A stretch of DNA of 64,000 bases. It comes from Proteiniborus sp. DW1. Lineage in GTDB: Bacteria; Bacillota; Clostridia; Tissierellales; Proteiniboraceae. Each line of letters opens with the position of its first letter. Positions within the stretch are counted from its first letter, which is position 1. A program made the translations under genes and the position numbers. Location of the stretch: assembly GCF_900095305.1 (NCBI RefSeq), contig NZ_FMDO01000030.1, forward strand, positions 62,001 to 126,000, read 5' to 3'. The notes beneath the pieces are model-generated. The model was not told the origin of the DNA, did no database searches, and saw nothing but the letters and a program-made list of their open reading frames with translations. Positions 1 through 64,000 of this stretch are shown here, one piece after another.

Positions 1-288
1 ATACCTTATATAAAATATGAAGATATTTCATTTTTACAGAATGTGTTTTTTCAGTACTAATTTTGCTTTTAATAGAGCAGTATCGACTTTTACAGAAATA
101 AGAAAGATAATATATGAATTAAGTGAAATAATTAGCTATAGAAATTAATAAAACCCAGAAAAGAGCTAATGCATTAGAAAAAATGTAGATTCCAAGGTAC
201 ACTAAAATTATTAAGTACATTGAAGAAGTATTTGAAGAAAAAGAAAGAGAAGATTTCTTTAGACTAATAAAAGTAAAGGATAAAAAAC
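1..288 (+). other. Left-edge DNA without an intact gene; possible decayed regulator tail
   Basis: No intact reading frame is visible. Positions about 201-290 read in one plus-strand frame as an acidic/basic helix (EEVFEEKEREDFFRLIK), which resembles the last helix of MarR-type regulators. The frame is broken upstream by a stop near position 193. A terminator hairpin follows directly, so this may be the decayed 3' end of a gene that began left of the window. The family guess is weak. Confidence 0.25.
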
Positions 289-319
289 AAGTCACAGTTT
301 TTTGTGGCTTATTTTTTTA
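289..319 (+). terminator. Intrinsic terminator
   Basis: An 8-bp stem (AAGTCACA paired with TGTGGCTT, one G-U pair) is followed by a run of seven T. It would end a transcript coming from the left edge. Confidence 0.6.
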
Positions 320-508
320 TACTTATATTCTTTAAGTACAAGGTAATATAGTTCATCTAATTAAAGAAACAAGGATTGTCTTCTATGGGAAAATTTTGAT
401 ACAATGAATATATATAGGTGACATTTGATTTGGAATAATCTCAATGCTTCTAAAAAGGTTAAGAAATGAGTGTGAAATATATCTCAATAAGAATAGAAAG
501 AGGAAAAC

Positions 509-612
509 TAGGGCAATGTGCACCACATCCCTTCGCTGGGAGCAAAGATCCCTCAGGAGGTCTATCTTCGGAGTCCAGCTTAAGGATGTCGCAAATACGA
601 GAACGTTAGGAG
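509..612 (+). repeat. Structured ~100-nt repeat, copy A
   Basis: This is the first of three diverged copies of one non-coding unit (others at 1376-1479 and 1693-1790). Shared blocks are TAGGGC(A/G)ATGTG, then a CACCACAT-like block making a small hairpin ATGTG-NNN-CACAT, then GAGCAAAG, then (A/G)TCCAGCT, and a terminal (G/A)GA(C/T)GTCGCAAATA block ending near GTTAGG. Copy A lies just upstream of the membrane-protein gene at 638. The three copies sit between small genes, as a cassette-associated or mobile element would. I do not recognise the family. Confidence 0.6.
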
Positions 613-637
613 ACATATCGAAAGGGGAGAATAGATT

Positions 638-1240
638 ATGATTGTAAGGTATTTCCTTTCATTAGTTATGATAGGAATGGGATACATGCTAATAAGGGAG
701 AGTAAAAAGTTATCTAGTAATAGAGACTTGATTTCTAGGACAATAGAAGCTGCTGGATACATTATCTGTTGTCAATTATTTTTGCTTCTTTTTGAAGATA
801 TATTGCACGGCTATTTTAAATGGGAGTATGTATCCACTTTTTATTGGATAATTTTTATAACAACTATATCAATAATATTATTTTGTATAGTGTTTATCAA
901 AGCAGATTTGCATACAAATGCTAGGTTTTTAATTTATTCATGTTCTTTGGAACAAATCATAAATACTATTGAGTCAATTTTCAAGAAAAACGATATAAGT
1001 TTTGATAAAAAAGATTTTTTTGGTTGGGTAAATGAAGGGATTCAGTATACCATTTTAGACTCTGAGGGAGAAATTTTACTGTATGAGTCTAAGAATGGAG
1101 ATTGCTATAAAATTGATATTAAGAAGTTTAGAAAATTAAAAAATAAAAAGTTAATTACTGATATTGACACAGCATCTGAAGAGTTAAGAGATAAAGCTAT
1201 TATTGATAAAGTTAAGCAGAAAGAAAAAAACATGGTCTAA
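638..1240 (+). CDS. Hypothetical membrane protein (200 aa)
   Basis: I do not recognise this protein. The N-terminal ~95 residues contain three hydrophobic stretches (about residues 2-18, 40-55 and 66-88) that look like membrane segments. They are followed by a ~105-residue soluble, lysine-rich tail likely to face the cytoplasm. The ATG is preceded by GGGGAG with an 8-base gap, so the start is well supported. The gene stands between copies A and B of the dispersed repeat and has no operon partner. A 20-codon hydrophobic open frame (1243-1305) follows immediately and is probably a fragment. Isolated position and flanking repeats suggest accessory DNA. Confidence 0.6.
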   Translation: MIVRYFLSLVMIGMGYMLIRESKKLSSNRDLISRTIEAAGYIICCQLFLLLFEDILHGYFKWEYVSTFYWIIFITTISIILFCIVFIKADLHTNARFLIYSCSLEQIINTIESIFKKNDISFDKKDFFGWVNEGIQYTILDSEGEILLYESKNGDCYKIDIKKFRKLKNKKLITDIDTASEELRDKAIIDKVKQKEKNMV

Positions 1241-1317
1241 TTATGATGTTCGTAGGGATTATTTTTGCGGTAGCATATATATGTATTGGAATATTCTATA
1301 GGTAAGAAAAAGTCTGT

Positions 1318-1374
1318 TGCCTCAGTACGATTGCCTAACAATATATTTTCGCAAGGATGCAGTCGGACTGAGCC
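1318..1374 (+). repeat. Long imperfect stem-loop leading into repeat copy B
   Basis: A 14-base arm (CTCAGTACGATTGC, from 1321) pairs with GCAGTCGGACTGAG (ending about 1372) at 12 of 14 positions. The loop contains GCCTAAC. It directly precedes repeat copy B and may be part of the same element. No equivalent stem was found in front of copy A. Confidence 0.5.
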
Positions 1375-1375
1375 C

Positions 1376-1479
1376 TAGGGCGATGTGTACCACATTCCTT
1401 TATCGAGAGCAAAGCTCCACTTTGGGGAATGTTTCTGAGATCCAGCTCAGGGACGTCGCAAATATGGGATCTTAGATGA
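1376..1479 (+). repeat. Structured ~100-nt repeat, copy B
   Basis: This is the best match to copy A. It shares the TAGGGCGATGTG-TAC-CACAT hairpin, GAGCAAAG, ATCCAGCT and GGACGTCGCAAATA blocks in the same order and spacing. Paired ATGTG/CACAT arms are kept in A and B while the loop changes, consistent with a folded RNA or single-stranded DNA. No reading frame is shared between the copies. Confidence 0.6.
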
Positions 1480-1593
1480 TATTATTATTCCTATTTAACA
1501 TACTGCTAGGGAACGGCTACCGTGGGTTTCTGTTAAGAAAGGAGCTTTATTATGCTAGGATTACCAACATAATATTCTGAGGAAGGAAATTGT
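1480..1593 (+). other. Gap with a small hairpin before the kinase fragment
   Basis: TTTAACA near 1494 and TGTTAAG near 1532 could pair around an inner ACGG-CTA-CCGT hairpin. GAGGAAGGAAATTGT then supplies the ribosome site for the ATG at 1594. Nothing else was seen. Confidence 0.35.
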
Positions 1594-1788
1594 ATGAAAA
1601 ATCTATTGTTTTTATGTGGACCCAACGGGATAGGAAAAACCACAATATCTAAGGAAATAGTTAGGCAGTTGCCTAACACTGCTTATGTTGATTCTGAACC
1701 ACAACCCTTCACCAGGAGCCAAGCACTGCCAAGAGGTCTAGCTATAGGGTCCGATTCATGGACGTCACAAATTGGGGGTGTTAAATGA
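1594..1788 (+). pseudogene. P-loop kinase/ATPase, truncated by repeat copy C
   Basis: The first ~35 residues are a clean P-loop start: hydrophobic strand, Walker A motif GPNGIGKTT (about residues 9-17), and a helix ending in LPNTAYVDSE, as in small nucleoside-kinase-like or AAA ATPases that phosphorylate or hydrolyse through a P-loop. After residue 36 the sequence matches repeat copy C rather than protein, and the frame ends at 64 residues. Members of such families are usually 150-200 residues, so catalytic and lid regions are lost. The ribosome site and start are intact, so the fragment may still be translated. Insertion of the repeat is inferred from the sudden change. Confidence 0.6.
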
Positions 1789-1790
1789 GG
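1693..1790 (+). repeat. Structured ~100-nt repeat, copy C (most diverged)
   Basis: It shares CCACANCCCTTC, GGAGC(C/A)AAG, AAGAGGTCTA and GGACGTCACAAATTGGGG with copies A and B, in the same order. It lies inside the kinase fragment, which loses its family sequence at this point. Its end, GGTGTTAAAT, is compatible with a recombination-core-like sequence, but no recombinase is nearby. Confidence 0.5.
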
Positions 1791-1852
1791 ACAATGATGT
1801 GGAGAATGAAAGTATCTGAAATTAAATATGAAAATTTAACTAATGATGTATA

Positions 1853-2092
1853 GATAAAATACTCTTTGAAGACATTTCAGATGATGGAATGGATGGAGAT
1901 TGAATCCTTGTTTTTGGCAGTAGTAAACTATTCAATTTAAAAGATAATCCACCGTTCATTGTGAGGTTATCATACTTAGTTATAAAAACTGTAATTGAAT
2001 ATTCGATAAATAAATGCTATGATAAATGTGGTCATTATAGATTTATTATCAAAGAAAATGAGAAAAATCACAAGAAAAGAGGTGTAAAATGA
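1853..2092 (+). pseudogene. Decayed gene remnant, possibly YdcF/ElyC-like at its start
   Basis: Reading from 1853 gives an open frame except for one in-frame TGA at 1901-1903, falling in ...DDGMDGD-stop-ILVFGSSK... . The acidic segment followed by a hydrophobic strand and GSS resembles the opening of YdcF/ElyC (DUF218) proteins, where a cysteine often stands at the position of the stop. The downstream ~60 residues no longer match that family in my reading. No start codon or ribosome site is evident. Its final TGA overlaps the ATG of the phosphate transporter. Family assignment is tentative; the pseudogene state is clear. Confidence 0.4.
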
Positions 2093-3141
2093 CTGTTACA
2101 CTTGTAGATTATCTAAATCAACTTATTTCTAATCCAACCCTTATAATTACAACCTTATTAACCTTAGGAGTTATATTAGTTAATGGTTGGACAGATGCTC
2201 CAAATGCTATTGCTACCTGTGTATCTACACGTTCCATGACTCCACGTGGAGCTATTATATTGGCAGCTGTCTTTAACTTTCTTGGTGTTTTATTTATGAC
2301 AATGTTTAATGCGACAGTAGCACAGACTATTTATAAGATGGTTGACTTTGGAGGAGACCCTTATGATGCACTAGTAGCACTTTGTGCTGCACTTTTTGCC
2401 ATTGTGCTATGGGCTACAGCAGCTTGGTGGTTTGGAATTCCAACTAGTGAGAGTCATGCATTGATTGCTGGCATATCTGGTGCAGCTATTGCACTTCAAG
2501 GAGGAATAAGCGGAATTAATCCTGATGAATGGATTAAGGTCCTTTATGGAATAGTGCTTTCAACTTTGATGGGTTTCGTACTAGGTGCTTTAGTTGTAAA
2601 AGCAATTGAGTTAATTTTTAAGAGCTTTGATAGAAGAAAAACTTTTTCATTCTTCAAAAATGCTCAGATTATGGCTAGTGCAGGCATGGCATTTATGCAT
2701 GGAGCACAGGATGGACAGAAATTCATGGGAGTATTTATGCTAAGTGCATTTTTAGCTCAAGGGCAAGCATCGGTGATAGAGTTTGTTATTCCAATCTGGT
2801 TGATTATTCTTTGCTCTGCAGTAATGGCTTTAGGTACTTCCATAGGTGGTTATCGTATTATTAAGGCAGTGGGTATGGATATGGTTAAGCTTAGCACATA
2901 CCAAGGCTTTTCTGCTGATTTAGCAGCAGTTATTTCTTTGTTCACAGCATCAATTTTCGGGCTACCTGTTAGCACAACTCATACAAAGACAACAGCTATT
3001 ATGGGAGTAGGTGCTGCAAAGCGTGTATCATCTGTAAACTGGGGTATAGTAGGTGAAATGGTGTTAGCATGGATATTAACCTTCCCAGGATGCGGACTAA
3101 TAGGCTTTTTCATGGCTATGCTATTTATGAGAATATTTTAA
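2089..3141 (+). CDS. pit: PiT-family inorganic phosphate transporter
   Basis: An integral membrane symporter for low-affinity phosphate (as metal-phosphate) uptake. The protein (350 aa) shows the duplicated PiT signature: GWTDAPNAIATCVSTRSM near residues 33-50, and GLPVSTTHTKTTAIMGVG near residues 292-310. Many hydrophobic helices separate the two halves. Length matches bacterial PiT proteins of the short type. The ATG is preceded by AGAGGTG with a 4-base gap. The DUF47 gene follows 29 bases later, the standard partner arrangement, and both end at one terminator at 3803-3848. The exact ion used cannot be read from sequence. Confidence 0.93.
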   Translation: MTVTLVDYLNQLISNPTLIITTLLTLGVILVNGWTDAPNAIATCVSTRSMTPRGAIILAAVFNFLGVLFMTMFNATVAQTIYKMVDFGGDPYDALVALCAALFAIVLWATAAWWFGIPTSESHALIAGISGAAIALQGGISGINPDEWIKVLYGIVLSTLMGFVLGALVVKAIELIFKSFDRRKTFSFFKNAQIMASAGMAFMHGAQDGQKFMGVFMLSAFLAQGQASVIEFVIPIWLIILCSAVMALGTSIGGYRIIKAVGMDMVKLSTYQGFSADLAAVISLFTASIFGLPVSTTHTKTTAIMGVGAAKRVSSVNWGIVGEMVLAWILTFPGCGLIGFFMAMLFMRIF

Positions 3142-3170
3142 TATAAAATATTAATGAAAAGAGGTAGAAT

Positions 3171-3794
3171 ATGGCTCGTAAAAAGGATGTTAATTATTTT
3201 GATACTTTTGTGGAATTAGCAGAGTATTCTTGTCAAGCTGCAAATTTATTAAACGAAATCGTAAACAACTTTAAAGCAGATGAGCTACAGCAAAGAATGA
3301 AAGAAATGCATACTATAGAACATAGTGGAGATGAAGCTAGGCATGTGATGATAAAAAGGCTTGCAAAAGAGTTCATCACTCCAATAGAGCGTGAGGATAT
3401 TATGGCTATGGCAGATTCTATAGATGAAGTAACAGATACTATTGAAGATGTTTTAATGTGTATGTATATGTATAATGTTTCATATGTGCGCGAAGATGCA
3501 TTGAGGATGACAGAAATCGTTGTAAAGTGTTGTGATGCTCTTAAACAAATGTTGAGTGAGTTCCATAATTTCAGAAAGTCTCAGACATTACATAATCTAG
3601 TTGTGGAAATCAATAATTTTGAGGAAGAAGCAGACAAACTGTTTATGGAAGCAATAAGAAATCTGTATGTAACATGCAAGGATGTTTTAGAAATTACAGC
3701 ATGGGATAAAATCTACAACTATTTAGAAAAATGTTGCGATGTATGCGAAAATGTTTCTAGTGTAGTAGAAAGTGTGATAATGAAGAATTCATAA
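3171..3794 (+). CDS. DUF47 (PhoU-like) accessory protein of the phosphate transporter
   Basis: A 207-residue, almost all-helical cytoplasmic protein of the DUF47/PhoU-like family (Pit accessory protein). It has the family's acidic helical pattern, with E..GDEARH near residues 49-55 and TPIEREDIMAMADSIDEVTD near residues 69-89, whose acidic side chains bind metal in PhoU-type bundles. It lies 29 bases after pit with its own AGAGGT ribosome site and shares its terminator. In known systems the partner modulates Pit transport or phosphate sensing; the mechanism here is inferred from the pairing. The family is secure, the role only general. Confidence 0.9.
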   Translation: MARKKDVNYFDTFVELAEYSCQAANLLNEIVNNFKADELQQRMKEMHTIEHSGDEARHVMIKRLAKEFITPIEREDIMAMADSIDEVTDTIEDVLMCMYMYNVSYVREDALRMTEIVVKCCDALKQMLSEFHNFRKSQTLHNLVVEINNFEEEADKLFMEAIRNLYVTCKDVLEITAWDKIYNYLEKCCDVCENVSSVVESVIMKNS

Positions 3795-3802
3795 TATATT
3801 TA

Positions 3803-3848
3803 AAAGCACAGAGTATAGACGATAATAATCTTGTACTCTGTGCTTTTT
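3803..3848. terminator. Bidirectional terminator between pit operon and aspA
   Basis: AAAGCACAGAGTA pairs perfectly with TACTCTGTGCTTT, with a T run on the plus side and TTTTAAAT on the minus side. It can end both converging transcripts. Confidence 0.85.
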
Positions 3849-3865
3849 ATATTCCATATAAAATA

Positions 3866-5314
3866 TTATAGGTCGATTTTTTTATTTTCCATTAAGAATT
3901 TTGCTGATATTCCTGGCTCTGTCATATGTATTGGGTCTAATACAGCATCTAGCTCTGATTCATTTAAAATATTATTTTCTAATATAATATTTCTTATAGG
4001 TTTACCAGTACTCATTGCTAATTTTGCAATTTCTGCAGCTTTTTTATATCCTATATGTGGACAAATAGCAGTGACAATTCCAATACTATTTTCAACTAAG
4101 TCTCTACATCTTTCCTTGTTTGCAGTAATTCCCTTAATACAATTTTCAGTGAGTGTGTTTATTCCGTTAGCTAGCATTTCTATAGATTGGAACAGATTGA
4201 AGAAAATTAATGGTTCAAAAGCATTTAACTCTAATTGTCCTGCTTCTGCAGCCATAGTTATTGCAACGTCATTACCTATAATCTTAAATGCTACTTGACT
4301 CATAACCTCTGGAATAACAGGATTAACCTTGCCTGGCATTATGGAAGAACCATTTTGTTTTGGTGGAAGATTAATTTCACCAAAGCCAGTTCTTGGTCCA
4401 GATGACATAAGCCTAAGGTCATTTGAAATTTTAGATAAGCTAACAGCACATGTTTTAATAGCAGAGGAAACAGATACAAAGCAATCTAAGTTTTGTGTTG
4501 AATCTACTAAGTCTTCTGCTTGGTGAAAATCAAAGCCAGTGACTAAACTAAGGTTAGGTACTACTCTGTCAAAATACTCATCATCAGCATTTACACCTGT
4601 ACCTATTGCAGTTCCACCCATATTTACAACTTTAAGTTCTTCTTGAACCTTAGTAATTCTAGCTATATCTCTTTTTATTACAGAACTATAAGCTTTAAAT
4701 TCTTGACCTAATCTAATAGGTACAGCATCTTGCATTTGGGTTCTTCCCATTTTAATTACGTCATTAAATTCTAATGATTTTTCTAAAAGTGCAGCATGTA
4801 ACTTTTCTAACTCTCTAATAACCTTAGGAAGTAGCTTTAAAATAGTAATTTTACCTGCAGTAGGAATAACATCGTTTGTAGATTGTCCCATATTCACATG
4901 GTCATTTGGATGAACAAAATCATATGCTCCTTTTTCTCCACCTAACATTTCGTTAGCTCTGTTAGCAACAACCTCATTTATATTCATATTAGCAGAAGTA
5001 CCTGCTCCACCTTGAATAGGGTCAACAATAAACTCATCATGAAGATTTCCTACAAGTATTTCATCGCATGCTTGAACAATTGCACTTTCAATCTTTTTAG
5101 TTAGCAATCCAACTTCTCTATTTGTTATTGCAGATGCTTTTTTTACAAGAGCAAGACTATTTATGAATTCTTCATGCATTCTAGTACCAGTTATATTAAA
5201 GTTCTCAGCTGCTCTTAAGGTTTGGACACCGTAATATGCATCTATAGGAACTTGTTTCGTACCTATAGAATCGCTTTCTTCTCTAAAATTGGTGAAACTG
5301 TCTGTTATACTCAT
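3866..5314 (-). CDS. aspA: Aspartate ammonia-lyase (aspartase)
   Basis: Converts L-aspartate to fumarate and ammonia in the cytosol. The 482 residues match the fumarase/aspartase superfamily in length. The signature GSSIMPGKVNP (near residues 324-334) is the flexible catalytic loop, and GGAGTSANMN and the GRTQMQDA region are the other two conserved active-site blocks. The aspartase class is favoured over class II fumarase by the loop form and by the separate class I fumarase nearby. It is transcribed away from the fumAB-malic enzyme genes, but together they make an aspartate-to-pyruvate route. AAGGGGG precedes the ATG. Its upstream region (5315-5787) is shared with the divergent fumarase operon. 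Confidence 0.92.
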   Translation of the reverse strand: MSITDSFTNFREESDSIGTKQVPIDAYYGVQTLRAAENFNITGTRMHEEFINSLALVKKASAITNREVGLLTKKIESAIVQACDEILVGNLHDEFIVDPIQGGAGTSANMNINEVVANRANEMLGGEKGAYDFVHPNDHVNMGQSTNDVIPTAGKITILKLLPKVIRELEKLHAALLEKSLEFNDVIKMGRTQMQDAVPIRLGQEFKAYSSVIKRDIARITKVQEELKVVNMGGTAIGTGVNADDEYFDRVVPNLSLVTGFDFHQAEDLVDSTQNLDCFVSVSSAIKTCAVSLSKISNDLRLMSSGPRTGFGEINLPPKQNGSSIMPGKVNPVIPEVMSQVAFKIIGNDVAITMAAEAGQLELNAFEPLIFFNLFQSIEMLANGINTLTENCIKGITANKERCRDLVENSIGIVTAICPHIGYKKAAEIAKLAMSTGKPIRNIILENNILNESELDAVLDPIHMTEPGISAKFLMENKKIDL

Positions 5315-5787
5315 ATTATTTATCCCCCTTATGGATGATTATTGTATTGAAACTTAGATAATAGATATTAGTTTAAAACAACATGACTAAACGTCCAGAC
5401 CGAGAATACTCTACCTGAACTTAAAATTATAAGGCTTTAACTTTTTACTCATGTAGTTTAAAAAAACAACAAATATCACATGCAAACCAATTATAGCCCT
5501 TTTTAATAAAATAATCAACTAGATGTCGAACTATGTCTTAAAAAAATCTTACTGATGTTCATTTCATGGCAACATCTACTAATCGTTGAAATATAAAGAA
5601 TATTTAATAAATTACGTTTTGTTCAAATTGTAAAGAAACTAGGTTGATTATTGGATTAATAACAGATAGTCTATCCTAGAAAACAATCTTTTTTGTCGAT
5701 AAAGAAGGATTTTGAACTTACTCATAGAATATAGGAACATGAATATGAGTGAATCGTAGCATATAAAATCAAAATGAGGTGACAATA
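5315..5787. other. Intergenic region between divergent aspA and fumarase genes
   Basis: About 470 AT-rich bases must hold the promoters of both divergent units. No riboswitch, terminator or convincing small gene was seen. The only clear element is the GAGGTG ribosome site for the fumarase alpha subunit at 5776-5781. Confidence 0.5.
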
Positions 5788-6630
5788 TTGCGAGAAATAG
5801 ATGTAAATATCATACAAAAGCTAGTAGCAGAGAAATGTATATCTTCTAATATTTTCATAGAAGAAGACATAATGAATGCTTTTAAAGAGGCTAAAGAAAA
5901 AGAAAGCTCCACCGTTGGAAATATGATATTGGATATGTTAATTAAGAATGCAGAAGTAGCCAAGGAAGAGGCTATACCTTTATGTCAGGATACAGGAATG
6001 GTGGTAGCCTTTGTAGAGGTTGGACAAGAAGTTCATTTTGTAAATGGAAATGTAACTGATGCCATAAATAAAGGTGTAATTGATGGTTATAGAGATGGTT
6101 ACTTAAGAAAATCAGTTGTAGATGATCCACTTCTTAGAAATAATACTAAAAATAATTCGCCAGCAGTTATTTACTACAATATAGTGCCAGGAGATAAAGT
6201 TAAAATAGAGCTTATGTTCAAGGGCTTTGGCAGTGAGAACATGAGTCAAGTTAAAATGCTCAAGCCTTCAGATGGAGAAGAAGGAGTATTTGATTTTGTA
6301 ATAAAGGCAGTTAAAGATGCAGGACCAAATCCTTGTCCACCTATTATAGTAGGGGTAGGCATAGGAGGTACTATGGATAAGGCTGCTAATTTAGCAAAAT
6401 ATTCATTAATTAGGCCGATTGGATCTAGGAACAAGTTAGAACATCTTGCAAGACTAGAAGAAAGACTACTAGAGAAAATAAATACATTAGGAATAGGTCC
6501 GCAGGGTTTAGGAGGAGTTACTACTGCATTAGACGTGCATATTGAGTCCTATCCTACACATATTGCTGGGCTTCCAGTAGCAGTAAATATTAACTGCCAT
6601 TCTTCTAGACATAGTACCATAGTTTTATAA
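5788..6630 (+). CDS. fumA: Class I fumarate hydratase, alpha (N-terminal) subunit
   Basis: This is the N-terminal subunit of the oxygen-sensitive [4Fe-4S] class I hydro-lyases (fumarase, tartrate dehydratase). It hydrates fumarate to malate with the beta subunit at 6657. Cluster cysteines are visible in PLCQDTGM (near residue 60), GPNPCPP (near residue 180) and NINCHSSRH (near residue 271), the expected three. An upstream GTG (5779) lies inside the ribosome site GAGGTG, so I start at the TTG at 5788, six bases downstream, giving 280 residues. Fumarase, mesaconase and tartrate dehydratase cannot be separated by sequence alone; aspartase and malic enzyme neighbours favour fumarase, with mesaconate as a possible second substrate. 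Confidence 0.9.
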   Translation: MREIDVNIIQKLVAEKCISSNIFIEEDIMNAFKEAKEKESSTVGNMILDMLIKNAEVAKEEAIPLCQDTGMVVAFVEVGQEVHFVNGNVTDAINKGVIDGYRDGYLRKSVVDDPLLRNNTKNNSPAVIYYNIVPGDKVKIELMFKGFGSENMSQVKMLKPSDGEEGVFDFVIKAVKDAGPNPCPPIIVGVGIGGTMDKAANLAKYSLIRPIGSRNKLEHLARLEERLLEKINTLGIGPQGLGGVTTALDVHIESYPTHIAGLPVAVNINCHSSRHSTIVL

Positions 6631-6656
6631 TTATATTTAGACTAGAGGTGAAAAAA

Positions 6657-7193
6657 ATGACTATAAAATCGATAAACACTCCACTAACTAAGGATGTGTT
6701 AGGAGAACTTAGAGCTGGTGATGTAGTCTCTCTAACAGGTACAATTTATACAGGAAGGGACGCTGCTCATAAACGCTTAATGGAAACAATAAAAAACAAG
6801 GAAGAACTTCCATTTGATATAAAAGATGCAGTGATTTTTTATGTTGGCCCGACTCCTGCAAAGCCTGGAAAGGTTATAGGTGCTGCTGGTCCTACAACTA
6901 GCTATAGAATGGATAGTATGACTGTTCCCCTACTAGAACTAGGATTATCGGGCATGATTGGAAAGGGATTAAGAAGTGATGAAGTTATTGAAGGCATGAA
7001 AAAGTATGGAGCAGTATACTTTGCAGCAGTAGGTGGTGCAGGTGCTTTAATAGCAAGCTCTGTTAAGGAATCAGAAGTAGTAGCCTATGATGATTTAGGT
7101 ACAGAGGCCATCAGAAAATTAAGAGTGGAAAATATGCCTTTAATAGTATGTATAGATACTTACGGAAACAATCTATATGAAAATAACAAATAG
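6657..7193 (+). CDS. fumB: Class I fumarate hydratase, beta (C-terminal) subunit
   Basis: A 178-residue swivelling C-terminal domain of class I hydro-lyases; it completes the active site with the alpha subunit and lies 26 bases after it. Family blocks visible are LRAGDVVSLTGTIYTGRDAAHKR (about residues 16-38), YVGPTPAKPGKVIGAAGPTTS (about 62-82), GKG and the AAVGGAGAL stretch. The track-longest start at 6648 is a GTG inside AGAGGTG; the ATG at 6657 has the right six-base spacing. Separate alpha and beta genes are the usual clostridial arrangement. The malic enzyme gene follows 15 bases later, so the three genes form one operon. Confidence 0.9.
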   Translation: MTIKSINTPLTKDVLGELRAGDVVSLTGTIYTGRDAAHKRLMETIKNKEELPFDIKDAVIFYVGPTPAKPGKVIGAAGPTTSYRMDSMTVPLLELGLSGMIGKGLRSDEVIEGMKKYGAVYFAAVGGAGALIASSVKESEVVAYDDLGTEAIRKLRVENMPLIVCIDTYGNNLYENNK

Positions 7194-7208
7194 GAGAGGA
7201 TAAGGTTC

Positions 7209-8384
7209 ATGAAAGATTATAATGAATTGTCATTACAAATGCATAGAGAAAACAAAGGTAAAGTTAGTATTAAAAGTAAGGTTAAAGTTGAAAATAAAGA
7301 TGATTTATCTATGGCATATACACCAGGGGTAGCTCAGCCATGTAAAGAAATAGCGAAGTGTAAAGACAAGGTATATGAATATACATTTAAAGGGAATTCA
7401 GTTGCTGTAGTAAGTGATGGTACAGCAGTGTTGGGATTAGGAGATATAGGACCATATGGTGCTATTCCAGTAATGGAAGGGAAGTCAATATTATTTAAAA
7501 ATTATGCAGATGTAGATGCATTTCCTATATGTTTAAATACTACAGACATAGAAGAAATAATTAGAACAGTAAAACTATTAGAGCCTGTGTTTGGAGGTAT
7601 AAATTTAGAAGACATAGCTGCACCAAAATGCTTTGAAATAGAAAGAAGATTAGATGAAGAGCTAGATATACCAGTTTTCCATGATGATCAGCATGGAACT
7701 GCTATAGTAGTATTAGCAGGACTTATAAATGGATTAAAATTAGCAGAAAAAAAATTTAAAGACTTAGAAGTTGTAATAAATGGAGCTGGGGCAGCAGGTG
7801 TTGCAATAGCAAAACTTCTACTAAGTGCTGGTGTAAAGGATGTAATCCTATGTGATACAAAAGGAGCCATATCTAAAGATAGGCAGGACTTAAATCCAAT
7901 TAAAAAGGAAATGGCTGAAATAACAAACAGAAGTTCACAAAATGGTGAATTAAAGGATGTTATAGTTGGTAAGAATGTTTTTATTGGGGTGTCTTCAGCT
8001 AACTGCTTAACTAAAGACATGGTTAGAACAATGGGCGACAAACCAATGATTTTTGCTATGGCAAATCCGATACCAGAGATTATGCCAGATGATGCTAAGG
8101 AAGCAGGAGCCTTTATAGTAGGAACAGGAAGATCTGATTTTGCTAATCAAATAAATAATGTTCTAGCATTCCCAGGTATATTCAGAGGTGCTTTAGATGT
8201 AAGGGCTAGTAGAATAACTGAGAATATGAAAATTCAAGCAGCATATGGAATTGCAAATGTAGTTAAAGAAGATGAGCTAAGCGTAGATATGATAATACCA
8301 AGCCCATTTAATAAGGAAGTAGCTGTGGCAGTTGCAGAAGCAGTTAAGAAAGCAGCTATTGAAGATGGTGTAGCTAGAATATAG
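7209..8384 (+). CDS. NAD(P)-dependent malic enzyme
   Basis: Oxidative decarboxylation of malate to pyruvate and CO2. The 391 residues are the short bacterial malic enzyme type without the C-terminal phosphotransacetylase-like extension. Visible features are the substrate/metal region ([13 protein letters not shown] near residue 36, [12 protein letters not shown] near 137, DDQHGTA near 158) and a Rossmann site [15 protein letters not shown] (about residues 190-204). It is the last gene of the fumAB operon and is followed by a terminator. With aspA it gives aspartate to fumarate to malate to pyruvate. Whether NAD or NADP is preferred cannot be read here. Confidence 0.93.
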
Positions 8385-8394
8385 TTTTACAGAG

Positions 8395-8433
8395 AAAGCC
8401 TTGACTAGACTGAAAGCCTAATCAGGGCTTTTA
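8395..8433 (+). terminator. Intrinsic terminator after malic enzyme
   Basis: AAAGCCTTGA pairs with TCAGGGCTTT (one G-U), followed by TTTTAT. Confidence 0.75.
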
Positions 8434-8556
8434 TGTTATAGTTCTCTATATAGAAGAGAATAAAATTGTTCATAAATGTAATTTTTGCTGAAAGAAATTA
8501 TTATAAAATACATGCTAAGAGGCAGATACTATAAGTTAAAAGGGAGGAAGATTTTT

Positions 8557-8937
8557 ATGTCACGGAAAGCATTTAATGCTAAGGATGCAGTAGCCGTTGG
8601 TCCATACTCACATGCAGTAGAATCAGGAGATACAGTTTATTTTTCAGGACAAACTCCTATAGACTCAAATACAGGCAAGCTCGTAGAAGGTAGTATTACG
8701 GAGCAAACTGAGCAGTGCTTTAAAAATCTGTTTAGCGTACTTGAAGCTGCAGGGCTTACCCCTGATGATGTGGTTAAGGTAAATGTATTTCTTACAAATA
8801 TGGATAACTTTTCTGCAATGAACCAGGTATATGAAAGACAATTTTCAAGCCCATATCCTGCAAGAACTACAATAGGAGTTGCGTCGTTGCCATTAGGAGC
8901 ACAGGTTGAAATAGAAATGATTGCTAGGAAAAAGTAG
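8557..8937 (+). CDS. ridA: RidA family enamine/imine deaminase
   Basis: Hydrolyses reactive 2-aminoacrylate-type enamines/imines released by PLP enzymes, protecting the cytosol. The 126-residue protein matches the RidA/YjgF/UK114 family from end to end, with GPYSHAV near the start, VYFSGQTP, and the active-site arginine in PARTTIGVASLPLGAQVEIE near the C-terminus. A longer frame opens at 8485, but AGGGAGGAAG lies six bases before the ATG at 8557, which matches the family start, so I chose that. It is monocistronic in appearance. Such a function suits a strain with heavy amino-acid turnover. Confidence 0.93.
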   Translation: MSRKAFNAKDAVAVGPYSHAVESGDTVYFSGQTPIDSNTGKLVEGSITEQTEQCFKNLFSVLEAAGLTPDDVVKVNVFLTNMDNFSAMNQVYERQFSSPYPARTTIGVASLPLGAQVEIEMIARKK

Positions 8938-8951
8938 ATATTTTTATACAG

Positions 8952-9128
8952 ACAAAGCAGATATATTCATGGTGGTACTATACGAGAGAAGCAAGAGATA
9001 GAACTGTAGGCTGAAGAATTGACTATTTTATAGTGACTGAAAGATTAAAGGACAAACTGATAGATGCACAGGTCCATTATGATATTATGGACAGTGAACA
9101 TTGTCAGGTAGTACTTGAAATTATGTAA
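8952..9128 (+). pseudogene. xth: Exodeoxyribonuclease III, C-terminal remnant
   Basis: Only the last ~58 codons of an ExoIII/AP-endonuclease gene remain. The frame reads ...YSWWYYTREARDRTVG, then an in-frame TGA (9012-9014) where the family has tryptophan, then RIDYFIVTERLKDKL and ending in DSEHCQVVLEI. In intact enzymes the last block is GSDHCPV(x)LEI with the catalytic Asp-His pair; here Asp has become Glu while His stays. The N-terminal ~190 residues are missing and there is no start. It is a decayed fragment between ridA and sleB. Confidence 0.75.
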
Positions 9129-9165
9129 ATAAGTGACAGGAGAGTGTACTCTTGTCACTTATTTA
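9127..9165. terminator. Bidirectional terminator
   Basis: AAATAAGTGACA pairs with TGTCACTTATTT around an inner GAG/CTC stem. Its A/T-rich outer arms give a U tract on either strand. It serves the converging ridA side and sleB. Confidence 0.75.
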
Positions 9166-9174
9166 TTAATCTTA

Positions 9175-9867
9175 CTATTTGTAAAACACGTGTCCACCGA
9201 TACGTGTTACATATGTCTTGTTATTTATAATCCATTTACCTGCTGCTTTATCTGGATTGAAAAAGTAAGTTGAAGCTCCTACTGGCTTAACACCATTTAG
9301 AGCATCTTTTGCTACTTGTATACTTTCTTCCGATGGGCTATTGTAGATAGTTCCATCTTCTACTGGGCTAAATTGAGGAATACCTTTATAGTATTCGAAT
9401 ATTACGCCCTTTATCGTGTTAGGGAAATCACTTGAAGCCACTCTGTTTAGGACAACATTTCCTACAGCTACTTTCCCTCTATATGGCTCCCCACCAGCTT
9501 CTGCATGGATAATACGAGAAAGCCAATATAAGTCTGTGTTACTGCTACCAGAGTTTGTCCCACGTGAAGCTGAAGTTCTATACAATAATGATTGAGTTTG
9601 TCTACCTGCAATTCCATCAATGAGTATCTTGTTAGCTTTTTGAAACTCAATAACTGCTTTTTCAGTTCTGGGACCGAAGATACCATCAACATTTCCAGCC
9701 CAGAAGCCTTTATTATTTAAAGTCTGTTGTAATTTAGATACTTCTGGCCCCCTGCTCCTAAACTTTAAAACTGTATAATTTTCAGTAGCAAAGACACTTG
9801 TTATGTTCAGTAAGATTAATACTATTACTAAAATTAATACTACAATTCCTCTTTTACGTATTTTCAT
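9175..9867 (-). CDS. sleB: Secreted cell-wall hydrolase, PG-binding + SleB (Hydrolase_2) domains
   Basis: A peptidoglycan lytic enzyme of the SleB/Hydrolase_2 family. The order is signal-anchor (about residues 6-26, basic start then hydrophobic), a PG_binding_1 domain (about 32-92, with LQQTLNNKGF and DGIFGPRTEKAV), a Ser/Gly linker, and the SleB catalytic domain (about 110-230). IIHAEAGGEPYRGKVAVG contains the catalytic Glu. The ATG at 9867 is chosen over an in-frame GTG at 9876 that lies within the ribosome site AGGAAGGAGTG. It follows a c-di-AMP riboswitch and a consensus vegetative promoter. These argue for a role in growing cells (wall turnover) rather than, or besides, spore cortex lysis. 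Confidence 0.88.
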   Translation of the reverse strand: MKIRKRGIVVLILVIVLILLNITSVFATENYTVLKFRSRGPEVSKLQQTLNNKGFWAGNVDGIFGPRTEKAVIEFQKANKILIDGIAGRQTQSLLYRTSASRGTNSGSSNTDLYWLSRIIHAEAGGEPYRGKVAVGNVVLNRVASSDFPNTIKGVIFEYYKGIPQFSPVEDGTIYNSPSEESIQVAKDALNGVKPVGASTYFFNPDKAAGKWIINNKTYVTRIGGHVFYK

Positions 9868-9885
9868 TGAAAACACTCCTTCCTA

Positions 9886-10008
9886 TTTTGCTTCCGAAGT
9901 TAGCTGACGGGTTCGGGATAGAAGGCTCCCTACTATGAGACTCATAGATTAACCCCTTTAATGGTTCCTCCGTACCTAAATATATAGGATTCAGCAAGCA
10001 TAGTGTTT
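9886..10008 (-). promoter_or_regulatory. ydaO/yuaA-type c-di-AMP riboswitch
   Basis: On the minus strand the leader contains the conserved blocks of the ydaO aptamer in order: GCTTGCTGAATCC, GGTACGGAGGAACCA, GGGGTTAATC, TAGGGAGCC, then ACCCGTCAGCTAACTTC and GGAAGC. These riboswitches sense c-di-AMP and commonly precede wall hydrolases and K+ transporters. No terminator lies between the aptamer and the gene. The 3' arm of the closing helix (GCAAAATAG) directly abuts the ribosome site AGGAAGGAG, so control of translation start is likely (inference). Confidence 0.9.
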
Positions 10009-10021
10009 TGGGCATAAAGTT

Positions 10022-10050
10022 ATTATATAGGTCCAAAAAAGTTATGTCAA
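10022..10050 (-). promoter_or_regulatory. Consensus sigma-A promoter for the riboswitch-sleB transcript
   Basis: On the minus strand TTGACA (10045-10050) and TATAAT (10022-10027) are separated by exactly 17 bases. Transcription would begin near 10015, just before the aptamer. Confidence 0.85.
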
Positions 10051-10396
10051 CCTTTATTCAAGATTAGAACAAATTACATATTAGGCCATATTAAACCACT
10101 ATTAATAGGAGTAAGCGTTAATATATAAATAGATTGACAATGTAATTGGATATATGATTACTTTAAGACAAGAAGTTTATATTAGTAGGTTATTTTAGCT
10201 GAATTTTCTATTTGAAAGGAAGAAAAGAATTGGATTAAATCGTATGAGTATTAGCATACAGTTTTTTAGTAATTTAAGTCTATTTTGACTATGAAATTGT
10301 ATTAAAATCATTTATAATATCTTAGGTAATGAGTTTAAATATATAAACTTAGAACAGCAAAAAAATTTTCTTTTATTAGATTAGGAGTTTAAAAAA
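10051..10396. other. Intergenic region upstream of the M16 peptidase
   Basis: About 345 AT-rich bases hold no gene of supportable length, and no riboswitch or repeat was seen. TTAGGAG before the ATG at 10397 is the only clear signal. Confidence 0.4.
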
Positions 10397-11641
10397 ATGA
10401 ATAAACAATTTTTTGATTGGAAGGATCAAATCCTAGATAATGGCTTAAGGGTAGTCTCTATAAAAAAAGATACAGAGCTTTGTTCTATTCACTTAGGAAT
10501 TGATGTAGGTGCTGTTAATGAAGAGGAGAATGAAAAGGGACTTTGTCATTTTATTGAGCATATGCTTTTTAAAGGAACCAAAACAAGAACTAATATTGAT
10601 ATAGATCAAGATTTAGAAGATAGGGCAGGTTCATATAATGCTTATACAACATATACATCTACTGTTTTTTCAATAACTGCACTTCTTCAGGAGTTAGAAA
10701 AATCCTTGGAGATATTATCAGATATGGTAATAAACTCTACTTTTCCTTCCAAAGAAATAGAAAAAGAAAGAGGAGTTATCCTAGCAGAGTTTAGAAGTGG
10801 TTATGATGATGTAGAGCATTATAGTTATAGTAGGGTAAATAGTGTAGGTTTCGAGAAAAGCCCACTAAGATATGATATATTAGGTAAAGAAAGTATCATT
10901 AAAAATGTTACTAGAGAAAAAATAGTATCTTTTTATGAACAGTACTATATTCCCAATAATACTGTAATAAGCATAGTGTCTTCATTAGCTCATGAGGAAG
11001 TTATTGAAATGGTTAAGAAGTATTTTAGTTTATGGAAAAGGAAAGTACTAAAAAAGAAAAAGATATTAACTGAAAAGAACCGAAGTATAGAGGTTATCTC
11101 ATATAAAAAAGAGATAGAGCAGAATACCATTGTGTACCTATACACCTTTTATGACCTAACTAGAGATGAAGAACTTGCACTAGAGATTCTTAACCATAAG
11201 CTTGGTAAAAGCGCAAACTCCATTCTTTTTAGGGCTTTAAGAGAAGATAAAGGAATATCTTATGATGTTTATTCAGAAATAGATGTAACTGATTATATAA
11301 AAACCTTATATATTTATTGTTCTGCATCTGAGGATGATATTTTGGAGGCTAAAGAAACGATAGATAATTGTATTAAAAACATTGTAAACAAGCATATAGT
11401 CATAGATGAGAGAAACATAAGTCTAATGAAAAAAGCTATGAAAACTGGAATAGCATCAATTCTTGAGGACTCAGAAGGTTTGTGCAACTATGTACTCCAC
11501 CAGATGCTAATGAATAGAAGGATAGATGGCTTTTCAGAGGATTTAGAGGCCTTAAATAATATAAAAGCAGAAGATGTATATAAAGTAGCTGGAAAAGTTT
11601 TAAATGGAGCTACTATTCACATGCTACTCAATAAAAGATAA
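10397..11641 (+). CDS. M16-family zinc peptidase (insulinase/pitrilysin-like)
   Basis: A cytosolic zinc metallopeptidase. The inverted zinc motif HxxEH is intact at residues 51-55 (HFIEH), with the distal ligand in EKERGVILAEF (about residues 122-132), close to the usual 76-residue spacing. The second half (about 190-410) is the inactive M16C-type domain with the RALREDKGISYDVYS block. At 414 residues it matches bacterial mitochondrial-processing-peptidase-like proteins. Only one M16 gene is present here; many relatives work as pairs or homodimers. The substrate is unknown. It stands alone, converging on asd. Confidence 0.9.
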   Translation: MNKQFFDWKDQILDNGLRVVSIKKDTELCSIHLGIDVGAVNEEENEKGLCHFIEHMLFKGTKTRTNIDIDQDLEDRAGSYNAYTTYTSTVFSITALLQELEKSLEILSDMVINSTFPSKEIEKERGVILAEFRSGYDDVEHYSYSRVNSVGFEKSPLRYDILGKESIIKNVTREKIVSFYEQYYIPNNTVISIVSSLAHEEVIEMVKKYFSLWKRKVLKKKKILTEKNRSIEVISYKKEIEQNTIVYLYTFYDLTRDEELALEILNHKLGKSANSILFRALREDKGISYDVYSEIDVTDYIKTLYIYCSASEDDILEAKETIDNCIKNIVNKHIVIDERNISLMKKAMKTGIASILEDSEGLCNYVLHQMLMNRRIDGFSEDLEALNNIKAEDVYKVAGKVLNGATIHMLLNKR

Positions 11642-11733
11642 TGAAAATCCTAGGCTTTAACTACAATCAGATTATATAAAAATAGGTATATACTGTTAAA
11701 TCTATAGTTCCATATGTGTGTTAGAATATATAA

Positions 11734-11750
11734 GGCTGGCATAGCCAGCC
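11734..11750. terminator. GC-rich hairpin between converging M16 peptidase and asd
   Basis: GGCTGGC-ATA-GCCAGCC is a perfect 7-bp stem. The T run on the plus side starts about 13 bases later, so it is a weak or atypical terminator. Confidence 0.5.
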
Positions 11751-11757
11751 CAAATAT

Positions 11758-12750
11758 TTATAGTTTTTTTGTAATTAATTCAGCTATCTGAACTGCATTT
11801 GTAGCAGCACCTTTTCTGATGTTGTCAGCAACTACCCAAAGATTCAATCCATTTTCAACACTAAAATCTCTCCTAATTCTACCAACATATACTTGATCTG
11901 TTCCATCTGCGGTTAAGGGCATTGGATAAATGTTATTTTTAACATCATCCTGGACTATAATTCCTTTGCTCTCATTTAGGATTTTAAATATATCATCTAT
12001 TTCAAAGCTTCTTTCAAATTCAATATTTACAGAAGCACTATGGCAATTTTTTACTGGGACTCTAACAGTTGTGGTAGTTATTTTTAAAGTATAATCATTC
12101 AATATTTTTTTAGTTTCTTCAATCATCTTCCTTTCTTCCTTAGTATAGCCATTTTCCATGAAGATATCTATGTGAGGTAAGCAATTGTATGCAATAGGGT
12201 GAGGATACTTAGTATGTTCTAATCCCTTCATTCCATTTTCTAAATCATTAATACCTCCAACACCTGAACCAGATACTGCTTGATAAGTTGAACATACTAC
12301 TCTCTTTATCTTATATGTGTCGTGAAGTGGTTTCAAAGGAACCACTACTTGAATTGTGGAACAATTAGGATTTGAAATAATTCCATTATGCCATGTTATA
12401 TCTTGCGGGTTTACCTCAGGTATTATAAGAGGAACGTCCTTATCCATTCTCCATGCACTACTGTTATCTATTACAATAACTCCTTTTTCTTTTGCAATAG
12501 GAGCATATTTTTTGCTTATTTCACCACCAGCAGAGAAAAGTGCAATATCTATATCCCTATTAAATGAACTATTCTTTAATTCTTCTACAATATATTCTTT
12601 ATTTTCATATTTTAATTTTTTGTTTCTAGATTTAGCAGAAGCATAAAGGTATAAATTATTTATTGGAAATTTTCTTTCTTCAAGTATTTTTAGAAATGCT
12701 CTACCCACCATACCAGTAGCACCTACAATAGCTACATTAAACTTTTTCAA
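11758..12750 (-). CDS. asd: Aspartate-semialdehyde dehydrogenase
   Basis: Reduces aspartyl phosphate to aspartate semialdehyde with NADPH, the branch point to lysine/DAP, threonine and methionine. The 330 residues show the N-terminal Rossmann motif VAIVGATGMVGRAFL (about residues 6-20), the catalytic cysteine in SNPNCSTIQ (about residue 130) and the conserved RVPVKNCHSASVNIEF block near 230. GGAGGTGG precedes the ATG. It stands alone, so its regulation is independent of lysine biosynthesis genes, and no lysine riboswitch was seen upstream. Confidence 0.94.
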   Translation of the reverse strand: MKKFNVAIVGATGMVGRAFLKILEERKFPINNLYLYASAKSRNKKLKYENKEYIVEELKNSSFNRDIDIALFSAGGEISKKYAPIAKEKGVIVIDNSSAWRMDKDVPLIIPEVNPQDITWHNGIISNPNCSTIQVVVPLKPLHDTYKIKRVVCSTYQAVSGSGVGGINDLENGMKGLEHTKYPHPIAYNCLPHIDIFMENGYTKEERKMIEETKKILNDYTLKITTTTVRVPVKNCHSASVNIEFERSFEIDDIFKILNESKGIIVQDDVKNNIYPMPLTADGTDQVYVGRIRRDFSVENGLNLWVVADNIRKGAATNAVQIAELITKKL

Positions 12751-12916
12751 GTATGAACCACCTCCAAAATAATTAGCATTATAATATAACGCTTATAAAT
12801 CTAATTACACTTACTGTTCATGACTAATATATTGTATGTTTTTAGATTATAAAAGTTTTTTTAAAAATTAAATTAAAGAAAGGACTTATATAGTCCTATC
12901 ATTTGCTTAATAAAGA

Positions 12917-13042
12917 TTAATACTTTCCGAATCCGCCTCCGAATAAAAAGAATATTACTAATATTATTAGTATAATGAATATTAGACTATCCTCAGATTC
13001 ACCACCTAATAATCCGCCAAATAGACCTTTGTTTTCTGTCAT
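12917..13042 (-). CDS. Small glycine-rich membrane protein (41 aa)
   Basis: A 41-codon gene with AGGAGG 7-8 bases before its ATG. The product begins MTENKGLFGGLLGGE, has one hydrophobic span (about residues 20-33, rich in I, L and F) and ends in a GGGFGKY tail. The Gly-rich ends and single span resemble the many tiny sporulation/membrane proteins of spore formers (YjcZ-like). A second protein of the same design lies at 35506-35616. Function is unknown; the call rests on ribosome site, composition and the paralogous design. Confidence 0.7.
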   Translation of the reverse strand: MTENKGLFGGLLGGESEDSLIFIILIILVIFFLFGGGFGKY

Positions 13043-13231
13043 GCACCAAACCTCCTAATATAAAATTATATATGTTATATTATGCTGAAGTCTTTTTTTG
13101 GTGCAAATAATATTTTTAAAACACTTTTATATAAATGCCATTTATGTTATTATTTTAATAATAACCTTAAGGTACTAAGCATATCAATAAAGCTTAATTT
13201 TATATGAACTTATAGTAAGGGAGGAAAAGAG

Positions 13232-13801
13232 ATGGAACAGCTAAAGAAAAAGATATTAGAAGAAGGTAGTGTAGAAGAAGGGAATATTTTAAAGGTTGAC
13301 AGTTTTCTAAATCATCAATTAGACATTAAGTTTCTAAATGAGGTAGGAAAAGAATTTAAAAGACTTTTTGATGATAGAAAGATAACAAAAATACTAACAC
13401 TTGAAACATCAGGCATAGCTATAGCAAGTATTACTGCCCAGTATTTCAATGTTCCAGTAGTGTTTGCTAAGAAGATTGCAACAAAGAATCTTGATAAGGA
13501 AACTTATGAAAGTGATGTTTACTCATATACCAAGGGGAGAACCTATAAGATTAAGGTATCAAAAAAATATATTAAACCAGATGATCATATTCTTATTATT
13601 GATGATTTTTTAGCAAATGCACAGGCTGCATTAGGTCTTATGGATATTATTAATAAAGGTGGGGCTACTCTAGAGGGAATTGGTATAGTAATAGAAAAGG
13701 GCTTCCAAGATGGAGGAAAGCTCCTAAGAGAACAGGGTGTTAATCTAAAATCACTAGTAATTATAGATTCATTTGATGGAGATAAAGTAAAGTTTAGATA
13801 G
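13232..13801 (+). CDS. xpt: Xanthine phosphoribosyltransferase
   Basis: Salvages xanthine (and related bases) to XMP using PRPP. The 189 residues match Xpt length. [16 protein letters not shown] is the family's base-side region (about residues 54-69) and [17 protein letters not shown] (about 123-139) is the PRPP loop. GGGAGG precedes the ATG. Unlike the Bacillus gene it has no partner xanthine permease here, and no purine riboswitch was found in the 190 bases upstream. A strong terminator follows at once. Confidence 0.93.
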
Positions 13802-13830
13802 AAAAAACCAGAGATTTTCTGGTTTTTTCT
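13801..13830 (+). terminator. Intrinsic terminator after xpt
   Basis: AGAAAAAACCAGA and TCTGGTTTTTTCT pair around a short loop. Confidence 0.85.
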
Positions 13831-13864
13831 ATTTCAATCAATTATTATACTATTATGAGTCTAG

Positions 13865-13894
13865 TTGATTTATTTATCTCAAAAGTAGTATAAT
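13865..13894 (+). promoter_or_regulatory. Candidate sigma-A promoter for the (p)ppGpp synthetase gene
   Basis: TTGATT (13865-13870) and TATAAT (13889-13894) are separated by 18 bases. It lies about 90 bases before the start codon, leaving a short leader. Confidence 0.5.
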
Positions 13895-13987
13895 ATTTTT
13901 AGGTCTATGTAATAAATATTTAGTATTTGCTGGTTAGAATATGCTTTATATATTGCAAATAATAAGGCAGAAGGCAGGGGATATATT

Positions 13988-14767
13988 ATGATGTTTTATT
14001 GGGAAAGACTTTTGATACCATATGAACAAGCTGTAGAAGAGCTTAAGGTCAAGTTTAAAGGAATAAGAAATGAGTATAGAAGATTAGATGAATACTCTCC
14101 TATTGAATTTGTCACGGGTAGAGTAAAAGCCATTTCAAGTATTATAGACAAAGCAAGAAGAAGAAATGTACCACTAGAAAGAGTAGAAGAAGAAATAGAG
14201 GATATTGCAGGAATACGTATAATGTGTCAACTAGTAGACGATATTGAAAAAGTAGTTCAGTTAATAAGAAGTAGAGATGGTAAGGATTTGAAAATTGTAG
14301 AAGAAAGAGACTACATAACTAATATTAAAGAAAGTGGATATAGGAGTTATCATATTATTATCAAATATATGGTGCATACTGTATTTGGTGAAAAGGAGAT
14401 ACTAGCTGAGATTCAAATTAGAACATTGGCTATGAACTTTTGGGCGACTATAGAGCATTCATTGAATTACAAATTCTCTAGAAAAATACCAGAGGATGTA
14501 AAGGAAAGATTGAAAAATGCGGCTGAGGCAGCATTTTTACTTGATCAAGAAATGTCAGAAATTAAGGATGAAATTACAGATGCTCAAGAAATCTTTCAGT
14601 TAAAATCATCACTAATTGTTGATATACTGAAAAAAATTCAAAATCTATATTTCACTGGTAAGATTAAGGAAATTGAGGGGATTCAAGAGAGATTTCTTGT
14701 ACTTCAAGAACATGGTAGTGTATCTGAATTAAGAAAGTTTAGCAAGGAACTAGATGAAATGCTTTAA
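13988..14767 (+). CDS. relQ: Small alarmone synthetase (RelQ/YjbM type)
   Basis: Makes (p)ppGpp from GTP/GDP and ATP. The 259 residues contain only the synthetase domain; the HD hydrolase, TGS and ACT parts of long RelA/SpoT are absent. Conserved blocks are GRVKAISSIIDKARRR (about residues 42-57), EDIAGIRIMCQ (about 73-83), ESGYRSYHIIIK (about 117-128) and EIQIRTLAMNFWATIEHSLNYK (about 140-161). A C-terminal helical tail follows, as in RelQ tetramers. Two ATG codons stand in tandem (13988, 13991) after GCAGGGG; I use the first. No partner gene is evident, the gene looks monocistronic. Confidence 0.92.
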   Translation: MMFYWERLLIPYEQAVEELKVKFKGIRNEYRRLDEYSPIEFVTGRVKAISSIIDKARRRNVPLERVEEEIEDIAGIRIMCQLVDDIEKVVQLIRSRDGKDLKIVEERDYITNIKESGYRSYHIIIKYMVHTVFGEKEILAEIQIRTLAMNFWATIEHSLNYKFSRKIPEDVKERLKNAAEAAFLLDQEMSEIKDEITDAQEIFQLKSSLIVDILKKIQNLYFTGKIKEIEGIQERFLVLQEHGSVSELRKFSKELDEML

Positions 14768-14854
14768 TTGAAAATTAACTTTCCATGGCTTGATTAATTT
14801 TTTGCTAATAGGGTAATATATTTGCAAAATATAATATGTGTTGGGGGAATAGCC

Positions 14855-15178
14855 ATGGATAGAATAGAAAAGAATCTTAAGTATTTCTTAGATAAGTATG
14901 GAGATATATACGAAGCATATGAGAATTATGGACAAAAGGTACATAATGATGGAGGGCCTCTTGATGAGAAGACTCGTTGGCTAATCAAAGTAGCAATCTC
15001 AGCTGCATGTAAACATCACTATTCTGTAAGAACCCATATTAGAAAAGCTCTGAAAAGTGGATGTACAAGGGACGAAATCGAGCATGCACTTATGTTAGTA
15101 GCACCAACAGCAGGTTTTCCTGCATTTATGGAAGCACTTATGTGTTTAAGAGAAGAGCTTGATGAGAATGGATTATAA
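14855..15178 (+). CDS. Carboxymuconolactone decarboxylase (AhpD-like) family protein
   Basis: A 107-residue all-helical CMD-fold protein. VAISAACKHHYSVRTHIRKALKSGCTRDEIEHAL (about residues 46-79 in two halves) is the family core; it keeps the first redox cysteine (C52) but has histidine where AhpD has the second (CxxH instead of CxxC). A peroxidase-reducing role therefore cannot be assumed. A frame extends up to 14822, but TTGGGGGAATAGCC before the ATG at 14855 supports this start. It follows relQ by about 90 bases and ends at a terminator. Function unknown. Confidence 0.85.
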   Translation: MDRIEKNLKYFLDKYGDIYEAYENYGQKVHNDGGPLDEKTRWLIKVAISAACKHHYSVRTHIRKALKSGCTRDEIEHALMLVAPTAGFPAFMEALMCLREELDENGL

Positions 15179-15210
15179 CAATAACGGCTATGAATAGCCG
15201 TCATTGTTAT
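15174..15210 (+). terminator. Intrinsic terminator after the CMD gene
   Basis: AACAATAACGGCTAT pairs with ATAGCCGTCATTGTT (one mismatch). The following T run is weak. Confidence 0.65.
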
Positions 15211-15321
15211 GATCCATAAAAAATCTATCTTGCAATCCTTATAATCAAGAGCTTTCCATTGATGAGTTTCAAGAGAAGTTTTTTTGAGTTTTATGCTTTC
15301 ATAAAAATTTTTATTTTATAA

Positions 15322-16371
15322 CTATTTACCAATATTATTCTTTATATTCATAGCAAATTCTCTAGCATATTTTTCGATATTTAGCAGTTCTAGAATAGCC
15401 CCTTTGTCATTAGCAGTAGCCATAAGAGAGAAGTAAGGTGGTAGTCTAAAGGTTTTATTTATATTTAGTGCACTGATTAATTGCTTAGCAACTGAATCGC
15501 CGCCTGAATTTCCTGAAACAATGATACTATAAAAATATTTATTATAAAACTTAGTTTTTCTAAATAGTGCTGTTAATCTGTTGATTACAGCAGAAAGATT
15601 TGCAGAGATTGCATCATTATAGTTAGGGCAAATCCAAATAACTATATCTGATTCAAGTATAGCTGGATAGACTTCTTCAACCATAATCCCTCCATAAAAA
15701 CAGCTAGTTTGCTGTCCATAATGTTTGCATATCTTATAAGGACAACCGATACAATCCTTAACTGTACCATTTTCTATATTTATCTCTCTTATTGCATAGT
15801 TTTTTAAGTTCCCTTTAACCATATCCCAAAGCATTAATGAATTTGAAGTAGCCCTATTGCTAGCATGAAGAACTAGGATATTTGGATTCTCAAGAAGTAG
15901 AGGTCTATACTTTCTTAATCTATTACCTAGGTCCTTACAGCTTTCAATGCACACATCTATTAAAGGCTTATTAGATATCTTCTGCATAGTCAAGAAGTTT
16001 CTTAAGGAGCCCGTTGCTTCTACTAAAGGCCTCCCAGGAAAACTTAGCCCAAGCTGGTTAGTCAAGAAAATAACATTTTGTGCAACAGTTTTAGTAAACA
16101 ACTCAGTATTACTATGCACTAAAACTCCTCCTATAGAGCCAGATAATCCATGCCTTCCTCTATTAAATATTTCTGTAAGTATTTTGTCTAAACCTAAGCT
16201 TATACCTGCATTGTTAAGTTCCACTGCAAAAATAATTTTCTTATTTCTTAGGTCAGGAATATTACGTTCATCTTTAATAATAATTGAATTCCAGCCTTCA
16301 GTGACTGCATCAATCATCTTAGCAAGAATATCTGAAGGCTTCTCAGGAACTACTAAATAGAGGTCGTTCAT
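15322..16371 (-). CDS. Flavodoxin-fold NAD(P)H-dependent oxidoreductase with Cys motif
   Basis: A 349-residue protein. The C-terminal half (about residues 164-349) is an NADPH-FMN-reductase/flavodoxin fold: NILVLHASNRATSNSLMLWD is the FMN phosphate loop, and DCIGCPYKIC (cysteines 207, 210, 215, with 224 beyond) resembles the cysteine motif of iron-sulfur flavoproteins. The N-terminal half looks like a second, degenerate copy of the same fold. It starts at ATGA overlapping the stop of the upstream Rossmann gene, so the two are translationally coupled. With the giant protein upstream it forms a three-gene minus-strand unit. The substrate is unknown. Confidence 0.75.
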   Translation of the reverse strand: MNDLYLVVPEKPSDILAKMIDAVTEGWNSIIIKDERNIPDLRNKKIIFAVELNNAGISLGLDKILTEIFNRGRHGLSGSIGGVLVHSNTELFTKTVAQNVIFLTNQLGLSFPGRPLVEATGSLRNFLTMQKISNKPLIDVCIESCKDLGNRLRKYRPLLLENPNILVLHASNRATSNSLMLWDMVKGNLKNYAIREINIENGTVKDCIGCPYKICKHYGQQTSCFYGGIMVEEVYPAILESDIVIWICPNYNDAISANLSAVINRLTALFRKTKFYNKYFYSIIVSGNSGGDSVAKQLISALNINKTFRLPPYFSLMATANDKGAILELLNIEKYAREFAMNIKNNIGK

Positions 16372-17621
16372 ATAGTTTTCGCCAGCCTTTCAAAGGTTGC
16401 TTCTAATTTTTTATATAAAGATTGGGGAAGATTTAATCGTTCAAGCTCTGTACCCGAGGGGGTTAATCTATTCTTAGCTCCCATATATACTCCACCTATA
16501 AAAGTAGCACTATAATGCCAATTGCCCTTTATAGTATTTATTATAGATAGGGTGCCAGAAGATAGAGCAGGTGCAATAAAGGGCTTATATCCTGCTTTTC
16601 TAACCTCTAGATTTGCCTTTAGTGTCTTTTCAGTCAGGTAATCAGATAGTTCATCATCATAGTTCTCTATGCTATTAGCTATGACTAGTCCCTGTCCATG
16701 TGGACCAAAGGCTCTACCTTCATTAATAAAAGATACTGTCTTAGGATTTTTAGAAGCATAATATGCTGCCCTAGCAGTCATTACACCAAGTCCATATCCT
16801 CTTATTTGTTCAGGTGCTAGCCCTTTATAGTCCATAATTCCTTGAGGGCTTTTATTACTTTCTATAAGTGCAACCTTACATAGCAGGTCTACAGGATCAG
16901 ATACAACAGCGAATATTCCGTTGAAGTTATTTTCCCTTGCCATAAGAGCATATTGTTTAATGATTTTTGAATTGCTATCTAGTTGATAAAGTCTCACATC
17001 TCCAACATTTTCTCCTACCTTAGGTACATTCTTTGAAGCACAAAATACAAACATATGACAGTTAAACAACTCTTCTTCTGATATACCTCTTATAATAGGG
17101 TAATCTTCACCACAGAAGGGATCTAATATCTGGTTTGCCTCTAGCTCCCATCTAGTAACAGATTCTATTGATCTTGAATATATCCCAATTTCAGATATAC
17201 AACTTCCGCCCAATAGACGAAGTCCAGTTAGAAGAGTTCCCCCAACATCTCCTAATCCAGCTAGGTTTATTTTCCACTTAACAGGAGGATCATGCTCTAA
17301 TACACTTTTCCAGTTATGATAGCTTGTATTTATAGCCATAATCTTCCTAAAATTAATTTTAGAAAGTATCCAGTCTCTTATCTCATAATTCTTGTCTTCC
17401 GGGCTAGCTAATAAGCTTAAATCTTCTTTTGTTAAAAATAACAGCGAGTGATCGGAAATAGCGAAGCTTCTCCTCGAAGATTTAGGGTCTAAAGCTGTGA
17501 GAAAATATATTAAATCCTTTTCATTTAATGCTTCTATTGCTTCACTTTCAGAAATCTCATTAAATTCATCATATCTATTAAAAGAAAAAGCAACTTTATC
17601 CTTTATCTTATAGAAAAACAT
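16368..17621 (-). CDS. Rossmann-fold dehydrogenase-like protein (lactate/malate-type)
   Basis: 417 residues. The central KINLAGLGDVGGTLLTGL (GLGDVGG at residues 122-128) is a dinucleotide-binding loop preceded by an unfamiliar ~110-residue N-terminal domain. The later VSDPVDLLCKVAL and GLGVMTARAAYYA stretches resemble lactate/malate dehydrogenases, but I do not see their classic catalytic DxxR/H arrangement clearly. AAGGAGGGG lies four bases before the ATG at 17621, preferred over a longer frame at 17660. It lies 130 bases after the giant gene and overlaps the flavodoxin gene by 4 bases. A redox role in the same pathway is inferred. Confidence 0.7.
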   Translation of the reverse strand: MFFYKIKDKVAFSFNRYDEFNEISESEAIEALNEKDLIYFLTALDPKSSRRSFAISDHSLLFLTKEDLSLLASPEDKNYEIRDWILSKINFRKIMAINTSYHNWKSVLEHDPPVKWKINLAGLGDVGGTLLTGLRLLGGSCISEIGIYSRSIESVTRWELEANQILDPFCGEDYPIIRGISEEELFNCHMFVFCASKNVPKVGENVGDVRLYQLDSNSKIIKQYALMARENNFNGIFAVVSDPVDLLCKVALIESNKSPQGIMDYKGLAPEQIRGYGLGVMTARAAYYASKNPKTVSFINEGRAFGPHGQGLVIANSIENYDDELSDYLTEKTLKANLEVRKAGYKPFIAPALSSGTLSIINTIKGNWHYSATFIGGVYMGAKNRLTPSGTELERLNLPQSLYKKLEATFERLAKTI

Positions 17622-17751
17622 CAAACCCCTCCTTAATCTATTAAGATACTTTAAGGACATATATAATAATCGAACTTTAGATTTAAATCATAATTCTTAG
17701 AGAATGTAAGACAAAAATCCGTTAAGCAACTTGCACTGAAGTATATTCTTA

Positions 17752-20700
17752 TCATCTCACTATATCCTTAATTCTATTTAACCGCAAAATGTCATTTTTC
17801 AAATATTCAGAAGGCTTAATATTTAAGTCATATTCTATAAACCTACCTAGCTCAGGACATCTAGGAGTTATGAATACTTCACCTAAATGTTTAAGAGTCA
17901 AATTTTTTTCCTCTTTTAATAAATATTCTCTCTCAATAGTTTGCAATATATCAATGGAATTTAGTATACAAGTTTCTGATAACTTAATAATAGATTCTTC
18001 AGAAGCATTTTTAATGAAATTAGGAAACATATAGGGCATTATTAAGTTGATAGAAGGAATCATGTATCTTTTGGGCTGATCTCCTGTTCGTACAGAATCT
18101 CCTCCCATAAAAGGATATAGCTGACTTTCATCAAACCATACTCTTAGGTTAGGAATAAAATATGCAGAGTCTACTTGAGTTTCGCTAGCATCAGCAAATT
18201 CTTTTCCTCTACCAGAAAGAATACCTACTATTGTCTTATCTACAGTTATGCCTTCTTGTTTAAGAAGAGGACCAATGGCTTTCATCCTATACCCCTTGTG
18301 AAGCAAATCATCAATCAATATCACAGCTCTATTGAAGGAACGCAGTAATTTAATCTGATTTTCTAAGCTCATATGATATCTAGAAGGTACAATGGTTGAG
18401 CTTTGTAAATCTGGTTCAAATTGCTTTTCAGTATGCATTGATTTAGTAACAGTATTAGGGACTATTGAGCCTTTTAATATAGAACCAAAGGGGACACACA
18501 TTAAGGTTCCGAGGGTTTTAGGTTCTATTACTTTTACTGGGACATCGTTAGTTTTACAAATCTTGTGAATTAACTTTTTATGCAAAATTTCCATATCAAA
18601 TGATAGTAATAAGTTGCCTGGATAAAGCTTAGTCAATGCTAATTGAAGCTTTTTTCTTGCTTTTCTTATTGAGTTTAAAACACTTTCATTGCTCTTAAAA
18701 GGGTCTTTAATTACAGTTTCGATATTAAGATATAAGGTGCAAGGGTTAGTCATGTTTACCTTATATATAGGCTTATCTTTTTCACAAAAAGGTACTAGCT
18801 GAAATCCTTGAAGTTCAAGTGTTTCATATAAATCCTTTGCCAAATACGAGCCTATACAGCTTTTAAAAACAGCATAAGTATAGTCTTCTGAAAGGCACAA
18901 TGCAAGGGTTTCTGTAAGCAAGATTTGGTTTAAATTTTTGTATTTTGATGAATTATCAATATATATTCCATCTATTAACAAAACCCTACCTATAGCATCT
19001 TGTCTTAGATAATCAGATACTTCATGATTTCCGAATTCTCTAAAGAACATTCCTGATTTGATCCAATGAAACATAGAAAATCCTAGGATATTTCCGTTGT
19101 TACTATCTTTTACTAATATTATACGAGGACTAATCTTTGACTTTAAGCTAGATAACTTACTGAAGGCAATTTTATCATCATTAAAAAATACTTGGCATAG
19201 TTTTGATAACAGATCAGTGTCAATATGCTCAACTATTTTAATGTCAAGAGAAGTAGTTTGGAGTAATGTCTTATATTGAGGTTCTCTCCTATATACACCA
19301 TATTCATAGATATATTTCTGTGCCAGAGGGTCTATAAGTTGAGAGATATCCCTGTCTTCATCTATATATGTTCTAATTTGAGTTGAACTTATGTCTTCAT
19401 ATTGAGGAGGAAGTGATAGCCTAATTATTTTTCCTCTAATGTTCTGAATTGCTTCCTCTAGCTTTTTATCATCATGTTCTGCAGAAACTATACTTCTTCT
19501 ATCGAAGATAATATGAGGGAAGGTATGTATTGAATCCTCAGCTTGTTCATTTTTGTAGCTAGAAGCATTTAGTATTACATCACTTCCAACTACTATATGA
19601 ATACTAGAGTTTGAAAAACACTCTTTCAATGCCTTCAAATCTCTATTATTTGCTATATTAATCTGAATATCCTCTGGAAACAGGTAGATTCCTAATTCAT
19701 CGGCTATGGATATATTTATAATTTCACGTCTTAATAGATTTGGCTGAGTCATTTTAGACCATGAAAACTCATCAACAGCTAAATATACATCAAATCCTAG
19801 ATTTCTTATTGCCAATGCTATCTCTTTGTGACTCAAAGAAAAGGGATCAAAAGTCCCTGGGAAAAATGCCACATTGGGATTATGCTTAATTTCAAAGCTC
19901 CCATAATAGAACACATAATCTGATATAAATCTATATACGTGATTTAATGCTGCTGAATTGTTTAAAAAAGCAAGCTTATCTTTATCAATTTCTACTAATA
20001 GAGTAAGTAGCTTCTTCAAAATAAGCTCGAAAATCTTTCCTTTTTCTTTTAATGGAAGTACAGGTGAACCAAGTATTTCCTTACCTATTACTCTAAAGGC
20101 TTCATGACTAATTTGATAGTCATAGTTAGCAAGTCCATTTAACAATATTCCCAGCATTTTTTTGAGTCTTTGCTGATTTTTTTCTATATCCTCATCAAAT
20201 CTTTCCCTGTATTGTGGATAATTTTCTATGGCACTTCCTATGGTTCTGAGCAGTAGAAAAGTGACTTGAGGGCTAGATTGTTTAACTTTTTCGATAAAAT
20301 CCTCGATTACTTCATCTAATTCTACAGGGTGCAAATATAAAAGCATCTTTCCCAAATAGGGAGGGATGTACTTGGTAAACTGAAAATCCTGCATTTCAAG
20401 AGCACGCAAAAGTTCAACACTTACGTCATTTCTCTCAACTAAACTAAGATGAGGGAAAAGCTTAAGTAATGCTTGACCAGCACGTGTCCTCACACTCTCA
20501 GTAGCACTTACTTTAATTAAGTTACAGTAATGCATGGCTGTATGAAGTCCATTTTCTCTTGGAAATTCCAGCCCAAGTTCAAGAAGAAAATCAATAGATA
20601 TTTTCTTGATTACCCAGCTTGTAGCAGTTTTTAAATTCTTTAGAAAAGTATCTGAAACTCTTGCATGATCATCAAGGAAATAGCTCCTAAATAAGGCTTT

Positions 20701-22626
20701 AGTTTTATCCTCAAAACTTAGTACTTTAGATATTTTATATTTTAGAAAATTTATCGGAACAATATCTGGGTAATTAGCATTATCAGTTAGATTAATGATT
20801 ATTTTATCAAAACCATTGTTGATTTGAGAAGAAAGATAATATATGCCTTCAAGGGCAGATAGTTCAATATCTAAGTTATAGCTATTACTCATTCTTTCAA
20901 CAAATCCAAGTACCTTATGACACTCTAACTCTTTATATTTGCTAAAAGGTATATATTTTATAGTTTGAATTAGATAAAGAATAGCATCATCTTCAAGACT
21001 GTAAGCAGTATCATAATAGTTCAGCATTACATCGGTAAAGTTCCTTCCTTGATCTTCGCTACAGTGTTTAAAGAGTGATCCTATCATATCTTCTAAGCAT
21101 AATCCTATCCATTTTCTGTGTGTTTCAATTATTTTATGGTCAGGACATAGGAATAAGCTAACATACTTAGCTAGAAGCATGCTACTAGTTATTTCTGGTG
21201 ACTCTATATTTACATCATCAGGTACTTCTTTTCTATACACTTCATCGAATAGTGCTATGAATTTACCTATTAATTGTGCACATTGCTTTCTAACATCCTC
21301 TTCCTTGTGAGTTAAAAAGTCATAAAGAAAGTTAAGAGTAATTAGTTTTTGCCTTTGAGTTAAAAAAGTAGAGTATTCTTCGAAAATATTAATATAACCT
21401 CGAAGTTTTTTCCAGTCAGTTTCGCTTGCAGCCATTTCCAGAATAGTATTTAATGAAGTTTCGTTTCTAAATATATTCATCACATGAATGTTATGCTCAA
21501 TAGCTTTGTATTTAATATTATCTATTATTTCTTTTCCCTGCATAAGTGAAACGTGCTTCTTACTTTTGCTAGTCAACTTAACTCCATCTAAGTCAACATT
21601 TACTCCGGCATCAATTATAAAGTTTTCAAAATCCTTAAGCTTCGAATATACTCTTTTGTATCTTTTTTCTTTTTTCAAATCCACATTATCTAGCTTGTTC
21701 AATATAATATCAAAGGATTCCTCAAGTGAATAGATATGCATGATTCTACTACCATCAGGTAATTCTTTATTCTTAACTCTAAAGTCTGAATATATCAAAA
21801 CGAGAGATTCAATTGGTAGATTTTCTAGCTCTAAATCCCATGTAGAATGATAGGTAGCTATATGTCCTATGTAGGGTAAATTGTGTTTCTTAAACCATAC
21901 ATCAGTGTAGTAATAGTGTAGATAAGGAACTCTTTGATATTCACTTCTGCTACAGCCAAATTTACCTATATCATGTCCTGCTGCTGCGCCAGATAATTTG
22001 CAAAGGTCAATTGGAAGACTTATCTCTTTAATCTGTCTACCTATGAATAGTGCTAAATAATGAACTCCACAAATATGGTCAAGAGTATTGTGGTTAGTGA
22101 TTTCCTGATGGAGCTTCATCATTTCATAAACATAGAGATTATTAAATACATTTTTAAACTGTCTATATTCAGCTAAGCTTGCAGACTTTTTTTCTTCCTC
22201 AGAACTGAGAAAGATTAGAGGATATTTGCTTTGACAGGTACTTGTACTCATGTTTTTTTCAAACTCAAATACTACCCTAAGAGCCTTAAGATAGAAAATT
22301 ATGACAGGGTTATATTTAGGGTCTACATCTATATCGATAGCATTAGGAAATGACTTATTTAGACTAAATTGATAGACATAATATAATAGGTTGTGGGGAG
22401 GCTTAGTACCGAATATTTGTATGAGAAGGTTTTCACAAAGGCTTAAAACAGCCTGACAACTAAAGTCTTTTTCTTTAATCATTTTCTCCAGATTATCTAT
22501 GAAAGAATCCTTTAATATATTATCACTAACTATTTTTGCATCTAGTGAAAGTTCAGTCAAAAATTTTTCATTCATTAAGGCTCTTACTAATTTATTATGT
22601 AGTTTTTGAACCAATGACTTGATCAT
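17752..22626 (-). CDS. Giant multidomain protein: HD + helical repeats + NadD-like + GNAT-like + PRTase-like
   Basis: 1,624 residues with no signal peptide. An N-terminal HD phosphohydrolase-like region has H184, the HD pair H218-D219 in GHDIGKFG, and further histidines near 256-262. Residues about 360-890 are alpha-helical repeats of HEAT/ARM character. About 915-1110 is a nucleotidyltransferase of the NadD type: FFPGTFDPFSLSH with D927 and H933, ending in ISSTQIR. About 1118-1280 looks like a GNAT acetyltransferase (weaker). About 1310-1600 resembles a phosphoribosyltransferase, with VILIDDLLHKGYRMK (D1439, D1440) as the PRPP loop. AAGGAGG precedes the ATG. Individual domains are known; their union and role are not. 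Nucleotide or NAD-like cofactor chemistry is inferred. Confidence 0.8.
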   Translation of the reverse strand: MIKSLVQKLHNKLVRALMNEKFLTELSLDAKIVSDNILKDSFIDNLEKMIKEKDFSCQAVLSLCENLLIQIFGTKPPHNLLYYVYQFSLNKSFPNAIDIDVDPKYNPVIIFYLKALRVVFEFEKNMSTSTCQSKYPLIFLSSEEEKKSASLAEYRQFKNVFNNLYVYEMMKLHQEITNHNTLDHICGVHYLALFIGRQIKEISLPIDLCKLSGAAAGHDIGKFGCSRSEYQRVPYLHYYYTDVWFKKHNLPYIGHIATYHSTWDLELENLPIESLVLIYSDFRVKNKELPDGSRIMHIYSLEESFDIILNKLDNVDLKKEKRYKRVYSKLKDFENFIIDAGVNVDLDGVKLTSKSKKHVSLMQGKEIIDNIKYKAIEHNIHVMNIFRNETSLNTILEMAASETDWKKLRGYINIFEEYSTFLTQRQKLITLNFLYDFLTHKEEDVRKQCAQLIGKFIALFDEVYRKEVPDDVNIESPEITSSMLLAKYVSLFLCPDHKIIETHRKWIGLCLEDMIGSLFKHCSEDQGRNFTDVMLNYYDTAYSLEDDAILYLIQTIKYIPFSKYKELECHKVLGFVERMSNSYNLDIELSALEGIYYLSSQINNGFDKIIINLTDNANYPDIVPINFLKYKISKVLSFEDKTKALFRSYFLDDHARVSDTFLKNLKTATSWVIKKISIDFLLELGLEFPRENGLHTAMHYCNLIKVSATESVRTRAGQALLKLFPHLSLVERNDVSVELLRALEMQDFQFTKYIPPYLGKMLLYLHPVELDEVIEDFIEKVKQSSPQVTFLLLRTIGSAIENYPQYRERFDEDIEKNQQRLKKMLGILLNGLANYDYQISHEAFRVIGKEILGSPVLPLKEKGKIFELILKKLLTLLVEIDKDKLAFLNNSAALNHVYRFISDYVFYYGSFEIKHNPNVAFFPGTFDPFSLSHKEIALAIRNLGFDVYLAVDEFSWSKMTQPNLLRREIINISIADELGIYLFPEDIQINIANNRDLKALKECFSNSSIHIVVGSDVILNASSYKNEQAEDSIHTFPHIIFDRRSIVSAEHDDKKLEEAIQNIRGKIIRLSLPPQYEDISSTQIRTYIDEDRDISQLIDPLAQKYIYEYGVYRREPQYKTLLQTTSLDIKIVEHIDTDLLSKLCQVFFNDDKIAFSKLSSLKSKISPRIILVKDSNNGNILGFSMFHWIKSGMFFREFGNHEVSDYLRQDAIGRVLLIDGIYIDNSSKYKNLNQILLTETLALCLSEDYTYAVFKSCIGSYLAKDLYETLELQGFQLVPFCEKDKPIYKVNMTNPCTLYLNIETVIKDPFKSNESVLNSIRKARKKLQLALTKLYPGNLLLSFDMEILHKKLIHKICKTNDVPVKVIEPKTLGTLMCVPFGSILKGSIVPNTVTKSMHTEKQFEPDLQSSTIVPSRYHMSLENQIKLLRSFNRAVILIDDLLHKGYRMKAIGPLLKQEGITVDKTIVGILSGRGKEFADASETQVDSAYFIPNLRVWFDESQLYPFMGGDSVRTGDQPKRYMIPSINLIMPYMFPNFIKNASEESIIKLSETCILNSIDILQTIEREYLLKEEKNLTLKHLGEVFITPRCPELGRFIEYDLNIKPSEYLKNDILRLNRIKDIVR

Positions 22627-22745
22627 AAAAACCTCCTTTGACTAGAAATAATATTTACTGTGTTTCTTTATTTTACCATTGTTTAGAACTATAGTAAATA
22701 AGGCTGCTATTTTTTAAGCGTTATTATATATAAAATTACATAAGA

Positions 22746-22782
22746 ATGACCTAGCGCTTGAAACATACAAGTACTAGGTCAT
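22746..22782 (-). terminator. Hairpin after the LiaF-like gene
   Basis: ATGACCTAG-CG-CTTG pairs with CAAG-TA-CTAGGTCAT. The T run on the minus strand is interrupted (TTCTTATG), so termination efficiency is uncertain. It lies just downstream of the PspC-LiaF operon. Confidence 0.5.
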
Positions 22783-22825
22783 CATATGAGCAACTTACAA
22801 GAAATAAGAGATTTTAGAAATCTGT

Positions 22826-23785
22826 TTACTCAACCTTTAATTCAAAATTTCCTACTCCCATATCAACTTCAATACTAGCTTTTGATACAGAGTTTTCGTA
22901 ATTAGGGGAGATGTACCAGCCATTTTCTTTTTTCCAGTTTAAATCATTAAGGTTACTGTGTTTTAAGGCTCCATCCAGTTTGACTCTTACTCCTAAGTCT
23001 TTTGGAACAGAGATATTGATGTTTGTAGCTCCAGCATCAATATCTACTTTTAGATTTTCAACATTGTTTCCTAATAATAGGTTTATATCACCAGCACCAA
23101 AATCTAAGTCTAATTTATTTACTCTAAGGTCTCTAAAATCTATATTTCCATTAACTACACCAATGTCACCTTCTATATCCCAAAGCACCTTGTCAGAAAG
23201 AGTAAAATTACTTTTATATCCTTTGTTTCCTCTTAGATTAATTTTATTATTTTTTTCTCTTATAACAATTCTAGCTTTCTCACCACTATTAGAATAGTCA
23301 ATACTATTATTAACATGTTGACTTTCTATATATCCATCAAGTAAGTTCATATCAGATGCAGAGTCAATTTCCAAATCAACTTCACCTAGTTCTAGATCAA
23401 GAGAAGCTTTTTTTGTTTTATCATCAAGCTGGTATGTTATATTTCTAGAAGATCTCTTATTGCTATTAGAATTAGAACTTGCATTGAAATCAGCATTGAG
23501 ATCTATGTTTATGTTAGAGTTTTTACTTATATTTGTTTGATAGTCTTTATATTGCAAATAAAAACCATAAGCGATGACTATTACAAAAAAGCCAATCCAT
23601 ACTAGAGTTTTTATAGTTCTCTTATCGTTAAATACTATAGAAGCACCTGCTGCGATTAAGATTAGGGGCCACAAATCAAAGGCCACTTCAAGTATTGACC
23701 ACCTGATTAGGTCTAGATTATAAAGCAGCAAAAATATGCCGATAAAAACCAGAATTCCTCCAAAAATAAAATTATTTCTTTTCAT
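22826..23785 (-). CDS. LiaF-like membrane protein with adhesin-like beta tail
   Basis: 319 residues. The first ~85 contain three to four membrane helices (LiaI/LiaF-type DUF5668 pattern, FGGILVFIGIFLLLYNL). A hydrophilic linker rich in Asn/Ser follows. The C-terminal ~190 residues are a repetitive beta structure with alternating DLELGEVDLEI, DFGAGDINLLL, DIDAGATNINISV and DMGVGNFEL strands, the DUF4097/LiaF 'toastrack' type. Such proteins act in envelope-stress signalling. GGGAGG precedes the ATG at 23785, which overlaps the end of the PspC gene by 14 bases. No LiaRS two-component genes are nearby. Confidence 0.8.
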   Translation of the reverse strand: MKRNNFIFGGILVFIGIFLLLYNLDLIRWSILEVAFDLWPLILIAAGASIVFNDKRTIKTLVWIGFFVIVIAYGFYLQYKDYQTNISKNSNINIDLNADFNASSNSNSNKRSSRNITYQLDDKTKKASLDLELGEVDLEIDSASDMNLLDGYIESQHVNNSIDYSNSGEKARIVIREKNNKINLRGNKGYKSNFTLSDKVLWDIEGDIGVVNGNIDFRDLRVNKLDLDFGAGDINLLLGNNVENLKVDIDAGATNINISVPKDLGVRVKLDGALKHSNLNDLNWKKENGWYISPNYENSVSKASIEVDMGVGNFELKVE

Positions 23786-24209
23786 TGAAATTCCTCCCAT
23801 TGACTATTATATATAAGCCAGCTAAAACAAGTATGATTCCACCAAAGTTAACAAAATCTAACCAGTATAAGAACTTCTTTGCAAAAATAAAAGTCCCTAA
23901 TGCTATTAATCCAATTCCTAGGATCATATTGTTCTTTTCATCTCTGTTTGTAGGATTATTATCATAAGTATATTCAGAGGTATAACCTCCATCAAAAGTA
24001 GTTTCTTTTCTATTATAGTAGCTATAAGGAGCTTCTGGAATAATAATCATACAAACAATATATGCAATAATTCCAATTGCCTTGGTAAAGAACAATAAAA
24101 CACAGACTAATCTTATAATTACAGGATCAACATCAAGGTAATCTGCTAGTCCTCCACAAACTCCTCCAATAACTTTATTTTCTTGCGAACGATAAAGCTG
24201 CCTACTCAT
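23772..24209 (-). CDS. PspC-domain membrane protein
   Basis: A 145-residue protein. The N-terminal PspC domain is clear: RLYRS-like start, KVIGGVCGGLADYLDVDPVIIRLVCVLL (about residues 12-39) and IAYIVCMIIIPEAP, where one amphipathic and one transmembrane helix stand. A polar Tyr/Asn-rich linker follows, then two further membrane helices (about 95-135) of the LiaI type. AAAGGAG precedes the ATG. It is the first gene of a two-gene operon with the LiaF-like gene, which suggests a joint envelope-stress or membrane-damage sensing role; that role is inferred from the family. Confidence 0.85.
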   Translation of the reverse strand: MSRQLYRSQENKVIGGVCGGLADYLDVDPVIIRLVCVLLFFTKAIGIIAYIVCMIIIPEAPYSYYNRKETTFDGGYTSEYTYDNNPTNRDEKNNMILGIGLIALGTFIFAKKFLYWLDFVNFGGIILVLAGLYIIVNGRNFNEKK

Positions 24210-24462
24210 TTGATTTCTCCTTTCCTTTATAAAATACTCTTATGCAGAAAATATTATTACCTAATATAGTATTAGTATTGATATAGATATAAGACGTAGA
24301 GTTATTGCAACATACTTCATTATATGATAAATAATTTTTAAACTCAGCAATTAAATGACACATAATTCTTTTTGGGGTAATAATAACTAGTATAAAGCTG
24401 TGTAATAGCGAAACAAGGGAGTTGAATAGCATATATAATTTAGTATTTTAAATATCTATAGT

Positions 24463-24491
24463 TTGTGATAGGCTATTATCATAGATATAAT
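24463..24491 (+). promoter_or_regulatory. Sigma-A promoter of the FHA-SEDS-PBP operon
   Basis: TTGTGA (24463-24468) and TATAAT (24486-24491) are 17 bases apart. Transcription would begin near 24498, which excludes the upstream GTG at 24465 and supports the GTG start at 24513. Confidence 0.65.
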
Positions 24492-24512
24492 ATCATTTAT
24501 GGTGGTGATTCT

Positions 24513-24944
24513 GTGTTTACTATACTTTCATTAGTGTTTAGATATATTTTTATATTTTTAATCTATCTATTTATGATAATAATAATTAGAATGATTTATC
24601 TTGACATTAAAAGTATGGGTGGTGCTATAAGTGATGGAAGCTCATATCTAAAGCTATTGAATAGAAAAGATACATTACCTTTTAAAATAAAAGAAGTATA
24701 TATACTAGGAGATGACGTCTCAATTGGAAGAGGAACTCAAAATGATATTATCTTAAGGGATCCATATATTTCAAAAAATCATGCTAGAATTATTCTTGAT
24801 GAAGATGAATACTTTTTAGAAGATTTAGAAAGTGCTAATGGAACCTTAATAAATGATACAAGGGTATTAGATGTTGTGAAACTTAAAGATGGTGACAGAA
24901 TTAAGTTTGGACAGGTAGAGTTCCTTTTCATAGAAGGAGAATAA
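24513..24944 (+). CDS. Membrane-anchored FHA-domain protein
   Basis: 143 residues: one N-terminal membrane helix (about residues 2-26) and a cytoplasmic FHA domain (about 55-140). The phosphothreonine-binding blocks are visible: SIGRGTQNDIILRDPYISKNHARI (about residues 70-93, split here by the GR and SxxH signatures) and LEDLESANGT. The GTG start at 24513 follows GGTGGTGA and the promoter above. It is the first gene of an operon with a SEDS glycosyltransferase and a class B PBP, as in the actinobacterial fhaB-rodA-pbpA cluster. It probably recruits phosphorylated partners to a wall-synthesis complex. No Ser/Thr kinase or phosphatase gene is within this window. Confidence 0.88.
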   Translation: MFTILSLVFRYIFIFLIYLFMIIIIRMIYLDIKSMGGAISDGSSYLKLLNRKDTLPFKIKEVYILGDDVSIGRGTQNDIILRDPYISKNHARIILDEDEYFLEDLESANGTLINDTRVLDVVKLKDGDRIKFGQVEFLFIEGE

Positions 24945-24956
24945 GGAGTGTTTGCA

Positions 24957-26204
24957 ATGACAAAGAAACTACTTGGGTTTAGGTCACCTCAGAGTCTTTT
25001 AATGATTATAAATATTTTGGCTCTATTGCTTTTAATGACTTTTAATACTGATGTTGATAAAATCATATTATATTCAGCACTAGCCTTAACAGTTGTTATT
25101 TTCTCATCTAGCATCGTATTGTATAAGATTTCCAGTGGAGATACGTATATTTTTTTAATAGTTACTATGCTTATTAGCATAGGGATTATTATGATTTATA
25201 GAATAAACCCTGCACTTGGATTTAAACAGGTTATTTGGTTTGGAATAGGAATCATTTTATTCTTCATATCCTATTTTGTCTTTAAAAGTATAAAGCGTTG
25301 GGATAAATTACTTTACCTGTATTTAGGTATGTCTTTAGTTTTATTCTTAGCTACCTTAATCCTTGGAACTAAAAATAAAGGAGCTATAAACTGGATAAAA
25401 ATTTATGGTTTCAGCTTCCAACCTGCAGAGATGATTAAGATACTATTTATTTTCTCTTTGGCTTCATATTATGTAAACAAAGAAAAATACAATAACAGTC
25501 TAATTTTTTTAGCTGTCGTTTATGCACATATAGGCTTTTTATTTATTCAGAAGGATCTGGGAACTGCCTTGTTATTTTTCATGTTATTTATGTCAATTTT
25601 ATACGTTTATGAGGAGGATAGAAGGCTAATATTCTATAACATTGTAGGTGCAATGGTCTTAGGTGTTTTCGGATACTTTATGTTTAACCATGTTAGAGTC
25701 AGAGTAGAGACATGGTTAAACCCGTGGACAGATATTGGAGGCAAAGGATATCAAATCACACAATCACTCTTCGCAATTGCATCAGGAGGGTTTTTCGGTA
25801 CAGGAATTGGACTTGGACATCCAGAATTTATTCCAGAGGTTCATAACGACTTTATTTTTTCTGCAATATGTGAAGAGATGGGGATATTTACTGGTATAGC
25901 AGTGATTTTCCTTTTTATGATTATTGTATATAGAGGTGTAAAAATTGCTTTACAGCAACAACATCTATTCTATAGGATTATTGCTTTAGGTATAACCCTA
26001 ATGTTTGGATATCAAGCTTTCATTATACTAGGAGGAGTTACTAAAATGATTCCCTTAACTGGTATTACTTTACCTTTTGTAAGCTATGGTGGGAGTTCTC
26101 TAGTATCAAGCTTTGTTGCTCTTGGGATTTTGCAGGTGACTTCTGAAGAAATTGATTTAGAACAGGAGGAAGAAGATGAACATAGAGTCCAAGAGGATAA
26201 TTAG
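24957..26204 (+). CDS. SEDS-family peptidoglycan glycosyltransferase (FtsW/RodA/SpoVE)
   Basis: A polytopic membrane enzyme polymerising lipid II, 415 residues with about ten helices. The signature between helices 7 and 8 is visible: PWTD..GKGYQITQSLFAI, SGGFFGTGIGLG and EVHNDFIFSAICEEMG (about residues 255-310), including the aspartate essential in RodA. The last part GGSSL is the family end motif. A GTG at 24948 falls inside AAGGAGTG, so the ATG at 24957 is used. The class B PBP gene starts within its last 29 bases. Whether it serves division, elongation or spore formation cannot be decided here. Confidence 0.92.
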   Translation: MTKKLLGFRSPQSLLMIINILALLLLMTFNTDVDKIILYSALALTVVIFSSSIVLYKISSGDTYIFLIVTMLISIGIIMIYRINPALGFKQVIWFGIGIILFFISYFVFKSIKRWDKLLYLYLGMSLVLFLATLILGTKNKGAINWIKIYGFSFQPAEMIKILFIFSLASYYVNKEKYNNSLIFLAVVYAHIGFLFIQKDLGTALLFFMLFMSILYVYEEDRRLIFYNIVGAMVLGVFGYFMFNHVRVRVETWLNPWTDIGGKGYQITQSLFAIASGGFFGTGIGLGHPEFIPEVHNDFIFSAICEEMGIFTGIAVIFLFMIIVYRGVKIALQQQHLFYRIIALGITLMFGYQAFIILGGVTKMIPLTGITLPFVSYGGSSLVSSFVALGILQVTSEEIDLEQEEEDEHRVQEDN

Positions 26205-27582
26205 AATACTCATTTCTTTATGTGGGTTGTTCATAGCCTTAGTTTTATACATTAGCTATTTTCAAATATTTACAGCAGATAAGATTGTAACTAATAGCTA
26301 CAACAAGCGACAATGGATGGATGAAGAAAATATACTAAGGGGAGAGATTACTGATAGAAAAGGAGCTGTATTAGTGCATAGCATAGATACAGATAAGGGA
26401 CAGATAAGAGAATATAAATATGGTCCAATATATAGTCATATAATTGGGTACAGCTCTAGAGAATACGGTAAATCTGGAATAGAGTCCATATATAATAAAG
26501 AACTGCTAGATTTAAATGATTTAAATCCCATAGGAGAGCTGAAGAATATATTAACTGATGGAGAATCATTAGGTAACAATGTCGTCTTATCCGTAGAACA
26601 TGATATTCAAAAGTATGCATATGAGCTACTTGGTAACAGGAAGGGTGCCATAGTATTGATGAGTCCAAAAACAGGGGAGATATATGCAATGGTAAGTAGC
26701 CCATCCTTTAACCCATCAAATTTAAAAGAAAATTGGGAAGATATAGTGTCAAATGAGGACAGTCCACTGCTCAATAGAGCTACTATGGGTTTGTATACCC
26801 CAGGCTCTATATTTAAATTGATTACAGCCACAGCAGCCATAGAAAATAGAGAAACAGATGGAACTTATAACTGCAAGGGCTCAATAAAATTAGATGGATA
26901 TGTGCTTAGGGATTACGGGGGAATAGCACATGGAGAAGTGGATTTAAATGATGCTTTTTCAAAATCTTGTAATACAGCCTTTAGCCAGATAGGTCTTGAA
27001 ATAGGTGATGACAAACTTAGAAAAGTAGCAGAGAGATATATGTTTAATAACAATATTCCATTTGATCTACGAACTGCTAAATCTGTTTTTCCAGAAAAAA
27101 TTATTTCTAAACCAGAACTAGGGGCATCTGCCATAGGACAGGGGAGGTTACTTGTAACCCCTTTAAATATGGCAATGGCAGCTTCTGCCATAGGGAATCA
27201 AGGTGAAATGGTGAGACCAATTTTAGTTAAAGAGATAATTGATAGTAATAATAGAGTTCTAAAAAAGTATAGAACAGAGGTTATATCAAAAGTCACTACT
27301 CCTGAAATTGCAGAGCAGTTAAAATCAATGATGGTTGATGTAGTGGAAAAAGGTACAGGTAAAAATGCTAGAATAAGTAATATGCAAGTAGCAGGAAAGA
27401 CGGGAACTGCAGAAAATGAAAGCGGTAAGGAACATGCTTGGTTTATTGGTTTTGCTCCAGCAGATGATCCTAAAGTTGCAGTAGCAGTCGTAATTGAAAG
27501 CAGTGGAAAAACTGGAGGAGTGGAAGCAGCTCCAATAGCTAGGGATTTGATGAAGAGAGCAATACAAATATTAAGTAAGTAA
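26176..27582 (+). CDS. Class B penicillin-binding protein (transpeptidase)
   Basis: Cross-links peptidoglycan with its SEDS partner. 468 residues: N-terminal membrane anchor (about residues 8-28), short pedestal, and a transpeptidase domain with the serine motif TPGSIFKL (S211, K214), SCN (S264-C265-N266) and KTGTAE (K408-T-G). GGAGGAAG precedes the ATG, which lies inside the end of the SEDS gene. The overlap shows coupled production of the pair. The short pedestal is like PbpA of the actinobacterial rodA-pbpA operon rather than the longer PBP2/FtsI. A terminator follows. Confidence 0.92.
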   Translation: MNIESKRIIRILISLCGLFIALVLYISYFQIFTADKIVTNSYNKRQWMDEENILRGEITDRKGAVLVHSIDTDKGQIREYKYGPIYSHIIGYSSREYGKSGIESIYNKELLDLNDLNPIGELKNILTDGESLGNNVVLSVEHDIQKYAYELLGNRKGAIVLMSPKTGEIYAMVSSPSFNPSNLKENWEDIVSNEDSPLLNRATMGLYTPGSIFKLITATAAIENRETDGTYNCKGSIKLDGYVLRDYGGIAHGEVDLNDAFSKSCNTAFSQIGLEIGDDKLRKVAERYMFNNNIPFDLRTAKSVFPEKIISKPELGASAIGQGRLLVTPLNMAMAASAIGNQGEMVRPILVKEIIDSNNRVLKKYRTEVISKVTTPEIAEQLKSMMVDVVEKGTGKNARISNMQVAGKTGTAENESGKEHAWFIGFAPADDPKVAVAVVIESSGKTGGVEAAPIARDLMKRAIQILSK

Positions 27583-27586
27583 TATT

Positions 27587-27632
27587 AGGGACATTTCGAT
27601 TCTTTTCGATATGTCTCTTTAACTTTTTTGTC
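27587..27632 (+). terminator. Intrinsic terminator after the PBP gene
   Basis: AGGGACAT pairs with ATGTCTCT around an inner CGA/TCG stem, followed by TTTAACTTTTTT. Confidence 0.6.
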
Positions 27633-27772
27633 TTTAATTTTGTACTGAGAACTTTTCTATATGTTTTCTATTTTTAGCTTGTCCTTTCATTATCAATTTT
27701 ATTAAATTTGTAGCAAAGGCATATCTTCTAAAATATATTAATAGTAGCAAAAGACAAGGGAGGTATGCTGTA

Positions 27773-28216
27773 ATGGCTTATTCAAATAGGGAGCTATTTG
27801 CCAGAATTATAAAATGTGAAGCTGGTGGGGAAGGCGAAACAGGAATGAAGGCTGTAGCCACTGTAATAATGAATCGCGTTCATGTAGCAGATGGTGAGTA
27901 TAGAAGAGTGTGTCAAGGTGACTTAAGAAAAGTAATAAATCAACAGGGTCAATTTGATTGCATGAGAAGCATAATTAGAGGTAGGACCAATCCCCAGACT
28001 ATTTGGGCCACTCCACCAGAAGATATACACTATCAGATAGCTGACTGGGCTTTAGCAGGGAATAAATTATGGAATATAGGTAGGTCTTTATGGTATATGA
28101 ATCCTTTTGTACCTACTTGTCCTCCAGAATTTCCATATAACGGTTCAGGTGCTTTTAATTCAAGAATAGGCGATCACTGTTTCTATGATCCAACAGCACT
28201 ATATAGCAACACTTAA
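27773..28216 (+). CDS. cwlJ: Spore cortex-lytic hydrolase CwlJ
   Basis: A 147-residue SleB/Hydrolase_2 domain protein with neither signal peptide nor PG-binding domain, as in CwlJ. LFARIIKCEAGGEGETGMKAVATVIMNRV (about residues 8-36, in two blocks) carries the catalytic Glu, and the C-terminal RIGDHCFYDP is typical. CwlJ degrades cortex during germination and is placed in the coat by GerQ, and gerQ follows 17 bases downstream, which makes the assignment firm. GGGAGG precedes the ATG. Expression is probably in the mother cell late in sporulation (known for the family, not seen here). Confidence 0.92.
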   Translation: MAYSNRELFARIIKCEAGGEGETGMKAVATVIMNRVHVADGEYRRVCQGDLRKVINQQGQFDCMRSIIRGRTNPQTIWATPPEDIHYQIADWALAGNKLWNIGRSLWYMNPFVPTCPPEFPYNGSGAFNSRIGDHCFYDPTALYSNT

Positions 28217-28233
28217 AATATAGGAGGGATTTT

Positions 28234-28827
28234 ATGAGAAGACAACAAAATGATGACAATAATAGATATAATGTACCAGCTATGCCACCAGCAGTATCAC
28301 CAATTACTCAACCAAATATGCCGCCAGTAGTGTCACCAATTAGGCAACCGAAGACGCCACCAGTGGTATCTCCGATTAGACAGCCAAACATGCCACCTGT
28401 GGTGTCACCTATTACTCAGCCTAATGTGCCTAAAATGTCACCATGTCCATTTGTTCCACCACCTGGAACAGCTTTTAATCCAGTAGGAGTACCACCATGG
28501 GCTGCTCAACCAGGTATGCCACCAACTAGTAGTCCATTTACACAGCCACCTGCTACATCTCCTACTACACCAAGAACACCAGCAGACCTTGAACGTGAAC
28601 CTGGTCCTCCAGTTTTAACTAATGATGGGTATTTACAAGCACATTTAAAACAATATATAGGTTACCCAGTAAAGGTTGAGTTCATACTTGGTACAAATAT
28701 GTTTATAGATAGAGAAGGCACCCTCATAGATGTAGGTATAGACCATATAGTTTTAAGAGAGACTAGAACAGATGATTTATTGTTTGCTGATTTTTATGCA
28801 ATAAAATTTGTGACTATACTTTTATAA
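28234..28827 (+). CDS. gerQ: Spore coat protein GerQ with proline-rich repeats
   Basis: 197 residues in two parts. Residues about 16-115 are low-complexity: four to five near-repeats of MPPVVSPI(T/R)QPN, then further Pro/Thr-rich sequence. The C-terminal ~80 residues (from LTNDGYLQAHLKQYIGYPVKVEF to VTILL) are the GerQ domain, an Sm-like small beta fold. In Bacillus, GerQ is a coat protein cross-linked by transglutaminase and needed for CwlJ localisation. Here it forms an operon with cwlJ. The longer Pro-rich arm replaces the Gln-rich N-terminus of the Bacillus protein. GGAGGG precedes the ATG. Confidence 0.88.
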   Translation: MRRQQNDDNNRYNVPAMPPAVSPITQPNMPPVVSPIRQPKTPPVVSPIRQPNMPPVVSPITQPNVPKMSPCPFVPPPGTAFNPVGVPPWAAQPGMPPTSSPFTQPPATSPTTPRTPADLEREPGPPVLTNDGYLQAHLKQYIGYPVKVEFILGTNMFIDREGTLIDVGIDHIVLRETRTDDLLFADFYAIKFVTILL

Positions 28828-28855
28828 AAGATAATAAAAAAATAAAACATTTTTT

Positions 28856-28887
28856 GAAGATTAAATGAAAATTTAATCTTCTTTTTT
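28856..28887 (+). terminator. Intrinsic terminator after gerQ
   Basis: GAAGATTAAAT pairs perfectly with ATTTAATCTTC, followed by T6. Confidence 0.85.
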
Positions 28888-28941
28888 GGATTTTTGGACA
28901 TTATAAAATATATAGATAACTAATATTAAGAGGAAGATAAT

Positions 28942-29652
28942 ATGAAAAATTTTGAGCTATATTATGGTGAAGCTTTTAGGAGTGTACTAAAGGCAGTAAA
29001 CCCGTTTAAAAAGAAAGTTATAAAAACTGAAGCAAAGGTTCATCAGTTTATTAATGTTCATGCCCTTAACATACTTAAAGCAAATGCTTATATTATGGAG
29101 TTCAATGAGTTTAAAAGACATATAGAAATTATAAATAAAGGGGCTGTATGGGCTGACCAGGACTTTAAGAGCATAAATCATTTCTACAATCCAACAAAGA
29201 AAAAGGGGTTGTACGGGCACGGAAATGCTTTAAAGTTGACACAAAAATACTATAAAATTGTTATAGATAGCTTTAAAGAAAATGACATTGAAAAATCTAT
29301 GTTCTATCTAGGAGCAGCAGTGCATATAATACAAGATCTGACTATTCCTCAGCATGTAAATATAAGATTATTAGATAATCATAGGCAGTATGAAAACTTC
29401 GTAAAGACAGCTTATGATAAAGTTAAAGATTTTGGAACTTTAGATAAGCCTATAGTATTTGATGAGATTGAAGACTTTGTAAGATTCAATACTAAAGTAG
29501 CACTGAGGATTTACAAGCAATTTAAAAAAATCAAAGATGACAATCTAAGGTTTTATAAAACAACAAGATGTTCACTTCCCCTTGCTCAAAGAACTACGGC
29601 AGGGTGCTTAATTATGTTTTTAAGGAAAGTAAATAGTATTGACTTAAAGTGA
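28942..29652 (+). CDS. Zinc-dependent phospholipase C-like protein without signal peptide
   Basis: 236 residues resembling the catalytic domain of clostridial alpha-toxin/Bacillus PLC (PF00882 type). GAAVHIIQDLTIPQHVN gives H128-x3-D132-x5-H138, the exact spacing of zinc ligands in B. cereus PLC. HQFINVHA (H40) and the ADQDFKSINHFYNP block (D72, H80) supply the other expected ligands. There is no secretion signal, so the protein is predicted to stay in the cell, unlike the toxins. AGAGGAAG precedes the ATG. It stands alone after cwlJ-gerQ. Substrate and place of action are unknown; a sporulation or membrane-remodelling role is speculation. Confidence 0.75.
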   Translation: MKNFELYYGEAFRSVLKAVNPFKKKVIKTEAKVHQFINVHALNILKANAYIMEFNEFKRHIEIINKGAVWADQDFKSINHFYNPTKKKGLYGHGNALKLTQKYYKIVIDSFKENDIEKSMFYLGAAVHIIQDLTIPQHVNIRLLDNHRQYENFVKTAYDKVKDFGTLDKPIVFDEIEDFVRFNTKVALRIYKQFKKIKDDNLRFYKTTRCSLPLAQRTTAGCLIMFLRKVNSIDLK

Positions 29653-29789
29653 AACATTAACTATAAAAATGCCATTTAATCAGATTTTCTAATCTTAATC
29701 TATAACATTAACTTTAAATATATAAACTAATGTGGAAAAAAATCCAGAAAAAGTGTAGAATGTATATGTATAAAATGGGAGGGATAGTA

Positions 29790-31595
29790 ATGGGAAATAA
29801 TTCAAGAAAGCCAAAGGAAAGAAAGGACATTGACCAAAAATATTTATGGAATCTGGAATCATTGTACGTAAGCGATGAAGCCTGGGAAGAGGACTTTAAA
29901 AAGGCTAAGGAGCTTTCGAAAAAAGTAAAGGAGTATCAAGGAAGAATTGGTGATAGTAGTGAAATATTACTTGAAATTCTAATCCTGCAAGATGAATTAT
30001 TTAGAGTAGTTGATAACATATATACATATGCAAAGATGAAGCAGGATGAGGATACTAGAAATAGCACATATCAGGCTTTAACTGACAGAGCTTCAGGATT
30101 AATGGTAGAAGCTGGAGAAAGTGCATCATTTATAGTGCCAGAGCTTCTTATGATAGATGAAGAAAAAATAAATACGTATTTGGATGAAAGAAAAGAATTA
30201 CAAATTTATACTCATTATTTGCATAATATTTTAAGAAATAAAGAACATACTCTTTCGCCAAGAGAAGAAGCAATAATAGCTCAAACCGGTGATATTGCTT
30301 CAGCTTCAGAGAATACTTTCGGTATGCTTAACAATGCTGATATAAAATTTCCAACAATAAAAGATGAGAATGGGAATGAAGTTGAAATTACTCACGGAAG
30401 CTATATACCTTTGATGGAGAGTAAGGATAGAAGAGTAAGGCATGATGCTTTCAGAGGTCTTTACGATACATATTACAATTATAAAAATACTTTTGCATCA
30501 ACCTTAAGTGGAAATGTAAAGAAAAATATATTATACTCAAAGCTTAGAAAATATAGTAGTGCTCTAGAAGCATCACTTAATCAACATAATATCCCAACAG
30601 AAGTTTATTATAATCTAATTAAAACTGTAGGAGATAATCTTAGTTCATTACATAAATATGTAGCTTTAAGAAAGAGAGCACTAGGTTTAGATGAGCTTCA
30701 TATGTATGATTTATACACTCCTATAGTAAAAGACATAGATATGAAGATACCTTATGAAGAAGGAGAGCAATTAGTACTAAAAGGTCTAACTAAACTAGGA
30801 GACGAATATATTAATATAGTTAATGAAGGTCTTAAGTCTAGGTGGGTAGACGTATATGAAAATAGAGGAAAGAGAAGTGGGGCATATTCATGGGGAACAT
30901 ATGATTCTAACCCATTTATACTTCTAAATTATCAGGATACATTGGATAATGTGTTTACATTAGCTCATGAGCTAGGTCATTCACTTCATAGTTACTATTC
31001 GAGGAAAAATCAACCTTATGTATATGGAGGCTATAGTATCTTTTTAGCTGAAGTTGCATCTACAACTAATGAAGCTTTACTTATGGATTATATGCTTAAA
31101 AATGTAAAATCTAAAGAAGAGGAACTATATCTTCTTAATCATTATCTTGAGCAATTTAGAGGTACTGTTTATCGTCAAACAATGTTTGCTGAATTCGAGC
31201 TTGCTATACATGAGCATGTAGAGAAAGGTGAATCCTTAACTGCAGATTGGTTATGTGAGACTTACAAAGCACTAAATGTAAAATATTATGGGCCAGATAT
31301 TATAGTAGATGACCATATAGCAATAGAATGGGCAAGAATTCCTCATTTCTATTATAATTTTTATGTTTTCCAATATGCTACTGGTTTTTCGGCAGCAACT
31401 GCATTTTCTCAGAAAATATTAAATGAAGGTGAAGAAGCTCTAGAAAAATACATTGGATTTTTGAAGAGTGGAAGCTCTGACTATCCAATAAACGTGCTAA
31501 AGAAGGCAGGAGTTGACATGACTACACCTGAGCCAATTGAAAAAGCGCTTAAGTTTTTTGGAGAACTTGTAGATAAAATGGAAAAGCTCATTTAA
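29790..31595 (+). CDS. pepF: Oligoendopeptidase F
   Basis: A cytosolic M3B zinc peptidase that cuts oligopeptides. 601 residues, the family's usual length. The zinc motif HELGH is at residues 393-397 with the downstream ligand in EVASTTNEALL. The active-site Tyr/His-rich end IEWARIPHFYYNFYVFQYATG is also typical. A longer frame opens at 29730, but GGGAGG lies before the ATG at 29790 and the family starts there. It is preceded by no partner gene and ends at a terminator. It fits a peptide-fermenting lifestyle. Confidence 0.94.
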   Translation: MGNNSRKPKERKDIDQKYLWNLESLYVSDEAWEEDFKKAKELSKKVKEYQGRIGDSSEILLEILILQDELFRVVDNIYTYAKMKQDEDTRNSTYQALTDRASGLMVEAGESASFIVPELLMIDEEKINTYLDERKELQIYTHYLHNILRNKEHTLSPREEAIIAQTGDIASASENTFGMLNNADIKFPTIKDENGNEVEITHGSYIPLMESKDRRVRHDAFRGLYDTYYNYKNTFASTLSGNVKKNILYSKLRKYSSALEASLNQHNIPTEVYYNLIKTVGDNLSSLHKYVALRKRALGLDELHMYDLYTPIVKDIDMKIPYEEGEQLVLKGLTKLGDEYINIVNEGLKSRWVDVYENRGKRSGAYSWGTYDSNPFILLNYQDTLDNVFTLAHELGHSLHSYYSRKNQPYVYGGYSIFLAEVASTTNEALLMDYMLKNVKSKEEELYLLNHYLEQFRGTVYRQTMFAEFELAIHEHVEKGESLTADWLCETYKALNVKYYGPDIIVDDHIAIEWARIPHFYYNFYVFQYATGFSAATAFSQKILNEGEEALEKYIGFLKSGSSDYPINVLKKAGVDMTTPEPIEKALKFFGELVDKMEKLI

Positions 31596-31651
31596 TCAGA
31601 GTGCCCAAACATGTATTTAGTATAATTCGTTTATACAGTAGCTTAGTAATC

Positions 31652-31684
31652 AAGGCTTTCTCAAAGTATTGAGGAAGCCTTTGC
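31652..31684 (+). terminator. Intrinsic terminator after pepF
   Basis: AAGGCTTTCTCAA pairs with TTGAGGAAGCCTT; the T run is short. Confidence 0.65.
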
Positions 31685-31741
31685 TATTGATTTAATCTGA
31701 AATAAATATTAAAATAATGTACATAGGAGAGTAATTAGAAG

Positions 31742-32950
31742 ATGAAGCTGAACCAAATTATCGTCTATATAATTTTTGCCATATTGATACTAGGAGCATT
31801 TTTACCAGTTGTATCGTATTTGCTTATAGGATTGTTAATTGCATTGATAATAGCTTCTAAACAAGAGAAAATTGTTTGGAATCATCTGATGCAGAACAAG
31901 ATACTTTTGATGATGATTGCTTCAGCAGTTTTTTCATCTTTATTTTCTGATTTGTGGTATATAAGTATTCTTTTTTCAATTTTATATATAATGAAAATTT
32001 TATTCTGTTCAATAGTTAGTTGTTACCTAGAGGAAAGGCACATTAACTTAGTTATTATAGTGGTAATGATTTTAGGGATAATAGTATCAATTATAGGGAT
32101 AATCCAGTACTTTTATTTTGATAACAACATGCCTGAAAGCTGGGTAGATAGTGAAGTATATAGAATTGATTTTAGAGCCTATTCGACTTTTTTCAATCCT
32201 AATATACTAGCAGTATTCTTGGATCTTACCATATTAACAGCAGTAGTACACCATGAGTCAAATAAAAAGAGCCTATGCAGAGCTTTTGCTCTTTTGTGTA
32301 GTACATTATCGACAATGTGTTTATTATTGACGTATTCTCGCAATGGATGGATATCTCTTTGCATATCATTCATAACTTTATTCTTAATTAATAGAAAATA
32401 CATGAAATACGCAGTAATATTTCCAATATTATTTATTTCATTCGACTTCTTTAGTGATACAGGTAGATTACTTCCTCAAAACATAGCAGCTGATTCAAGT
32501 ATAGATTATAGAATAAAGATTTGGAAAACATCTTTATATATTATAAAAAACAATCTAATATTGGGAATAGGTCAGGGTACTGTATGGGAACAGATACCAA
32601 TATATTCAAATGAGTTAAAAGCTTATGTGTCTCATGTGCATAATATTTATTTGCAAAGGCTTGTGGATACAGGCATAGTAGGTCTATCTCTTTTTATTTC
32701 ATTTATAAAATACTTATGGAATAAGATTAAGTTAGATGTTTTTGACAATAAAGATATTAGTCTCATATCCATGGGCTTCTATATAGTACTATTAGTAAAT
32801 GGACTTCTTGATGCAGTTAGCTTTCAAGAGCAAATATCAATTTTTGTTTGGACTTTTATAGGAATTAATCTTACAGTAACAAAGGTTTATAACCTTAGTG
32901 AGGAAAACTATAATAGAGCTACTGAACACACATTTACAAAATCTGACTGA
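31742..32950 (+). CDS. O-antigen ligase/polymerase-like membrane protein
   Basis: 402 residues with about eleven hydrophobic helices and one larger extracytoplasmic loop (about residues 240-300). RNGWISLCISF near residue 200 and the loop segment GIGQGTVWEQIP...SHVHNIYLQRLVDTGIVGL carry the Wzy/WaaL (PF04932) features, the conserved Arg and the H-N-x-Y-L-Q. Such enzymes transfer or polymerise lipid-linked sugars on the outer face of the membrane. No glycosyltransferase cluster is next to it, so the glycan is unknown. GGAGAG precedes the ATG. Confidence 0.82.
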   Translation: MKLNQIIVYIIFAILILGAFLPVVSYLLIGLLIALIIASKQEKIVWNHLMQNKILLMMIASAVFSSLFSDLWYISILFSILYIMKILFCSIVSCYLEERHINLVIIVVMILGIIVSIIGIIQYFYFDNNMPESWVDSEVYRIDFRAYSTFFNPNILAVFLDLTILTAVVHHESNKKSLCRAFALLCSTLSTMCLLLTYSRNGWISLCISFITLFLINRKYMKYAVIFPILFISFDFFSDTGRLLPQNIAADSSIDYRIKIWKTSLYIIKNNLILGIGQGTVWEQIPIYSNELKAYVSHVHNIYLQRLVDTGIVGLSLFISFIKYLWNKIKLDVFDNKDISLISMGFYIVLLVNGLLDAVSFQEQISIFVWTFIGINLTVTKVYNLSEENYNRATEHTFTKSD

Positions 32951-33001
32951 ACTATGTGAATTAAAAAGCATATTGAATTAATGAGTAGGAAAGGTGATAG
33001 T

Positions 33002-33586
33002 ATGAGAAATACAATAAAGGCCGTAAAAAGACTTGTAAGTGAAATAGAATCATATATTTACTGCAATAATTATGATAAAGTTGATAAATTAGCTGATGAA
33101 CTGATTAATGCAACTAAAATAATAAAGGAACAATGCACTAATACTACAAGATTTGGTAATAATACTGGGAGTGGGAGAAGGGTAGAATATCCCGGCTTTT
33201 CACTGATAAGCACATTACCTTTCTTATATAAACCCATAGAAATAAGAAATTACTATGAAGGGGATTATTTAGAAAAGTTTAGTGATAGAAGGACAGACGA
33301 TTTAAAAAGAGCAGGTGCCCTAGAGTTACATAATAAGTTTTGGATGTCAAATAATGTAGAGGGAGGAAACATTTTTGGCTCCATACCTCTAGAACTAATT
33401 GACAAAGACTCAGCTAAAACACTGTTTTCCTATGGTTGGAAACAAGCAGATGTAACAATTTATGAAATAGATGAAGGCATAACCCTTAGAGAATTAGACA
33501 GGATTTGCTCTGGAATATTCAACCATTATATCATTGCTACAGAAATGAGAAATAGTACAAAGCTAGTGTTGGATTTTAATATATAA
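33002..33586 (+). CDS. Hypothetical protein (194 aa)
   Basis: I do not recognise this protein. It is soluble, without signal or membrane segments. Residues 1-45 are a probable coiled or helical segment (VKRLVSEIESYIY...KLADELINATKII). The rest is mixed, with aromatic-rich stretches (FSLISTLPFLYKPIEIRNYYEG) and a C-terminal RELDRICSGIFNHYII. A frame opens at 32981, but AAAGGTGATAGT lies before the ATG at 33002. It follows the ligase-like gene by 50 bases, so a shared transcript is possible. No function is proposed. Confidence 0.6.
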   Translation: MRNTIKAVKRLVSEIESYIYCNNYDKVDKLADELINATKIIKEQCTNTTRFGNNTGSGRRVEYPGFSLISTLPFLYKPIEIRNYYEGDYLEKFSDRRTDDLKRAGALELHNKFWMSNNVEGGNIFGSIPLELIDKDSAKTLFSYGWKQADVTIYEIDEGITLRELDRICSGIFNHYIIATEMRNSTKLVLDFNI

Positions 33587-33642
33587 CTTTAAGCTAATAT
33601 ACAGGCTTTTCCAAAGGGGTTTATAGTGGTTGGTCTAGGATA

Positions 33643-34461
33643 CTATATAAATTTATCTCTAACCTTAGACCAGAAATTTTGACTATGAAAAGTAAGCTTT
33701 CTTAATGTCATATCAGAAAGCTTAAATGTAATCTCCACTACGTTATCATACTTAAACTGCTTTCCGTCTATGATTATTAAAATGCTGTTTTCATCCCTGT
33801 ATTCAGGATTAATTTTTATAGACATTCCGTCAGGTATAATAGCGCTATTTTGTAAAGATCTATAGGCTTTAGAGTTTATTGGACAAAGAGGAGTTAACTG
33901 CAATGTCTTTAGGGTTGGATAAACTATGCTTCCTCCAGCAGAAAGATTATAGGCAGTACTCCCGCTAGGGGTAGAGATTATTAATCCATCTCCACTAAAG
34001 CATTCTAGATGGTTATCATCAATTGAAACATTTAGATGTATAACCTTTGATTCTATACCCTTGATAACTATTTCATTGACACCAATAAGCTCTATACAGC
34101 TAGCTCTTGTACATACAATGGTTTCAACTAGATAGATATCTTCTATATTATAATTTCCCTTGGAATAATTCTCTACAAATTTATTAATATTGTCAGGATT
34201 TACTTCATGAAAGAAGCCTAAGTGTCCTGTATTAACTCCGACAAAGGGAATATATGGAAAGTCATGCTTGTGGACAGCTCTTAAAAATGCACCATCCCCA
34301 CCTATGCATATACTTAGTTCTGCATTATGATCAAATTCGTAGGAGATAGCATAACCATACTCTCTTAATTTATTTTCTAAAATCTCAGAAGTTTCTTTAG
34401 AACGAGTATTATCATTATGTATAATATTTATTATTTTTGTTCTTTGTAGTTTATTATCCAA
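33643..34461 (-). CDS. nadK: NAD kinase
   Basis: Phosphorylates NAD to NADP. 272 residues from a TTG start at 34461, chosen because GGAGGG lies five bases before it; no ribosome site supports the ATG at 34524. The GGDGA motif in CIGGDGAFLRA (about residues 50-60) is the catalytic diacylglycerol-kinase-like site, followed by GVNTGHLGFFHE (about 74-85) and the substrate loop STPSGSTAYNLSAGGSIV (about 151-168). It is divergent from the pseudouridine synthase gene, sharing the ~95-base spacer. Confidence 0.93.
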   Translation of the reverse strand: MDNKLQRTKIINIIHNDNTRSKETSEILENKLREYGYAISYEFDHNAELSICIGGDGAFLRAVHKHDFPYIPFVGVNTGHLGFFHEVNPDNINKFVENYSKGNYNIEDIYLVETIVCTRASCIELIGVNEIVIKGIESKVIHLNVSIDDNHLECFSGDGLIISTPSGSTAYNLSAGGSIVYPTLKTLQLTPLCPINSKAYRSLQNSAIIPDGMSIKINPEYRDENSILIIIDGKQFKYDNVVEITFKLSDMTLRKLTFHSQNFWSKVRDKFI

Positions 34462-34556
34462 AGCGTTCCCTCCAAATTTTGTATGTGAAATAGCTGAGAT
34501 TAAAAGTATATGTATATTATACACTAATTATATTAAATATAAAACGGAGGAATGTA

Positions 34557-35444
34557 ATGAAAGAAAGTGAAAGTGTAATAATATTCAATGTAAAAGAATC
34601 GGGACTAACAATAGAAGAAGTACTAAAGCAAGGTTATGGCATATCAGGAAGACTATATAGAAGACTTCAGAAAAATCAACAGTTATATTTGAATGGGAAA
34701 ACAACAAAAGCTAATGTAACTGTTAACAAAGGTGATAAAATTGCCATCCTTATGGAGGAGGAGGTAGAGACAAGTATTCCAGTAGATATTCCATTAGATA
34801 TAATTCACGAAGATTTTGATTTGATAATTCTAAATAAACAGCCCAATATAGTAGTGCATCCTACTAAGAGTCATCAAGATGATACCATAGCAAATGGTGT
34901 AGCTTATTATTTTAATAAAAAAAATATAAGCAAAAAGGTTAGGTTTGTAAATAGGTTAGATATGGGAACTTCAGGAATATTAGTCATAGCTAAAAACGCT
35001 TTTACACACCAGCAGATGTCAAAGCAAATGGAGGAAGGAACGATAGAAAAGAAATATTTAACTATAGTTGATGGAGTAGTGGATAAGGATGAAGACATCA
35101 TCGATTTACCTATAGGTAAAGAAGATGATGAACCTATGATAAGAGCTGTAATGGAAAATGGACAGGTTGCAATTACAAAATATAAAGTAGTTGAAAGGTT
35201 CAATAAAGCAACCTTACTAGAAATAGAAATTGAAACAGGAAGAACTCATCAGATTAGAGTACATATGAAACACATTGGGCATCCAATAATAGGTGATCAT
35301 TTATATAATGAACCAAGCGACCTAATAAATAGGCAAGCATTACATGCATATAAATTTAAATTTATTCATCCTAGGACTGGAGAAGAAAGAGAAATAATCG
35401 CCAAGATGCCTAGTGATATGGAGACTCTCATTGCAAAGCTTTAG
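34557..35444 (+). CDS. RluA-family 23S rRNA pseudouridine synthase
   Basis: 295 residues: N-terminal S4-like RNA-binding segment (about residues 15-65) and the RluA/RluD catalytic domain. VRFVNRLDMGTSGILVIAKN (about residues 128-147) has the catalytic Asp, and TGRTHQIRVHMKHIGHPIIGD (about 226-246) is the family's second signature. It isomerises uridine in RNA; the exact target (RluD-type 1911/1915/1917 or other) cannot be read from this. CGGAGG precedes the ATG. It ends at a long perfect terminator. Confidence 0.92.
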   Translation: MKESESVIIFNVKESGLTIEEVLKQGYGISGRLYRRLQKNQQLYLNGKTTKANVTVNKGDKIAILMEEEVETSIPVDIPLDIIHEDFDLIILNKQPNIVVHPTKSHQDDTIANGVAYYFNKKNISKKVRFVNRLDMGTSGILVIAKNAFTHQQMSKQMEEGTIEKKYLTIVDGVVDKDEDIIDLPIGKEDDEPMIRAVMENGQVAITKYKVVERFNKATLLEIEIETGRTHQIRVHMKHIGHPIIGDHLYNEPSDLINRQALHAYKFKFIHPRTGEEREIIAKMPSDMETLIAKL

Positions 35445-35449
35445 AATTA

Positions 35450-35496
35450 AAATACAAATCGCGGTGAAATCTTGTTTTCACCGCGATTTGTATTTT
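35450..35496. terminator. Strong terminator, perfect 20-bp stem
   Basis: AATACAAATCGCGGTGAAA pairs with TTTCACCGCGATTTGTATT. A/T-rich outer arms give U runs on both strands, so it can serve rluA-type and the minus-strand 36-aa gene. Confidence 0.88.
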
Positions 35497-35505
35497 GCAA
35501 TCAAC

Positions 35506-35616
35506 TTAATAGCAACCTCTTCCCCAGCACATACAGAAGATTAATACTAGAAGTATGAAGAAAAATAATAGGGTATCGCCGTCGAATAACCCTCCAAGTC
35601 CAACATTATTTCCCAT
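35506..35616 (-). CDS. Small membrane protein (36 aa), same design as the one at 12917
   Basis: A 37-codon gene: MGNNVGLGGLFDGDTLLFF, then a hydrophobic span (about residues 16-29) and a C-rich CMCWGRGCY tail. The ribosome site (AAGGGGG) lies 9 or so bases before the ATG. Gly-rich N-terminus, acidic DGD before the span, and short polar tail match the 41-aa protein at 12917-13042. The pair suggests a small family of sporulation or membrane peptides. Function unknown. Confidence 0.65.
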   Translation of the reverse strand: MGNNVGLGGLFDGDTLLFFFILLVLIFCMCWGRGCY

Positions 35617-35707
35617 TAGAAAACCCCCTTACATAATTTGTAACCAATTTATTGGTTAATACAATATATTAATCATATAGATTTTTTGTTACATGGAAAA
35701 AGAAAAA

Positions 35708-35750
35708 GAACTTTGCTTACGGGGGCAGTGGAGATAAATAAGCAAAGTTC
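35708..35750. repeat. 12-bp inverted repeat with G-rich loop
   Basis: GAACTTTGCTTA pairs perfectly with TAAGCAAAGTTC around a 19-base loop that contains GGGGGCAGTGGAG. There is no T run directly after it. It lies upstream of the minus-strand 36-aa gene and of the plus-strand 88-aa gene. It could be an RNA stem or a protein site. Confidence 0.5.
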
Positions 35751-35872
35751 AATTAATAAATCTTATTATATTTTTTACCATTATTTTAAAACTTAAACAT
35801 CCTTTTATAAAATTCAAATATTTTATGAAAAAAGAGTTGTTTTTAGGGCATAATAAAAGTTGAGGTGATTCT

Positions 35873-36139
35873 ATGTTAAACAGAATTAGAGAAATAAGAA
35901 CTAGGGACAAAGATGGTATCTATACACTTACCTTAGAAATACCCGAGAAAGAATTTTTTCTAGTCTATAATGATGTAGACAATGAGTCAGCCAATGACCT
36001 GTTAAAGCAATATCTAATTTTTAGGCAGGATGATGCAAGACTAACCTCTGTAGATATAAAACATGATAAAAATAATCACATGATTAACGTGGTAAGCGAA
36101 TTAAACTATTTGGGTAATGACCACACAGATTATCCATAA
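35873..36139 (+). CDS. Hypothetical protein (88 aa)
   Basis: I do not recognise this protein. It is small, soluble and charged: an N-terminal beta-like part (IREIRTRDKDGIYTLTLEIPE) and a helical middle (DNESANDLLKQYLIF), without cysteines or membrane segments. GAGGTGATTCT before the ATG and a strong terminator directly after support a real gene. No neighbour gives a hint. Confidence 0.6.
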   Translation: MLNRIREIRTRDKDGIYTLTLEIPEKEFFLVYNDVDNESANDLLKQYLIFRQDDARLTSVDIKHDKNNHMINVVSELNYLGNDHTDYP

Positions 36140-36147
36140 AAATTATC

Positions 36148-36180
36148 TTAAAGGGAACGGTGGCCTTCGTTCCCTTTAAA
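36148..36180. terminator. Bidirectional terminator
   Basis: TTAAAGGGAACG pairs with CGTTCCCTTTAA. It stands between the converging 88-aa and 288-aa genes and can serve both. Confidence 0.75.
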
Positions 36181-36181
36181 A

Positions 36182-37048
36182 TCAGTTTTGCTGTTCCTTT
36201 TTAGAATCCTTTGAGTTCAAAGCATTTAGCATTTCAAGCATTTTAAACATATCTCCTATTTTCTCATTTGTAGCCCCTTGATTATTTCCTAATACAGGCT
36301 TTAAAGCATCAACTATACTATCAAGTTGATTTGATTTATTTCCGCTATTTTGCAACATAGGCTTAATTACATTTACCATACTATCTAGCTGATTAATTTT
36401 ATTTTCATCATTTCCCAATAAAGGCTTTAAAATATTGACCATATCTTCTATTTGAAGAGATTTACTTGTGTTATTTTGAACAGGTATTTCCACTTTAGTT
36501 GGTGGGCTTGATATCTTTTCTGCTTTATTAGTTATATTACCTAGGCCTGATATCATATTACCTAAGGACTTGTATTTATCAAAATTTAAAGCTACATCAA
36601 TAGCTGGTTTTAGAGCATTAAAATTTTCGTCATTTATTTCGTTTTTTATAGTTGAGAGTATGCCATTTATTCTATCTTTGTTAGATAAATTATCATAGGT
36701 TAATATAGGAGTATAAGATTTATTAGTAGCTATTATTTCCATGAGTTCAATGATTGTGGCTGCTTTTTCAATACAGAATATTATTGTGTTTAGGGGCTCT
36801 GTAATATACTCAGGCATGTAGGGTCCTATTTTTTTTACTATGCCCATTTTCTCACTTATACTTTTAAAGTCAATGGAGGCTAAAAGGTCACTGCCTAGGC
36901 CAGATACATAGGCTCTTTTTTTTGTAAATCCTCGTGAAGAGTTGCTTATTAAGAGTATCAAAGGCAATAGAAGAATCAACTTATTGATATGTAGATTTGA
37001 TTTTTCAGTTAGGTTTTGGTTTGAAGGGATTGCTACAATTTCGTTCAA
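36182..37048 (-). CDS. Hypothetical protein with C-terminal tandem repeats
   Basis: 288 residues; no family recognised. One hydrophobic stretch (about residues 22-36) could be a membrane anchor. The C-terminal third contains three ~24-residue repeats of the pattern (I/L)DxMVNxxKP(L/M)LxN...NKxNQ, starting near residues 210, 233 and 256. An ATG at 37054 is only one base after GGGAGG; the TTG at 37048 has a normal seven-base gap, so I prefer it. A divergent small gene (37206) with similar KLNQLEALRPLLNQ phrasing suggests the two act together. Confidence 0.6.
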   Translation of the reverse strand: MNEIVAIPSNQNLTEKSNLHINKLILLLPLILLISNSSRGFTKKRAYVSGLGSDLLASIDFKSISEKMGIVKKIGPYMPEYITEPLNTIIFCIEKAATIIELMEIIATNKSYTPILTYDNLSNKDRINGILSTIKNEINDENFNALKPAIDVALNFDKYKSLGNMISGLGNITNKAEKISSPPTKVEIPVQNNTSKSLQIEDMVNILKPLLGNDENKINQLDSMVNVIKPMLQNSGNKSNQLDSIVDALKPVLGNNQGATNEKIGDMFKMLEMLNALNSKDSKKEQQN

Positions 37049-37205
37049 TTTCATGCCTCCCTAGTTAAATTTACAAATAGTATTTATATCTATAATATGT
37101 AATAGGATTATTTCTGTTACAATAAATTTTAATTTTTTCTTCTAGTAATATGACATGCACTTTTACACATAGACTTATATATAAATTAAATGAGGAGGAA
37201 TGTAA

Positions 37206-37499
37206 ATGGTTAATGATAATAAAAATATTGAAGAAGTAATTGAGCAAATAAAAGAGAAGATAGAACCTACAGAGGAACAACTTGAAACAGTTAAAAAACT
37301 TGTAGAGCAGTACTCAAACAAATCAGGGGATGAGATTTTTTTTGAAATAATAAGGCTAAATAAGAAACTTACAGAAGATATGGGTCAAGAAGAGTTTCTG
37401 GCTAAACTGAATCAATTGGAAGCTTTAAGGCCATTATTAAATCAAGAGCAAAATGAAAATCTAGACAGGTTACTTAAAATGTTAAAGACTGGCCAATAG
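37206..37499 (+). CDS. Hypothetical helical protein (97 aa)
   Basis: A highly charged, almost certainly all-helical soluble protein with no family I can name. The ending LNQLEALRPLLNQEQNENLDRLLKML resembles in composition and phrasing the repeats of the divergently transcribed 288-aa protein (INQLDSMVNVIKPML). GAGGAGGAA precedes the ATG and a clean terminator follows. The 157-base divergent spacer probably carries both promoters. Confidence 0.65.
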   Translation: MVNDNKNIEEVIEQIKEKIEPTEEQLETVKKLVEQYSNKSGDEIFFEIIRLNKKLTEDMGQEEFLAKLNQLEALRPLLNQEQNENLDRLLKMLKTGQ

Positions 37500-37524
37500 T
37501 TCAACTAAATATTTTCAGACATAC

Positions 37525-37551
37525 AAAGAAGGGGAAACCCTTCTTTGTTTT
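37525..37551 (+). terminator. Intrinsic terminator
   Basis: AAAGAAGGG-GAAA-CCCTTCTTT, followed by GTTTT. Confidence 0.8.
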
Positions 37552-37553
37552 AT

Positions 37554-37716
37554 GACCTAACCCGATTGTTTCGGATGCTTTTCAGAAAGAATCGTAGGTA
37601 GGTCAAACGCAGTGAGCACCAAATTCATAGAGGGCAGTCAAGCAAATGAATTTGTGTTGCGAAACTGCTAAAAACGACATAGCCAGTCAGGGAATGAGTG
37701 AATTATGTTAACTTGA
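37554..37716 (+). repeat. Non-coding double-hairpin element upstream of ftsH-like gene
   Basis: Two nested palindromic parts are visible. The first pairs GACCTAACCCGATT (from 37554) with AATCGTAGGTAGGTC. The second pairs CACCAAATTCAT with ATGAATTTGTGTTG, extended by outer GCAGT/ACTGC. No reading frame runs through it. Base composition is higher in G+C than its surroundings. The form is that of a MITE-like palindromic repeat or a structured RNA; no second copy exists in this window. Confidence 0.5.
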
Positions 37717-37727
37717 TTGCTTTTAAA

Positions 37728-37756
37728 TAGACATCTATCAAGTGTTATGCTATAAT
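37728..37756 (+). promoter_or_regulatory. Sigma-A promoter of the FtsH-type gene
   Basis: TAGACA (37728-37733) and TATAAT (37751-37756, extended by TG one base upstream) are 17 bases apart, about 35 bases before the start codon. Confidence 0.6.
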
Positions 37757-37791
37757 CATAATATATTATGTAAACTAGAAAGGGGACGAAC

Positions 37792-39555
37792 ATGAAGCTG
37801 TTGAAGAACAAAAGAATCCTTATTGTATTAATAGCTGTCATGGTCATAGTAATAGTATCTGCATTTGTTTTCTTAAGCAGCAGACCGGAAGTTACAGATA
37901 TATCTTATATAGAATTCAGTAAGCATCTGGAAAATGGGAATATAGAGTCTGTAAATCTTACAGCTGAGGCAGAAATAGTAGGAGCATTTAAGAATGGTGA
38001 GCTGTTTAAGACAGATAATCCTAGAACTGAAGGATTTAAAGAAAAACTTCTTAATTCTGGTGTCGATGTTAAAGAGACAAATGGCGGTAGTACTATTGGT
38101 GATATAATAACTATGATAGTAGTGCTAGTAGCTTTTGGTGGATTATTTTACTTTGTTAGCAAGAACTCTAATAAAATGGCACAAAAAGAGATGACTCAAA
38201 TGTCTGAAATAGATGATAATGGAGAAAATACTTCCAGCATAACCTTTGAAGATGTAGCAGGAAATGATGAGGCTAAAGAAAGCCTAAAGGAAATGGTAGA
38301 TTTTATTAGAGAACCAGAAAAATACGAGAGATATGGAGCTAGAATGCCTAGAGGAGTGTTGCTTTATGGTCCTCCAGGAACAGGTAAGACTTTGCTTGCA
38401 AAAGCTTTAGCTGGGGAAGCAAATGTTCCTTTCTTTTCAGTAACAGGTTCAGATTTTATACAGGTGTATGCTGGTCTTGGAGCAAGTAGGATAAGAAGCC
38501 TATTTAAAAAGGCAAGAGCAACAGGAAAATGCGTAATATTTATAGATGAAATTGATGCTCTAGGTAAAAAGAGAAGAGGTGGGGCATCAAATGGTTCTTC
38601 TGATGAAAGTGACAGAACACTTAATGCATTATTAACAGAAATGTCAGGATTTAAAGAAAATCAAGGAATTATAGTTGTGGCAGCGACAAATAGAATAGAT
38701 ACTTTAGATGATGCCTTATTAAGGCCGGGAAGATTTGATAGACAGCTTGAAGTAGGATTACCTGACATAAATGCCAGATATAAAATATTAGAGCTTCATG
38801 CTAAAAATAAACCAATAAGCAAGCAAGTTGATTTAAGAAAAGTTGCTTATCAGACAGTTTATTTTAGTGGCGCAAAACTAGAAAGTCTAATGAATGAATC
38901 TGCTATGTTAGCAGCTAGATACAATGATAATAGCATAAATATGAGTCACATAGATAAAGCTTTTTATACTGTAATTGCAGGAGAAGAAAAGAAGGATAGA
39001 AGCTATATATCTATAGAAGAGAAAAAAGTTACTGCTTATCATGAAGCAGGTCATGCTTTAGTTACTAAATTAACTTCACCATTAAACAGAGTAACTAAAA
39101 TTAGTATCATACCAAGTACAAAAGGTGCTGGAGGTTTTAGCATGAACATTCCTCCTGATAAGTTATATCAATCAAAAGAAGACATATTAAATCATATAAT
39201 GGTGGCTTTAGGGGGAAGGGCAGCTGAAGAAATAATTTTCGGCAAGGATAAAATAACTACAGGTGCACTTAATGATTTACAAAAGGCCACTGACATGATA
39301 ATTTCTATGATAGCGAGATACGGAATGGATGACAATACAGGACTTCTAAACTTCGAGGTACTGTTAGGAGATAGTATTGGTAGCAATGCATATGTAGTTG
39401 ATAGAGCTAAGAAATTAATTGAAGAGCTATACACTAAAACTTTAAGTCTAATTAGAGAAAATATCAATAAGTTGGAAAATATTTCAGAAAGACTGTTAAT
39501 TAATGAAACTATGGATGAAGATGAGCTTAATGATATTATATTAAAATCAGCTTAA
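37792..39555 (+). CDS. FtsH-type membrane AAA+ zinc protease
   Basis: 587 residues. Two membrane helices (about 8-28 and 104-124) flank a small external domain. The AAA+ domain has Walker A GPPGTGKT (193-200), Walker B VIFIDEIDA and the second region of homology with arginine fingers (RPGRFDRQ). The M41 protease has HEAGH at 417-421 and the distal Asp in TGALNDLQKAT. The substrate pore loop reads YAG in place of the usual FVG, and the C-terminal tail is short. These suggest a second, specialised FtsH paralog rather than the housekeeping one. GGGGACGA precedes the ATG. Confidence 0.9.
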   Translation: MKLLKNKRILIVLIAVMVIVIVSAFVFLSSRPEVTDISYIEFSKHLENGNIESVNLTAEAEIVGAFKNGELFKTDNPRTEGFKEKLLNSGVDVKETNGGSTIGDIITMIVVLVAFGGLFYFVSKNSNKMAQKEMTQMSEIDDNGENTSSITFEDVAGNDEAKESLKEMVDFIREPEKYERYGARMPRGVLLYGPPGTGKTLLAKALAGEANVPFFSVTGSDFIQVYAGLGASRIRSLFKKARATGKCVIFIDEIDALGKKRRGGASNGSSDESDRTLNALLTEMSGFKENQGIIVVAATNRIDTLDDALLRPGRFDRQLEVGLPDINARYKILELHAKNKPISKQVDLRKVAYQTVYFSGAKLESLMNESAMLAARYNDNSINMSHIDKAFYTVIAGEEKKDRSYISIEEKKVTAYHEAGHALVTKLTSPLNRVTKISIIPSTKGAGGFSMNIPPDKLYQSKEDILNHIMVALGGRAAEEIIFGKDKITTGALNDLQKATDMIISMIARYGMDDNTGLLNFEVLLGDSIGSNAYVVDRAKKLIEELYTKTLSLIRENINKLENISERLLINETMDEDELNDIILKSA

Positions 39556-39698
39556 TTGGCAGTCTGATTTAACTTAATAATGACTTGTATTTTCTTTGAG
39601 GTTTTAATATAAAGTATAAGTAAATTAAAAAAATATATAATAATTTACTTAAATATAGGTTATTCTAAATATAGAAAGAATTTCAAATATAATTTAAT

Positions 39699-39726
39699 TT
39701 GAAATTTTAAAGATATATAGTATAAT
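39699..39726 (+). promoter_or_regulatory. Promoter of 6S RNA
   Basis: TTGAAA (39699-39704) and TATAAT (39721-39726) are 16 bases apart, ending about 7 bases before the predicted RNA 5' end. Confidence 0.65.
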
Positions 39727-39732
39727 AATTAT

Positions 39733-39922
39733 ATAAAGAATGAATTGTTTCCTGAGATGTACGATAGTCTATGATAATTCAACCGACATATTATATACGG
39801 GAGTCTGAGTTCATTAGTTGATGATATGCCTGTTCTAACAGGACATCAGAGGTTAGTGGCAGGACACCCACCTGCAGAAGTGCGGGTGTGAATTAGCTAG
39901 ACCGCCGGCATCATGGGAATAT
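39733..39922 (+). ncRNA. ssrS: 6S RNA
   Basis: The 5' end TTTCCTGAGATGTACG and the 3' end ACCGCCGGCATCATGGGAAT are the closing-stem sequences conserved in 6S RNA and pair with each other. The ~190-base length and a largely unpaired centre between them agree. It binds the sigma-A RNA polymerase holoenzyme by mimicking an open promoter. A consensus promoter stands before it and a strong terminator after it, so it is an independent gene. Confidence 0.85.
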
Positions 39923-39961
39923 AAAATCCTTAAGCAACTGCTTAAGGATTTTATATTTTTT
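39921..39961 (+). terminator. Terminator of 6S RNA
   Basis: ATAAAATCCTTAAGCA pairs perfectly with TGCTTAAGGATTTTAT, followed by ATTTTTT. Confidence 0.88.
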
Positions 39962-40139
39962 AGTGCTTTTCTAAATTTGTAATAGATACCTCATCTATTA
40001 TCATTTGATAAACTAATTTATGAATCATTTTATCAAACATTTTATTAGAAAGTGATTTATAGAAAGTTTCAGAAAAAATACTAAGTGATGTTAGTATAAT
40101 ATTGGTAGCAAATACAAGATATAAAACTGCCATGATCAT
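39960..40139 (-). CDS. Possible small membrane protein (59 aa)
   Basis: A minus-strand frame of 60 codons begins MIMAVLYLVFATNIILTSLSIF (shown in parts: one hydrophobic helix) and continues with a polar, lysine-containing tail ending LEKH. An AGAGG lies about 14 bases before the first ATG, which is farther than usual, so the ribosome site is weak. The gene would run into the 6S terminator from the other side. No family was recognised. The remaining bases up to 40335 hold nothing I can name and probably mark the edge of the acquired island. Confidence 0.35.
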   Translation of the reverse strand: MIMAVLYLVFATNIILTSLSIFSETFYKSLSNKMFDKMIHKLVYQMIIDEVSITNLEKH

Positions 40140-40335
40140 TATTTTTTCTGCTAACCTCTAAATCTCATAGACAGTCTATTAGTTTACCAAACTCTACATA
40201 CTCAAATTGCATATTAAATAAACACCAAAGTACACAGCAATAGCTACACGCAAAATTAAGCTACGAATAGCTTTTACTTGTCAGGTGCTCACCAACAGTG
40301 GAGTGTAATTCAAGTTATTGTATTGGTTATAATGC

Positions 40336-40992
40336 TCATTTCTTCTGCTGTGAAAATATAGCATTAACCTGAGAAGTTTCCTCAATTATGCCATTCTCAT
40401 ATATTCGATAATTTTGAATTGCATTCACTATTTTTTTCGAAATACTATCTCTAGCATCAAATATGCTTCGAGGAACTACAAGATTTAAAAGATCGTCTTC
40501 CTTAAACCTTGGATGTTGACTTCCTTCTACTGAATTTACGAAAACATTTTGCACTACATCTGACAAAAGAAACGGGACAAGAAAGGCAATTGATTTATTG
40601 TTGCGGCTCCTCATTACATAAAATTCAGTTGATGCCACAAGTAATCCATCTTTCTTTTCAATATCAACATATGCAACCTGCCTTAAGTAAGGACGTAATC
40701 TTGAAATAATAACATCCCCCTGCTGTAGTATCTTTTTATTGCTGTTGAGTATAACTTTTTGTTGAGGAATCTTTAAGTACCCTCCCATAGCATCTGAAGT
40801 ATTAATTTGATAGCATTCCACTCCTGATGCATTTTTCATAGTGATTGTGTTATCAGATAGCGAAATGATATCTGAAAGTAATACTCCATCATCATCAGAT
40901 ATATCCATCCGTCTTTTCGGATTATATCGTTCTGGTGTTAGAACAAATTGCAAACCTAATTCCATCACAGATTTTATTATACAGAGAGCCAT
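40336..40992 (-). CDS. hsdS: Half-length type I specificity (S) subunit
   Basis: DNA sequence-recognition subunit for the methylase encoded just upstream. 218 residues comprise one target-recognition domain, including QQGDVIISRLRPYLRQVAYVD and EGSQHPRFKEDDLLNLVVP, and one conserved helix (about residues 175-200). Typical HsdS proteins have two such domains in ~400 residues, so this one must dimerise or read a half-site. GAGGTGG lies seven bases before the ATG. It begins 4 bases after the methylase stop. The codon pattern is more G+C-rich than the neighbours', fitting transfer. Confidence 0.82.
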   Translation of the reverse strand: MALCIIKSVMELGLQFVLTPERYNPKRRMDISDDDGVLLSDIISLSDNTITMKNASGVECYQINTSDAMGGYLKIPQQKVILNSNKKILQQGDVIISRLRPYLRQVAYVDIEKKDGLLVASTEFYVMRSRNNKSIAFLVPFLLSDVVQNVFVNSVEGSQHPRFKEDDLLNLVVPRSIFDARDSISKKIVNAIQNYRIYENGIIEETSQVNAIFSQQKK

Positions 40993-40996
40993 CTGA

Positions 40997-42217
40997 TTAC
41001 CACCTCACCCCTTCTTTTTTCAAAAACGATTTAAAGCTTACAAAAATCTCATCCAAATCATGGTCAACATCTCTCCAAGATGATGTATTATGACATTTAT
41101 AAATTACTTTTCCACGGCTGTCTTTTCCAGGCTTTTCGCTAATACCAAAAAAAATGTTTTCATCACCAGTCCTTTTCGTATCTCGCTTCTGTATAAATAA
41201 GATGCTAGTTTTTACAGATGTATGTGGCATGAAAGCATTTCTCGGTATACCGATAACTCCAATAATCCTACACCGTTCAAGTATCCATTTACGCAAGCTC
41301 TCGTTTTCTTTTGCACCAAATATGTTATCCGGTAGAATAATTGCCATACGGCCTCCCGGCTTTAAAAGCTCAATACACCGTTCAACAAACAACACGTCTC
41401 TTTCTATCTTTAATTTACCAGAAGAAATATAATAACTTTCCAGAATATCAGGCTCAATAATTTCACCAGCGAATGGTGGATTGGTTATGATAATATCAAA
41501 TAACCCTTTAAATTTCTCAATTCTCAAAATATCTTCAATAGTTGTAGATATTTCTGAAATACCAGTTTCAAACAAATTTGATCGAACACCGTTCTTTATC
41601 AAACTGTTCACTTTGTGAATATGAAAGTTTTGAACGTTTCCAACATACATCAATAATCTTGCAATCCGAACCGCAGTATTATCAAAATCAAATCCCCACA
41701 ATTTAACTCCATTTGATAATCCATTTAGATATGAGTGATACAAAAACGCACCAGAACCAGTGGCTGGATCCAGAACGGATTCTCCCGCTTTGGGATTTAG
41801 TATTTTAACGCAAAAATCAACAATATATCTTGGTGTAAAATATTGACCCTTGGACCCCTTCTTTTCCTTAGAAATCAGGAATTCAAAGATGGCGTCAATC
41901 CCTTCATATCCTTCTTTGGTGAAGTCAAATGTCGATACTATTTTCCAGCAAACAGCAAACTGTTCTTCTGTGATGCAAAGTTTTGTTTCCAACAAAATAC
42001 CTTTCCAAAGTTGATCTATTTCTTGCAAACAGCGATTTGCTTCATTAACGGTATTAATTGTGCTTTCAGGAGCATTTAGTTCTTTCCATAATTTAATAAC
42101 GACCAACTTAAATATCTCCTCGAATTCATTTTCTCCGGAATTAGCAAGCATTAGTTCTTCAAGACGTTTATAGATGTCTTCAAAAGTAATTATATGTACA
42201 GTTTTTCTAGTAGTCAT
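40997..42217 (-). CDS. hsdM: N6-adenine DNA methyltransferase (HsdM type)
   Basis: 406 residues of the type I M-subunit family. An N-terminal helical domain precedes GQYFTPR (124-130). The AdoMet site DPATGSG is at 150-156 and the catalytic NPPF at 246-249 (motif IV of N6-adenine methylases). A TTG at 42235 falls inside the ribosome site AAAGGAG, so the ATG at 42217 is used. The S subunit follows in the same operon. No HsdR helicase gene is present; the divergent XRE controller and PD-(D/E)xK nuclease supply the rest of the system. Confidence 0.9.
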   Translation of the reverse strand: MTTRKTVHIITFEDIYKRLEELMLANSGENEFEEIFKLVVIKLWKELNAPESTINTVNEANRCLQEIDQLWKGILLETKLCITEEQFAVCWKIVSTFDFTKEGYEGIDAIFEFLISKEKKGSKGQYFTPRYIVDFCVKILNPKAGESVLDPATGSGAFLYHSYLNGLSNGVKLWGFDFDNTAVRIARLLMYVGNVQNFHIHKVNSLIKNGVRSNLFETGISEISTTIEDILRIEKFKGLFDIIITNPPFAGEIIEPDILESYYISSGKLKIERDVLFVERCIELLKPGGRMAIILPDNIFGAKENESLRKWILERCRIIGVIGIPRNAFMPHTSVKTSILFIQKRDTKRTGDENIFFGISEKPGKDSRGKVIYKCHNTSSWRDVDHDLDEIFVSFKSFLKKEGVRW

Positions 42218-42293
42218 AATGTAATCTCCTTTCAACGTTTATTATATCATTGTTGAAATTAACAGTAAAGACCCAGGTCGAAATTAGTATATG

Positions 42294-42312
42294 ATATTCC
42301 ATTTTGGAATAT
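42294..42312. promoter_or_regulatory. Palindromic operator, probable controller-protein site
   Basis: ATATTCC-ATTTT-GGAATAT is a perfect 7-bp inverted repeat in the 137-base divergent spacer between hsdM and the XRE gene. Its position, form and neighbour are those of controller (C-box) sites in restriction-modification loci. Confidence 0.6.
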
Positions 42313-42354
42313 TGTGATTTGGGATATATAATCTACACAGAGAGGAGGTAGTAT

Positions 42355-42600
42355 ATGAAATCTATCTACACTGATGATTATATTTTTATTATTTCTGCTT
42401 TACGCAATGTTCGATTGAAGAAAAACATTACTCAGGAGGAAATGGCCTTTAGATTGAATGTTAATCAATCATTCATTTCAAAAGTTGAAAATAGGGAACG
42501 AAGGTTGGATGTTATTGAGTTCCTTTCTTGGATAGATGCTTTAGGGGTTTCTATTTCAGATATACTTCCTCAAAAATATTATAGGGGAGATGATAAATAA
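42355..42600 (+). CDS. XRE-family regulator (restriction-modification controller)
   Basis: An 81-residue single-domain helix-turn-helix protein. RLKKNITQEEMAFRLNVNQSFISKVENRERRLD (about residues 21-53, in blocks) is the HTH_3/XRE domain. Size and place match C proteins that delay nuclease expression until methylation is established. GAGAGGAGG lies before the ATG. Its TAA overlaps the ATG of the nuclease gene (TAATG), so the two are translationally coupled. The palindrome at 42294-42312 is its likely binding site (inference). Confidence 0.85.
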   Translation: MKSIYTDDYIFIISALRNVRLKKNITQEEMAFRLNVNQSFISKVENRERRLDVIEFLSWIDALGVSISDILPQKYYRGDDK

Positions 42601-43418
42601 TGCCTTTCATGTCAAGAGATGAGTATGAAAAATATGTTTCATTACATATAAAAAATACAATTACAGATGAACAAATACAAAACATTAAGTTATCTCTTGC
42701 TCCACTTATTGGTGTTCAGTTTAATATTCTCTCTATTCCAGAAGAAATACTGATTGCTTTTGAACCATCACAAATCGGTACAATTATCGGTTCACTCATG
42801 GATGCGTGTATTCCACAGCTTTCAAAAATTTCAGATAATAACACTTTCGATACTGTTGGTCTAAGAAAAAATGAGGGAATACTTGGTGATAGAGAAGGCT
42901 ATCCGGACTACATTCACACTTCTGGCTTACGTCTGGAATTAAAGCTGTTATTTGTTGATAATCCTAAAATTAAAATGAAAAAGCCACCTACTCCACGCGA
43001 GCCATCAGCAAGGTTGACTCAAAAAGTTACCTTTAAGAATGTGCAGGCAGATAAGGATTTGCTTCTTGTTATTGCATATGCATTAATAGAGAATAGAGCT
43101 AAACCCGGTTATTATTCCCCAACAATAATTGATTTCAATGTTTTCCCAGTTTATAAATGTATTCTTGCCAGAGATAGAAGAATGTACGATTGCAATGGAG
43201 GATGGTTTGGTCAATTTGAAACACCAACCATACTCAGCAACCAGGGTAAACGAAAAATAAAAGATAAGCAAAAGATAGATTATAGTTCTTATGGCAGAAA
43301 AGAGAGTGAAGGAAAAGATCTTAATGAAGATACTAATTTCGGAAAATTAAAACGTATTCCATATAGACCGTTGCAAACCTACATAAATCCTAAAAACTTC
43401 ACAAAGTTTTTTAAGTGA
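42600..43418 (+). CDS. Probable PD-(D/E)xK restriction endonuclease
   Basis: 272 residues with no family I can name, but a good nuclease core: YPDYIHTSGLRLELK gives Pro102-Asp103, Glu113 and Lys115, the PD-x9-ExK pattern of type II restriction enzymes. A QKV...Q and beta-strand region follow. It is translated together with the XRE controller and stands beside HsdM-type methylase and half S subunit genes, so it is the cutting partner by context. No helicase motifs are present. A terminator follows. Confidence 0.72.
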   Translation: MPFMSRDEYEKYVSLHIKNTITDEQIQNIKLSLAPLIGVQFNILSIPEEILIAFEPSQIGTIIGSLMDACIPQLSKISDNNTFDTVGLRKNEGILGDREGYPDYIHTSGLRLELKLLFVDNPKIKMKKPPTPREPSARLTQKVTFKNVQADKDLLLVIAYALIENRAKPGYYSPTIIDFNVFPVYKCILARDRRMYDCNGGWFGQFETPTILSNQGKRKIKDKQKIDYSSYGRKESEGKDLNEDTNFGKLKRIPYRPLQTYINPKNFTKFFK

Positions 43419-43457
43419 CATCTAGGCAAGGATTACCTTTGCTAAGATGTTTTTTAT
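43418..43457 (+). terminator. Intrinsic terminator after the nuclease gene
   Basis: ACATCT-A-GGCAAGG pairs with CCTTTGC-TA-AGATGT with one mismatch, followed by T6. Confidence 0.7.
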
Positions 43458-44455
<998 letters not shown>

Positions 44456-44469
<14 letters not shown>

Positions 44470-44503
44470 CCGGTTATAAACCAAACTATGCCGATTTTTT
44501 TAC
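44456..44503 (+). terminator. Intrinsic terminator after the recombinase remnant
   Basis: AAAAATCGGCATAG pairs with CTATGCCGATTTTT, followed by more T. Confidence 0.85.
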
Positions 44504-44556
44504 GGGATTAAAAATTCCTAAGACGCACCATCTAATGGGAGTTTTTAGATTTTTTA

Positions 44557-45297
44557 TTAAAGATCAATACCACCATCTACTCTTAATAATTGTCCAGTTA
44601 TAAAAGAGGACTCATCAGTAGATAAGAATAGAGCTACAGTAGCAATTTCCTCAGGTTGACCAGCTTTCTTTAGAGGTGAATCTTCGATTAAGTGCTTAAC
44701 TGCCGCTTCTCCTCCTACACTATCAACCATAGCAGTCATAATAGCTCCTGGTAATATTGCATTTACACGAATCTCAGGACCAAACTCGTAAGCCATTGAT
44801 TTAGTTAGGCCATTTAAAGCATGTTTTGTAGTTACATATGCAGCAGTTCCATGATGTGCGTGAGCACCAGCTACTGAGCTTGTATTTATGATGACTCCTT
44901 TTCCTTTTGCTTTCATTATAGGTGCACATAATTGGCTTAAATAAAGCGGTGCAGTAACATTTACACTAAAGGTTTTATTCCATTCATCTAATGTTAAGTC
45001 AGCAATAGGAGTAGTACTTAACATACCTGCATTATTAAATAGAATATCAACAGTACCATAGGCTTCAATTGTTTTGTCAAAGATTTTTTTTACTTCGTCC
45101 ATGTTAGAAGTATCAGCAATAATATAAATTGCTTCATTTCCCTCAGCTTTGATCCTATTTACTACTTCTTTGGCTCTTTCTTCATTCCTTCCGGTTACTA
45201 CTACTTTAGCACCTTCTTTAGCAAATAATTCTGCTGTTGCACGTCCCATTCCAGAAGTCGAACCTGTAACAATAGCTACCTTGTCCTTTAATCTCAT
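44557..45297 (-). CDS. Short-chain dehydrogenase/reductase (FabG-like)
   Basis: 246 residues with all classical SDR features: TGSTSGMG (cofactor loop, about residues 11-18), NNAG (about 88-91), Ser in NTSSVAG, and catalytic YVTTK (about 154-158). The C-terminal FLSTDESSFITGQLLRVDGG is FabG-like. Substrate and NAD/NADP preference cannot be read from sequence. AGGAGG lies eight bases before the ATG at 45297. It is alone and not linked to fatty-acid genes, so a general alcohol/ketone reductase is equally likely. Confidence 0.88.
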   Translation of the reverse strand: MRLKDKVAIVTGSTSGMGRATAELFAKEGAKVVVTGRNEERAKEVVNRIKAEGNEAIYIIADTSNMDEVKKIFDKTIEAYGTVDILFNNAGMLSTTPIADLTLDEWNKTFSVNVTAPLYLSQLCAPIMKAKGKGVIINTSSVAGAHAHHGTAAYVTTKHALNGLTKSMAYEFGPEIRVNAILPGAIMTAMVDSVGGEAAVKHLIEDSPLKKAGQPEEIATVALFLSTDESSFITGQLLRVDGGIDL

Positions 45298-45640
45298 ATA
45301 CAATACCTCCTATTAACAATAATCGCTAAAAAATTAACTATTTATAATATATCAATGTTAAATCCATAACAATCGACAAAAATGTCATTATTCATATTAT
45401 TTAATCTTATATTTGTCATATAATTTTTTAGCAGGTTTAATATTAGAATAGCCGATTGGTATCTTTTAATACATAAATTTATTTACAGCAAAATGACTTT
45501 TTATATAGTTATTATTAATAGACTCATATTAAAGTTAATATGAATATTAAATTAAACAGTAAATACTTTTTTAAAAATGTGGTATTATCTAAATAGATGA
45601 ATGAAATAAATATCTATATATAAGTTAAGGAGTAATGTGA
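45298..45640. other. Divergent intergenic region, SDR / ABC transporter
   Basis: About 340 very AT-rich bases. It must contain both promoters. No clear hairpin, riboswitch or small gene was seen; AAGGAG at about 45628 serves the ABC gene. Confidence 0.4.
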
Positions 45641-46345
45641 ATGAGTGAATATATCGAGTTTAGAGATGTAAAAAAAGTTTATCAAATGGGAGAAGTGAAA
45701 ACTGAAGCTTTAAGAGGAGTGAATTTCTCTATTGACAAGGGAGAATTTGTAATTATAGCAGGTGCTAGTGGTGCAGGGAAGAGCACGATACTAAATATAT
45801 TGGGAGGAATGGATACTGTTAGCTCTGGAAAGGTAATAGTTGATAATAAAGAAGTGAGTGCATTTTCAAAGAAGGAGCTTATTACATATAGAAGGCATGA
45901 CATTGGCTTTGTGTTCCAGTTTTATAATTTAGTTCAAAATTTAACTGCTATAGAGAATATAGAGTTAGCAACTCAAATATGCAAGTCCCCATTAGATCCA
46001 AGAGAAATATTGGATGCAGTAGGATTAAGTGAAAGAAAAAGCAATTTTCCTGCACAGTTATCAGGAGGAGAACAACAGAGAGTAGCAATAGCTAGAGCAT
46101 TAGCTAAAAACCCTAAGCTGCTTTTATGTGATGAGCCTACTGGTGCACTGGACTATAACACAGGTAAGGCAATTCTTAAGCTGCTTCAAGATACCTGTCG
46201 TGAAATGGGAATGACAATAGTTGTCATAACTCACAACCTAGCTATTACGCCTATGGGAGATAAGATTATTAGAGTAAAAAATGGTCAAATCGAAAGCCAA
46301 ACTATCAACAGCAATCCTATACCAGTAGAAAGGATTGAATGGTAG
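45641..46345 (+). CDS. ABC transporter ATP-binding protein (MacB/LolD type)
   Basis: 234 residues with Walker [10 protein letters not shown] (about 40-48), Q-loop, signature [15 protein letters not shown] (about 142-156) and Walker [13 protein letters not shown]. The MacB/LolD/FtsE type is shown by the [12 protein letters not shown] beginning and by the FtsX-like permease that overlaps its last 7 bases. Such pairs do not import; they use ATP to drive extrusion or mechanical signalling across the membrane. AAGGAG lies before the ATG. Confidence 0.92.
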
Positions 46346-49300
46346 TGAATAAGAATGCATTAAGAAAGGATGCTTTAAAAGATATAAGCAAATCCCTAGG
46401 CAGGTTTATCTCTATTGTAGCTATTATAGCTTTAGGAGTAGCTTTCTTTGCAGGAGTAAAGATTTCTCCAGAGGTTATGGAGTTTACTGCTGATAAGTAT
46501 TATGATGACTATAATCTAATGGATTTACGAATAGTTTCTACATTAGGGCTAACAGAAGATGATTTAAAGGAAATAAGTAGTATTTCTGGTGTAAAAGAGA
46601 GCTTTGGAACCTACATTATAGATGCTTTAGCCCTATACAATGAAAATGAGGTAGTAATTAGAATACACGGTTTTTCATCAGAAGATCAGATAAACGGGGT
46701 GAGATTGCTAAAGGGAAGATTACCTGAGAAATCAGATGAATGCTTAGTAGAGGTGGGAAAAGAGCTCTCTATGAATGTACCTATTGGATCTAAGATAAAG
46801 CTATATTCAGGGAAGGAAGAACCTTTATCTGATAGCCTATTAAATACAGAATTTACAGTAGTAGGTGCTATCCAAAGTCCATACTATCTATCTTTTGAAA
46901 AAGGAAGCAGTGATATTGGGAATGGGAAAGTAAGAGACTTTATCATGATTCCTCAAGAGAACTTTAAACTAGATGTTTATACAGATATATTTGTAACTAT
47001 AGATGGGGCTAAAGAAATAAATTCATATAATGATGAATACTTTGATGTTGTTAATGTAGTTGAGGAAAAAATAAAGGATATATCTAAAGATAGAGAAAAA
47101 ACTAGATATGATAATATTCTAAGAGAAGCGCAGGAGGAGTTAGATAAAGGAAAAAAGGAGTATTTTCAAGAGAAAGCTAAAGCAGATGAGGAATTAAATA
47201 AGGCAGCAAAAGAAATAGAGGATGCTAAAAAAGAAATAGCAGATGGCGAGAGAAAGCTTGAGGAAAATGAAAGAATATTCAATTCTTCTATTAATGAAGG
47301 AAAGCAAAAGCTTGTAGAGGCAGAACAAGAGCTAATTAATGGTGAAGAAGAATATAAAAAGGGACTAAGGACATTTAATGAAAATAAAGCTCTAGCTAAT
47401 GAGGGCTTTAAAAAAGCTGAAGATGAAATTAAGCAGGGAGAAGAAGGCATAGCTTTATTAGAAGCAAGTATACTCCAGATAAGCTCTGCATTAGAAAACC
47501 CCTCATTACCAGATGAAGAACGAGAAAAACTAACTATAGAATTACAGTCTACTAAGAGTATTCTAGATAAAACTATAGAATCAGTGGAAAGTGGAAAAAG
47601 AGAATTAGAAACTAAGAAAAAGGAGTTAGTTAGGGCTGAGGAAGAGCTCAACAAAAACAAGCTACTATTAGAAGCTTCAAGAGAAAAACTAGAAGCAGAG
47701 AAATCAAATCTAATAAATAAGGAAAGAGAAGGCCGACTTGAAATTCAGAGAGCAAGGGAAGACCTTGAGAAAGCTAAAAAAGACTTAGCTGAGGGCGAAG
47801 AAGAGTATATTGCTTCTAAGGAAAAAGCTGATAAGGAGCTAAGGGAAGCATGGGAGAAAATCCAGGATGGTGAGAAGGAACTAAGAAAGCTAAAAAAACC
47901 AAAATGGTACGTTCTAAATAGAAAAGGCCATTATTCATATGTAGACTATGGTGGAGCAGCAGATAGAATAGATGCAATATCTAAAGTTTTCCCAGTATTC
48001 TTTGCCCTAGTGGCAGCCCTAGTCTGCTTGACTACTATGACGAGAATGGTAGATGAACAAAGAGTGAATATTGGTACATTAAAGGCACTAGGTTATAACA
48101 ATGGAGATATAGCTTTTAAATATATATTATATGCCATGACAGCTACCATATTAGGATGTATTATAGGTATAGCTATAGGATATACAATATTCCCAACAGT
48201 TATATTTAATGCTTATGGGATTATGTATTTATTACCTCCTGTAGAGCTTAGATTTAATACATTTTTAGCTTTATCAGTATCTTTAGGTGCTATAGGACTT
48301 ACAACTATAACAGCTTTCTTTGCATGTAACAATGAATTAAGAGAAAATCCTGCATCATTAATGAGACCAAGAGCACCAAAGATGGGAAAGAGAATACTTC
48401 TTGAGAGGATTCCATTTATCTGGAATAGATTTAACTTCACTTATAAAGTCACTATTAGAAACATATTTAGATATAAAAGAAGATTTTTCATGACTGTGTT
48501 TGGAATAGCAGGGTGTACTGCATTGATGCTAGCAGCTTTTGGTATAAGAGATTCTATTAGAACAGTTGTAGATAGACAATTTGGAGTATTATTTACCTAT
48601 GATATAACTGTAGGAGTAGAGCCTGAAGGTGAAAGATATCTTCGTGAAAATAAAAATATCAAAGACTATGAGCTAATATTAAATGAAAGTGGAACCCTTG
48701 TCTCAGATGGAATTAAGAAGGATGTTTCTATAATAGTTCCTAGGAATTTGAGCAAGATAGATGATTTTATACGGCTACAGAACAGTAAAAATGGAGAAAA
48801 GATCAATATACCTGAAAAAGGTGTAATCATCACAGAACAAGTAGGTAAAAGCTTAAATGTGAGAGTAGGAGATGAAATTACTCTAATAAGTGGTGATGAT
48901 GAAGCTAAAGTTAAGATTACAGATATTACAGAAAACTATACATTTAACTATGCATATCTGTCTCCAGAATATTATAGAGAAGTTTTTGGTCGTGAAGCTA
49001 AATTTAACGAGGCTATAGGAAATTTAGTGAACACCTCAAATTCTGACGAAAACTTACTGTCAAAGGAGCTAATTAGCAAAGAAGGAATATCTAGTGTAAG
49101 CTTTAATACTGGCATTAGAGAAAACTTTGAAGATACTATACAGAGTTTAGGGTATGTAGTCTTAGTTATGATTGTATCAGCAGGGGCTCTAGCCTTTGTA
49201 GTACTATATAATTTAACTAATGTCAATATAAGTGAAAGAATAAGGGAGATTGCCACTATAAAGGTATTAGGCTTCTATGATAATGAAGTATCAGCGTATG

Positions 49301-49548
49301 TTTATAGGGAGAATACTATATTAACTCTCATTGGGACCTTAGTAGGGCTCATCATAGGAGTATTTTTACACAGATACATTATGGTGACAGTGGAAATGGA
49401 CAACATAATGTTTGGACTTGAAGTTGAGCCTTTGAGTTATGTATTTTCTATACTTTTAACCCTAGTGTTTTCTGTTTTCGTCAATTTTGTAATGTACTAT
49501 AAGCTTAGAAATGTTGAAATGGTAGAATCTTTGAAATCTATAGATTAA
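46339..49548 (+). CDS. FtsX-like ABC permease with long extracytoplasmic coiled coil
   Basis: 1,069 residues. The first membrane helix is at about 17-38, followed by an extracytoplasmic domain that contains a ~265-residue coiled coil (about 254-520; heptads rich in E, K, L, such as KEIEDAKKEIADGERKLEE). Then come three helices of the first FtsX domain (about 545-675), a second helix (about 715-735) with a further external domain, and the C-terminal FtsX domain (about 935-1065). It is a MacB-type two-FtsX-domain permease. The coiled coil suggests a reach through the cell wall to an external partner. It is coupled with the ATPase gene upstream. Substrate unknown. Confidence 0.85.
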   Translation: MVVNKNALRKDALKDISKSLGRFISIVAIIALGVAFFAGVKISPEVMEFTADKYYDDYNLMDLRIVSTLGLTEDDLKEISSISGVKESFGTYIIDALALYNENEVVIRIHGFSSEDQINGVRLLKGRLPEKSDECLVEVGKELSMNVPIGSKIKLYSGKEEPLSDSLLNTEFTVVGAIQSPYYLSFEKGSSDIGNGKVRDFIMIPQENFKLDVYTDIFVTIDGAKEINSYNDEYFDVVNVVEEKIKDISKDREKTRYDNILREAQEELDKGKKEYFQEKAKADEELNKAAKEIEDAKKEIADGERKLEENERIFNSSINEGKQKLVEAEQELINGEEEYKKGLRTFNENKALANEGFKKAEDEIKQGEEGIALLEASILQISSALENPSLPDEEREKLTIELQSTKSILDKTIESVESGKRELETKKKELVRAEEELNKNKLLLEASREKLEAEKSNLINKEREGRLEIQRAREDLEKAKKDLAEGEEEYIASKEKADKELREAWEKIQDGEKELRKLKKPKWYVLNRKGHYSYVDYGGAADRIDAISKVFPVFFALVAALVCLTTMTRMVDEQRVNIGTLKALGYNNGDIAFKYILYAMTATILGCIIGIAIGYTIFPTVIFNAYGIMYLLPPVELRFNTFLALSVSLGAIGLTTITAFFACNNELRENPASLMRPRAPKMGKRILLERIPFIWNRFNFTYKVTIRNIFRYKRRFFMTVFGIAGCTALMLAAFGIRDSIRTVVDRQFGVLFTYDITVGVEPEGERYLRENKNIKDYELILNESGTLVSDGIKKDVSIIVPRNLSKIDDFIRLQNSKNGEKINIPEKGVIITEQVGKSLNVRVGDEITLISGDDEAKVKITDITENYTFNYAYLSPEYYREVFGREAKFNEAIGNLVNTSNSDENLLSKELISKEGISSVSFNTGIRENFEDTIQSLGYVVLVMIVSAGALAFVVLYNLTNVNISERIREIATIKVLGFYDNEVSAYVYRENTILTLIGTLVGLIIGVFLHRYIMVTVEMDNIMFGLEVEPLSYVFSILLTLVFSVFVNFVMYYKLRNVEMVESLKSID

Positions 49549-49576
49549 ATAGCACAAGGAATAAGGCGGAATAAAA

Positions 49577-49627
49577 AAGAGATGGTTCTTTTCACAGTAT
49601 TAAAAAGAAAAGGACCATCTCTTTTCA
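49577..49627. terminator. Bidirectional terminator
   Basis: AAAAGAGATGGT-CTTTT pairs with AAAAG-GACCATCTCTTTT, A/T-rich on both sides, between converging permease and flippase genes. Confidence 0.85.
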
Positions 49628-49629
49628 TA

Positions 49630-51171
49630 TTACTTAAAACTATAAAGTCTTTTCATAAGAGATGGTGGCAGAGCTTTTATAAGAATTAAAAGCATCAGAT
49701 ACGATGTCAAACCTATTCCAAGACTTATGATTAGAGTTATATAACTCTTTATACCTAAGTCCAAAAGATAAGTGTAGGAAAGAAGTACAGATATTGTAGA
49801 TATAATAGAAGCAAGTACTGGCTTAAATACATAATCCTTAAGATTTATATCTATATTTATAACTTTATTTAGTGTGAAGAAGTTTAAGGTTGATATAATA
49901 AAGCTAGAAGCTATGAATCCTATAAAGAAACCATTTATGCCATATGAAGGATTACCTACGAGAAGTAGTGTAGCCCCTAATTGAAAACTAGTACCAATTA
50001 ATCCATTAATAGTTGCAGAAACCTGTTTTCCTAAACCATTCAATATTCCAGTCAATGTACTTTGAAGAGATAAAAATATTGTGCTAAAACCAAGGATACT
50101 CATGTATCTTCCAACATCTGTATCATTATATAGCACTATAGCAATAGGTTTCGAAAATAAAACAAATATTACAGTCAGAGGAATAGATATCAATAGAGCT
50201 ATTCTCAGACATAGTGCAATATCATTCTTCATACTGCCAAGTCTTTTTTGTTCAACTCCTTCAGATAGATTTGGGATGATATTGACTACTAATGCAGATG
50301 TAACTGTAAAGGGTAAAAATAATATTGGCATTGACATTCCCATGACTTTCCCAAATATGGCTACTGCTTCGCTTGAGGTATATCCAGCTACCATTAATTT
50401 CTGAGGTATCAATACTGCATTTGCTAGTTGCATTACCATTCCTATAAGTCTTGAAAGTGTAATAGGACCTGCAATATATATTATACTTGATATAAATGAT
50501 AAATAGCTTTGACTCTTCGTAGGCAAGCAAACTTGAGATTTAGAATACTGTCTATAGTGAAATATTAACCATAAAAGTCCAAAAATCTCTCCTACACTTA
50601 TTCCTACAACAGCAATTATTGCTCCAAGTCTAGGGTCTATTGGTTGAAAATAGCGTACAACAGCTAAAACAAACACTATTCTTGAAATCTGTTCTAGAAT
50701 TTGAGCAATACCTGGAGGACTTACCTTCTTTAAGCCATAAAAATAGCCCCTAATAATTGATGATATTGAGATTATTAATATTGCTGGAGATAGCATTATT
50801 ATTAAATAATAAATATCATTGTTTTTTAATATATAAGTACATATGAACTGTCCAAATATAGCTATTATTGTAATAAAAAAAGCTGATAGTGAAATTGCAA
50901 GAAGTAGTGCACTTCTTAAGACTTTTTTACATCCTAGGTCATTCCTTAGAGCTTTTTGTGCTGCCACTAATTTAGATACTGCCACAGGCATTCCTGATGT
51001 AGTGAAAGTAATGAAAAACATTAAAACTGGCGATGCAATTTGAAATAGTCCAATTCCCTCAGGACCTATTTGTCTAGATAATATAATCTTATAAGCAAAA
51101 CCAATAAACCTTACCACAAAATTAACTATGGCAAGTATTATAGCACCATATATAAAGCTAGACTTTTTCAA
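49630..51171 (-). CDS. SpoVB/MurJ-like polysaccharide flippase
   Basis: 513 residues with about fourteen hydrophobic helices of the MOP/MATE flippase superfamily. The start (SFIYGAIILAIVNFVVRFIGFAYKIILSRQIGPEGIGLFQI, seen in blocks) and SGMPVAVSKLV are those of stage V sporulation protein B and its relatives, which flip lipid-linked precursors. The start codon is TTG (51171), five bases after GAGGTG. Spore formers have several paralogs, so the cortex role of SpoVB itself is not proven. It converges on the ABC permease gene. Confidence 0.85.
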   Translation of the reverse strand: MKKSSFIYGAIILAIVNFVVRFIGFAYKIILSRQIGPEGIGLFQIASPVLMFFITFTTSGMPVAVSKLVAAQKALRNDLGCKKVLRSALLLAISLSAFFITIIAIFGQFICTYILKNNDIYYLIIMLSPAILIISISSIIRGYFYGLKKVSPPGIAQILEQISRIVFVLAVVRYFQPIDPRLGAIIAVVGISVGEIFGLLWLIFHYRQYSKSQVCLPTKSQSYLSFISSIIYIAGPITLSRLIGMVMQLANAVLIPQKLMVAGYTSSEAVAIFGKVMGMSMPILFLPFTVTSALVVNIIPNLSEGVEQKRLGSMKNDIALCLRIALLISIPLTVIFVLFSKPIAIVLYNDTDVGRYMSILGFSTIFLSLQSTLTGILNGLGKQVSATINGLIGTSFQLGATLLLVGNPSYGINGFFIGFIASSFIISTLNFFTLNKVINIDINLKDYVFKPVLASIISTISVLLSYTYLLDLGIKSYITLIISLGIGLTSYLMLLILIKALPPSLMKRLYSFK

Positions 51172-52011
51172 TATATCACCTCAAGAAATAAATATGGATC
51201 TCTAATAATGTATATTCTTTGGAATTTGTAATATTACGAATAGAATAAAAACATATGAATCTTGAAGAAGTTAGGTTTTTATAAAGAATACAGGATATAT
51301 AATTTTTAAATTATATCAAAGAATATTATATTCTTTGGTTTTTATATAGTATTTTTATGGTGTTATCAAATTGGGAGCTTTAGTGCAATATCTATTTTTG
51401 CTGAAATCTTATTTAGTGTTATATCATTATACATTCAAATATGTCAAAAAATTAACATATTAACTGTACTGAGATTCTTCTTACATTCTGTTGATAGTAT
51501 TAGAAATAGTATCTTATGGAACTTCAGCCAAGGAATTGCAATTCCTAGTGTTGGAGTTTTTTTATTTGGAAAAGGTTAGTTGAGAATTTATTTTCGACAA
51601 AAAATTAATATTTATATGTTTCATTTTTACACATGAAAGATTAATTGCAATAAATGAATAGTTGTGATTTGAAACTTGCAAAATTTTTTTTCCAGGAAAT
51701 AAAAATAATGAAAAACATGATGTTTTAGAACATGTTCTATTAATTTGTGAAACTTTAAACTGAAAACTTGCGAATCCAAATTATCGAAATCTCACAAATT
51801 TATTTCTAAAATGTAACAATTGAGAAAAATACACTAATTCGGAGAATGATTCACTTTTGTAGATTAAGGAGGAGGTAATTTGAGATAAAGGCTAAATATC
51901 GCAAAAATTATGACAAATTAGCAAAATGCGGAATTAGCCTAGTTATTAAAAGCGTGCTACTATGAGGGTGCATTAGATTATCAAAGATACTTATAAGGGA
52001 GAGAAGTCACT
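51172..52011 (+). other. Long leader region of the glutamate-mutase operon
   Basis: 840 bases without a gene. A terminator stands inside it (51519-51564). After it, very A/T-rich sequence continues, with a strong AAGGAGGAGG near 51867 followed by TTG-AGA-TAA, which would be a two-codon frame. The ribosome site for glmS (AAGGGAGAGAAG) lies just before 52012. I found no cobalamin riboswitch (no B12-box GCCACTG). Some promoter must lie here. Confidence 0.45.
51519..51564 (+). terminator. Orphan terminator in the glmS leader
   Basis: AACTTCAG-CCAAGGAATT pairs with AATTCCTAGTG-TTGGAGTT with small internal loops, followed by T7. A smaller hairpin (GATAGTATT-AGA-AATAGTATC) lies just before it (about 51493-51513). 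No upstream plus-strand gene exists for it to end, so it may close a small RNA or attenuate the operon. Confidence 0.65.
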
Positions 52012-52422
52012 ATGAAAAAAAATATTGTACTTGGTGTTATAGGGGCTGATTGCCACGCAGTTGGTAATAAAATTCTTGATTATGCATTTACACAGGCTGG
52101 TTTTGAGGTCACAAATATAGGTGTGCTAAGTTCACAAGAGGATTTTATAAACGCAGCTGTTGAAACAGGTGCAAGCGCTATTTTAGTATCATCACTTTAT
52201 GGTCATGGAGAAATAGACTGTAGAGGACTTAGAGAAAAATGTGAAGAAGCAGGCTTAAAAGATATCTTACTATATGCTGGTGGAAATCTTGTTGTTGGTA
52301 AGCAGGATTGGGAATCAGTAGAAAAGAGATTTAAAGATATGGGATTTAATCGAGTATATGCACCTGGAACTTCACCAGAAGTAGGAATAAGAGATTTAAA
52401 AGAAGATTTACATATTATTTAG
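52012..52422 (+). CDS. glmS: Glutamate mutase, S (cobalamin-binding) subunit
   Basis: Binds adenosylcobalamin for the carbon-skeleton rearrangement of L-glutamate to (2S,3S)-3-methylaspartate. 136 residues of the B12-binding fold. The signature [11 protein letters not shown] (about residues 13-23) has the DxHxxG histidine that replaces the base on cobalt. The further SSLYGHGE and [10 protein letters not shown] motifs are family-specific. GGGAGAG lies before the ATG. First gene of the methylaspartate operon. Not to be confused with glucosamine synthase GlmS. Confidence 0.96.
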
Positions 52423-52449
52423 TTAATATTTGAATATAAAGGTGATAAA

Positions 52450-53838
52450 ATGAATGGACTTCTATTAATTGATTTTGGCAGCACTTATACAAAACTTACT
52501 GCTGTTGATATGGATAATGAAGAAATTATATGTAATAGTAAGGCTTTAACAACAGTGGAAAGCGATATCATGATCGGATTTGAGAATGCTTTAAAGATTT
52601 TAAAGGAAAAATGTAAGGATAGAGATATTGAATTCAAAGAAATGCTTGCATGTAGTAGTGCAGCTGGTGGGTTAAAGATGGTGGCAATAGGTTTAGTACC
52701 AGATCTTACAGCTGAGGCTGCTAAAAGAGCTGCTTTAGGTGCAGGTTCTAGGATTTTGGGGGTTTATAGTCATCAGCTTACTTTAAGGGAAATTAGGGAA
52801 ATAATTCAAAAAAAACCAGATATTATTCTACTTGCAGGAGGAACGGATGGGGGAGAAAAGGACTGTATAATACACAATGCAAAGATGCTTGCTATGAATA
52901 TAAAGGATGTTCCTGTAGTAGTGGCAGGCAACAAAAATGCAAGTGATGAGATTGAAAAAATATTTGAAAGTCAAAACGTATACTATCGAATAGTAGAAAA
53001 TGTTATGCCAAAGATTAATGTAATAAATGTTGAACCAGCTAGAGAAGCCATAAGAGAAATATTCATGGAGAAAATTGTTGAAGCAAAAGGAATGGGGAAT
53101 GCGGAAAAACTTATAAATGGTATTTTAATGCCAACTCCTGCAGCAGTGTTAAATGCAGCTAAAGTCCTAGCTGATGGAACAAGTGAGGAGGAAGGTATAG
53201 GCGATCTAGTTGTAGTAGATATTGGAGGAGCTACAACAGATATACACTCCATAGCTGAAGGTGAACCGACTAAAGCAGGAATCATGTTAACAGGCTTACA
53301 GGAACCTTATGAGAAAAGAACTGTAGAGGGAGATCTAGGTATGAGAGTAAGTGCAGAATCTCTATCCCAATCAGTTCCGGCAAGAAAAATCAAGAAATTT
53401 GCCCCTAACTTAAAATATGATGTTGCAGAGAGATGCCATTATCTAGCTCAAAATGTTAGCGAAGTACCTCATAACTATGAAGAGCAAGAATTTGATGAGG
53501 CTATAAGTATGGCCGCAGCAGAAGTAGCCATGGAAAGGCATGTGGGAATAATAGAAGAAGTTTATACTCCAATGGGTAGAATCTATACACAAAGAGGAAA
53601 AGACTTAACAAATGTTAAGTACTTAATAGGTACAGGTGGAATACTTGTTTTTAGTGAAAATCCAGAGAAAATTTTAAGGGCTAGTTTATTTAATGAAGAA
53701 AATCCTAATTACTTAAAACCAATAGACCCTAAAATATTAGTTGATAAAAACTATATTTTTTCTTCTATGGGTTTAATGGCAGTTAAGTATCCAGATAAAG
53801 CAATCAGAATATTAAAGAAAAATCTTACTAACCTATAA
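52450..53838 (+). CDS. glmL: Glutamate mutase reactivation protein GlmL/MutL
   Basis: 462 residues of the ASKHA (actin/hsp70) fold. [16 protein letters not shown] (about residues 4-19) is the phosphate-1 loop and [17 protein letters not shown] (about 255-271) the phosphate-2 loop. It probably hydrolyses ATP to exchange damaged cobalamin in glutamate mutase, as known for diol-dehydratase-type reactivators; biochemical proof for GlmL is thinner. It lies between the two mutase genes, the standard order glmS-glmL-glmE. Not the mismatch-repair MutL. Confidence 0.94.
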
Positions 53839-53851
53839 TAGGAGGGCAAAA

Positions 53852-55303
53852 ATGGAGCTTAAGAATAAAAAATGGAGTGAAGCTGAGTTTCATAAAGTTA
53901 GAGAAGAGGTATTAAATCAGTGGCCTACGGGAAGTGATGTGAATTTACAAGAGGCTGTTGACTATTTAAAGAGTATTCCTGAACACAAAAACTTTTCTGC
54001 TAAGCTTAGAAGGGCAAAGAATGAAGGAGTAACTCTTGCACAGCCAAGAGCAGGTGTTGCATTAGTAGATGAGCATATTAAACTTTTACAATACCTTCAA
54101 AATGAAGGTGGAGCGGACTTATTGCCAAGTACAATTGATAGTTATACAAGGCAAAATAGATACAACGAGTGTCAGGTCGGTATAGATGAAAGTATTAAAA
54201 CAAAGCGTTCTATGCTAAATGGATTTCCAGCAGTAAATCATGGAGTAGCGAATTGTAGAAGAGTATTAGAAGCAGTAGATACTCCTGTGCAGGCTAGGCA
54301 TGGTACACCAGATTCAAGACTATTAGCAGAGATAATACATGCCGGTGGATGGACATCTAATGAAGGTGGCGGGATATCTTATAACATTCCTTATGCTAAG
54401 AGTGTAAGTGTTGAAAAATCAATACTTGATTGGCAATATTGTGATAGGCTTGCAGGATTATATGAAGAAATGGGAATTGAAATCAACAGAGAGCCTTTTG
54501 GGCCTCTAACAGGAACCTTAGTTCCCCCTAGTATGTCAAATGCAGTGGCTATTATTGAGGGACTACTTGCTGCAGAACAAGGGGTAAAAAACCTAACTTT
54601 GGGATATGGGCAATGTGGAAACCTAGTACAGGATGTAGCGGCAATAAGAGGACTTATAGAGTTATCAGAAGAGTATTTTAGAACCTATGGATATGATGTG
54701 GAATTGACTACAGTATTTCACCAATGGATGGGTGGTTTCCCAGCTGACGAAGCAAAGGCTTTTGGTGTTATTTCTTGGGGAGCAGCTACTGCAGCTTTAG
54801 CTGGTGCAACAAAGGTTATTGTCAAGACTCCTCATGAAGCTGTAGGTATTCCAACTATGGAAGCTAATGCACAAGGTATTAAAGCAACAAAGCAAACTTT
54901 AAATCTTCTAAGAGGTCAGAGACTTCAAATGTCAAAGGAACTTGAATGGGAAATTGAATTAATAAAAGCTGAAACAAAATGTATACTAGATAAAGTTCTT
55001 GAGCTAGGAAAGGGAGATTTAGCTGTAGGTACTGTAAGAGCCTTTGAAGCGGGAGTTCTAGATATTCCATTTGCGCCAAGCATATATAATGCTGGCAAAA
55101 TGCTTCCAGCAAGAGATAATAATGGTGCAATTAGATACTTAGAGTTTGGTAATGTTCCTATGAATAAGGAAATAAAGGATATCAATAAGAAGTTACTAGA
55201 AGAAAGAGCTAAGTTTGAAGGAAGAGAAGTTAGCTTTCAAATGGTTATTGATGATATATATGCAGTAGGTAAAGGTACACTTGTAGGAAGACCAGAAAAA
55301 TAA
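53852..55303 (+). CDS. glmE: Glutamate mutase, epsilon (E) subunit
   Basis: Catalytic TIM-barrel subunit, 483 residues, the family's exact length. It carries the substrate glutamate and, together with GlmS, encloses adenosylcobalamin. Diagnostic parts are [24 protein letters not shown] (about residues 48-72, in blocks), [13 protein letters not shown] near 149-162 and [21 protein letters not shown]. The arginines of the 'arginine claw' that bind glutamate lie in these blocks. GGAGGG precedes the ATG. 13 bases follow glmL. Confidence 0.96.
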
Positions 55304-55326
55304 AAATATATTGGAGGCGCATTGAC

Positions 55327-56574
55327 GTGAAAATTATTGACATTGTATGTTCTGCAGGAAGAACAGGGTTTTATTTTGATGACCAAAGAGCAATAAAAAG
55401 AGGTGCAGAGTCTGATGGGTTTACATATGTGGGCGAGCCTGTAACAGAAGGCTTTACAAAAATTAGACAGGCTGGTGAGTCTATATCAGTAATGATTATT
55501 TTAGAGGATGGACAGGTAGCCTATGGAGATTGTGCAGCAGTTCAATACTCAGGAGCTGGTGGAAGAGATCCATTATTCCTTGCTGATGAGTTTATTCCGA
55601 TTATAGAAAACCACATTGCTCCAAAGCTAATTGGGAGAGAGGTAATAGGCTTTAGGGAGCTTGCCGAGGAAGTTGATCATATGACTGTAGAGGGAAAAAG
55701 ACTTCATACAGCAATAAGATATGGTGTTACACAGGCTATACTAGATGCTGCTGCTAAAGTTAAGAAGGTCACTATGGCAGAAGTAATTAAAGAGGAATAC
55801 AACACTAATGTCGAATTAAAAAGAATTCCTATATTTACTCAGTCAGGTGACGATAGATATAATAATGTTGACAAAATGATTATTAAGGGTGCTGATGTCC
55901 TACCTCATGCATTATTCAACAATGTTGAAAAAAAACTAGGAAGAAATGGAGAAAAGCTTAAAGAATATGTTGCTTGGCTAAAGAATAGAATAGAAACTTT
56001 AAGAGCTAGAGAAGAGGACACATTTGTGATTCATATAGATGTATATGGTACTATAGGTATAGCATTTGATAATGACACAGAAAAAATGGCAAACTATCTT
56101 GGAGAACTAGAGAAGATAGCATCACCTTTTAAGCTTAGAATAGAAGGACCAATGGATGTTGAGAATAGGGAAGGGCAAGTGAAAGCTCTTAAAGAACTAA
56201 GACTAGCATTAAAAGAAAAGGGAATAAATGTTGAGTTAGTTGCAGATGAATGGTGTAATACCTTTGAGGATATTAAACTATTTGTTGACGAAGGTGCAGC
56301 AGATATGGTCCAAATAAAAACACCGGACCTTGGAGGTATAAATAATACTGCTGAGGCAATTCTATACTGTAAAGAAAATGGGATAGGTGCTTACTGTGGT
56401 GGAACATGTAATGAAACTGATAGATCTGCTCAAGTATGCGTTAATGTAGCTATTGCTTGTGGGGCTGATCAATGCTTGGCAAAACCTGGAATGGGTGTTG
56501 ATGAAGGATTTATGATTGTACATAACGAAATGAATAGGGTACTTGCATTAGCTAATAGAAAGAATAGGGCTTAA
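55327..56574 (+). CDS. mal: Methylaspartate ammonia-lyase
   Basis: Removes ammonia from 3-methylaspartate giving mesaconate. 415 residues of the enolase superfamily with Mg2+ site and general base Lys in MVQIKTPDLGGINNT (about residues 328-342, Lys near 332). The N-terminal capping part (VCSAGRTGFYFDDQRAIKRGA) is characteristic. GTG start eight bases after GGAGGC. It follows glmE directly, so the second step of the pathway is encoded next to the first. Confidence 0.96.
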   Translation: MKIIDIVCSAGRTGFYFDDQRAIKRGAESDGFTYVGEPVTEGFTKIRQAGESISVMIILEDGQVAYGDCAAVQYSGAGGRDPLFLADEFIPIIENHIAPKLIGREVIGFRELAEEVDHMTVEGKRLHTAIRYGVTQAILDAAAKVKKVTMAEVIKEEYNTNVELKRIPIFTQSGDDRYNNVDKMIIKGADVLPHALFNNVEKKLGRNGEKLKEYVAWLKNRIETLRAREEDTFVIHIDVYGTIGIAFDNDTEKMANYLGELEKIASPFKLRIEGPMDVENREGQVKALKELRLALKEKGINVELVADEWCNTFEDIKLFVDEGAADMVQIKTPDLGGINNTAEAILYCKENGIGAYCGGTCNETDRSAQVCVNVAIACGADQCLAKPGMGVDEGFMIVHNEMNRVLALANRKNRA

Positions 56575-56612
56575 TTAAAATAGCATTGTACTATAAGAGG
56601 TAGGTGATACCT

Positions 56613-56876
56613 ATGAATATAAAAACTCCTGCAAAGGCAGGGACTATGGAGTCTAATGATATATATATAATGGTTAGTCCTAATGATGGAGGCGGAATTA
56701 TTATAGATCTGGAAAGCATAGTTATGAAGCAGTTTGGAAGGCAAATAGAGGAAGTTATATTAGAGACCCTGAATAAATTGAATGTGAAAGATGTCCACCT
56801 TGTTGCTAGAGATAGAGGAGCGTTGGATTATACTATAAAAGCAAGAGTGGAAACAGCAATTAAAAGGGCAATATAA
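56613..56876 (+). CDS. citD: Citrate/citramalate lyase acyl carrier protein (gamma subunit)
   Basis: 87-residue carrier that holds the acetyl group on 2'-(5''-phosphoribosyl)-3'-dephospho-CoA. The prosthetic-group serine is Ser14 in AGTMESND. A GTG at 56604 opens the longer frame, but GAGGTAGGTG lies before the ATG at 56613, matching the family start. Context (glutamate mutase and methylaspartase upstream) identifies the lyase as citramalate lyase rather than citrate lyase. Confidence 0.93.
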   Translation: MNIKTPAKAGTMESNDIYIMVSPNDGGGIIIDLESIVMKQFGRQIEEVILETLNKLNVKDVHLVARDRGALDYTIKARVETAIKRAI

Positions 56877-56887
56877 GGGGTGATTTT

Positions 56888-57760
56888 GTGGATAGACCTA
56901 GAAGAACCATGCTTTTTATTCCTGGTAACAATCCTAATATGTTGCAAAATGCAGGAATTCTTGGAGCAGATAGTGTAATATTAGACCTTGAAGATGCAGT
57001 GAGTATTACAGAGAAAGATGCAGCAAGAATACTTGTTAAAAACGCCATAGAAGCTCTAGACTTTTGTGGCACAGAAATAGTTGTAAGGATTAATCCCCTT
57101 TCATCTGCCTTTGGTGTTACAGATATTGAAGAAATAGCTTTGGTAAAGCCTGATGCAATTATGGTGACTAAGGCAACAGAAGAAGATGTTAGAACTGCTT
57201 GTGAATTACTTACAGAAATTGAGCGAAGAGAAGGTTTTCAGCCAAAGAGTATAAAGTTATTTCCCTTAATAGAAACAGCATATGGACTTGAAAATGTATA
57301 TAATATCATTAAATCATCTGATAGAGTAGTTGGTGTTTTATTAGGGGCAGAGGATTTGACTGCAGATTTAGAGATAAAAAGAACTGCGGAAGGAAAAGAA
57401 ATCTTTTATGCTAGATGCAAAATTGCTGCCACATGTAAGGCGTGTAAAATAGATGCAATAGATACTCCTTTTGCAGACATGAATGACTTTGAAGGCTTTG
57501 TAAGAGATATTCAGACTGCAAAATCTCTTGGTATGACTGGAAAAGCTGCCATTAATCCAAGGCAAATAGATACAATCCATGAAATCTTTGCTCCTTCAGA
57601 AGAGGAAATAAGCTATGCCAAGGATGTAATTAAAGCAATGGAAGAAGCTCAAAGTCAAGGGAAGGGCGTTTTTTCACTAAATGGTAAGATGGTTGATGCA
57701 CCTATTATTACAAGGGCACAGAATGTACTGAAAAAAGCAAAACTAGCAGGATTGCTATAA
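56888..57760 (+). CDS. citE: Citramalyl-/citryl-CoA-type lyase beta subunit
   Basis: 290 residues of the HpcH/CitE TIM-barrel family. RTMLFIPGNNPNMLQNA (about residues 6-22), DSVILDLEDAV (about 28-38, with the Mg2+ site residues) and KLFPLIETAYGLEN (about 123-136) are typical. It cleaves the citramalyl thioester to pyruvate and acetyl-carrier. GTG start after GGGGTG. The gene lies 11 bases after citD and 13 before citF. Confidence 0.93.
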   Translation: MDRPRRTMLFIPGNNPNMLQNAGILGADSVILDLEDAVSITEKDAARILVKNAIEALDFCGTEIVVRINPLSSAFGVTDIEEIALVKPDAIMVTKATEEDVRTACELLTEIERREGFQPKSIKLFPLIETAYGLENVYNIIKSSDRVVGVLLGAEDLTADLEIKRTAEGKEIFYARCKIAATCKACKIDAIDTPFADMNDFEGFVRDIQTAKSLGMTGKAAINPRQIDTIHEIFAPSEEEISYAKDVIKAMEEAQSQGKGVFSLNGKMVDAPIITRAQNVLKKAKLAGLL

Positions 57761-57773
57761 AGGGGGAGATACT

Positions 57774-59315
57774 ATGAAGAATACTCTTGGAAGAGAAATC
57801 CCTGAACATATACAAGGATATGGAGAAGTTAAGCCTTTTAAAGGTGCATTTGAATCCTTGGGCGAGGTAAGGAAAAAATCTGTAAAGATACATAGTGCCA
57901 TGCCAAGTCAAGCCAAAGTATTGGGTTCTATTAAAGAGGCTTTGGATAAATGTAATATAAAAGATGGTATGGTTGTTTCCTTTCATCATCATTTGAGAAA
58001 TGGCGACTATGTGCTTAATATGGTTCTTAAGGAAATAGCAATGATGGGTATAAAGGATATAAAAATAGCTGCTAGTTCTATTTTTCCAATACATGAACCA
58101 CTTGTCCATTATATAAAGACTGGAGTAGTTACTGGAATATATGCAAACTATATTTCAGGACCAGTAGCAGAAGCAATTTCAAGAGGAGAACTACAGAAGC
58201 CTGCTATAATGCATACCCATGGAGGAAGAGCAAGGGCTATTGAGTCAGGAGACCTTGCAATAGATATAGCTTTTATAGCTGCTCCAACATGTGATACTTA
58301 CGGTAATATAAATGGAGTAGATGGAAAGTCAGCCTGTGGAGCTCTAGGTTACGCAGTGCCAGATGCTCTTTATGCTGAAAAAACTGTGGTTATAACAGAT
58401 AACCTAGTGCCATATCCGGCATGTCCTATTGAAATTAGTCAAGAGTATATAGATTATATTGTTCAAGTTGAAAGCATAGGAGATGCAAAAGGAATTGTAT
58501 CAGGCACTACTAGAATTACTAAAGATCCTGTAGGACTTAAAATAGCCAAAATGACTTCAAAGGTAATCGAAGCATCAGGGCTACTTAAAGACGGATTTTC
58601 ATTCCAAACAGGAGCAGGTGGAACATCTTTAGCAGTAGCTGCTTATGTAAAGGAACTAATGCAGAAAAATAACATTAAAGGAAGCTTTGCAGCAGGAGGA
58701 ATTACAGGATATATTGTAGAGATGTTTGAAGAAGGATTATTTAATGCAATATTTGATGTACAGTGCTTTGATTTACAGGCAGTAGAATCCTATAGAAATA
58801 ATAAAGGACATCAAGGAATGTCTGCATCCATGTATGGAAATCCACATAATAAGGGTGCAGTTGTAAATAATCTAGATGTGATGATTTTAGGGGCAACTGA
58901 AATAGACTTAGATTTTAATGTAAATGTTACTACTGGTTCTAATGGAATGATTATGGGAGGTTCAGGAGGTCATAGCGATACAGCTGCTGGTGCAAAGTTG
59001 GCTATAGTAGTTACTCAGCTTATTAAAGGAAGACTTCCTATAGTAGTAGATAAAGTTACTACGGTAACTACTCCTGGAGAGACTATAGATGTCCTAGTTA
59101 CAGAAAGAGGAATTGCTATTAATCCTTTAAGACAGGATTTAATAGAAAAGCTAGGAAAAACTAATTTACCAATTATGTCTATTGAGGAACTAAAGAAATT
59201 AGCTGAAAATATGACAGGTGTTCCAGAAAAAATACAGTTAGATGATAAAATAGTGGCTGTTGTAGAATATAGAGATGGTACGGTTATAGATGTTGTTAGA
59301 AAAATAAGGGATTGA
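57774..59315 (+). CDS. citF: Citramalate/citrate lyase alpha subunit (CoA-transferase)
   Basis: 513 residues. Transfers citramalate (or citrate) onto the acyl carrier with release of acetate, allowing the turnover of the acetyl-ACP. The family start (NTLGREIPEHIQGYGEVKPFKGAF) and FHHHLRNGDYV, SGPVAEAISRG, THGGRARAIESGDLAIDIAFI are recognisable CitF blocks, as is GSGGHSDTAAGAKLAI. GGGGGAG precedes the ATG. Together with CitD and CitE it forms the (alpha-beta-gamma)6 type complex. Confidence 0.95.
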   Translation: MKNTLGREIPEHIQGYGEVKPFKGAFESLGEVRKKSVKIHSAMPSQAKVLGSIKEALDKCNIKDGMVVSFHHHLRNGDYVLNMVLKEIAMMGIKDIKIAASSIFPIHEPLVHYIKTGVVTGIYANYISGPVAEAISRGELQKPAIMHTHGGRARAIESGDLAIDIAFIAAPTCDTYGNINGVDGKSACGALGYAVPDALYAEKTVVITDNLVPYPACPIEISQEYIDYIVQVESIGDAKGIVSGTTRITKDPVGLKIAKMTSKVIEASGLLKDGFSFQTGAGGTSLAVAAYVKELMQKNNIKGSFAAGGITGYIVEMFEEGLFNAIFDVQCFDLQAVESYRNNKGHQGMSASMYGNPHNKGAVVNNLDVMILGATEIDLDFNVNVTTGSNGMIMGGSGGHSDTAAGAKLAIVVTQLIKGRLPIVVDKVTTVTTPGETIDVLVTERGIAINPLRQDLIEKLGKTNLPIMSIEELKKLAENMTGVPEKIQLDDKIVAVVEYRDGTVIDVVRKIRD

Positions 59316-59319
59316 TGTT

Positions 59320-60357
59320 ATGCAGGATATAAGAATTGAAACCATTGATTTAAATAATAGTGACAGGCTAAAGGTTGAAGGTTTTCTTTCAACCTTTAAT
59401 CTGCTTTTAGATAAAGATGTAGAGCGTACTATTGTAGCAAAATACAGAGATGAAATAATAGGCACATGTTCATATGCTGGAAGAGTACTAAAGTGCTTCG
59501 CAGTAAAAGAAGAATATCGGGAGTTAGGTATTGCTTCCAAACTTATTACTCAAATAACTAATGAACTCTTTGATAAGGGTATTTTTGAAACTTTTATTTT
59601 TACGCAACCAAAGAATATTTCTTTATTTAAGGGACTAAATTATAATGAGGTGCAAAGTGTAGAAGAAGTTGCACTATTGGAAGCTGGAATGTGTAATGTT
59701 GATAGATATATAGAAAAAATGTTTAAAGAAAGTGGCTTAGATAATAAGAAAAAAGCTGCTATAGTAATGAATTGTAATCCTTTTACATTAGGTCATAGAT
59801 ATTTAATAGAGAAAGCATCTAAAGAGAATGAAGAAGTGATTATATTTATTGTTGAAGAAGAGCGTTCACTTTTTCCCTTTGAAATAAGAAAAAAATTAGT
59901 TAAAATAGGTACAAGTGATTTAAAAAATGTCCATGTATTATCTGGTGGTAGCTATATTATTTCATCTAGTACTTTTCCATCATATTTTTTAAGGCAAGAG
60001 GATATTAGATTGAGTGCTTACACTAAACTAGACGCAGAGATATTTGGCAGATATATTAGTCCTGTTTTTAATATAGAAAGACGATATGTAGGGACAGAGC
60101 CATATTGCAATATTACAAGCCAATATAATAAATCACTAACAAATATATTGCCTAAGTATGGTATTGAGGTAGTAGAAGTTAACAGACTAAATATAGACAA
60201 TAAACCAATTAGCGCTTCAGAGGTTAGAAAACTTATCAAGCATGAAGAATTTCAAAAAATTAGAGAATTTGTTCCTGAAACAACCTTTGATTTCTTAATG
60301 TCTAATGAGGCTAAGCCAATTATAGAGAAAGTTAAAAGGAGTGATTCTCCTCATTGA
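59320..60357 (+). CDS. citC: Citrate (citramalate) lyase ligase, acetylating
   Basis: Activates the lyase by acetylating the thiol of the carrier prosthetic group with acetate and ATP. 345 residues: an N-terminal GNAT-like domain (about 1-120, YRELGIASKLITQI) and a C-terminal nucleotidyltransferase domain with MNCNPFTLGHRYLIEKAS (about 149-166; TLGH motif) and ISASEVRKLI. The gene starts 4 bases after citF and its TGA overlaps the TTG of citX. This ligase is post-translational control: lyase is inactive until acetylated. Confidence 0.93.
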   Translation: MQDIRIETIDLNNSDRLKVEGFLSTFNLLLDKDVERTIVAKYRDEIIGTCSYAGRVLKCFAVKEEYRELGIASKLITQITNELFDKGIFETFIFTQPKNISLFKGLNYNEVQSVEEVALLEAGMCNVDRYIEKMFKESGLDNKKKAAIVMNCNPFTLGHRYLIEKASKENEEVIIFIVEEERSLFPFEIRKKLVKIGTSDLKNVHVLSGGSYIISSSTFPSYFLRQEDIRLSAYTKLDAEIFGRYISPVFNIERRYVGTEPYCNITSQYNKSLTNILPKYGIEVVEVNRLNIDNKPISASEVRKLIKHEEFQKIREFVPETTFDFLMSNEAKPIIEKVKRSDSPH

Positions 60358-60842
60358 TTGATAGAATTTTAAGAGATAGAGAGCAAAGATATTATGAAAT
60401 ACTATCTTTAATAACTGAATACAATATGCCTGTTATATGCGGAAAGATTAACTATCCTGGTAATGATAAAAATACTATAGAGGCTAAAAAGGCTTTTCAA
60501 ATTCTTAAGCAAATATTGATAGAGAAATTCTCTAACAATATTGTTTATTCCAAAACTCTATCTGGAGATGATGGAAGTAGTATACTTATAGTAGCAGATA
60601 TGGAGTCTTTAGAATCTAAAAAAATAGCAATTACTTTAGAATTAACACATCCATTGGGAAGAATATTTGATATAGATGTATACTTTGGGGATGGAGAATC
60701 TATAGGCAGAGAAAATCTAGGAATGGAACCTAGGAAATGTGTATTATGTGGTGAGAATGCTAGAGTATGTATGAGAGCAGGTAGACATAGTCTTCAGGAG
60801 GTAGTGGATAAAGTAAATAAGATGATTCGTGGTTGCATGTAA
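60354..60842 (+). CDS. citX: Holo-ACP synthase CitX (prosthetic-group transferase)
   Basis: 162 residues. Transfers the phosphoribosyl-dephospho-CoA group from its triphosphate precursor to CitD Ser14. Visible family features are an R-E-x-R pattern at the start (LRDREQRY, residues 5-12), the central HPLGRIFDIDVYFGDG (about 100-115) and the C-terminal RKCVLCGENARVCMRAGRH cysteine motif. The start is a TTG that overlaps the citC stop; the ribosome site is AAAGGAG about 12 bases before it, so translation depends on the coupled citC. Confidence 0.9.
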   Translation: MIDRILRDREQRYYEILSLITEYNMPVICGKINYPGNDKNTIEAKKAFQILKQILIEKFSNNIVYSKTLSGDDGSSILIVADMESLESKKIAITLELTHPLGRIFDIDVYFGDGESIGRENLGMEPRKCVLCGENARVCMRAGRHSLQEVVDKVNKMIRGCM

Positions 60843-61043
60843 TTAGTAAAGGTATATTTAAGACTAGCCAAAGTTTAATTTTACAATTAAGATAATTGAA
60901 AAGGACTTATATTTTGTAATAATACATTATTAGTTTAGTATTACATTAACAAATGATTTACCAGTAAATCAACTTTGAATTACAAGAAGTACCAAATGCA
61001 ATATTGACTTTTTTAATTTGAGGATTTTTTGGAGGAGAATAGA

Positions 61044-61910
61044 TTGCCTTTTGATACTAAGTTTTGTGAAGATATTAGTGAAATAGCCATAAACTCCATG
61101 CTATTAGAAGTCTCTGCCACACCAAAGCCTGGTCTTGTAGATAGAAATAATTCAGGTGCTCATAAGGATATGGACTTTTATACATTCATGAAAAGCAGTG
61201 CATCTCAAGTACACACTTTTTATAAATGCGCATTAGAGGGTTTAAAATTTGAAGGTAAGGATAAAAGAGAATTGTTAAAGCTTATTCGACCTATAGGAAT
61301 AGAAGGCGAAAATAAAATGTTCAAAGCTACCAATGGTGTAAATACCCATAAAGGATTAATATTTTCTTTAGGAGTTATTGCAGCTGCAACAGGACTTCAG
61401 TACAGGGAAACACAAAAAAATATGAAGGTAGAAGATATTTGTCATAAAGTTACCGAAATAGCAGAAGGCATAGTATCTAGAGAGCTAGGAAATTTAAAAA
61501 ATAAAGAGGCTTTAACCTATGGTGAGAAGTTATTTAAAAATCACGGAATCAAAGGTATAAGAGGTGAAGTAGAATCTGGATTTCCTACTGTGAGAGATTA
61601 TTCCTTACCTTTACTCAAGGAGCTTATGGAAGGTAAGGAAAGCATTAATGACAACCTAGTTCAAGTGTTACTTCACCTTATGACTGTTGTAGAGGATGTG
61701 AATATATTAGGAAGACATGGAATAGAACAGTTAGAATATACTAAAATGGCAGCAAAAGAGGCTTTAGTCTTAGGAGGCATATTTACAGAAAAGGGAAGAG
61801 AAAAAATTCTAAAATTAGATGAAGAATTTATCAAAAAAAACATTAGTCCAGGAGGGGCAGCAGATTTGTTAGCAGTGACTCTAATGCTTTATTTTTTAGA
61901 AAATCTATAA
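61044..61910 (+). CDS. citG: Triphosphoribosyl-dephospho-CoA synthase
   Basis: Makes the precursor of the lyase prosthetic group from ATP and dephospho-CoA. 288 residues, with EVSATPKPGLVDRNNSGAHKDMD (about residues 18-40), the NTHKGLIFSLG block (about 100-110) and GGAADLLAVTLML near the end, all typical of CitG/MdcB. A TTG at 61029 opens the longer frame but lies against GGAGGAG, so the TTG at 61044, six bases after it, is used. A 200-base spacer separates it from citX, so it may have its own promoter. Confidence 0.92.
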   Translation: MPFDTKFCEDISEIAINSMLLEVSATPKPGLVDRNNSGAHKDMDFYTFMKSSASQVHTFYKCALEGLKFEGKDKRELLKLIRPIGIEGENKMFKATNGVNTHKGLIFSLGVIAAATGLQYRETQKNMKVEDICHKVTEIAEGIVSRELGNLKNKEALTYGEKLFKNHGIKGIRGEVESGFPTVRDYSLPLLKELMEGKESINDNLVQVLLHLMTVVEDVNILGRHGIEQLEYTKMAAKEALVLGGIFTEKGREKILKLDEEFIKKNISPGGAADLLAVTLMLYFLENL

Positions 61911-61993
61911 AAAATCTTACAAAGGACATAATAATTACAAAATCTATTATACTAATGCGATACAAAAAAGAAGAGGAAGAAGGTAATAGAATA

Positions 61994-62236
61994 GTGGATT
62001 TAGTATGTCCTTTTTGCAATGGGATTCAGGAAACGAATAAAATTTGTCCAAAATGTTCTTCTAAAATGGGGGATAATGGACCAATTGTAAATTTTTTAGA
62101 TGATTATAGTCCTTACTTATCTAACGATATAACACAACTTATAGATGGAGTACCACATTATCAATGTATTCATTTATTTAGCTGTGACAACTGCGGATAC
62201 GATGAGAGGGTTATAATAAATAGAGTAAGGATGTAA
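61994..62236 (+). CDS. Small zinc-ribbon protein
   Basis: 80 residues. Three CxxC knuckles are visible (CPFC near residue 5, CPKC near 18, CDNC near 65), enough for one or two zinc sites. No other motif. A longer frame starts with ATG at 61955 but has no ribosome site; GAGGAAGAAGG stands before the GTG at 61994, so I prefer that. The spacing (10 bases) is long, so the start is uncertain. It follows citG by 84 bases and ends in a terminator. Function unknown. Confidence 0.65.
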   Translation: MDLVCPFCNGIQETNKICPKCSSKMGDNGPIVNFLDDYSPYLSNDITQLIDGVPHYQCIHLFSCDNCGYDERVIINRVRM

Positions 62237-62254
62237 CACCCTTACTCTATTTTA
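62219..62254. terminator. Bidirectional terminator
   Basis: AATAGAGTAAGG pairs with CCTTACTCTATT around an 8-10-base loop; it overlaps the ends of the zinc-ribbon and PHP genes. Confidence 0.8.
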
Positions 62255-63045
62255 ATAAATTGTTTTTTTCTGTTCTTATATATGGCTAGATACTTAAAAT
62301 TAAGCTCTCTCAAAAGCTTGACTGCTTCCTGATAATCAAATCCAATATGTTCAGGAGTATGTGCATCTGAGCCTATAGTGATAGTTTCGCCACCAAGTTT
62401 TTTATAGAGCTTTAGTATTTCTGCAGTGGGAAGATAGGAGTTTATGCCATATCTTATACCAGAGGTATTTATCTCTATTCCTTTATCTTTATCGATAATC
62501 TTTTTTAGAACCTTTTCGATATGGTCCTTATATTCTTCAAGTTTTATAGTCTTGTTGTCCATATACTTAACATATCTATCTATTAGGTTAATATGTCCAA
62601 CAACATCAAAATCACTAAAATTATCTAATACCTTATACATTTCACTATAGTAAAGTAAGTAAGCATCTATTAAGTTTCTATTAGTAAACAACTCGCCTTC
62701 ATGGATTTCCTTACCCATCACTGTATGAATTGATAGAATAATGAAGTCGAAGTTATCTAAGTTAATTTTATTCTGAATACTATCAACTAAGTGGGGCTGC
62801 ATACCAAGTTCAATTCCACTCAAAATTTCTATTTGATCTCTATAATTAAACTTAGCTTTATTTAGTTTACTAAAGTAATCATACTCATCAAAAATAAAAT
62901 CAATTTTATCATCTCCATAATCATAGTCAATATGATCTGTGAAGCAAAGAGTTTTGATGTTTTTTTCTAAAGCGCCTTTTACCATATCTTCCATAGAGTA
63001 TCTACAATCTCCAGAAAACCTACTATGGACATGATAATCGTACAT
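62242..63045 (-). CDS. PHP-domain phosphatase, histidinol-phosphatase (HisJ/HisK) family
   Basis: 267 residues. DYHVHSRFSGD (about residues 3-13) and TDHIDYD (about 36-42) are metal-binding motifs of PHP phosphoesterases; GIELGMQ, HTVMG and IGSDAHTPEHIG near residue 228 are the others. Proteins of this length are usually histidinol-phosphate phosphatase, the penultimate step of histidine biosynthesis. No other his genes are in this window, so another phosphate ester is possible. The ribosome site is AGGAGTGG before the ATG. Confidence 0.88.
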   Translation of the reverse strand: MYDYHVHSRFSGDCRYSMEDMVKGALEKNIKTLCFTDHIDYDYGDDKIDFIFDEYDYFSKLNKAKFNYRDQIEILSGIELGMQPHLVDSIQNKINLDNFDFIILSIHTVMGKEIHEGELFTNRNLIDAYLLYYSEMYKVLDNFSDFDVVGHINLIDRYVKYMDNKTIKLEEYKDHIEKVLKKIIDKDKGIEINTSGIRYGINSYLPTAEILKLYKKLGGETITIGSDAHTPEHIGFDYQEAVKLLRELNFKYLAIYKNRKKQFIKIE

Positions 63046-63117
63046 TTATAACCACTCCTAATATATAATTAAGCTACAAAACTTATTCTACTAAATATAT
63101 TATAAAAAGTAAATGAA

Positions 63118-64000
63118 TTAATTGCTTTTTTCTTCTATCTGAAAATCTTCTTTATATTGTAATTTATAAAGCTCATAGTACATGCCACCTTTATTCAATA
63201 ATTCCTGGTGAGAGCCTATTTCTTTAATTCGTCCCTTATGGAGAACGATTATCTTATCAGAACGCTGTATAGTTGATAATCTATGAGCTATAGCTATAGA
63301 TGTTCTTCCTTTAACTATTTTACCTAGCGCATCCTGTATGAGAAGTTCTGTTTCTGTATCAATATTTGATGTTGCCTCATCTAATACTAATATATCGGGC
63401 TTAAACGCCAATGCTCTTGCAAAAGCAAGAAGCTGTCTTTGCCCTGCTGAAAGAGTAGAGCCTCTTTCCATCACAGGCTCCTCATACTTCTTAGGAAGCT
63501 TTTCAATAAAAGTATCAGCATTAACATATTTAGATACTTCAATAATTTCCTCATCAGATATATCTTCATTATTTAGTCTAATATTATCTTTAATTGTTCC
63601 TGTAAATAAAAATACATCTTGAAGAACTATTCCTATTCGCCTTCTTAACTGATACTTATCCATATCTTTAATATCAATTCCATCAATTAGTATCTGTCCC
63701 TTTTGTATGTCATAAAACCTGTTAATTAAGTTAATTATAGATGTTTTTCCTGCACCTGTTGCACCTACAAATGCTACAGTTTCTCCAGGATTTATTGTGA
63801 AGCTTACATCTTTAAGTACCCAGTTATCTTTTTCATATGCGAACCATACATTTTTAAATTCAATTTTACCCTTTATATGCTCATTATGAACTGGTTTCTC
63901 AAGATTTTTAACATCTTCTTCAGTATCTAAAATCATGAAAATCCTTTCAGATGAAGCCATTGCAGATTGAAGAATGTTATATTTTTCTGTTAAATCTAAT
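63118..64000 (-). CDS. ABC exporter (fused permease-ATPase), C-terminal part; cut by window end
   Basis: The frame runs on past the right edge; an ATG inside it (63960) is not the true start, because the codons before it (DLTEKYNILQSA) continue the family sequence. Visible are the end of the membrane domain (ASSERIFMILD) and the whole ATPase: Walker A GATGAGKTS, Q-loop, LSAGQRQLLAFARAL and Walker B DILVLDEATSNID, then the H-loop IAHRLST. It belongs to the heterodimeric MDR/MsbA-like exporters. Substrate unknown; a partner half-transporter probably lies further to the right. Confidence 0.9.
   Translation of the reverse strand, partial: LDLTEKYNILQSAMASSERIFMILDTEEDVKNLEKPVHNEHIKGKIEFKNVWFAYEKDNWVLKDVSFTINPGETVAFVGATGAGKTSIINLINRFYDIQKGQILIDGIDIKDMDKYQLRRRIGIVLQDVFLFTGTIKDNIRLNNEDISDEEIIEVSKYVNADTFIEKLPKKYEEPVMERGSTLSAGQRQLLAFARALAFKPDILVLDEATSNIDTETELLIQDALGKIVKGRTSIAIAHRLSTIQRSDKIIVLHKGRIKEIGSHQELLNKGGMYYELYKLQYKEDFQIEEKSN

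Follow-up and report, generated by a model that had tools for sequence, protein, structure and literature searches.

A conserved three-gene unit of Clostridia encodes a five-part protein with nucleotide-enzyme folds and two redox-type partners

Three minus-strand genes in the window (the whole 64,000-nucleotide stretch of Proteiniborus sp. DW1 DNA that we analysed) encode a five-part protein with nucleotide-enzyme folds (P1), a dehydrogenase-like protein (P2) and a flavoprotein (P3), and they recur together over many clostridial families. We tentatively propose that the three form one functional unit, which would make and turn over a nucleotide-type compound, with the compound, or a precursor, being used in a redox step. 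The component folds are all known; the system itself is new. As the original prediction had it, the architecture matches no described pathway: we found no description of it in the literature, in a search limited to open-licence papers.

Layout of the three-gene unit

The features of the unit are as follows.

17752..22626 (−): P1, five-part protein (HD, helical repeats, NadD-like, GNAT-like, PRTase-like); ORF of 1624 aa
21592..22179 (−): P1 residues 150-345, HD domain with H184, H218, D219, H237, H260 and D281; Pfam HD and ligand conservation
19915..21579 (−): P1 residues ~350-904, helical region with putative HEAT-like repeats; Pfam HEAT
19285..19884 (−): P1 residues 915-1114, NadD-like nucleotidylyltransferase domain with GTFDPFSLSH and ISSTQIR; TIGR00482, VIA and hhalign
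18751..19275 (−): P1 residues 1118-1292, GNAT fold lacking the acyl-CoA motif; VIA
17755..18741 (−): P1 residues 1296-1624, type I PRTase fold with the altered PRPP loop DDLLHKGYR, and helical C-terminus; Foldseek and VIA
16368..17660 (−): P2, LDH/MDH-superfamily dehydrogenase-like protein with an N-terminal extension of ~110 residues; ORF of 430 aa, Ldh_1_N and TIGR01771
15322..16371 (−): P3, FMN-reductase-fold flavoprotein with an N-terminal domain (1-154) of no known family; ORF of 349 aa, FMN_red
22670..22698 (−): sigma-A-like promoter TTTACT-17-TAAAAT, 43 bases upstream of the start codon of P1

The three open reading frames lie exactly where they had been predicted, and P2 and P3 overlap by ATGA in the source DNA. 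The predicted motifs H218-D219, GTFDPFSLSH (with D927 and H933) and D1439-D1440 are likewise present in P1. By comparison with its relatives, most of which begin there, P2 probably starts at Met14. Scanning the single sequence gives the P1 promoter a score not above chance; its letters and spacing are identical in three relatives (L025, L026 and L030).

The three genes occur in the same genomes

In the order, P1, P2 and P3 were present in 87, 84 and 83 of 199 genomes, nearly always the same ones, and all 84 genomes having P2 also had P1. Sampling the class, we found the three in the same 16 of 196 genomes, with 179 joint absences. The predicted co-occurrence across Clostridia was thus borne out. 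P1 relatives in the order extend over the full ~1600 residues at 32-78% identity, and P1 at 32-80% identity is colinear with its two partners over many clostridial families and was carried into Atribacterota as well. An alignment-based scan of named genomes gave 539 relatives; Clostridium carboxidivorans is among the species with the locus. We examined 121 P1 loci, counting P1 motifs over 119 sequences, operon layout in 105 loci and P2 and P3 residue conservation in 26 sequences each. The genes P1-P2-P3 lay on the same strand in 105/105 loci, with the ATGA overlap of P2 and P3 in 61 of them. Judged by its full-length relatives and motif retention, P1 is conserved far beyond chance.

Two exceptions bear on how the parts depend on each other. 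At one syntenic locus (L042/G082), the HD ligands, the NadD residues G924, D927, G1014, S1081 and R1085, and both P2 and P3 were all lost, while the P1 frame still spans 1597 aa. This co-loss, seen in one lineage, links the HD ligands, the NadD residues and the two partners. In Marinisporobacter, P1 also stands alone, in copies whose HD and NadD ligands are intact, so P1 may act without P2 and P3.

P1 keeps the residues of a nucleotidyltransferase and of a di-metal HD domain

Structure prediction, which could have gone against the original prediction, returned the NadD, GNAT and PRTase folds it had named (Z 19, 15 and 11), at a pLDDT of 92. The model of the NadD-like domain matched 4rpi by VIA (Z 19.1, rmsd 2.5 over 187 residues). 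By sequence, hhalign of the region against the canonical NadD of the order gave an E-value of 1.6e-16. The NadD equivalog model TIGR00482 matched P1 with an E-value of 1.8e-10 and 41.2 bits (39-68 bits in relatives), below its curated cut-off of 112 bits in P1 and relatives alike. H933 was kept in 119/119 P1 sequences, the nucleotide-binding signatures F926, P928, H933, K958, R966 and D1016 are retained, and the ATP-binding motif ISS[ST]xIR is nearly universal in relatives. P1 thus shares with NadD the fold, GxFDP...H, ISSTxIR and the conserved Lys and Arg positions. It differs from NadD in being one domain of a 1600-aa protein, in scoring 41 of 112 bits in genomes that encode a separate canonical NadD, and in having Tyr1024 aligned with the canonical Trp. 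It also reads [ST]x[SG]H (SLSH or TLGH types, with S or T first) in place of HxGH, which makes the acceptor of the domain not predictable.

The six HD ligands (H184, H218, D219, H237, H260 and D281) were kept in 118/119 P1 sequences, and Pfam HD matched 31 of 36 members (best 2.2e-7). Their order, H...HD...H...H...D, is that of the six-ligand di-metal set of YqeK, an Ap4A hydrolase with a di-iron HD domain, whose ligand set we used for comparison (PMC8177086). The likeness between the two domains is nevertheless a weak, superfamily-level one by profile (hhalign probability 18, P 0.0014), and P1 had no NCBIfam YqeK match. In the helical region, Pfam HEAT matched 16 of 28 members (best 1.2e-5).

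The GNAT-like and PRTase-like domains have lost known signatures

The model of the GNAT-like domain (model residues 219-389) resembled 4fd6 by VIA (Z 14.8). The acyl-CoA motif [QR]xxGx[GA] was missing from its usual place in 118/119 P1 sequences and present in one. For the last domain, the top 50 Foldseek matches of the model were without exception proteins of the type I PRTase fold (best E 4e-6), and VIA rows were nearly all type I PRTases (Z 11.2). Sequence profiles of this region gave no significant match to solved structures, so the predicted fold rests on the structure model. P1 shares with the type I phosphoribosyltransferases (OPRT, APRT, Xpt and PyrR) the fold and an acidic pair after a hydrophobic strand, with D1439 in 119/119 and D1440 in 108/119 sequences. 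However, the canonical PRPP loop DDxxxTGxT was found in 0/119; the sequences read DD-x3-KGYR, with KGYR in the place of TGxT. The domain also carries conserved CVPxG, PNTVTKxxHTEK and GGD motifs, which we matched to no family. The three fold labels of the original prediction therefore stand, but neither PRPP use, with it ribosyl transfer, nor a catalytic acetyltransferase can be assumed from these altered signatures.

P2 and P3 resemble a dehydrogenase and an iron-sulfur flavoprotein

The predicted Rossmann protein, P2, belongs to the LDH/MDH superfamily (Ldh_1_N, 8.5e-5; TIGR01771, 2.7e-7; profile matches to MDH/LDH structures, E 9e-9). Its GxGDVG nucleotide loop is kept, with G137, D138 and G140 in 26/26 sequences, and R223, R297 and H321 appear by alignment to be the equivalents of LDH R109, R171 and H195. 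Unlike lactate and malate dehydrogenases, P2 has the additional N-terminal extension, and the same alignment would place an invariant Met294 at the catalytic Asp168 and an invariant Asp255 at Asn140, with His321 retained.

P3, predicted as a Cys-rich flavoprotein, indeed has an FMN_red domain (Pfam E 9.3e-21) and four invariant cysteines (C207, C210, C215 and C224; 26/26). It shows the Isf-type signature of FMN_red plus a four-Cys cluster, and it probably binds FMN and an Fe-S cluster. The cluster follows the first part of the fold, as in NADPH-dependent FMN reductases and iron-sulfur flavoproteins; P3 differs from these in its spacing, C-x2-C-x4-C-x8-C, and in its extra N-terminal domain, for which Pfam gave no match. 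The profile of whole P3 had no match among solved structures, its C-terminal part had only insignificant FMN reductase matches there (E 0.2), and comparing the N- and C-terminal halves gave no significant internal duplication.

Proposed function and alternatives

That P1, P2 and P3 act as one unit is suggested by their strict co-occurrence, the operon layout, the conserved NadD, HD and PRTase residues, the co-loss and the LDH-equivalent residues of P2. What each part catalyses, in which order and on which compound, we infer as follows. The NadD-like domain would nucleotidylate a substrate that bears a phosphate, the group transferred probably being AMP taken from ATP. The HD domain of the same chain, of the di-metal diphosphatase type, would cleave the phosphoanhydride so formed, or one formed in error, and thereby serve recycling or proofreading. 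The altered, Lys/Arg-lined loop of the PRTase-fold domain may hold the ribose-phosphate end of the substrate, and the GNAT-fold and HEAT parts may be structural or substrate-holding. P2, as an NAD-dependent LDH-like enzyme, and P3, with FMN and probably Fe-S, would carry out a linked oxidation-reduction. The compound made or edited may be NAD-like. That the unit is dedicated machinery by which fermenting anaerobes make and use a nucleotide-type cofactor or cosubstrate not yet described, with P1 as the nucleotidyltransferase/diphosphatase that makes it and the LDH-like enzyme and the iron-sulfur flavoprotein turning it over, is a more doubtful step.

A precedent by analogy for the P1 chemistry may be the mycoplasma NadD-YqeK fusion (JCVISYN3A_0380), where, as in P1, one chain holds a nucleotidyltransferase and an HD phosphohydrolase. 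There the HD diphosphatase acts on the products of its partner and hydrolyses wrong dinucleotides (PMC9426524). The fusion has only these two domains, whereas in P1 the HD domain is N-terminal, ~570 residues of helical repeats precede NadD, and GNAT- and PRTase-fold domains and two co-encoded redox partners are added.

The same precedent favours a rather unlikely alternative, damage control, with no new compound: P1 would be an elaborate form of a NadD-HD proofreading enzyme, with aberrant NAD-like dinucleotides as the molecules it rebuilds or destroys, and P2 and P3 would act on the damaged redox form. The joint conservation and loss of the HD and NadD residues agrees with this, as does the retention of canonical nadD and yqeK in the genomes read. 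However, yqeK adjoins nadD there and could already do the job, the P1 HD domain resembles YqeK at the superfamily level only, and the PRTase-like and LDH-like parts are left without explanation.

PRTase-fold regulators such as PyrR exist. We give a small chance to P1 being mainly a nucleotide sensor, whose HEAT region docks proteins and steers P2 and P3 or amino-acid catabolism. The HEAT repeats and the lost acyl-CoA and PRPP-loop signatures fit such a scaffold. In 27 loci, serine-dehydratase-like genes lie upstream of P1 and share its strand, adjoining it in most cases; this synteny, which also points to a scaffold, is confined to some lineages. Against it, the catalytic residues of the HD and NadD domains are conserved in 118-119 of 119 sequences, and a pure sensor could do without them. 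It is improbable that P1 is an RNA-directed enzyme, adding a nucleotide to RNA as a modification or cap and using the HEAT part as an RNA- or protein-binding scaffold. The large size, the several domains with a nucleotidyltransferase among them and the repeat scaffold give a general resemblance to such enzymes, but Pfam and NCBIfam found no RNA-binding family, and the partners are redox enzymes.

With NadD and PRTase folds on one chain, P1 might replace nicotinate/quinolinate PRTase and NadD as an alternative NAD supply, which we consider very improbable. Canonical nadD scored above the curated cut-off in 24/24 genomes, and nadC or a nicotinate/quinolinate-PRTase-type gene was present in 20/20 operon-bearing genomes tested, arguing that the unit is not the housekeeping NAD route; moreover, the P1 fold is type I, not the nicotinate/quinolinate type. 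Defence systems commonly contain multi-domain nucleotide enzymes, yet an anti-phage or mobile system is hardly credible here, as PADLOC had no match for P1, P2 or P3 (E up to 1), 50,697 phage records had none, the plasmid collection had one (a 2.6 Mb record, probably a chromosome), and the unit is single-copy and conserved in whole families.

Returning to the nucleotide-compound reading, the parts point to nucleotide-type chemistry, and the trio presumably does something useful that lies, as far as our search went, outside the described metabolism of these organisms. A new cofactor or proofreading route would extend the short list of nucleotide cofactors; otherwise, a function would still be given to a widespread family now named only by its folds. 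The compound is not named by an upstream riboswitch, since 19 short and 7 long P1 loci searched with Rfam showed no match around the gene, and the window had only distant matches. A sporulation link was also considered and rejected: within the order, the distribution of Spo0A does not follow that of the operon, with ~20 operon-bearing genomes lacking a full Spo0A and many Spo0A-bearing genomes lacking the operon, and the genus-conserved P1 promoter looks like sigma-A.

Three adjoining genes form a conserved unit

The original prediction described three minus-strand genes, the last two overlapping by ATGA, and we found all three reading frames in the window:

17752-22626, minus strand: P1, a five-part protein of 1624 residues
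16368-17660, minus strand: P2, an LDH/MDH-superfamily protein of 430 residues
15322-16371, minus strand: P3, an FMN-reductase-like flavoprotein of 349 residues, sharing ATGA with P2

The window (G000:C30:62001-126000) comes from a 3.1 Mb genome that carries one copy of P1. Performing an alignment-based search of named genomes, we obtained 539 candidate stretches encoding P1 relatives. Among those retained are Caloramator, Alkaliphilus, Tepidibacter, Clostridium carboxidivorans, Sedimentibacter, Tissierella and seven Atribacterota MAGs. Among 121 loci, P1 has P2 as a neighbour in 112 and P3 in 105, and contig ends account for most of the absent neighbours. The complete trios all lie on a common strand (105/105), with the four-base P2-P3 overlap in 61 of the 105.

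The genuine exceptions are two loci with P1 and P2 without P3 (L075 and L109), lone second copies of P1, and the degenerate locus L042. Second copies with no adjoining P2 or P3 were seen in Marinisporobacter MAGs (L091 8007-12830; L114 7971-12794) and in genome G637 (L166 4830-9722). The HD and NadD ligands are intact in both Marinisporobacter copies, showing that P1 can persist without adjoining partners. In two further genomes (L164 7921-13233; L165 6246-11443), P2 and P3 remain joined to each other but are separated from P1 by one ammonium-transporter-like gene and three that resemble split glutamate synthase subunits.

The three families co-occur across Clostridia

Co-occurrence of the three families across Clostridia had been proposed as a check on the system, and we observe it at two levels. 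Within the order (199 genomes), P1 is present in 87, P2 in 84 and P3 in 83 genomes, and every P2-bearing genome also has P1 (84/84). P1 occurs without P2 in G019, where the P1 match ends early, in the fragmented G114, and in G082; P3 was matched without P1 only once, by a 75-residue fragment in G063. In the class sample (196 genomes), the P1 C-terminal module and P2 share one set of 16 genomes, spread over several families; P2 has a single additional weak match, and the module was not seen away from a P1-type locus. Fisher's exact test gave 3e-53 and 1e-22, values that are indicative only, given the kinship among genomes. Only 4 of 299 genomes of the phylum carry P1; thus, the distribution is patchy.

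The Atribacterota P1 sequences (L071, L077, L079, L081, L090, L095, L098) form a single clade nested in Clostridia (support 1.0) and group with Alkalithermobacter/Tepidibacter (support 0.99). This nesting makes a transfer across phyla probable. In Acetoanaerobium noterae, the trio (L163 4134-11270) lies on a 2.63 Mb 'plasmid', NZ_CP154629.1, whose size suggests a mislabelled chromosome.

P1 joins five predicted parts of known folds, some with altered sites

In P1 150-345, read earlier as HD hydrolase-like around H218-D219, 31 of 36 members match Pfam HD (2.2e-7 at best), and H184, H218, D219, H237, H260 and D281 are kept in 118 of 119 sequences. This H...HD...H...H...D set is that of the dinuclear diphosphatase YqeK, whereas the majority of other HD phosphatases carry no more than H...HD...D (PMC8177086). 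The P1 HD profile is weakly similar to the order's own YqeK; therefore, we regard this as a likeness of site, not membership in YqeK. The expected helical repeats follow at 350-904, HEAT-like in 16 of 28 members.

We modelled P1 905-1624 (pLDDT 92, pTM 0.90). In the predicted structure, residues 915-1114 take the anticipated NadD fold (Z 19.1 to 4rpi), and their profile aligns with canonical NadD (E 1.6e-16). Both share ISSTQIR as well as the K and R positions, but in P1 HxGH is replaced by [ST]x[SG]H and the conserved Trp by Tyr. The GNAT-like reading of residues 1118-1292 holds for the predicted fold (Z 14.8) but not for the acyl-CoA motif, which is missing from 118 of 119 sequences; among the C-terminal domains, this one shows the lowest conservation.

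Modelled separately (pLDDT 92), P1 1296-1624 matches almost exclusively type I PRTases (best Z 11.2, Foldseek 4e-6), an assignment that was weak from sequence only. The predicted PRTase-like region keeps its acidic pair (D1439 in 119/119, D1440 in 108/119) but lacks the TGxT phosphate loop of type I PRTases, where nearly all P1 sequences have KGYR. The Lys and Arg of this loop suggest that the ligand may be phosphorylated otherwise than PRPP.

P2 and P3 resemble redox proteins

Family profiles and alignment to solved structures place P2 in the LDH/MDH superfamily. In LDH numbering, R223, R297 and H321 align with R109, R171 and H195 (26/26), while the invariant Met294 and Asp255 occupy the Asp168 and Asn140 positions. 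As judged from these alignments, P2 is therefore likely a redox enzyme whose acid pair is rearranged.

P3, predicted to be a Cys-rich flavoprotein, has an FMN-reductase domain (9e-21) and invariant C207, C210, C215 and C224, a placement known from iron-sulfur flavoproteins. Its N-terminal domain had no family match. In P3 1-154 (window 15910-16371, minus strand), a conserved FPGRPLVEATGS stretch resembles LPPYFSLMATAN of the C-terminal half. The halves perhaps reflect an old duplication; their profile comparison was not significant.

A natural loss and the likely working of the unit

The locus L042 of G082 is syntenic with its relatives' loci, with the same genes upstream. Its P1 frame (7150-11940) is open (1597 aa, 35% identity), yet all six HD ligands are altered, as are NadD residues G924, D927, G1014, S1080, S1081 and R1085, and P2 and P3 are missing. 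From this joint loss, a single case, the HD and NadD domains, P2 and P3 apparently act in a common chain of events; the L042 protein is perhaps a scaffold remnant.

As the most likely working, we tentatively propose that the NadD-like domain would perform nucleotidyl transfer, the HD domain would hydrolyse a phosphoanhydride, the PRTase-like domain would hold the ligand, and P2 and P3 would carry out redox steps. For NadD and HD on a single chain there is a biochemical precedent, the NadD-YqeK fusion of mycoplasmas, whose HD part hydrolyses dinucleotides that the NadD part makes (PMC9426524). The unit may make a new compound or may clean up a known one. Damage control strikes us as rather unlikely, and a mainly regulatory role of P1 as slightly more so.

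We rejected a housekeeping NAD route: canonical NadD scored above cut-off in 24/24 genomes tested, and a nadC or nicotinate-PRTase-type gene was found in 20/20 operon-bearing genomes tested (in the source genome as a 350-aa frame that matches more weakly). In all ten genomes read, yqeK adjoins canonical nadD. A tie to sporulation was not borne out, the trio matched no known defence system, and the unit was not found in the phage records searched.

The original prediction knew of no described pathway with this architecture, and we likewise found no paper on it or on the trio in the open-licence literature. Every component fold is already known, but neither their combination nor the conserved trio is described in the literature searched, and we therefore rate the system as new, with a putative function.

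Genes and RNAs around the unit

No universal further companion gene was found among the loci examined. In 27 loci, of some lineages only, L-serine-dehydratase-like genes, identified by eye from C-terminal sequence, stand upstream of P1 and share its strand; most abut P1, in several families (L036, L044, L046-L050 and others), and in other families a few kb separate them from it. In 23 loci, an undecaprenyl-diphosphate-synthase-like gene is also nearby. In the window, the unit is flanked (13232-14767, plus strand; 22826-24209, minus strand) by xanthine-phosphoribosyltransferase-like and RelA/SpoT-type synthetase genes on one side and LiaF-like and PspC-like genes on the other, all kept in near relatives only. 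No known riboswitch controlling the trio was found in the loci scanned. The window also holds a c-di-AMP riboswitch (RF00379, 96 bits, 9874-10006, minus strand) and a 6S RNA (RF00013, 89 bits, 39746-39923, plus strand).

Follow-up and report, generated by a model that had tools for sequence, protein, structure and literature searches.

The window analysed here, a stretch of 64,000 nucleotides from Proteiniborus sp. DW1, carries one open reading frame on the minus strand that encodes a protein of 1,624 amino acids, in the following called the giant protein, and downstream of it two partner genes on the same strand (Table 1). An earlier note on this DNA had placed nucleotidyltransferase and phosphoribosyltransferase (PRTase)-like regions in one polypeptide, and both are indeed part of this single reading frame. 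From the N to the C terminus the protein consists of a helical region, an HD domain, a HEAT/ARM array, a NadD-like nucleotidyltransferase domain, a GNAT-like domain, a type I PRTase-like domain and a tail. This five-domain chain replaces the simple bifunctional enzyme that had been envisaged; the HD, HEAT and GNAT-like parts and the two partner genes are additions to the earlier description. The protein has a single match in its own genome (3.12 Mb, 99% complete). A search with Rfam revealed no riboswitch before the operon, and 37 promoter-like sites were found vs 38.0 expected from shuffles.

Table 1 Position of the giant gene, its domains and motifs, its partner genes and other features of the window
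Feature	Residues	Position	Strand	Basis
Giant protein	1-1624	17752-22626	-	one ORF
Ribosome site aaaggaggtttttatg		upstream of giant ATG	-	AGGAGG; graded good
N-terminal helical region	1-140	22207..22626	-	poorly conserved, identity 0.28
HD domain	141-345	21592..22206	-	Pfam HD and two-metal ligand set
HEAT/ARM-type helical array	374-900	19927..21507	-	Pfam HEAT and structure matches
NadD-like nucleotidyltransferase domain	about 917-1115	19282..19878	-	Pfam, TIGR00482, profile, fold
GTFDPFSLSH	924-933	19828..19857	-	variant of T/HxGH nucleotide-binding motif
ISSTQIR motif	1079-1085	19372..19392	-	translation and 80-sequence alignment
GNAT-like domain	1124-1293	18748..19257	-	fold match
Type I PRTase-like domain	about 1300-1515	18082..18729	-	APRT/HPRT models, structure list
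PRPP-loop-like VILIDDLLHKGYR	1435-1447	18286..18324	-	alignment of 80
C-terminal tail	1516-1624	17755..18081	-	identity 0.50
Partner gene 2: LDH/MDH-like dehydrogenase, extra N-terminal residues		16368..17660	-	Pfam, TIGR01771, PDB
Partner gene 3: FMN_red protein, ~160 extra N-terminal residues		15322..16371	-	Pfam FMN_red, E 9.3e-21
Xanthine phosphoribosyltransferase		13232-13801	+	NF006671, 270.9 bits
c-di-AMP riboswitch		9874-10006	-	RF00379, 96.2 bits
6S RNA		39746-39923	+	RF00013, 89.4 bits
PspC-like protein and LiaF C-terminal match		22826-24209	-	LiaF match weak (20.4 bits, below cut-off)

Other features of the window may be mentioned in passing. The c-di-AMP riboswitch reads towards the ORF 9175-9876 (minus strand). 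Since it shares three bases at its end with the mechanically called GTG start of this ORF, translation probably begins further in. The PspC-like and LiaF-like sequences adjoin the giant operon; such clusters are present in few of the other giant loci.

Domains of the giant protein and their conserved residues

Domains were assigned via Pfam, NCBIfam, two AlphaFold2 models (residues 1-900: pLDDT 88.5, pTM 0.84; residues 881-1624: pLDDT 87.9, pTM 0.87) and structure matches. Conservation was read from 80 sequences (79 named loci and the window, L106 having dropped out of the clustering), some rows of which are cut by contig ends. Smaller alignments were picked by hand for spread: A1 with 26 sequences (the window and 25 of 29 loci), A2 with 32 of 37, A3 with 30 of 36, A4 with 47 (the window, 39 of 79 named loci and 7 others) and A5 with 30 (the window and 29 of 75 named loci). 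From conservation, the HD, nucleotidyltransferase and PRTase-like domains read as the working parts of the protein: over the 80 sequences their mean pairwise identities are 0.61, 0.59 and 0.58, and 24%, 23% and 19% of their columns are at least 97% identical. The corresponding values are 0.50 and 10% for the tail, 0.44 and 8% for the HEAT array, 0.34 and 3% for the GNAT-like domain and 0.28 and 0% for the N-terminal region.

The nucleotidyltransferase domain scores 22 bits with Pfam CTP_transf_like (cut-off 21) and matches the NadD model TIGR00482 with E 1.8e-10, its 41.2 bits (46.3 in a second run) not reaching the cut-off of 112.45. Profile-profile comparison with ten canonical NadDs, from the own genome and nine relatives, gave E 9.3e-18. 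In the C-terminal model of 744 residues, NadD matches cover about positions 35-234 and GNAT matches about 244-413 (model numbering); the fold match to NadD extends over 188 residues (VIA Z 16.0, rmsd 3.0). Most residues of the stretches GTFDP..H and ISSTQIR, which had been described as NadD-like, are conserved in the family. D927 and H933 are present in 79 of 79 rows, K958 and D1016 in 80 of 80. ISSTxxR is a NadD motif, and in the giant family S1081 and R1085 are found in 80/80 and S1080 in 79/80, with Thr (49), Ser (30) or Ile (1) at position 1082. At the T/HxGH site the last His is invariant (79/79), the first position is Ser in 67 and Thr in 12, and the third is Ser in 58, Gly in 20 and Arg in one, so that the majority of sequences have a variant of the motif. 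From the alignment we take H933, K958, D1016 and D927 to be the equivalents of H19, R46, D109 and D13 of E. coli NadD. According to an excerpt of PMC1249556, T/HxGH is the nucleotide-binding motif of NadD, H19, R46 and D109 are assigned to the active site of the E. coli enzyme, and a change of D13 lowers its activity. Compared with the ten NadDs, PPHK has become SWSK and the Trp after GAD has become Tyr in all 80 sequences. The residues concerned, S957 and Y1024 (each 80/80), presumably take the places of E. coli H45 and W117 (same alignment). These two stack on the pyridine ring in E. coli NadD (PMC8035330, in part), and thus both the stacking His and the stacking Trp are replaced. Since the transfer residues are kept and the pyridine-stacking pair is not, the transfer chemistry is likely retained and the acceptor changed.

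For the PRTase-like domain, an APRT model picks up 40 of the 47 family members at E<=1 (best 2e-6), an archaeal HPRT model 29 of 47 at the same limit (best 1.3e-5). Sequence support is weak for the window protein alone, which with Pfam PF00156 scored 13.7 bits (18.2 in a second run), which does not reach the cut-off of 26.3. Profile comparison with clostridial HPRT was weak (E 0.0087, or 0.0044 with A4; controls 0.025 and higher) and aligned only the PRPP loop, and a profile search of the PDB with the alignment of this domain gave nothing significant, the best hit (E 0.15) being an HPRT. In a viral structure library Hpt (E 9.6e-5) and other PRTases match the 744-residue model, with no aligned range given. 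PRTases are absent among the 50 PDB matches listed for the C-terminal model, which are filled by NadD and GNAT; a single domain can fill such a list, so this absence shows nothing.

The usual PRPP motif ends in TGxT, in general with Thr or Ser in the last place. In the giant family the loop ends in KGYR (K1444 79/80, G1445 80/80, Y1446 76/80, R1447 80/80): a terminal Thr or Ser is absent and Arg stands there in all 80 sequences. A loop of the ordinary kind is EDIIDSGLT, ending in Thr, in an excerpt of PMC6783271. Of the paired acids ascribed to the loop in the earlier note, D1439 is invariant (80/80) and D1440 is replaced by Asn in 14 sequences and by Thr in one, so that 65/80 have both acids; it is the KGYR ending that does not fit. 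The loop of the window's xanthine PRTase, DDFLANAQA, also departs from the usual ending, so a changed PRPP loop alone does not show inactivity. W1497, F1498 and E1500 are present in 80/80, and in an alignment with HPRT the two aromatic residues fall near its base-stacking aromatic; this neighbourhood is only suggestive. Loss of catalytic residues, named in the earlier note as the test of its proposal, was not found in the nucleotidyltransferase domain and is ambiguous for the PRTase-like domain.

Pfam HD was matched by 19 of 30 family members (E<=1, best E 1.6e-6). Its metal ligands are invariant in the rows that cover them, H184, D219, H237, H260 and D281 in 77/77 and H218 in 78/78. The pattern H..HD..H..H..D marks a YqeK-like dinuclear site according to an excerpt of a review (PMC8177086), where HD phosphatases are also said to have a strictly conserved Arg, typically at position -3 relative to the first His. 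At the corresponding position of the giant protein, residue 181, this Arg is absent in 77/77 rows (Thr 71, Asn 3, Ser 2, Ile 1). With the six ligands kept but the Arg missing, a two-metal site is likely and phosphohydrolase activity is less certain. Profile-profile comparison with YqeK was weak (E 0.0078; controls 0.061 and higher), a profile search of the PDB with the HD alignment gave nothing significant (best E 0.27), and the HD part is not among the structure matches listed for the N-terminal model, where again one domain can fill the list.

Pfam HEAT was matched by 23 of 30 members (E<=1, best E 3.5e-6). Structure matches of the HEAT/ARM type cover residues 374-900 of the N-terminal model with a best Z of 14.6; the tool cautions that helical repeats, which match many things, commonly give Z values below about 13. 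The fold of about 500 residues resembles CAND1 and importins, and HEAT arrays usually bind macromolecules. The GNAT-like domain aligns with arylalkylamine N-acetyltransferase over 157 residues (VIA Z 14.8, rmsd 2.9). The acetyl-CoA loop of GNAT is RxxGxG/A; none is found in the 11 rows displayed of the 80 giant sequences, and the domain is degenerate.

Distribution of the family and linkage of the partner genes

Many anaerobes have the giant protein along with both partners. When the own genome and 59 relatives were searched, 46 of the 60 matched at E<=0.001; six of them (G005, G009, G017, G049, G055 and G057) were excluded with less than 40 bits, as they look like ordinary NadD, which leaves 40 carriers. 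G007, G020 and G021 have partial matches, and loci were obtained for 30 of the matches. In a sample of the phylum 8 of 398 genomes, the own one included, match at E<=1e-20. Whole matches in both samples are single ORFs of roughly 1,570-1,670 amino acids. The scan of named genomes used the best 80 of at least 463 stretches related to the C-terminal half, among which there may be plain NadDs or PRTases; this set overlaps with the 60 genomes, some organisms being common to both. Among the matches listed are Clostridium, Caloramator, Alkaliphilus, Natronincola, Geosporobacter, Sedimentibacter, Tissierella and Acidaminobacter, as well as metagenome-assembled genomes (MAGs) labelled Atribacteria. 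A contig search with the single giant protein gave no match, whereas a search with alignment A2 did.

Partner genes were sought by clustering ORFs of at least 90 amino acids around the giant gene in the 80 named loci and the window. The giant cluster comprised 80 loci, gene 2 was found in 73 and gene 3 in 69, and every other cluster in at most 9. All three genes occur together in 69/80 loci, the giant gene with gene 2 in four and the giant gene alone in seven. Eight of these 11 incomplete loci have less than 2 kb of downstream sequence left; L060, L080 and L121 have about 10 kb, yet lack one or both partners. Strands agree throughout the 69 three-gene loci, and the gap between the giant gene and gene 2 is below 100 bases in 68/73 (5,366 in L047). 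Genes 2 and 3 were detected in 39 of 40 giant-bearing genomes vs 0 of 20 others (E<=1e-10); in the lone exception, G020, the giant match stops at residue 1504. The distances of the three proteins correlate over the 69 loci (r 0.69, 0.76 and 0.79), and none of 999 permutations was as high.

Gene 2 matches Pfam Ldh_1_N with E 8.5e-5 (23 bits; cut-off 27), TIGR01771 with E 2.7e-7, below the cut-off, and a malate dehydrogenase of the PDB with E 5.2e-5. LDH and MDH have a catalytic His, a substrate Arg and a relay Asp. In gene 2, R223, R297, H321, M294 and D255 are invariant (73/73); we take H321 to be the catalytic His and R223 and R297 to be of the catalytic type, with M294 presumably at the place of the LDH relay Asp and D255 in place of Asn. 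Gene 3 has no sequence match in the PDB at E<=0.01, and its cysteines 207, 210, 215 and 224 (CX2CX4CX8C) are present in 69/69.

Several contexts were considered and rejected. A role in anti-phage defence was dropped since PADLOC gave no match at E<=0.1 for the giant protein, gene 2 or gene 3. Phage cargo was rejected because no phage record was among the matches and the viral contigs gave seven pattern matches, none a relative. For plasmid cargo the sole "plasmid" record is one of 2.6 Mb from Acetoanaerobium. Sporulation was rejected because SpoIVA does not track the giant protein: all six f3 genomes have the giant protein and no SpoIVA, and the three g8 genomes show the reverse. The record just mentioned, pTPELB2 of Acetoanaerobium noterae (L170, NZ_CP154629.1), encodes a giant homologue with 40.7% identity; its size of 2.63 Mb suggests a mislabelled chromosome.

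Relation to NAD synthesis and possible functions

The genome has NAD enzymes apart from the giant protein. There is a separate NadD (C42; 197.8 bits in TIGR00482, over the cut-off) and a dedicated nicotinate PRTase (NF006415, 452.8 bits vs a cut-off of 243). The latter is of a short type of 350 amino acids (C42:82947-83303) that PF04095 misses; in the own genome there is no match to PF04095 and no NadC over the cut-off. The idea that the giant protein replaces nicotinate salvage was abandoned when a weak NadC match in the own genome turned out to be this nicotinate PRTase. NAPRT (PF04095) is present in 25 of 40 giant-bearing vs 15 of 20 other genomes and thus does not separate the two groups, so there is no complementary pattern. 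The giant protein looks like an addition to NAD synthesis rather than a replacement, and like a nucleotide-handling machine distinct from the ordinary NAD enzymes of the cell. What had been proposed before was a route from a free base to an NAD-like product in one protein. Coupled nucleotide-handling domains are there, as that proposal has it, but an NAD-like route starting from a pyridine base is unlikely. Type I PRTases are not known to act on nicotinate; their substrates are purines, pyrimidines or orotate. The occurrence of PRTase-like and NadD-like domains in one chain speaks for straight NAD-like salvage, with a free pyridine base turned into an NAD-like dinucleotide; against it stand the equivalents of H45 and W117, replaced in 80/80, the dedicated nicotinate PRTase and NadD of the same genome and the NAPRT counts, and we regard it as very improbable among the readings considered.

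The domains, the conservation of most catalytic residues, the linkage of three genes and the separate NAD enzymes are observed. Starting from these, it is tempting to speculate, with a probability of roughly 0.3, that the giant protein makes or salvages a non-pyridine dinucleotide, with the HD domain as companion or correcting hydrolase. The PRTase-like domain would transfer ribose 5-phosphate from PRPP to a purine-like base other than nicotinate, and the NadD-like domain would join AMP or another NMP, taken from an NTP, to that mononucleotide to give the dinucleotide. The HD domain might hydrolyse wrong or excess phosphoanhydride products, as YqeK fused to NadD does, and the HEAT array may act together with the GNAT-like domain, which is degenerate, as a scaffold for the active sites. 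The two partners, an LDH-like dehydrogenase and an iron-sulfur flavoprotein-like reductase, could be there to reduce or use either the base or the completed product. All chemical steps, the substrate, the way in which the flux runs and what the partners do are inferred. Dinucleotide synthesis is favoured by the nucleotidyltransferase residues that are kept and the pyridine-stacking pair that is lost, by the HD, nucleotidyltransferase and PRTase-like domains being best conserved, by the HD ligand set with the precedent of YqeK and NadD, by the acids of the PRPP loop and the matches to the APRT and HPRT models, and by the three-gene linkage next to a separate nicotinate PRTase and NadD. It is disfavoured by the Arg at the end of the loop, the PRTase score below the Pfam cut-off and the weak profile matches of the PRTase-like and HD domains; a small-molecule synthase would not need a macromolecule-binding HEAT array, and the missing phosphatase Arg (77/77) argues against the hydrolase step.

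The same domains allow other readings. The giant protein could serve metabolite repair or degradation, the HD domain opening damaged dinucleotides and the other domains rebuilding or reducing them with the redox partners, damaged NAD(P) or flavin being examples. To our knowledge there is no repair system with this set of domains and partners, which counts against it, as does the missing Arg of HD phosphatases, and the altered pyridine pocket would force another binding mode on any substrate of the NAD type. Two redox-type genes do travel with the giant gene, canonical NAD enzymes are found beside it in its own genome, and YqeK with NadD, the precedent, likewise serves repair (PMC9426524, in part); on balance we consider repair unlikely. 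A sensor or regulator appears quite doubtful; here the PRTase-like domain would be a binding site for PRPP or (p)ppGpp, with no transfer, and would set the activities of the HD and nucleotidyltransferase domains. PRTase folds do serve as regulators in PurR and PyrR, and the PRPP loop is altered to KGYR. An excerpt of PMC6783271 describes (p)ppGpp binding to the PRPP motif of HPRT. The conservation of the PRTase-like domain, however, almost reaches that of the HD and nucleotidyltransferase domains, down to W1497, F1498 and E1500 in 80/80, and there is no DNA-binding family among the Pfam matches of the giant protein.

The array of about 500 residues with its likeness to CAND1 and importins would suit a modification of macromolecules, in which the HEAT part docks protein or RNA, the nucleotidyltransferase domain adds a nucleotide as writer and the HD domain removes it as eraser. 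Against this, the NadD-like class transfers to small mononucleotides and the linked LDH-like and flavin-type genes suggest small molecules instead; this reading, too, we hold to be rather improbable. To return to dinucleotide synthesis, a bolder version is that anaerobes, Clostridia included, have a dedicated non-pyridine dinucleotide cofactor or signal, made from a purine-like base in one chain by the PRTase-like domain (mononucleotide) and the NadD-like domain (dinucleotide) and corrected by the HD domain, with the partners loading electrons or using the product. It is highly tentative.

Taken by itself, a five-domain chain with near-invariant active-site residues that is kept together with two redox-type partners across Clostridia and in MAGs labelled Atribacteria deserves attention. 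A dinucleotide product different from NAD and FAD would mean a new cofactor or a new signal, and repair of one would mean a new repair route. In the literature, searched by title and start of abstract and with most subscription papers outside coverage, no description of this architecture was found, which is weak evidence of novelty.

Comparison with known systems

NadD (TIGR00482) shares with the giant protein the fold and the elements GxFDP..xxH, GxD and ISSTxxR; the differences are the score of 41 bits vs a cut-off of 112 and the changes from PPHK to SWSK and from GAD..W to GSD..Y. With HPRT and APRT, type I PRTases of PF00156, it has in common the acids of the PRPP loop and a stretch of IP followed by an aromatic residue near the base site, whereas KGYR instead of TGxT, the Pfam score below the cut-off and extra residues before the PRPP loop set it apart. 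The model of the DVU_1551 family NTP transferase (NF045665) was matched by 29 of 30 members in the HD domain (best E 1.4e-6), but in only one stretch, positions 189-260 of 359 in the case of the window protein. Gene 3 resembles iron-sulfur flavoprotein (Isf) in its FMN_red domain and four invariant cysteines. In Isf the cysteines are spaced CX2CX2CX4-7C; gene 3 differs in its CX2CX4CX8C and in its N-terminal extension of about 160 residues.

By analogy, the nearest functional precedent for HD and NadD-like domains in one chain is the NadD-YqeK protein of mycoplasmas. There, according to an excerpt of PMC9426524, YqeK fused to NadD cleaves NadD products and is proposed to be a proofreading diphosphatase. 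The fusion, like the nadD-yqeK gene pair of Firmicutes, combines a NadD-type nucleotidyltransferase with a two-metal HD domain (PMC9426524, in part). Canonical nadD adjoins a YqeK-like HD gene in 10/10 regions, those of the own genome and nine relatives. Thus, the genome of Proteiniborus keeps the ordinary pair in addition to the giant protein, which differs from it in that the HD domain comes first, far from the nucleotidyltransferase and without the phosphatase Arg, in that the pyridine pocket is changed and in that HEAT, GNAT-like and PRTase-like parts are added.
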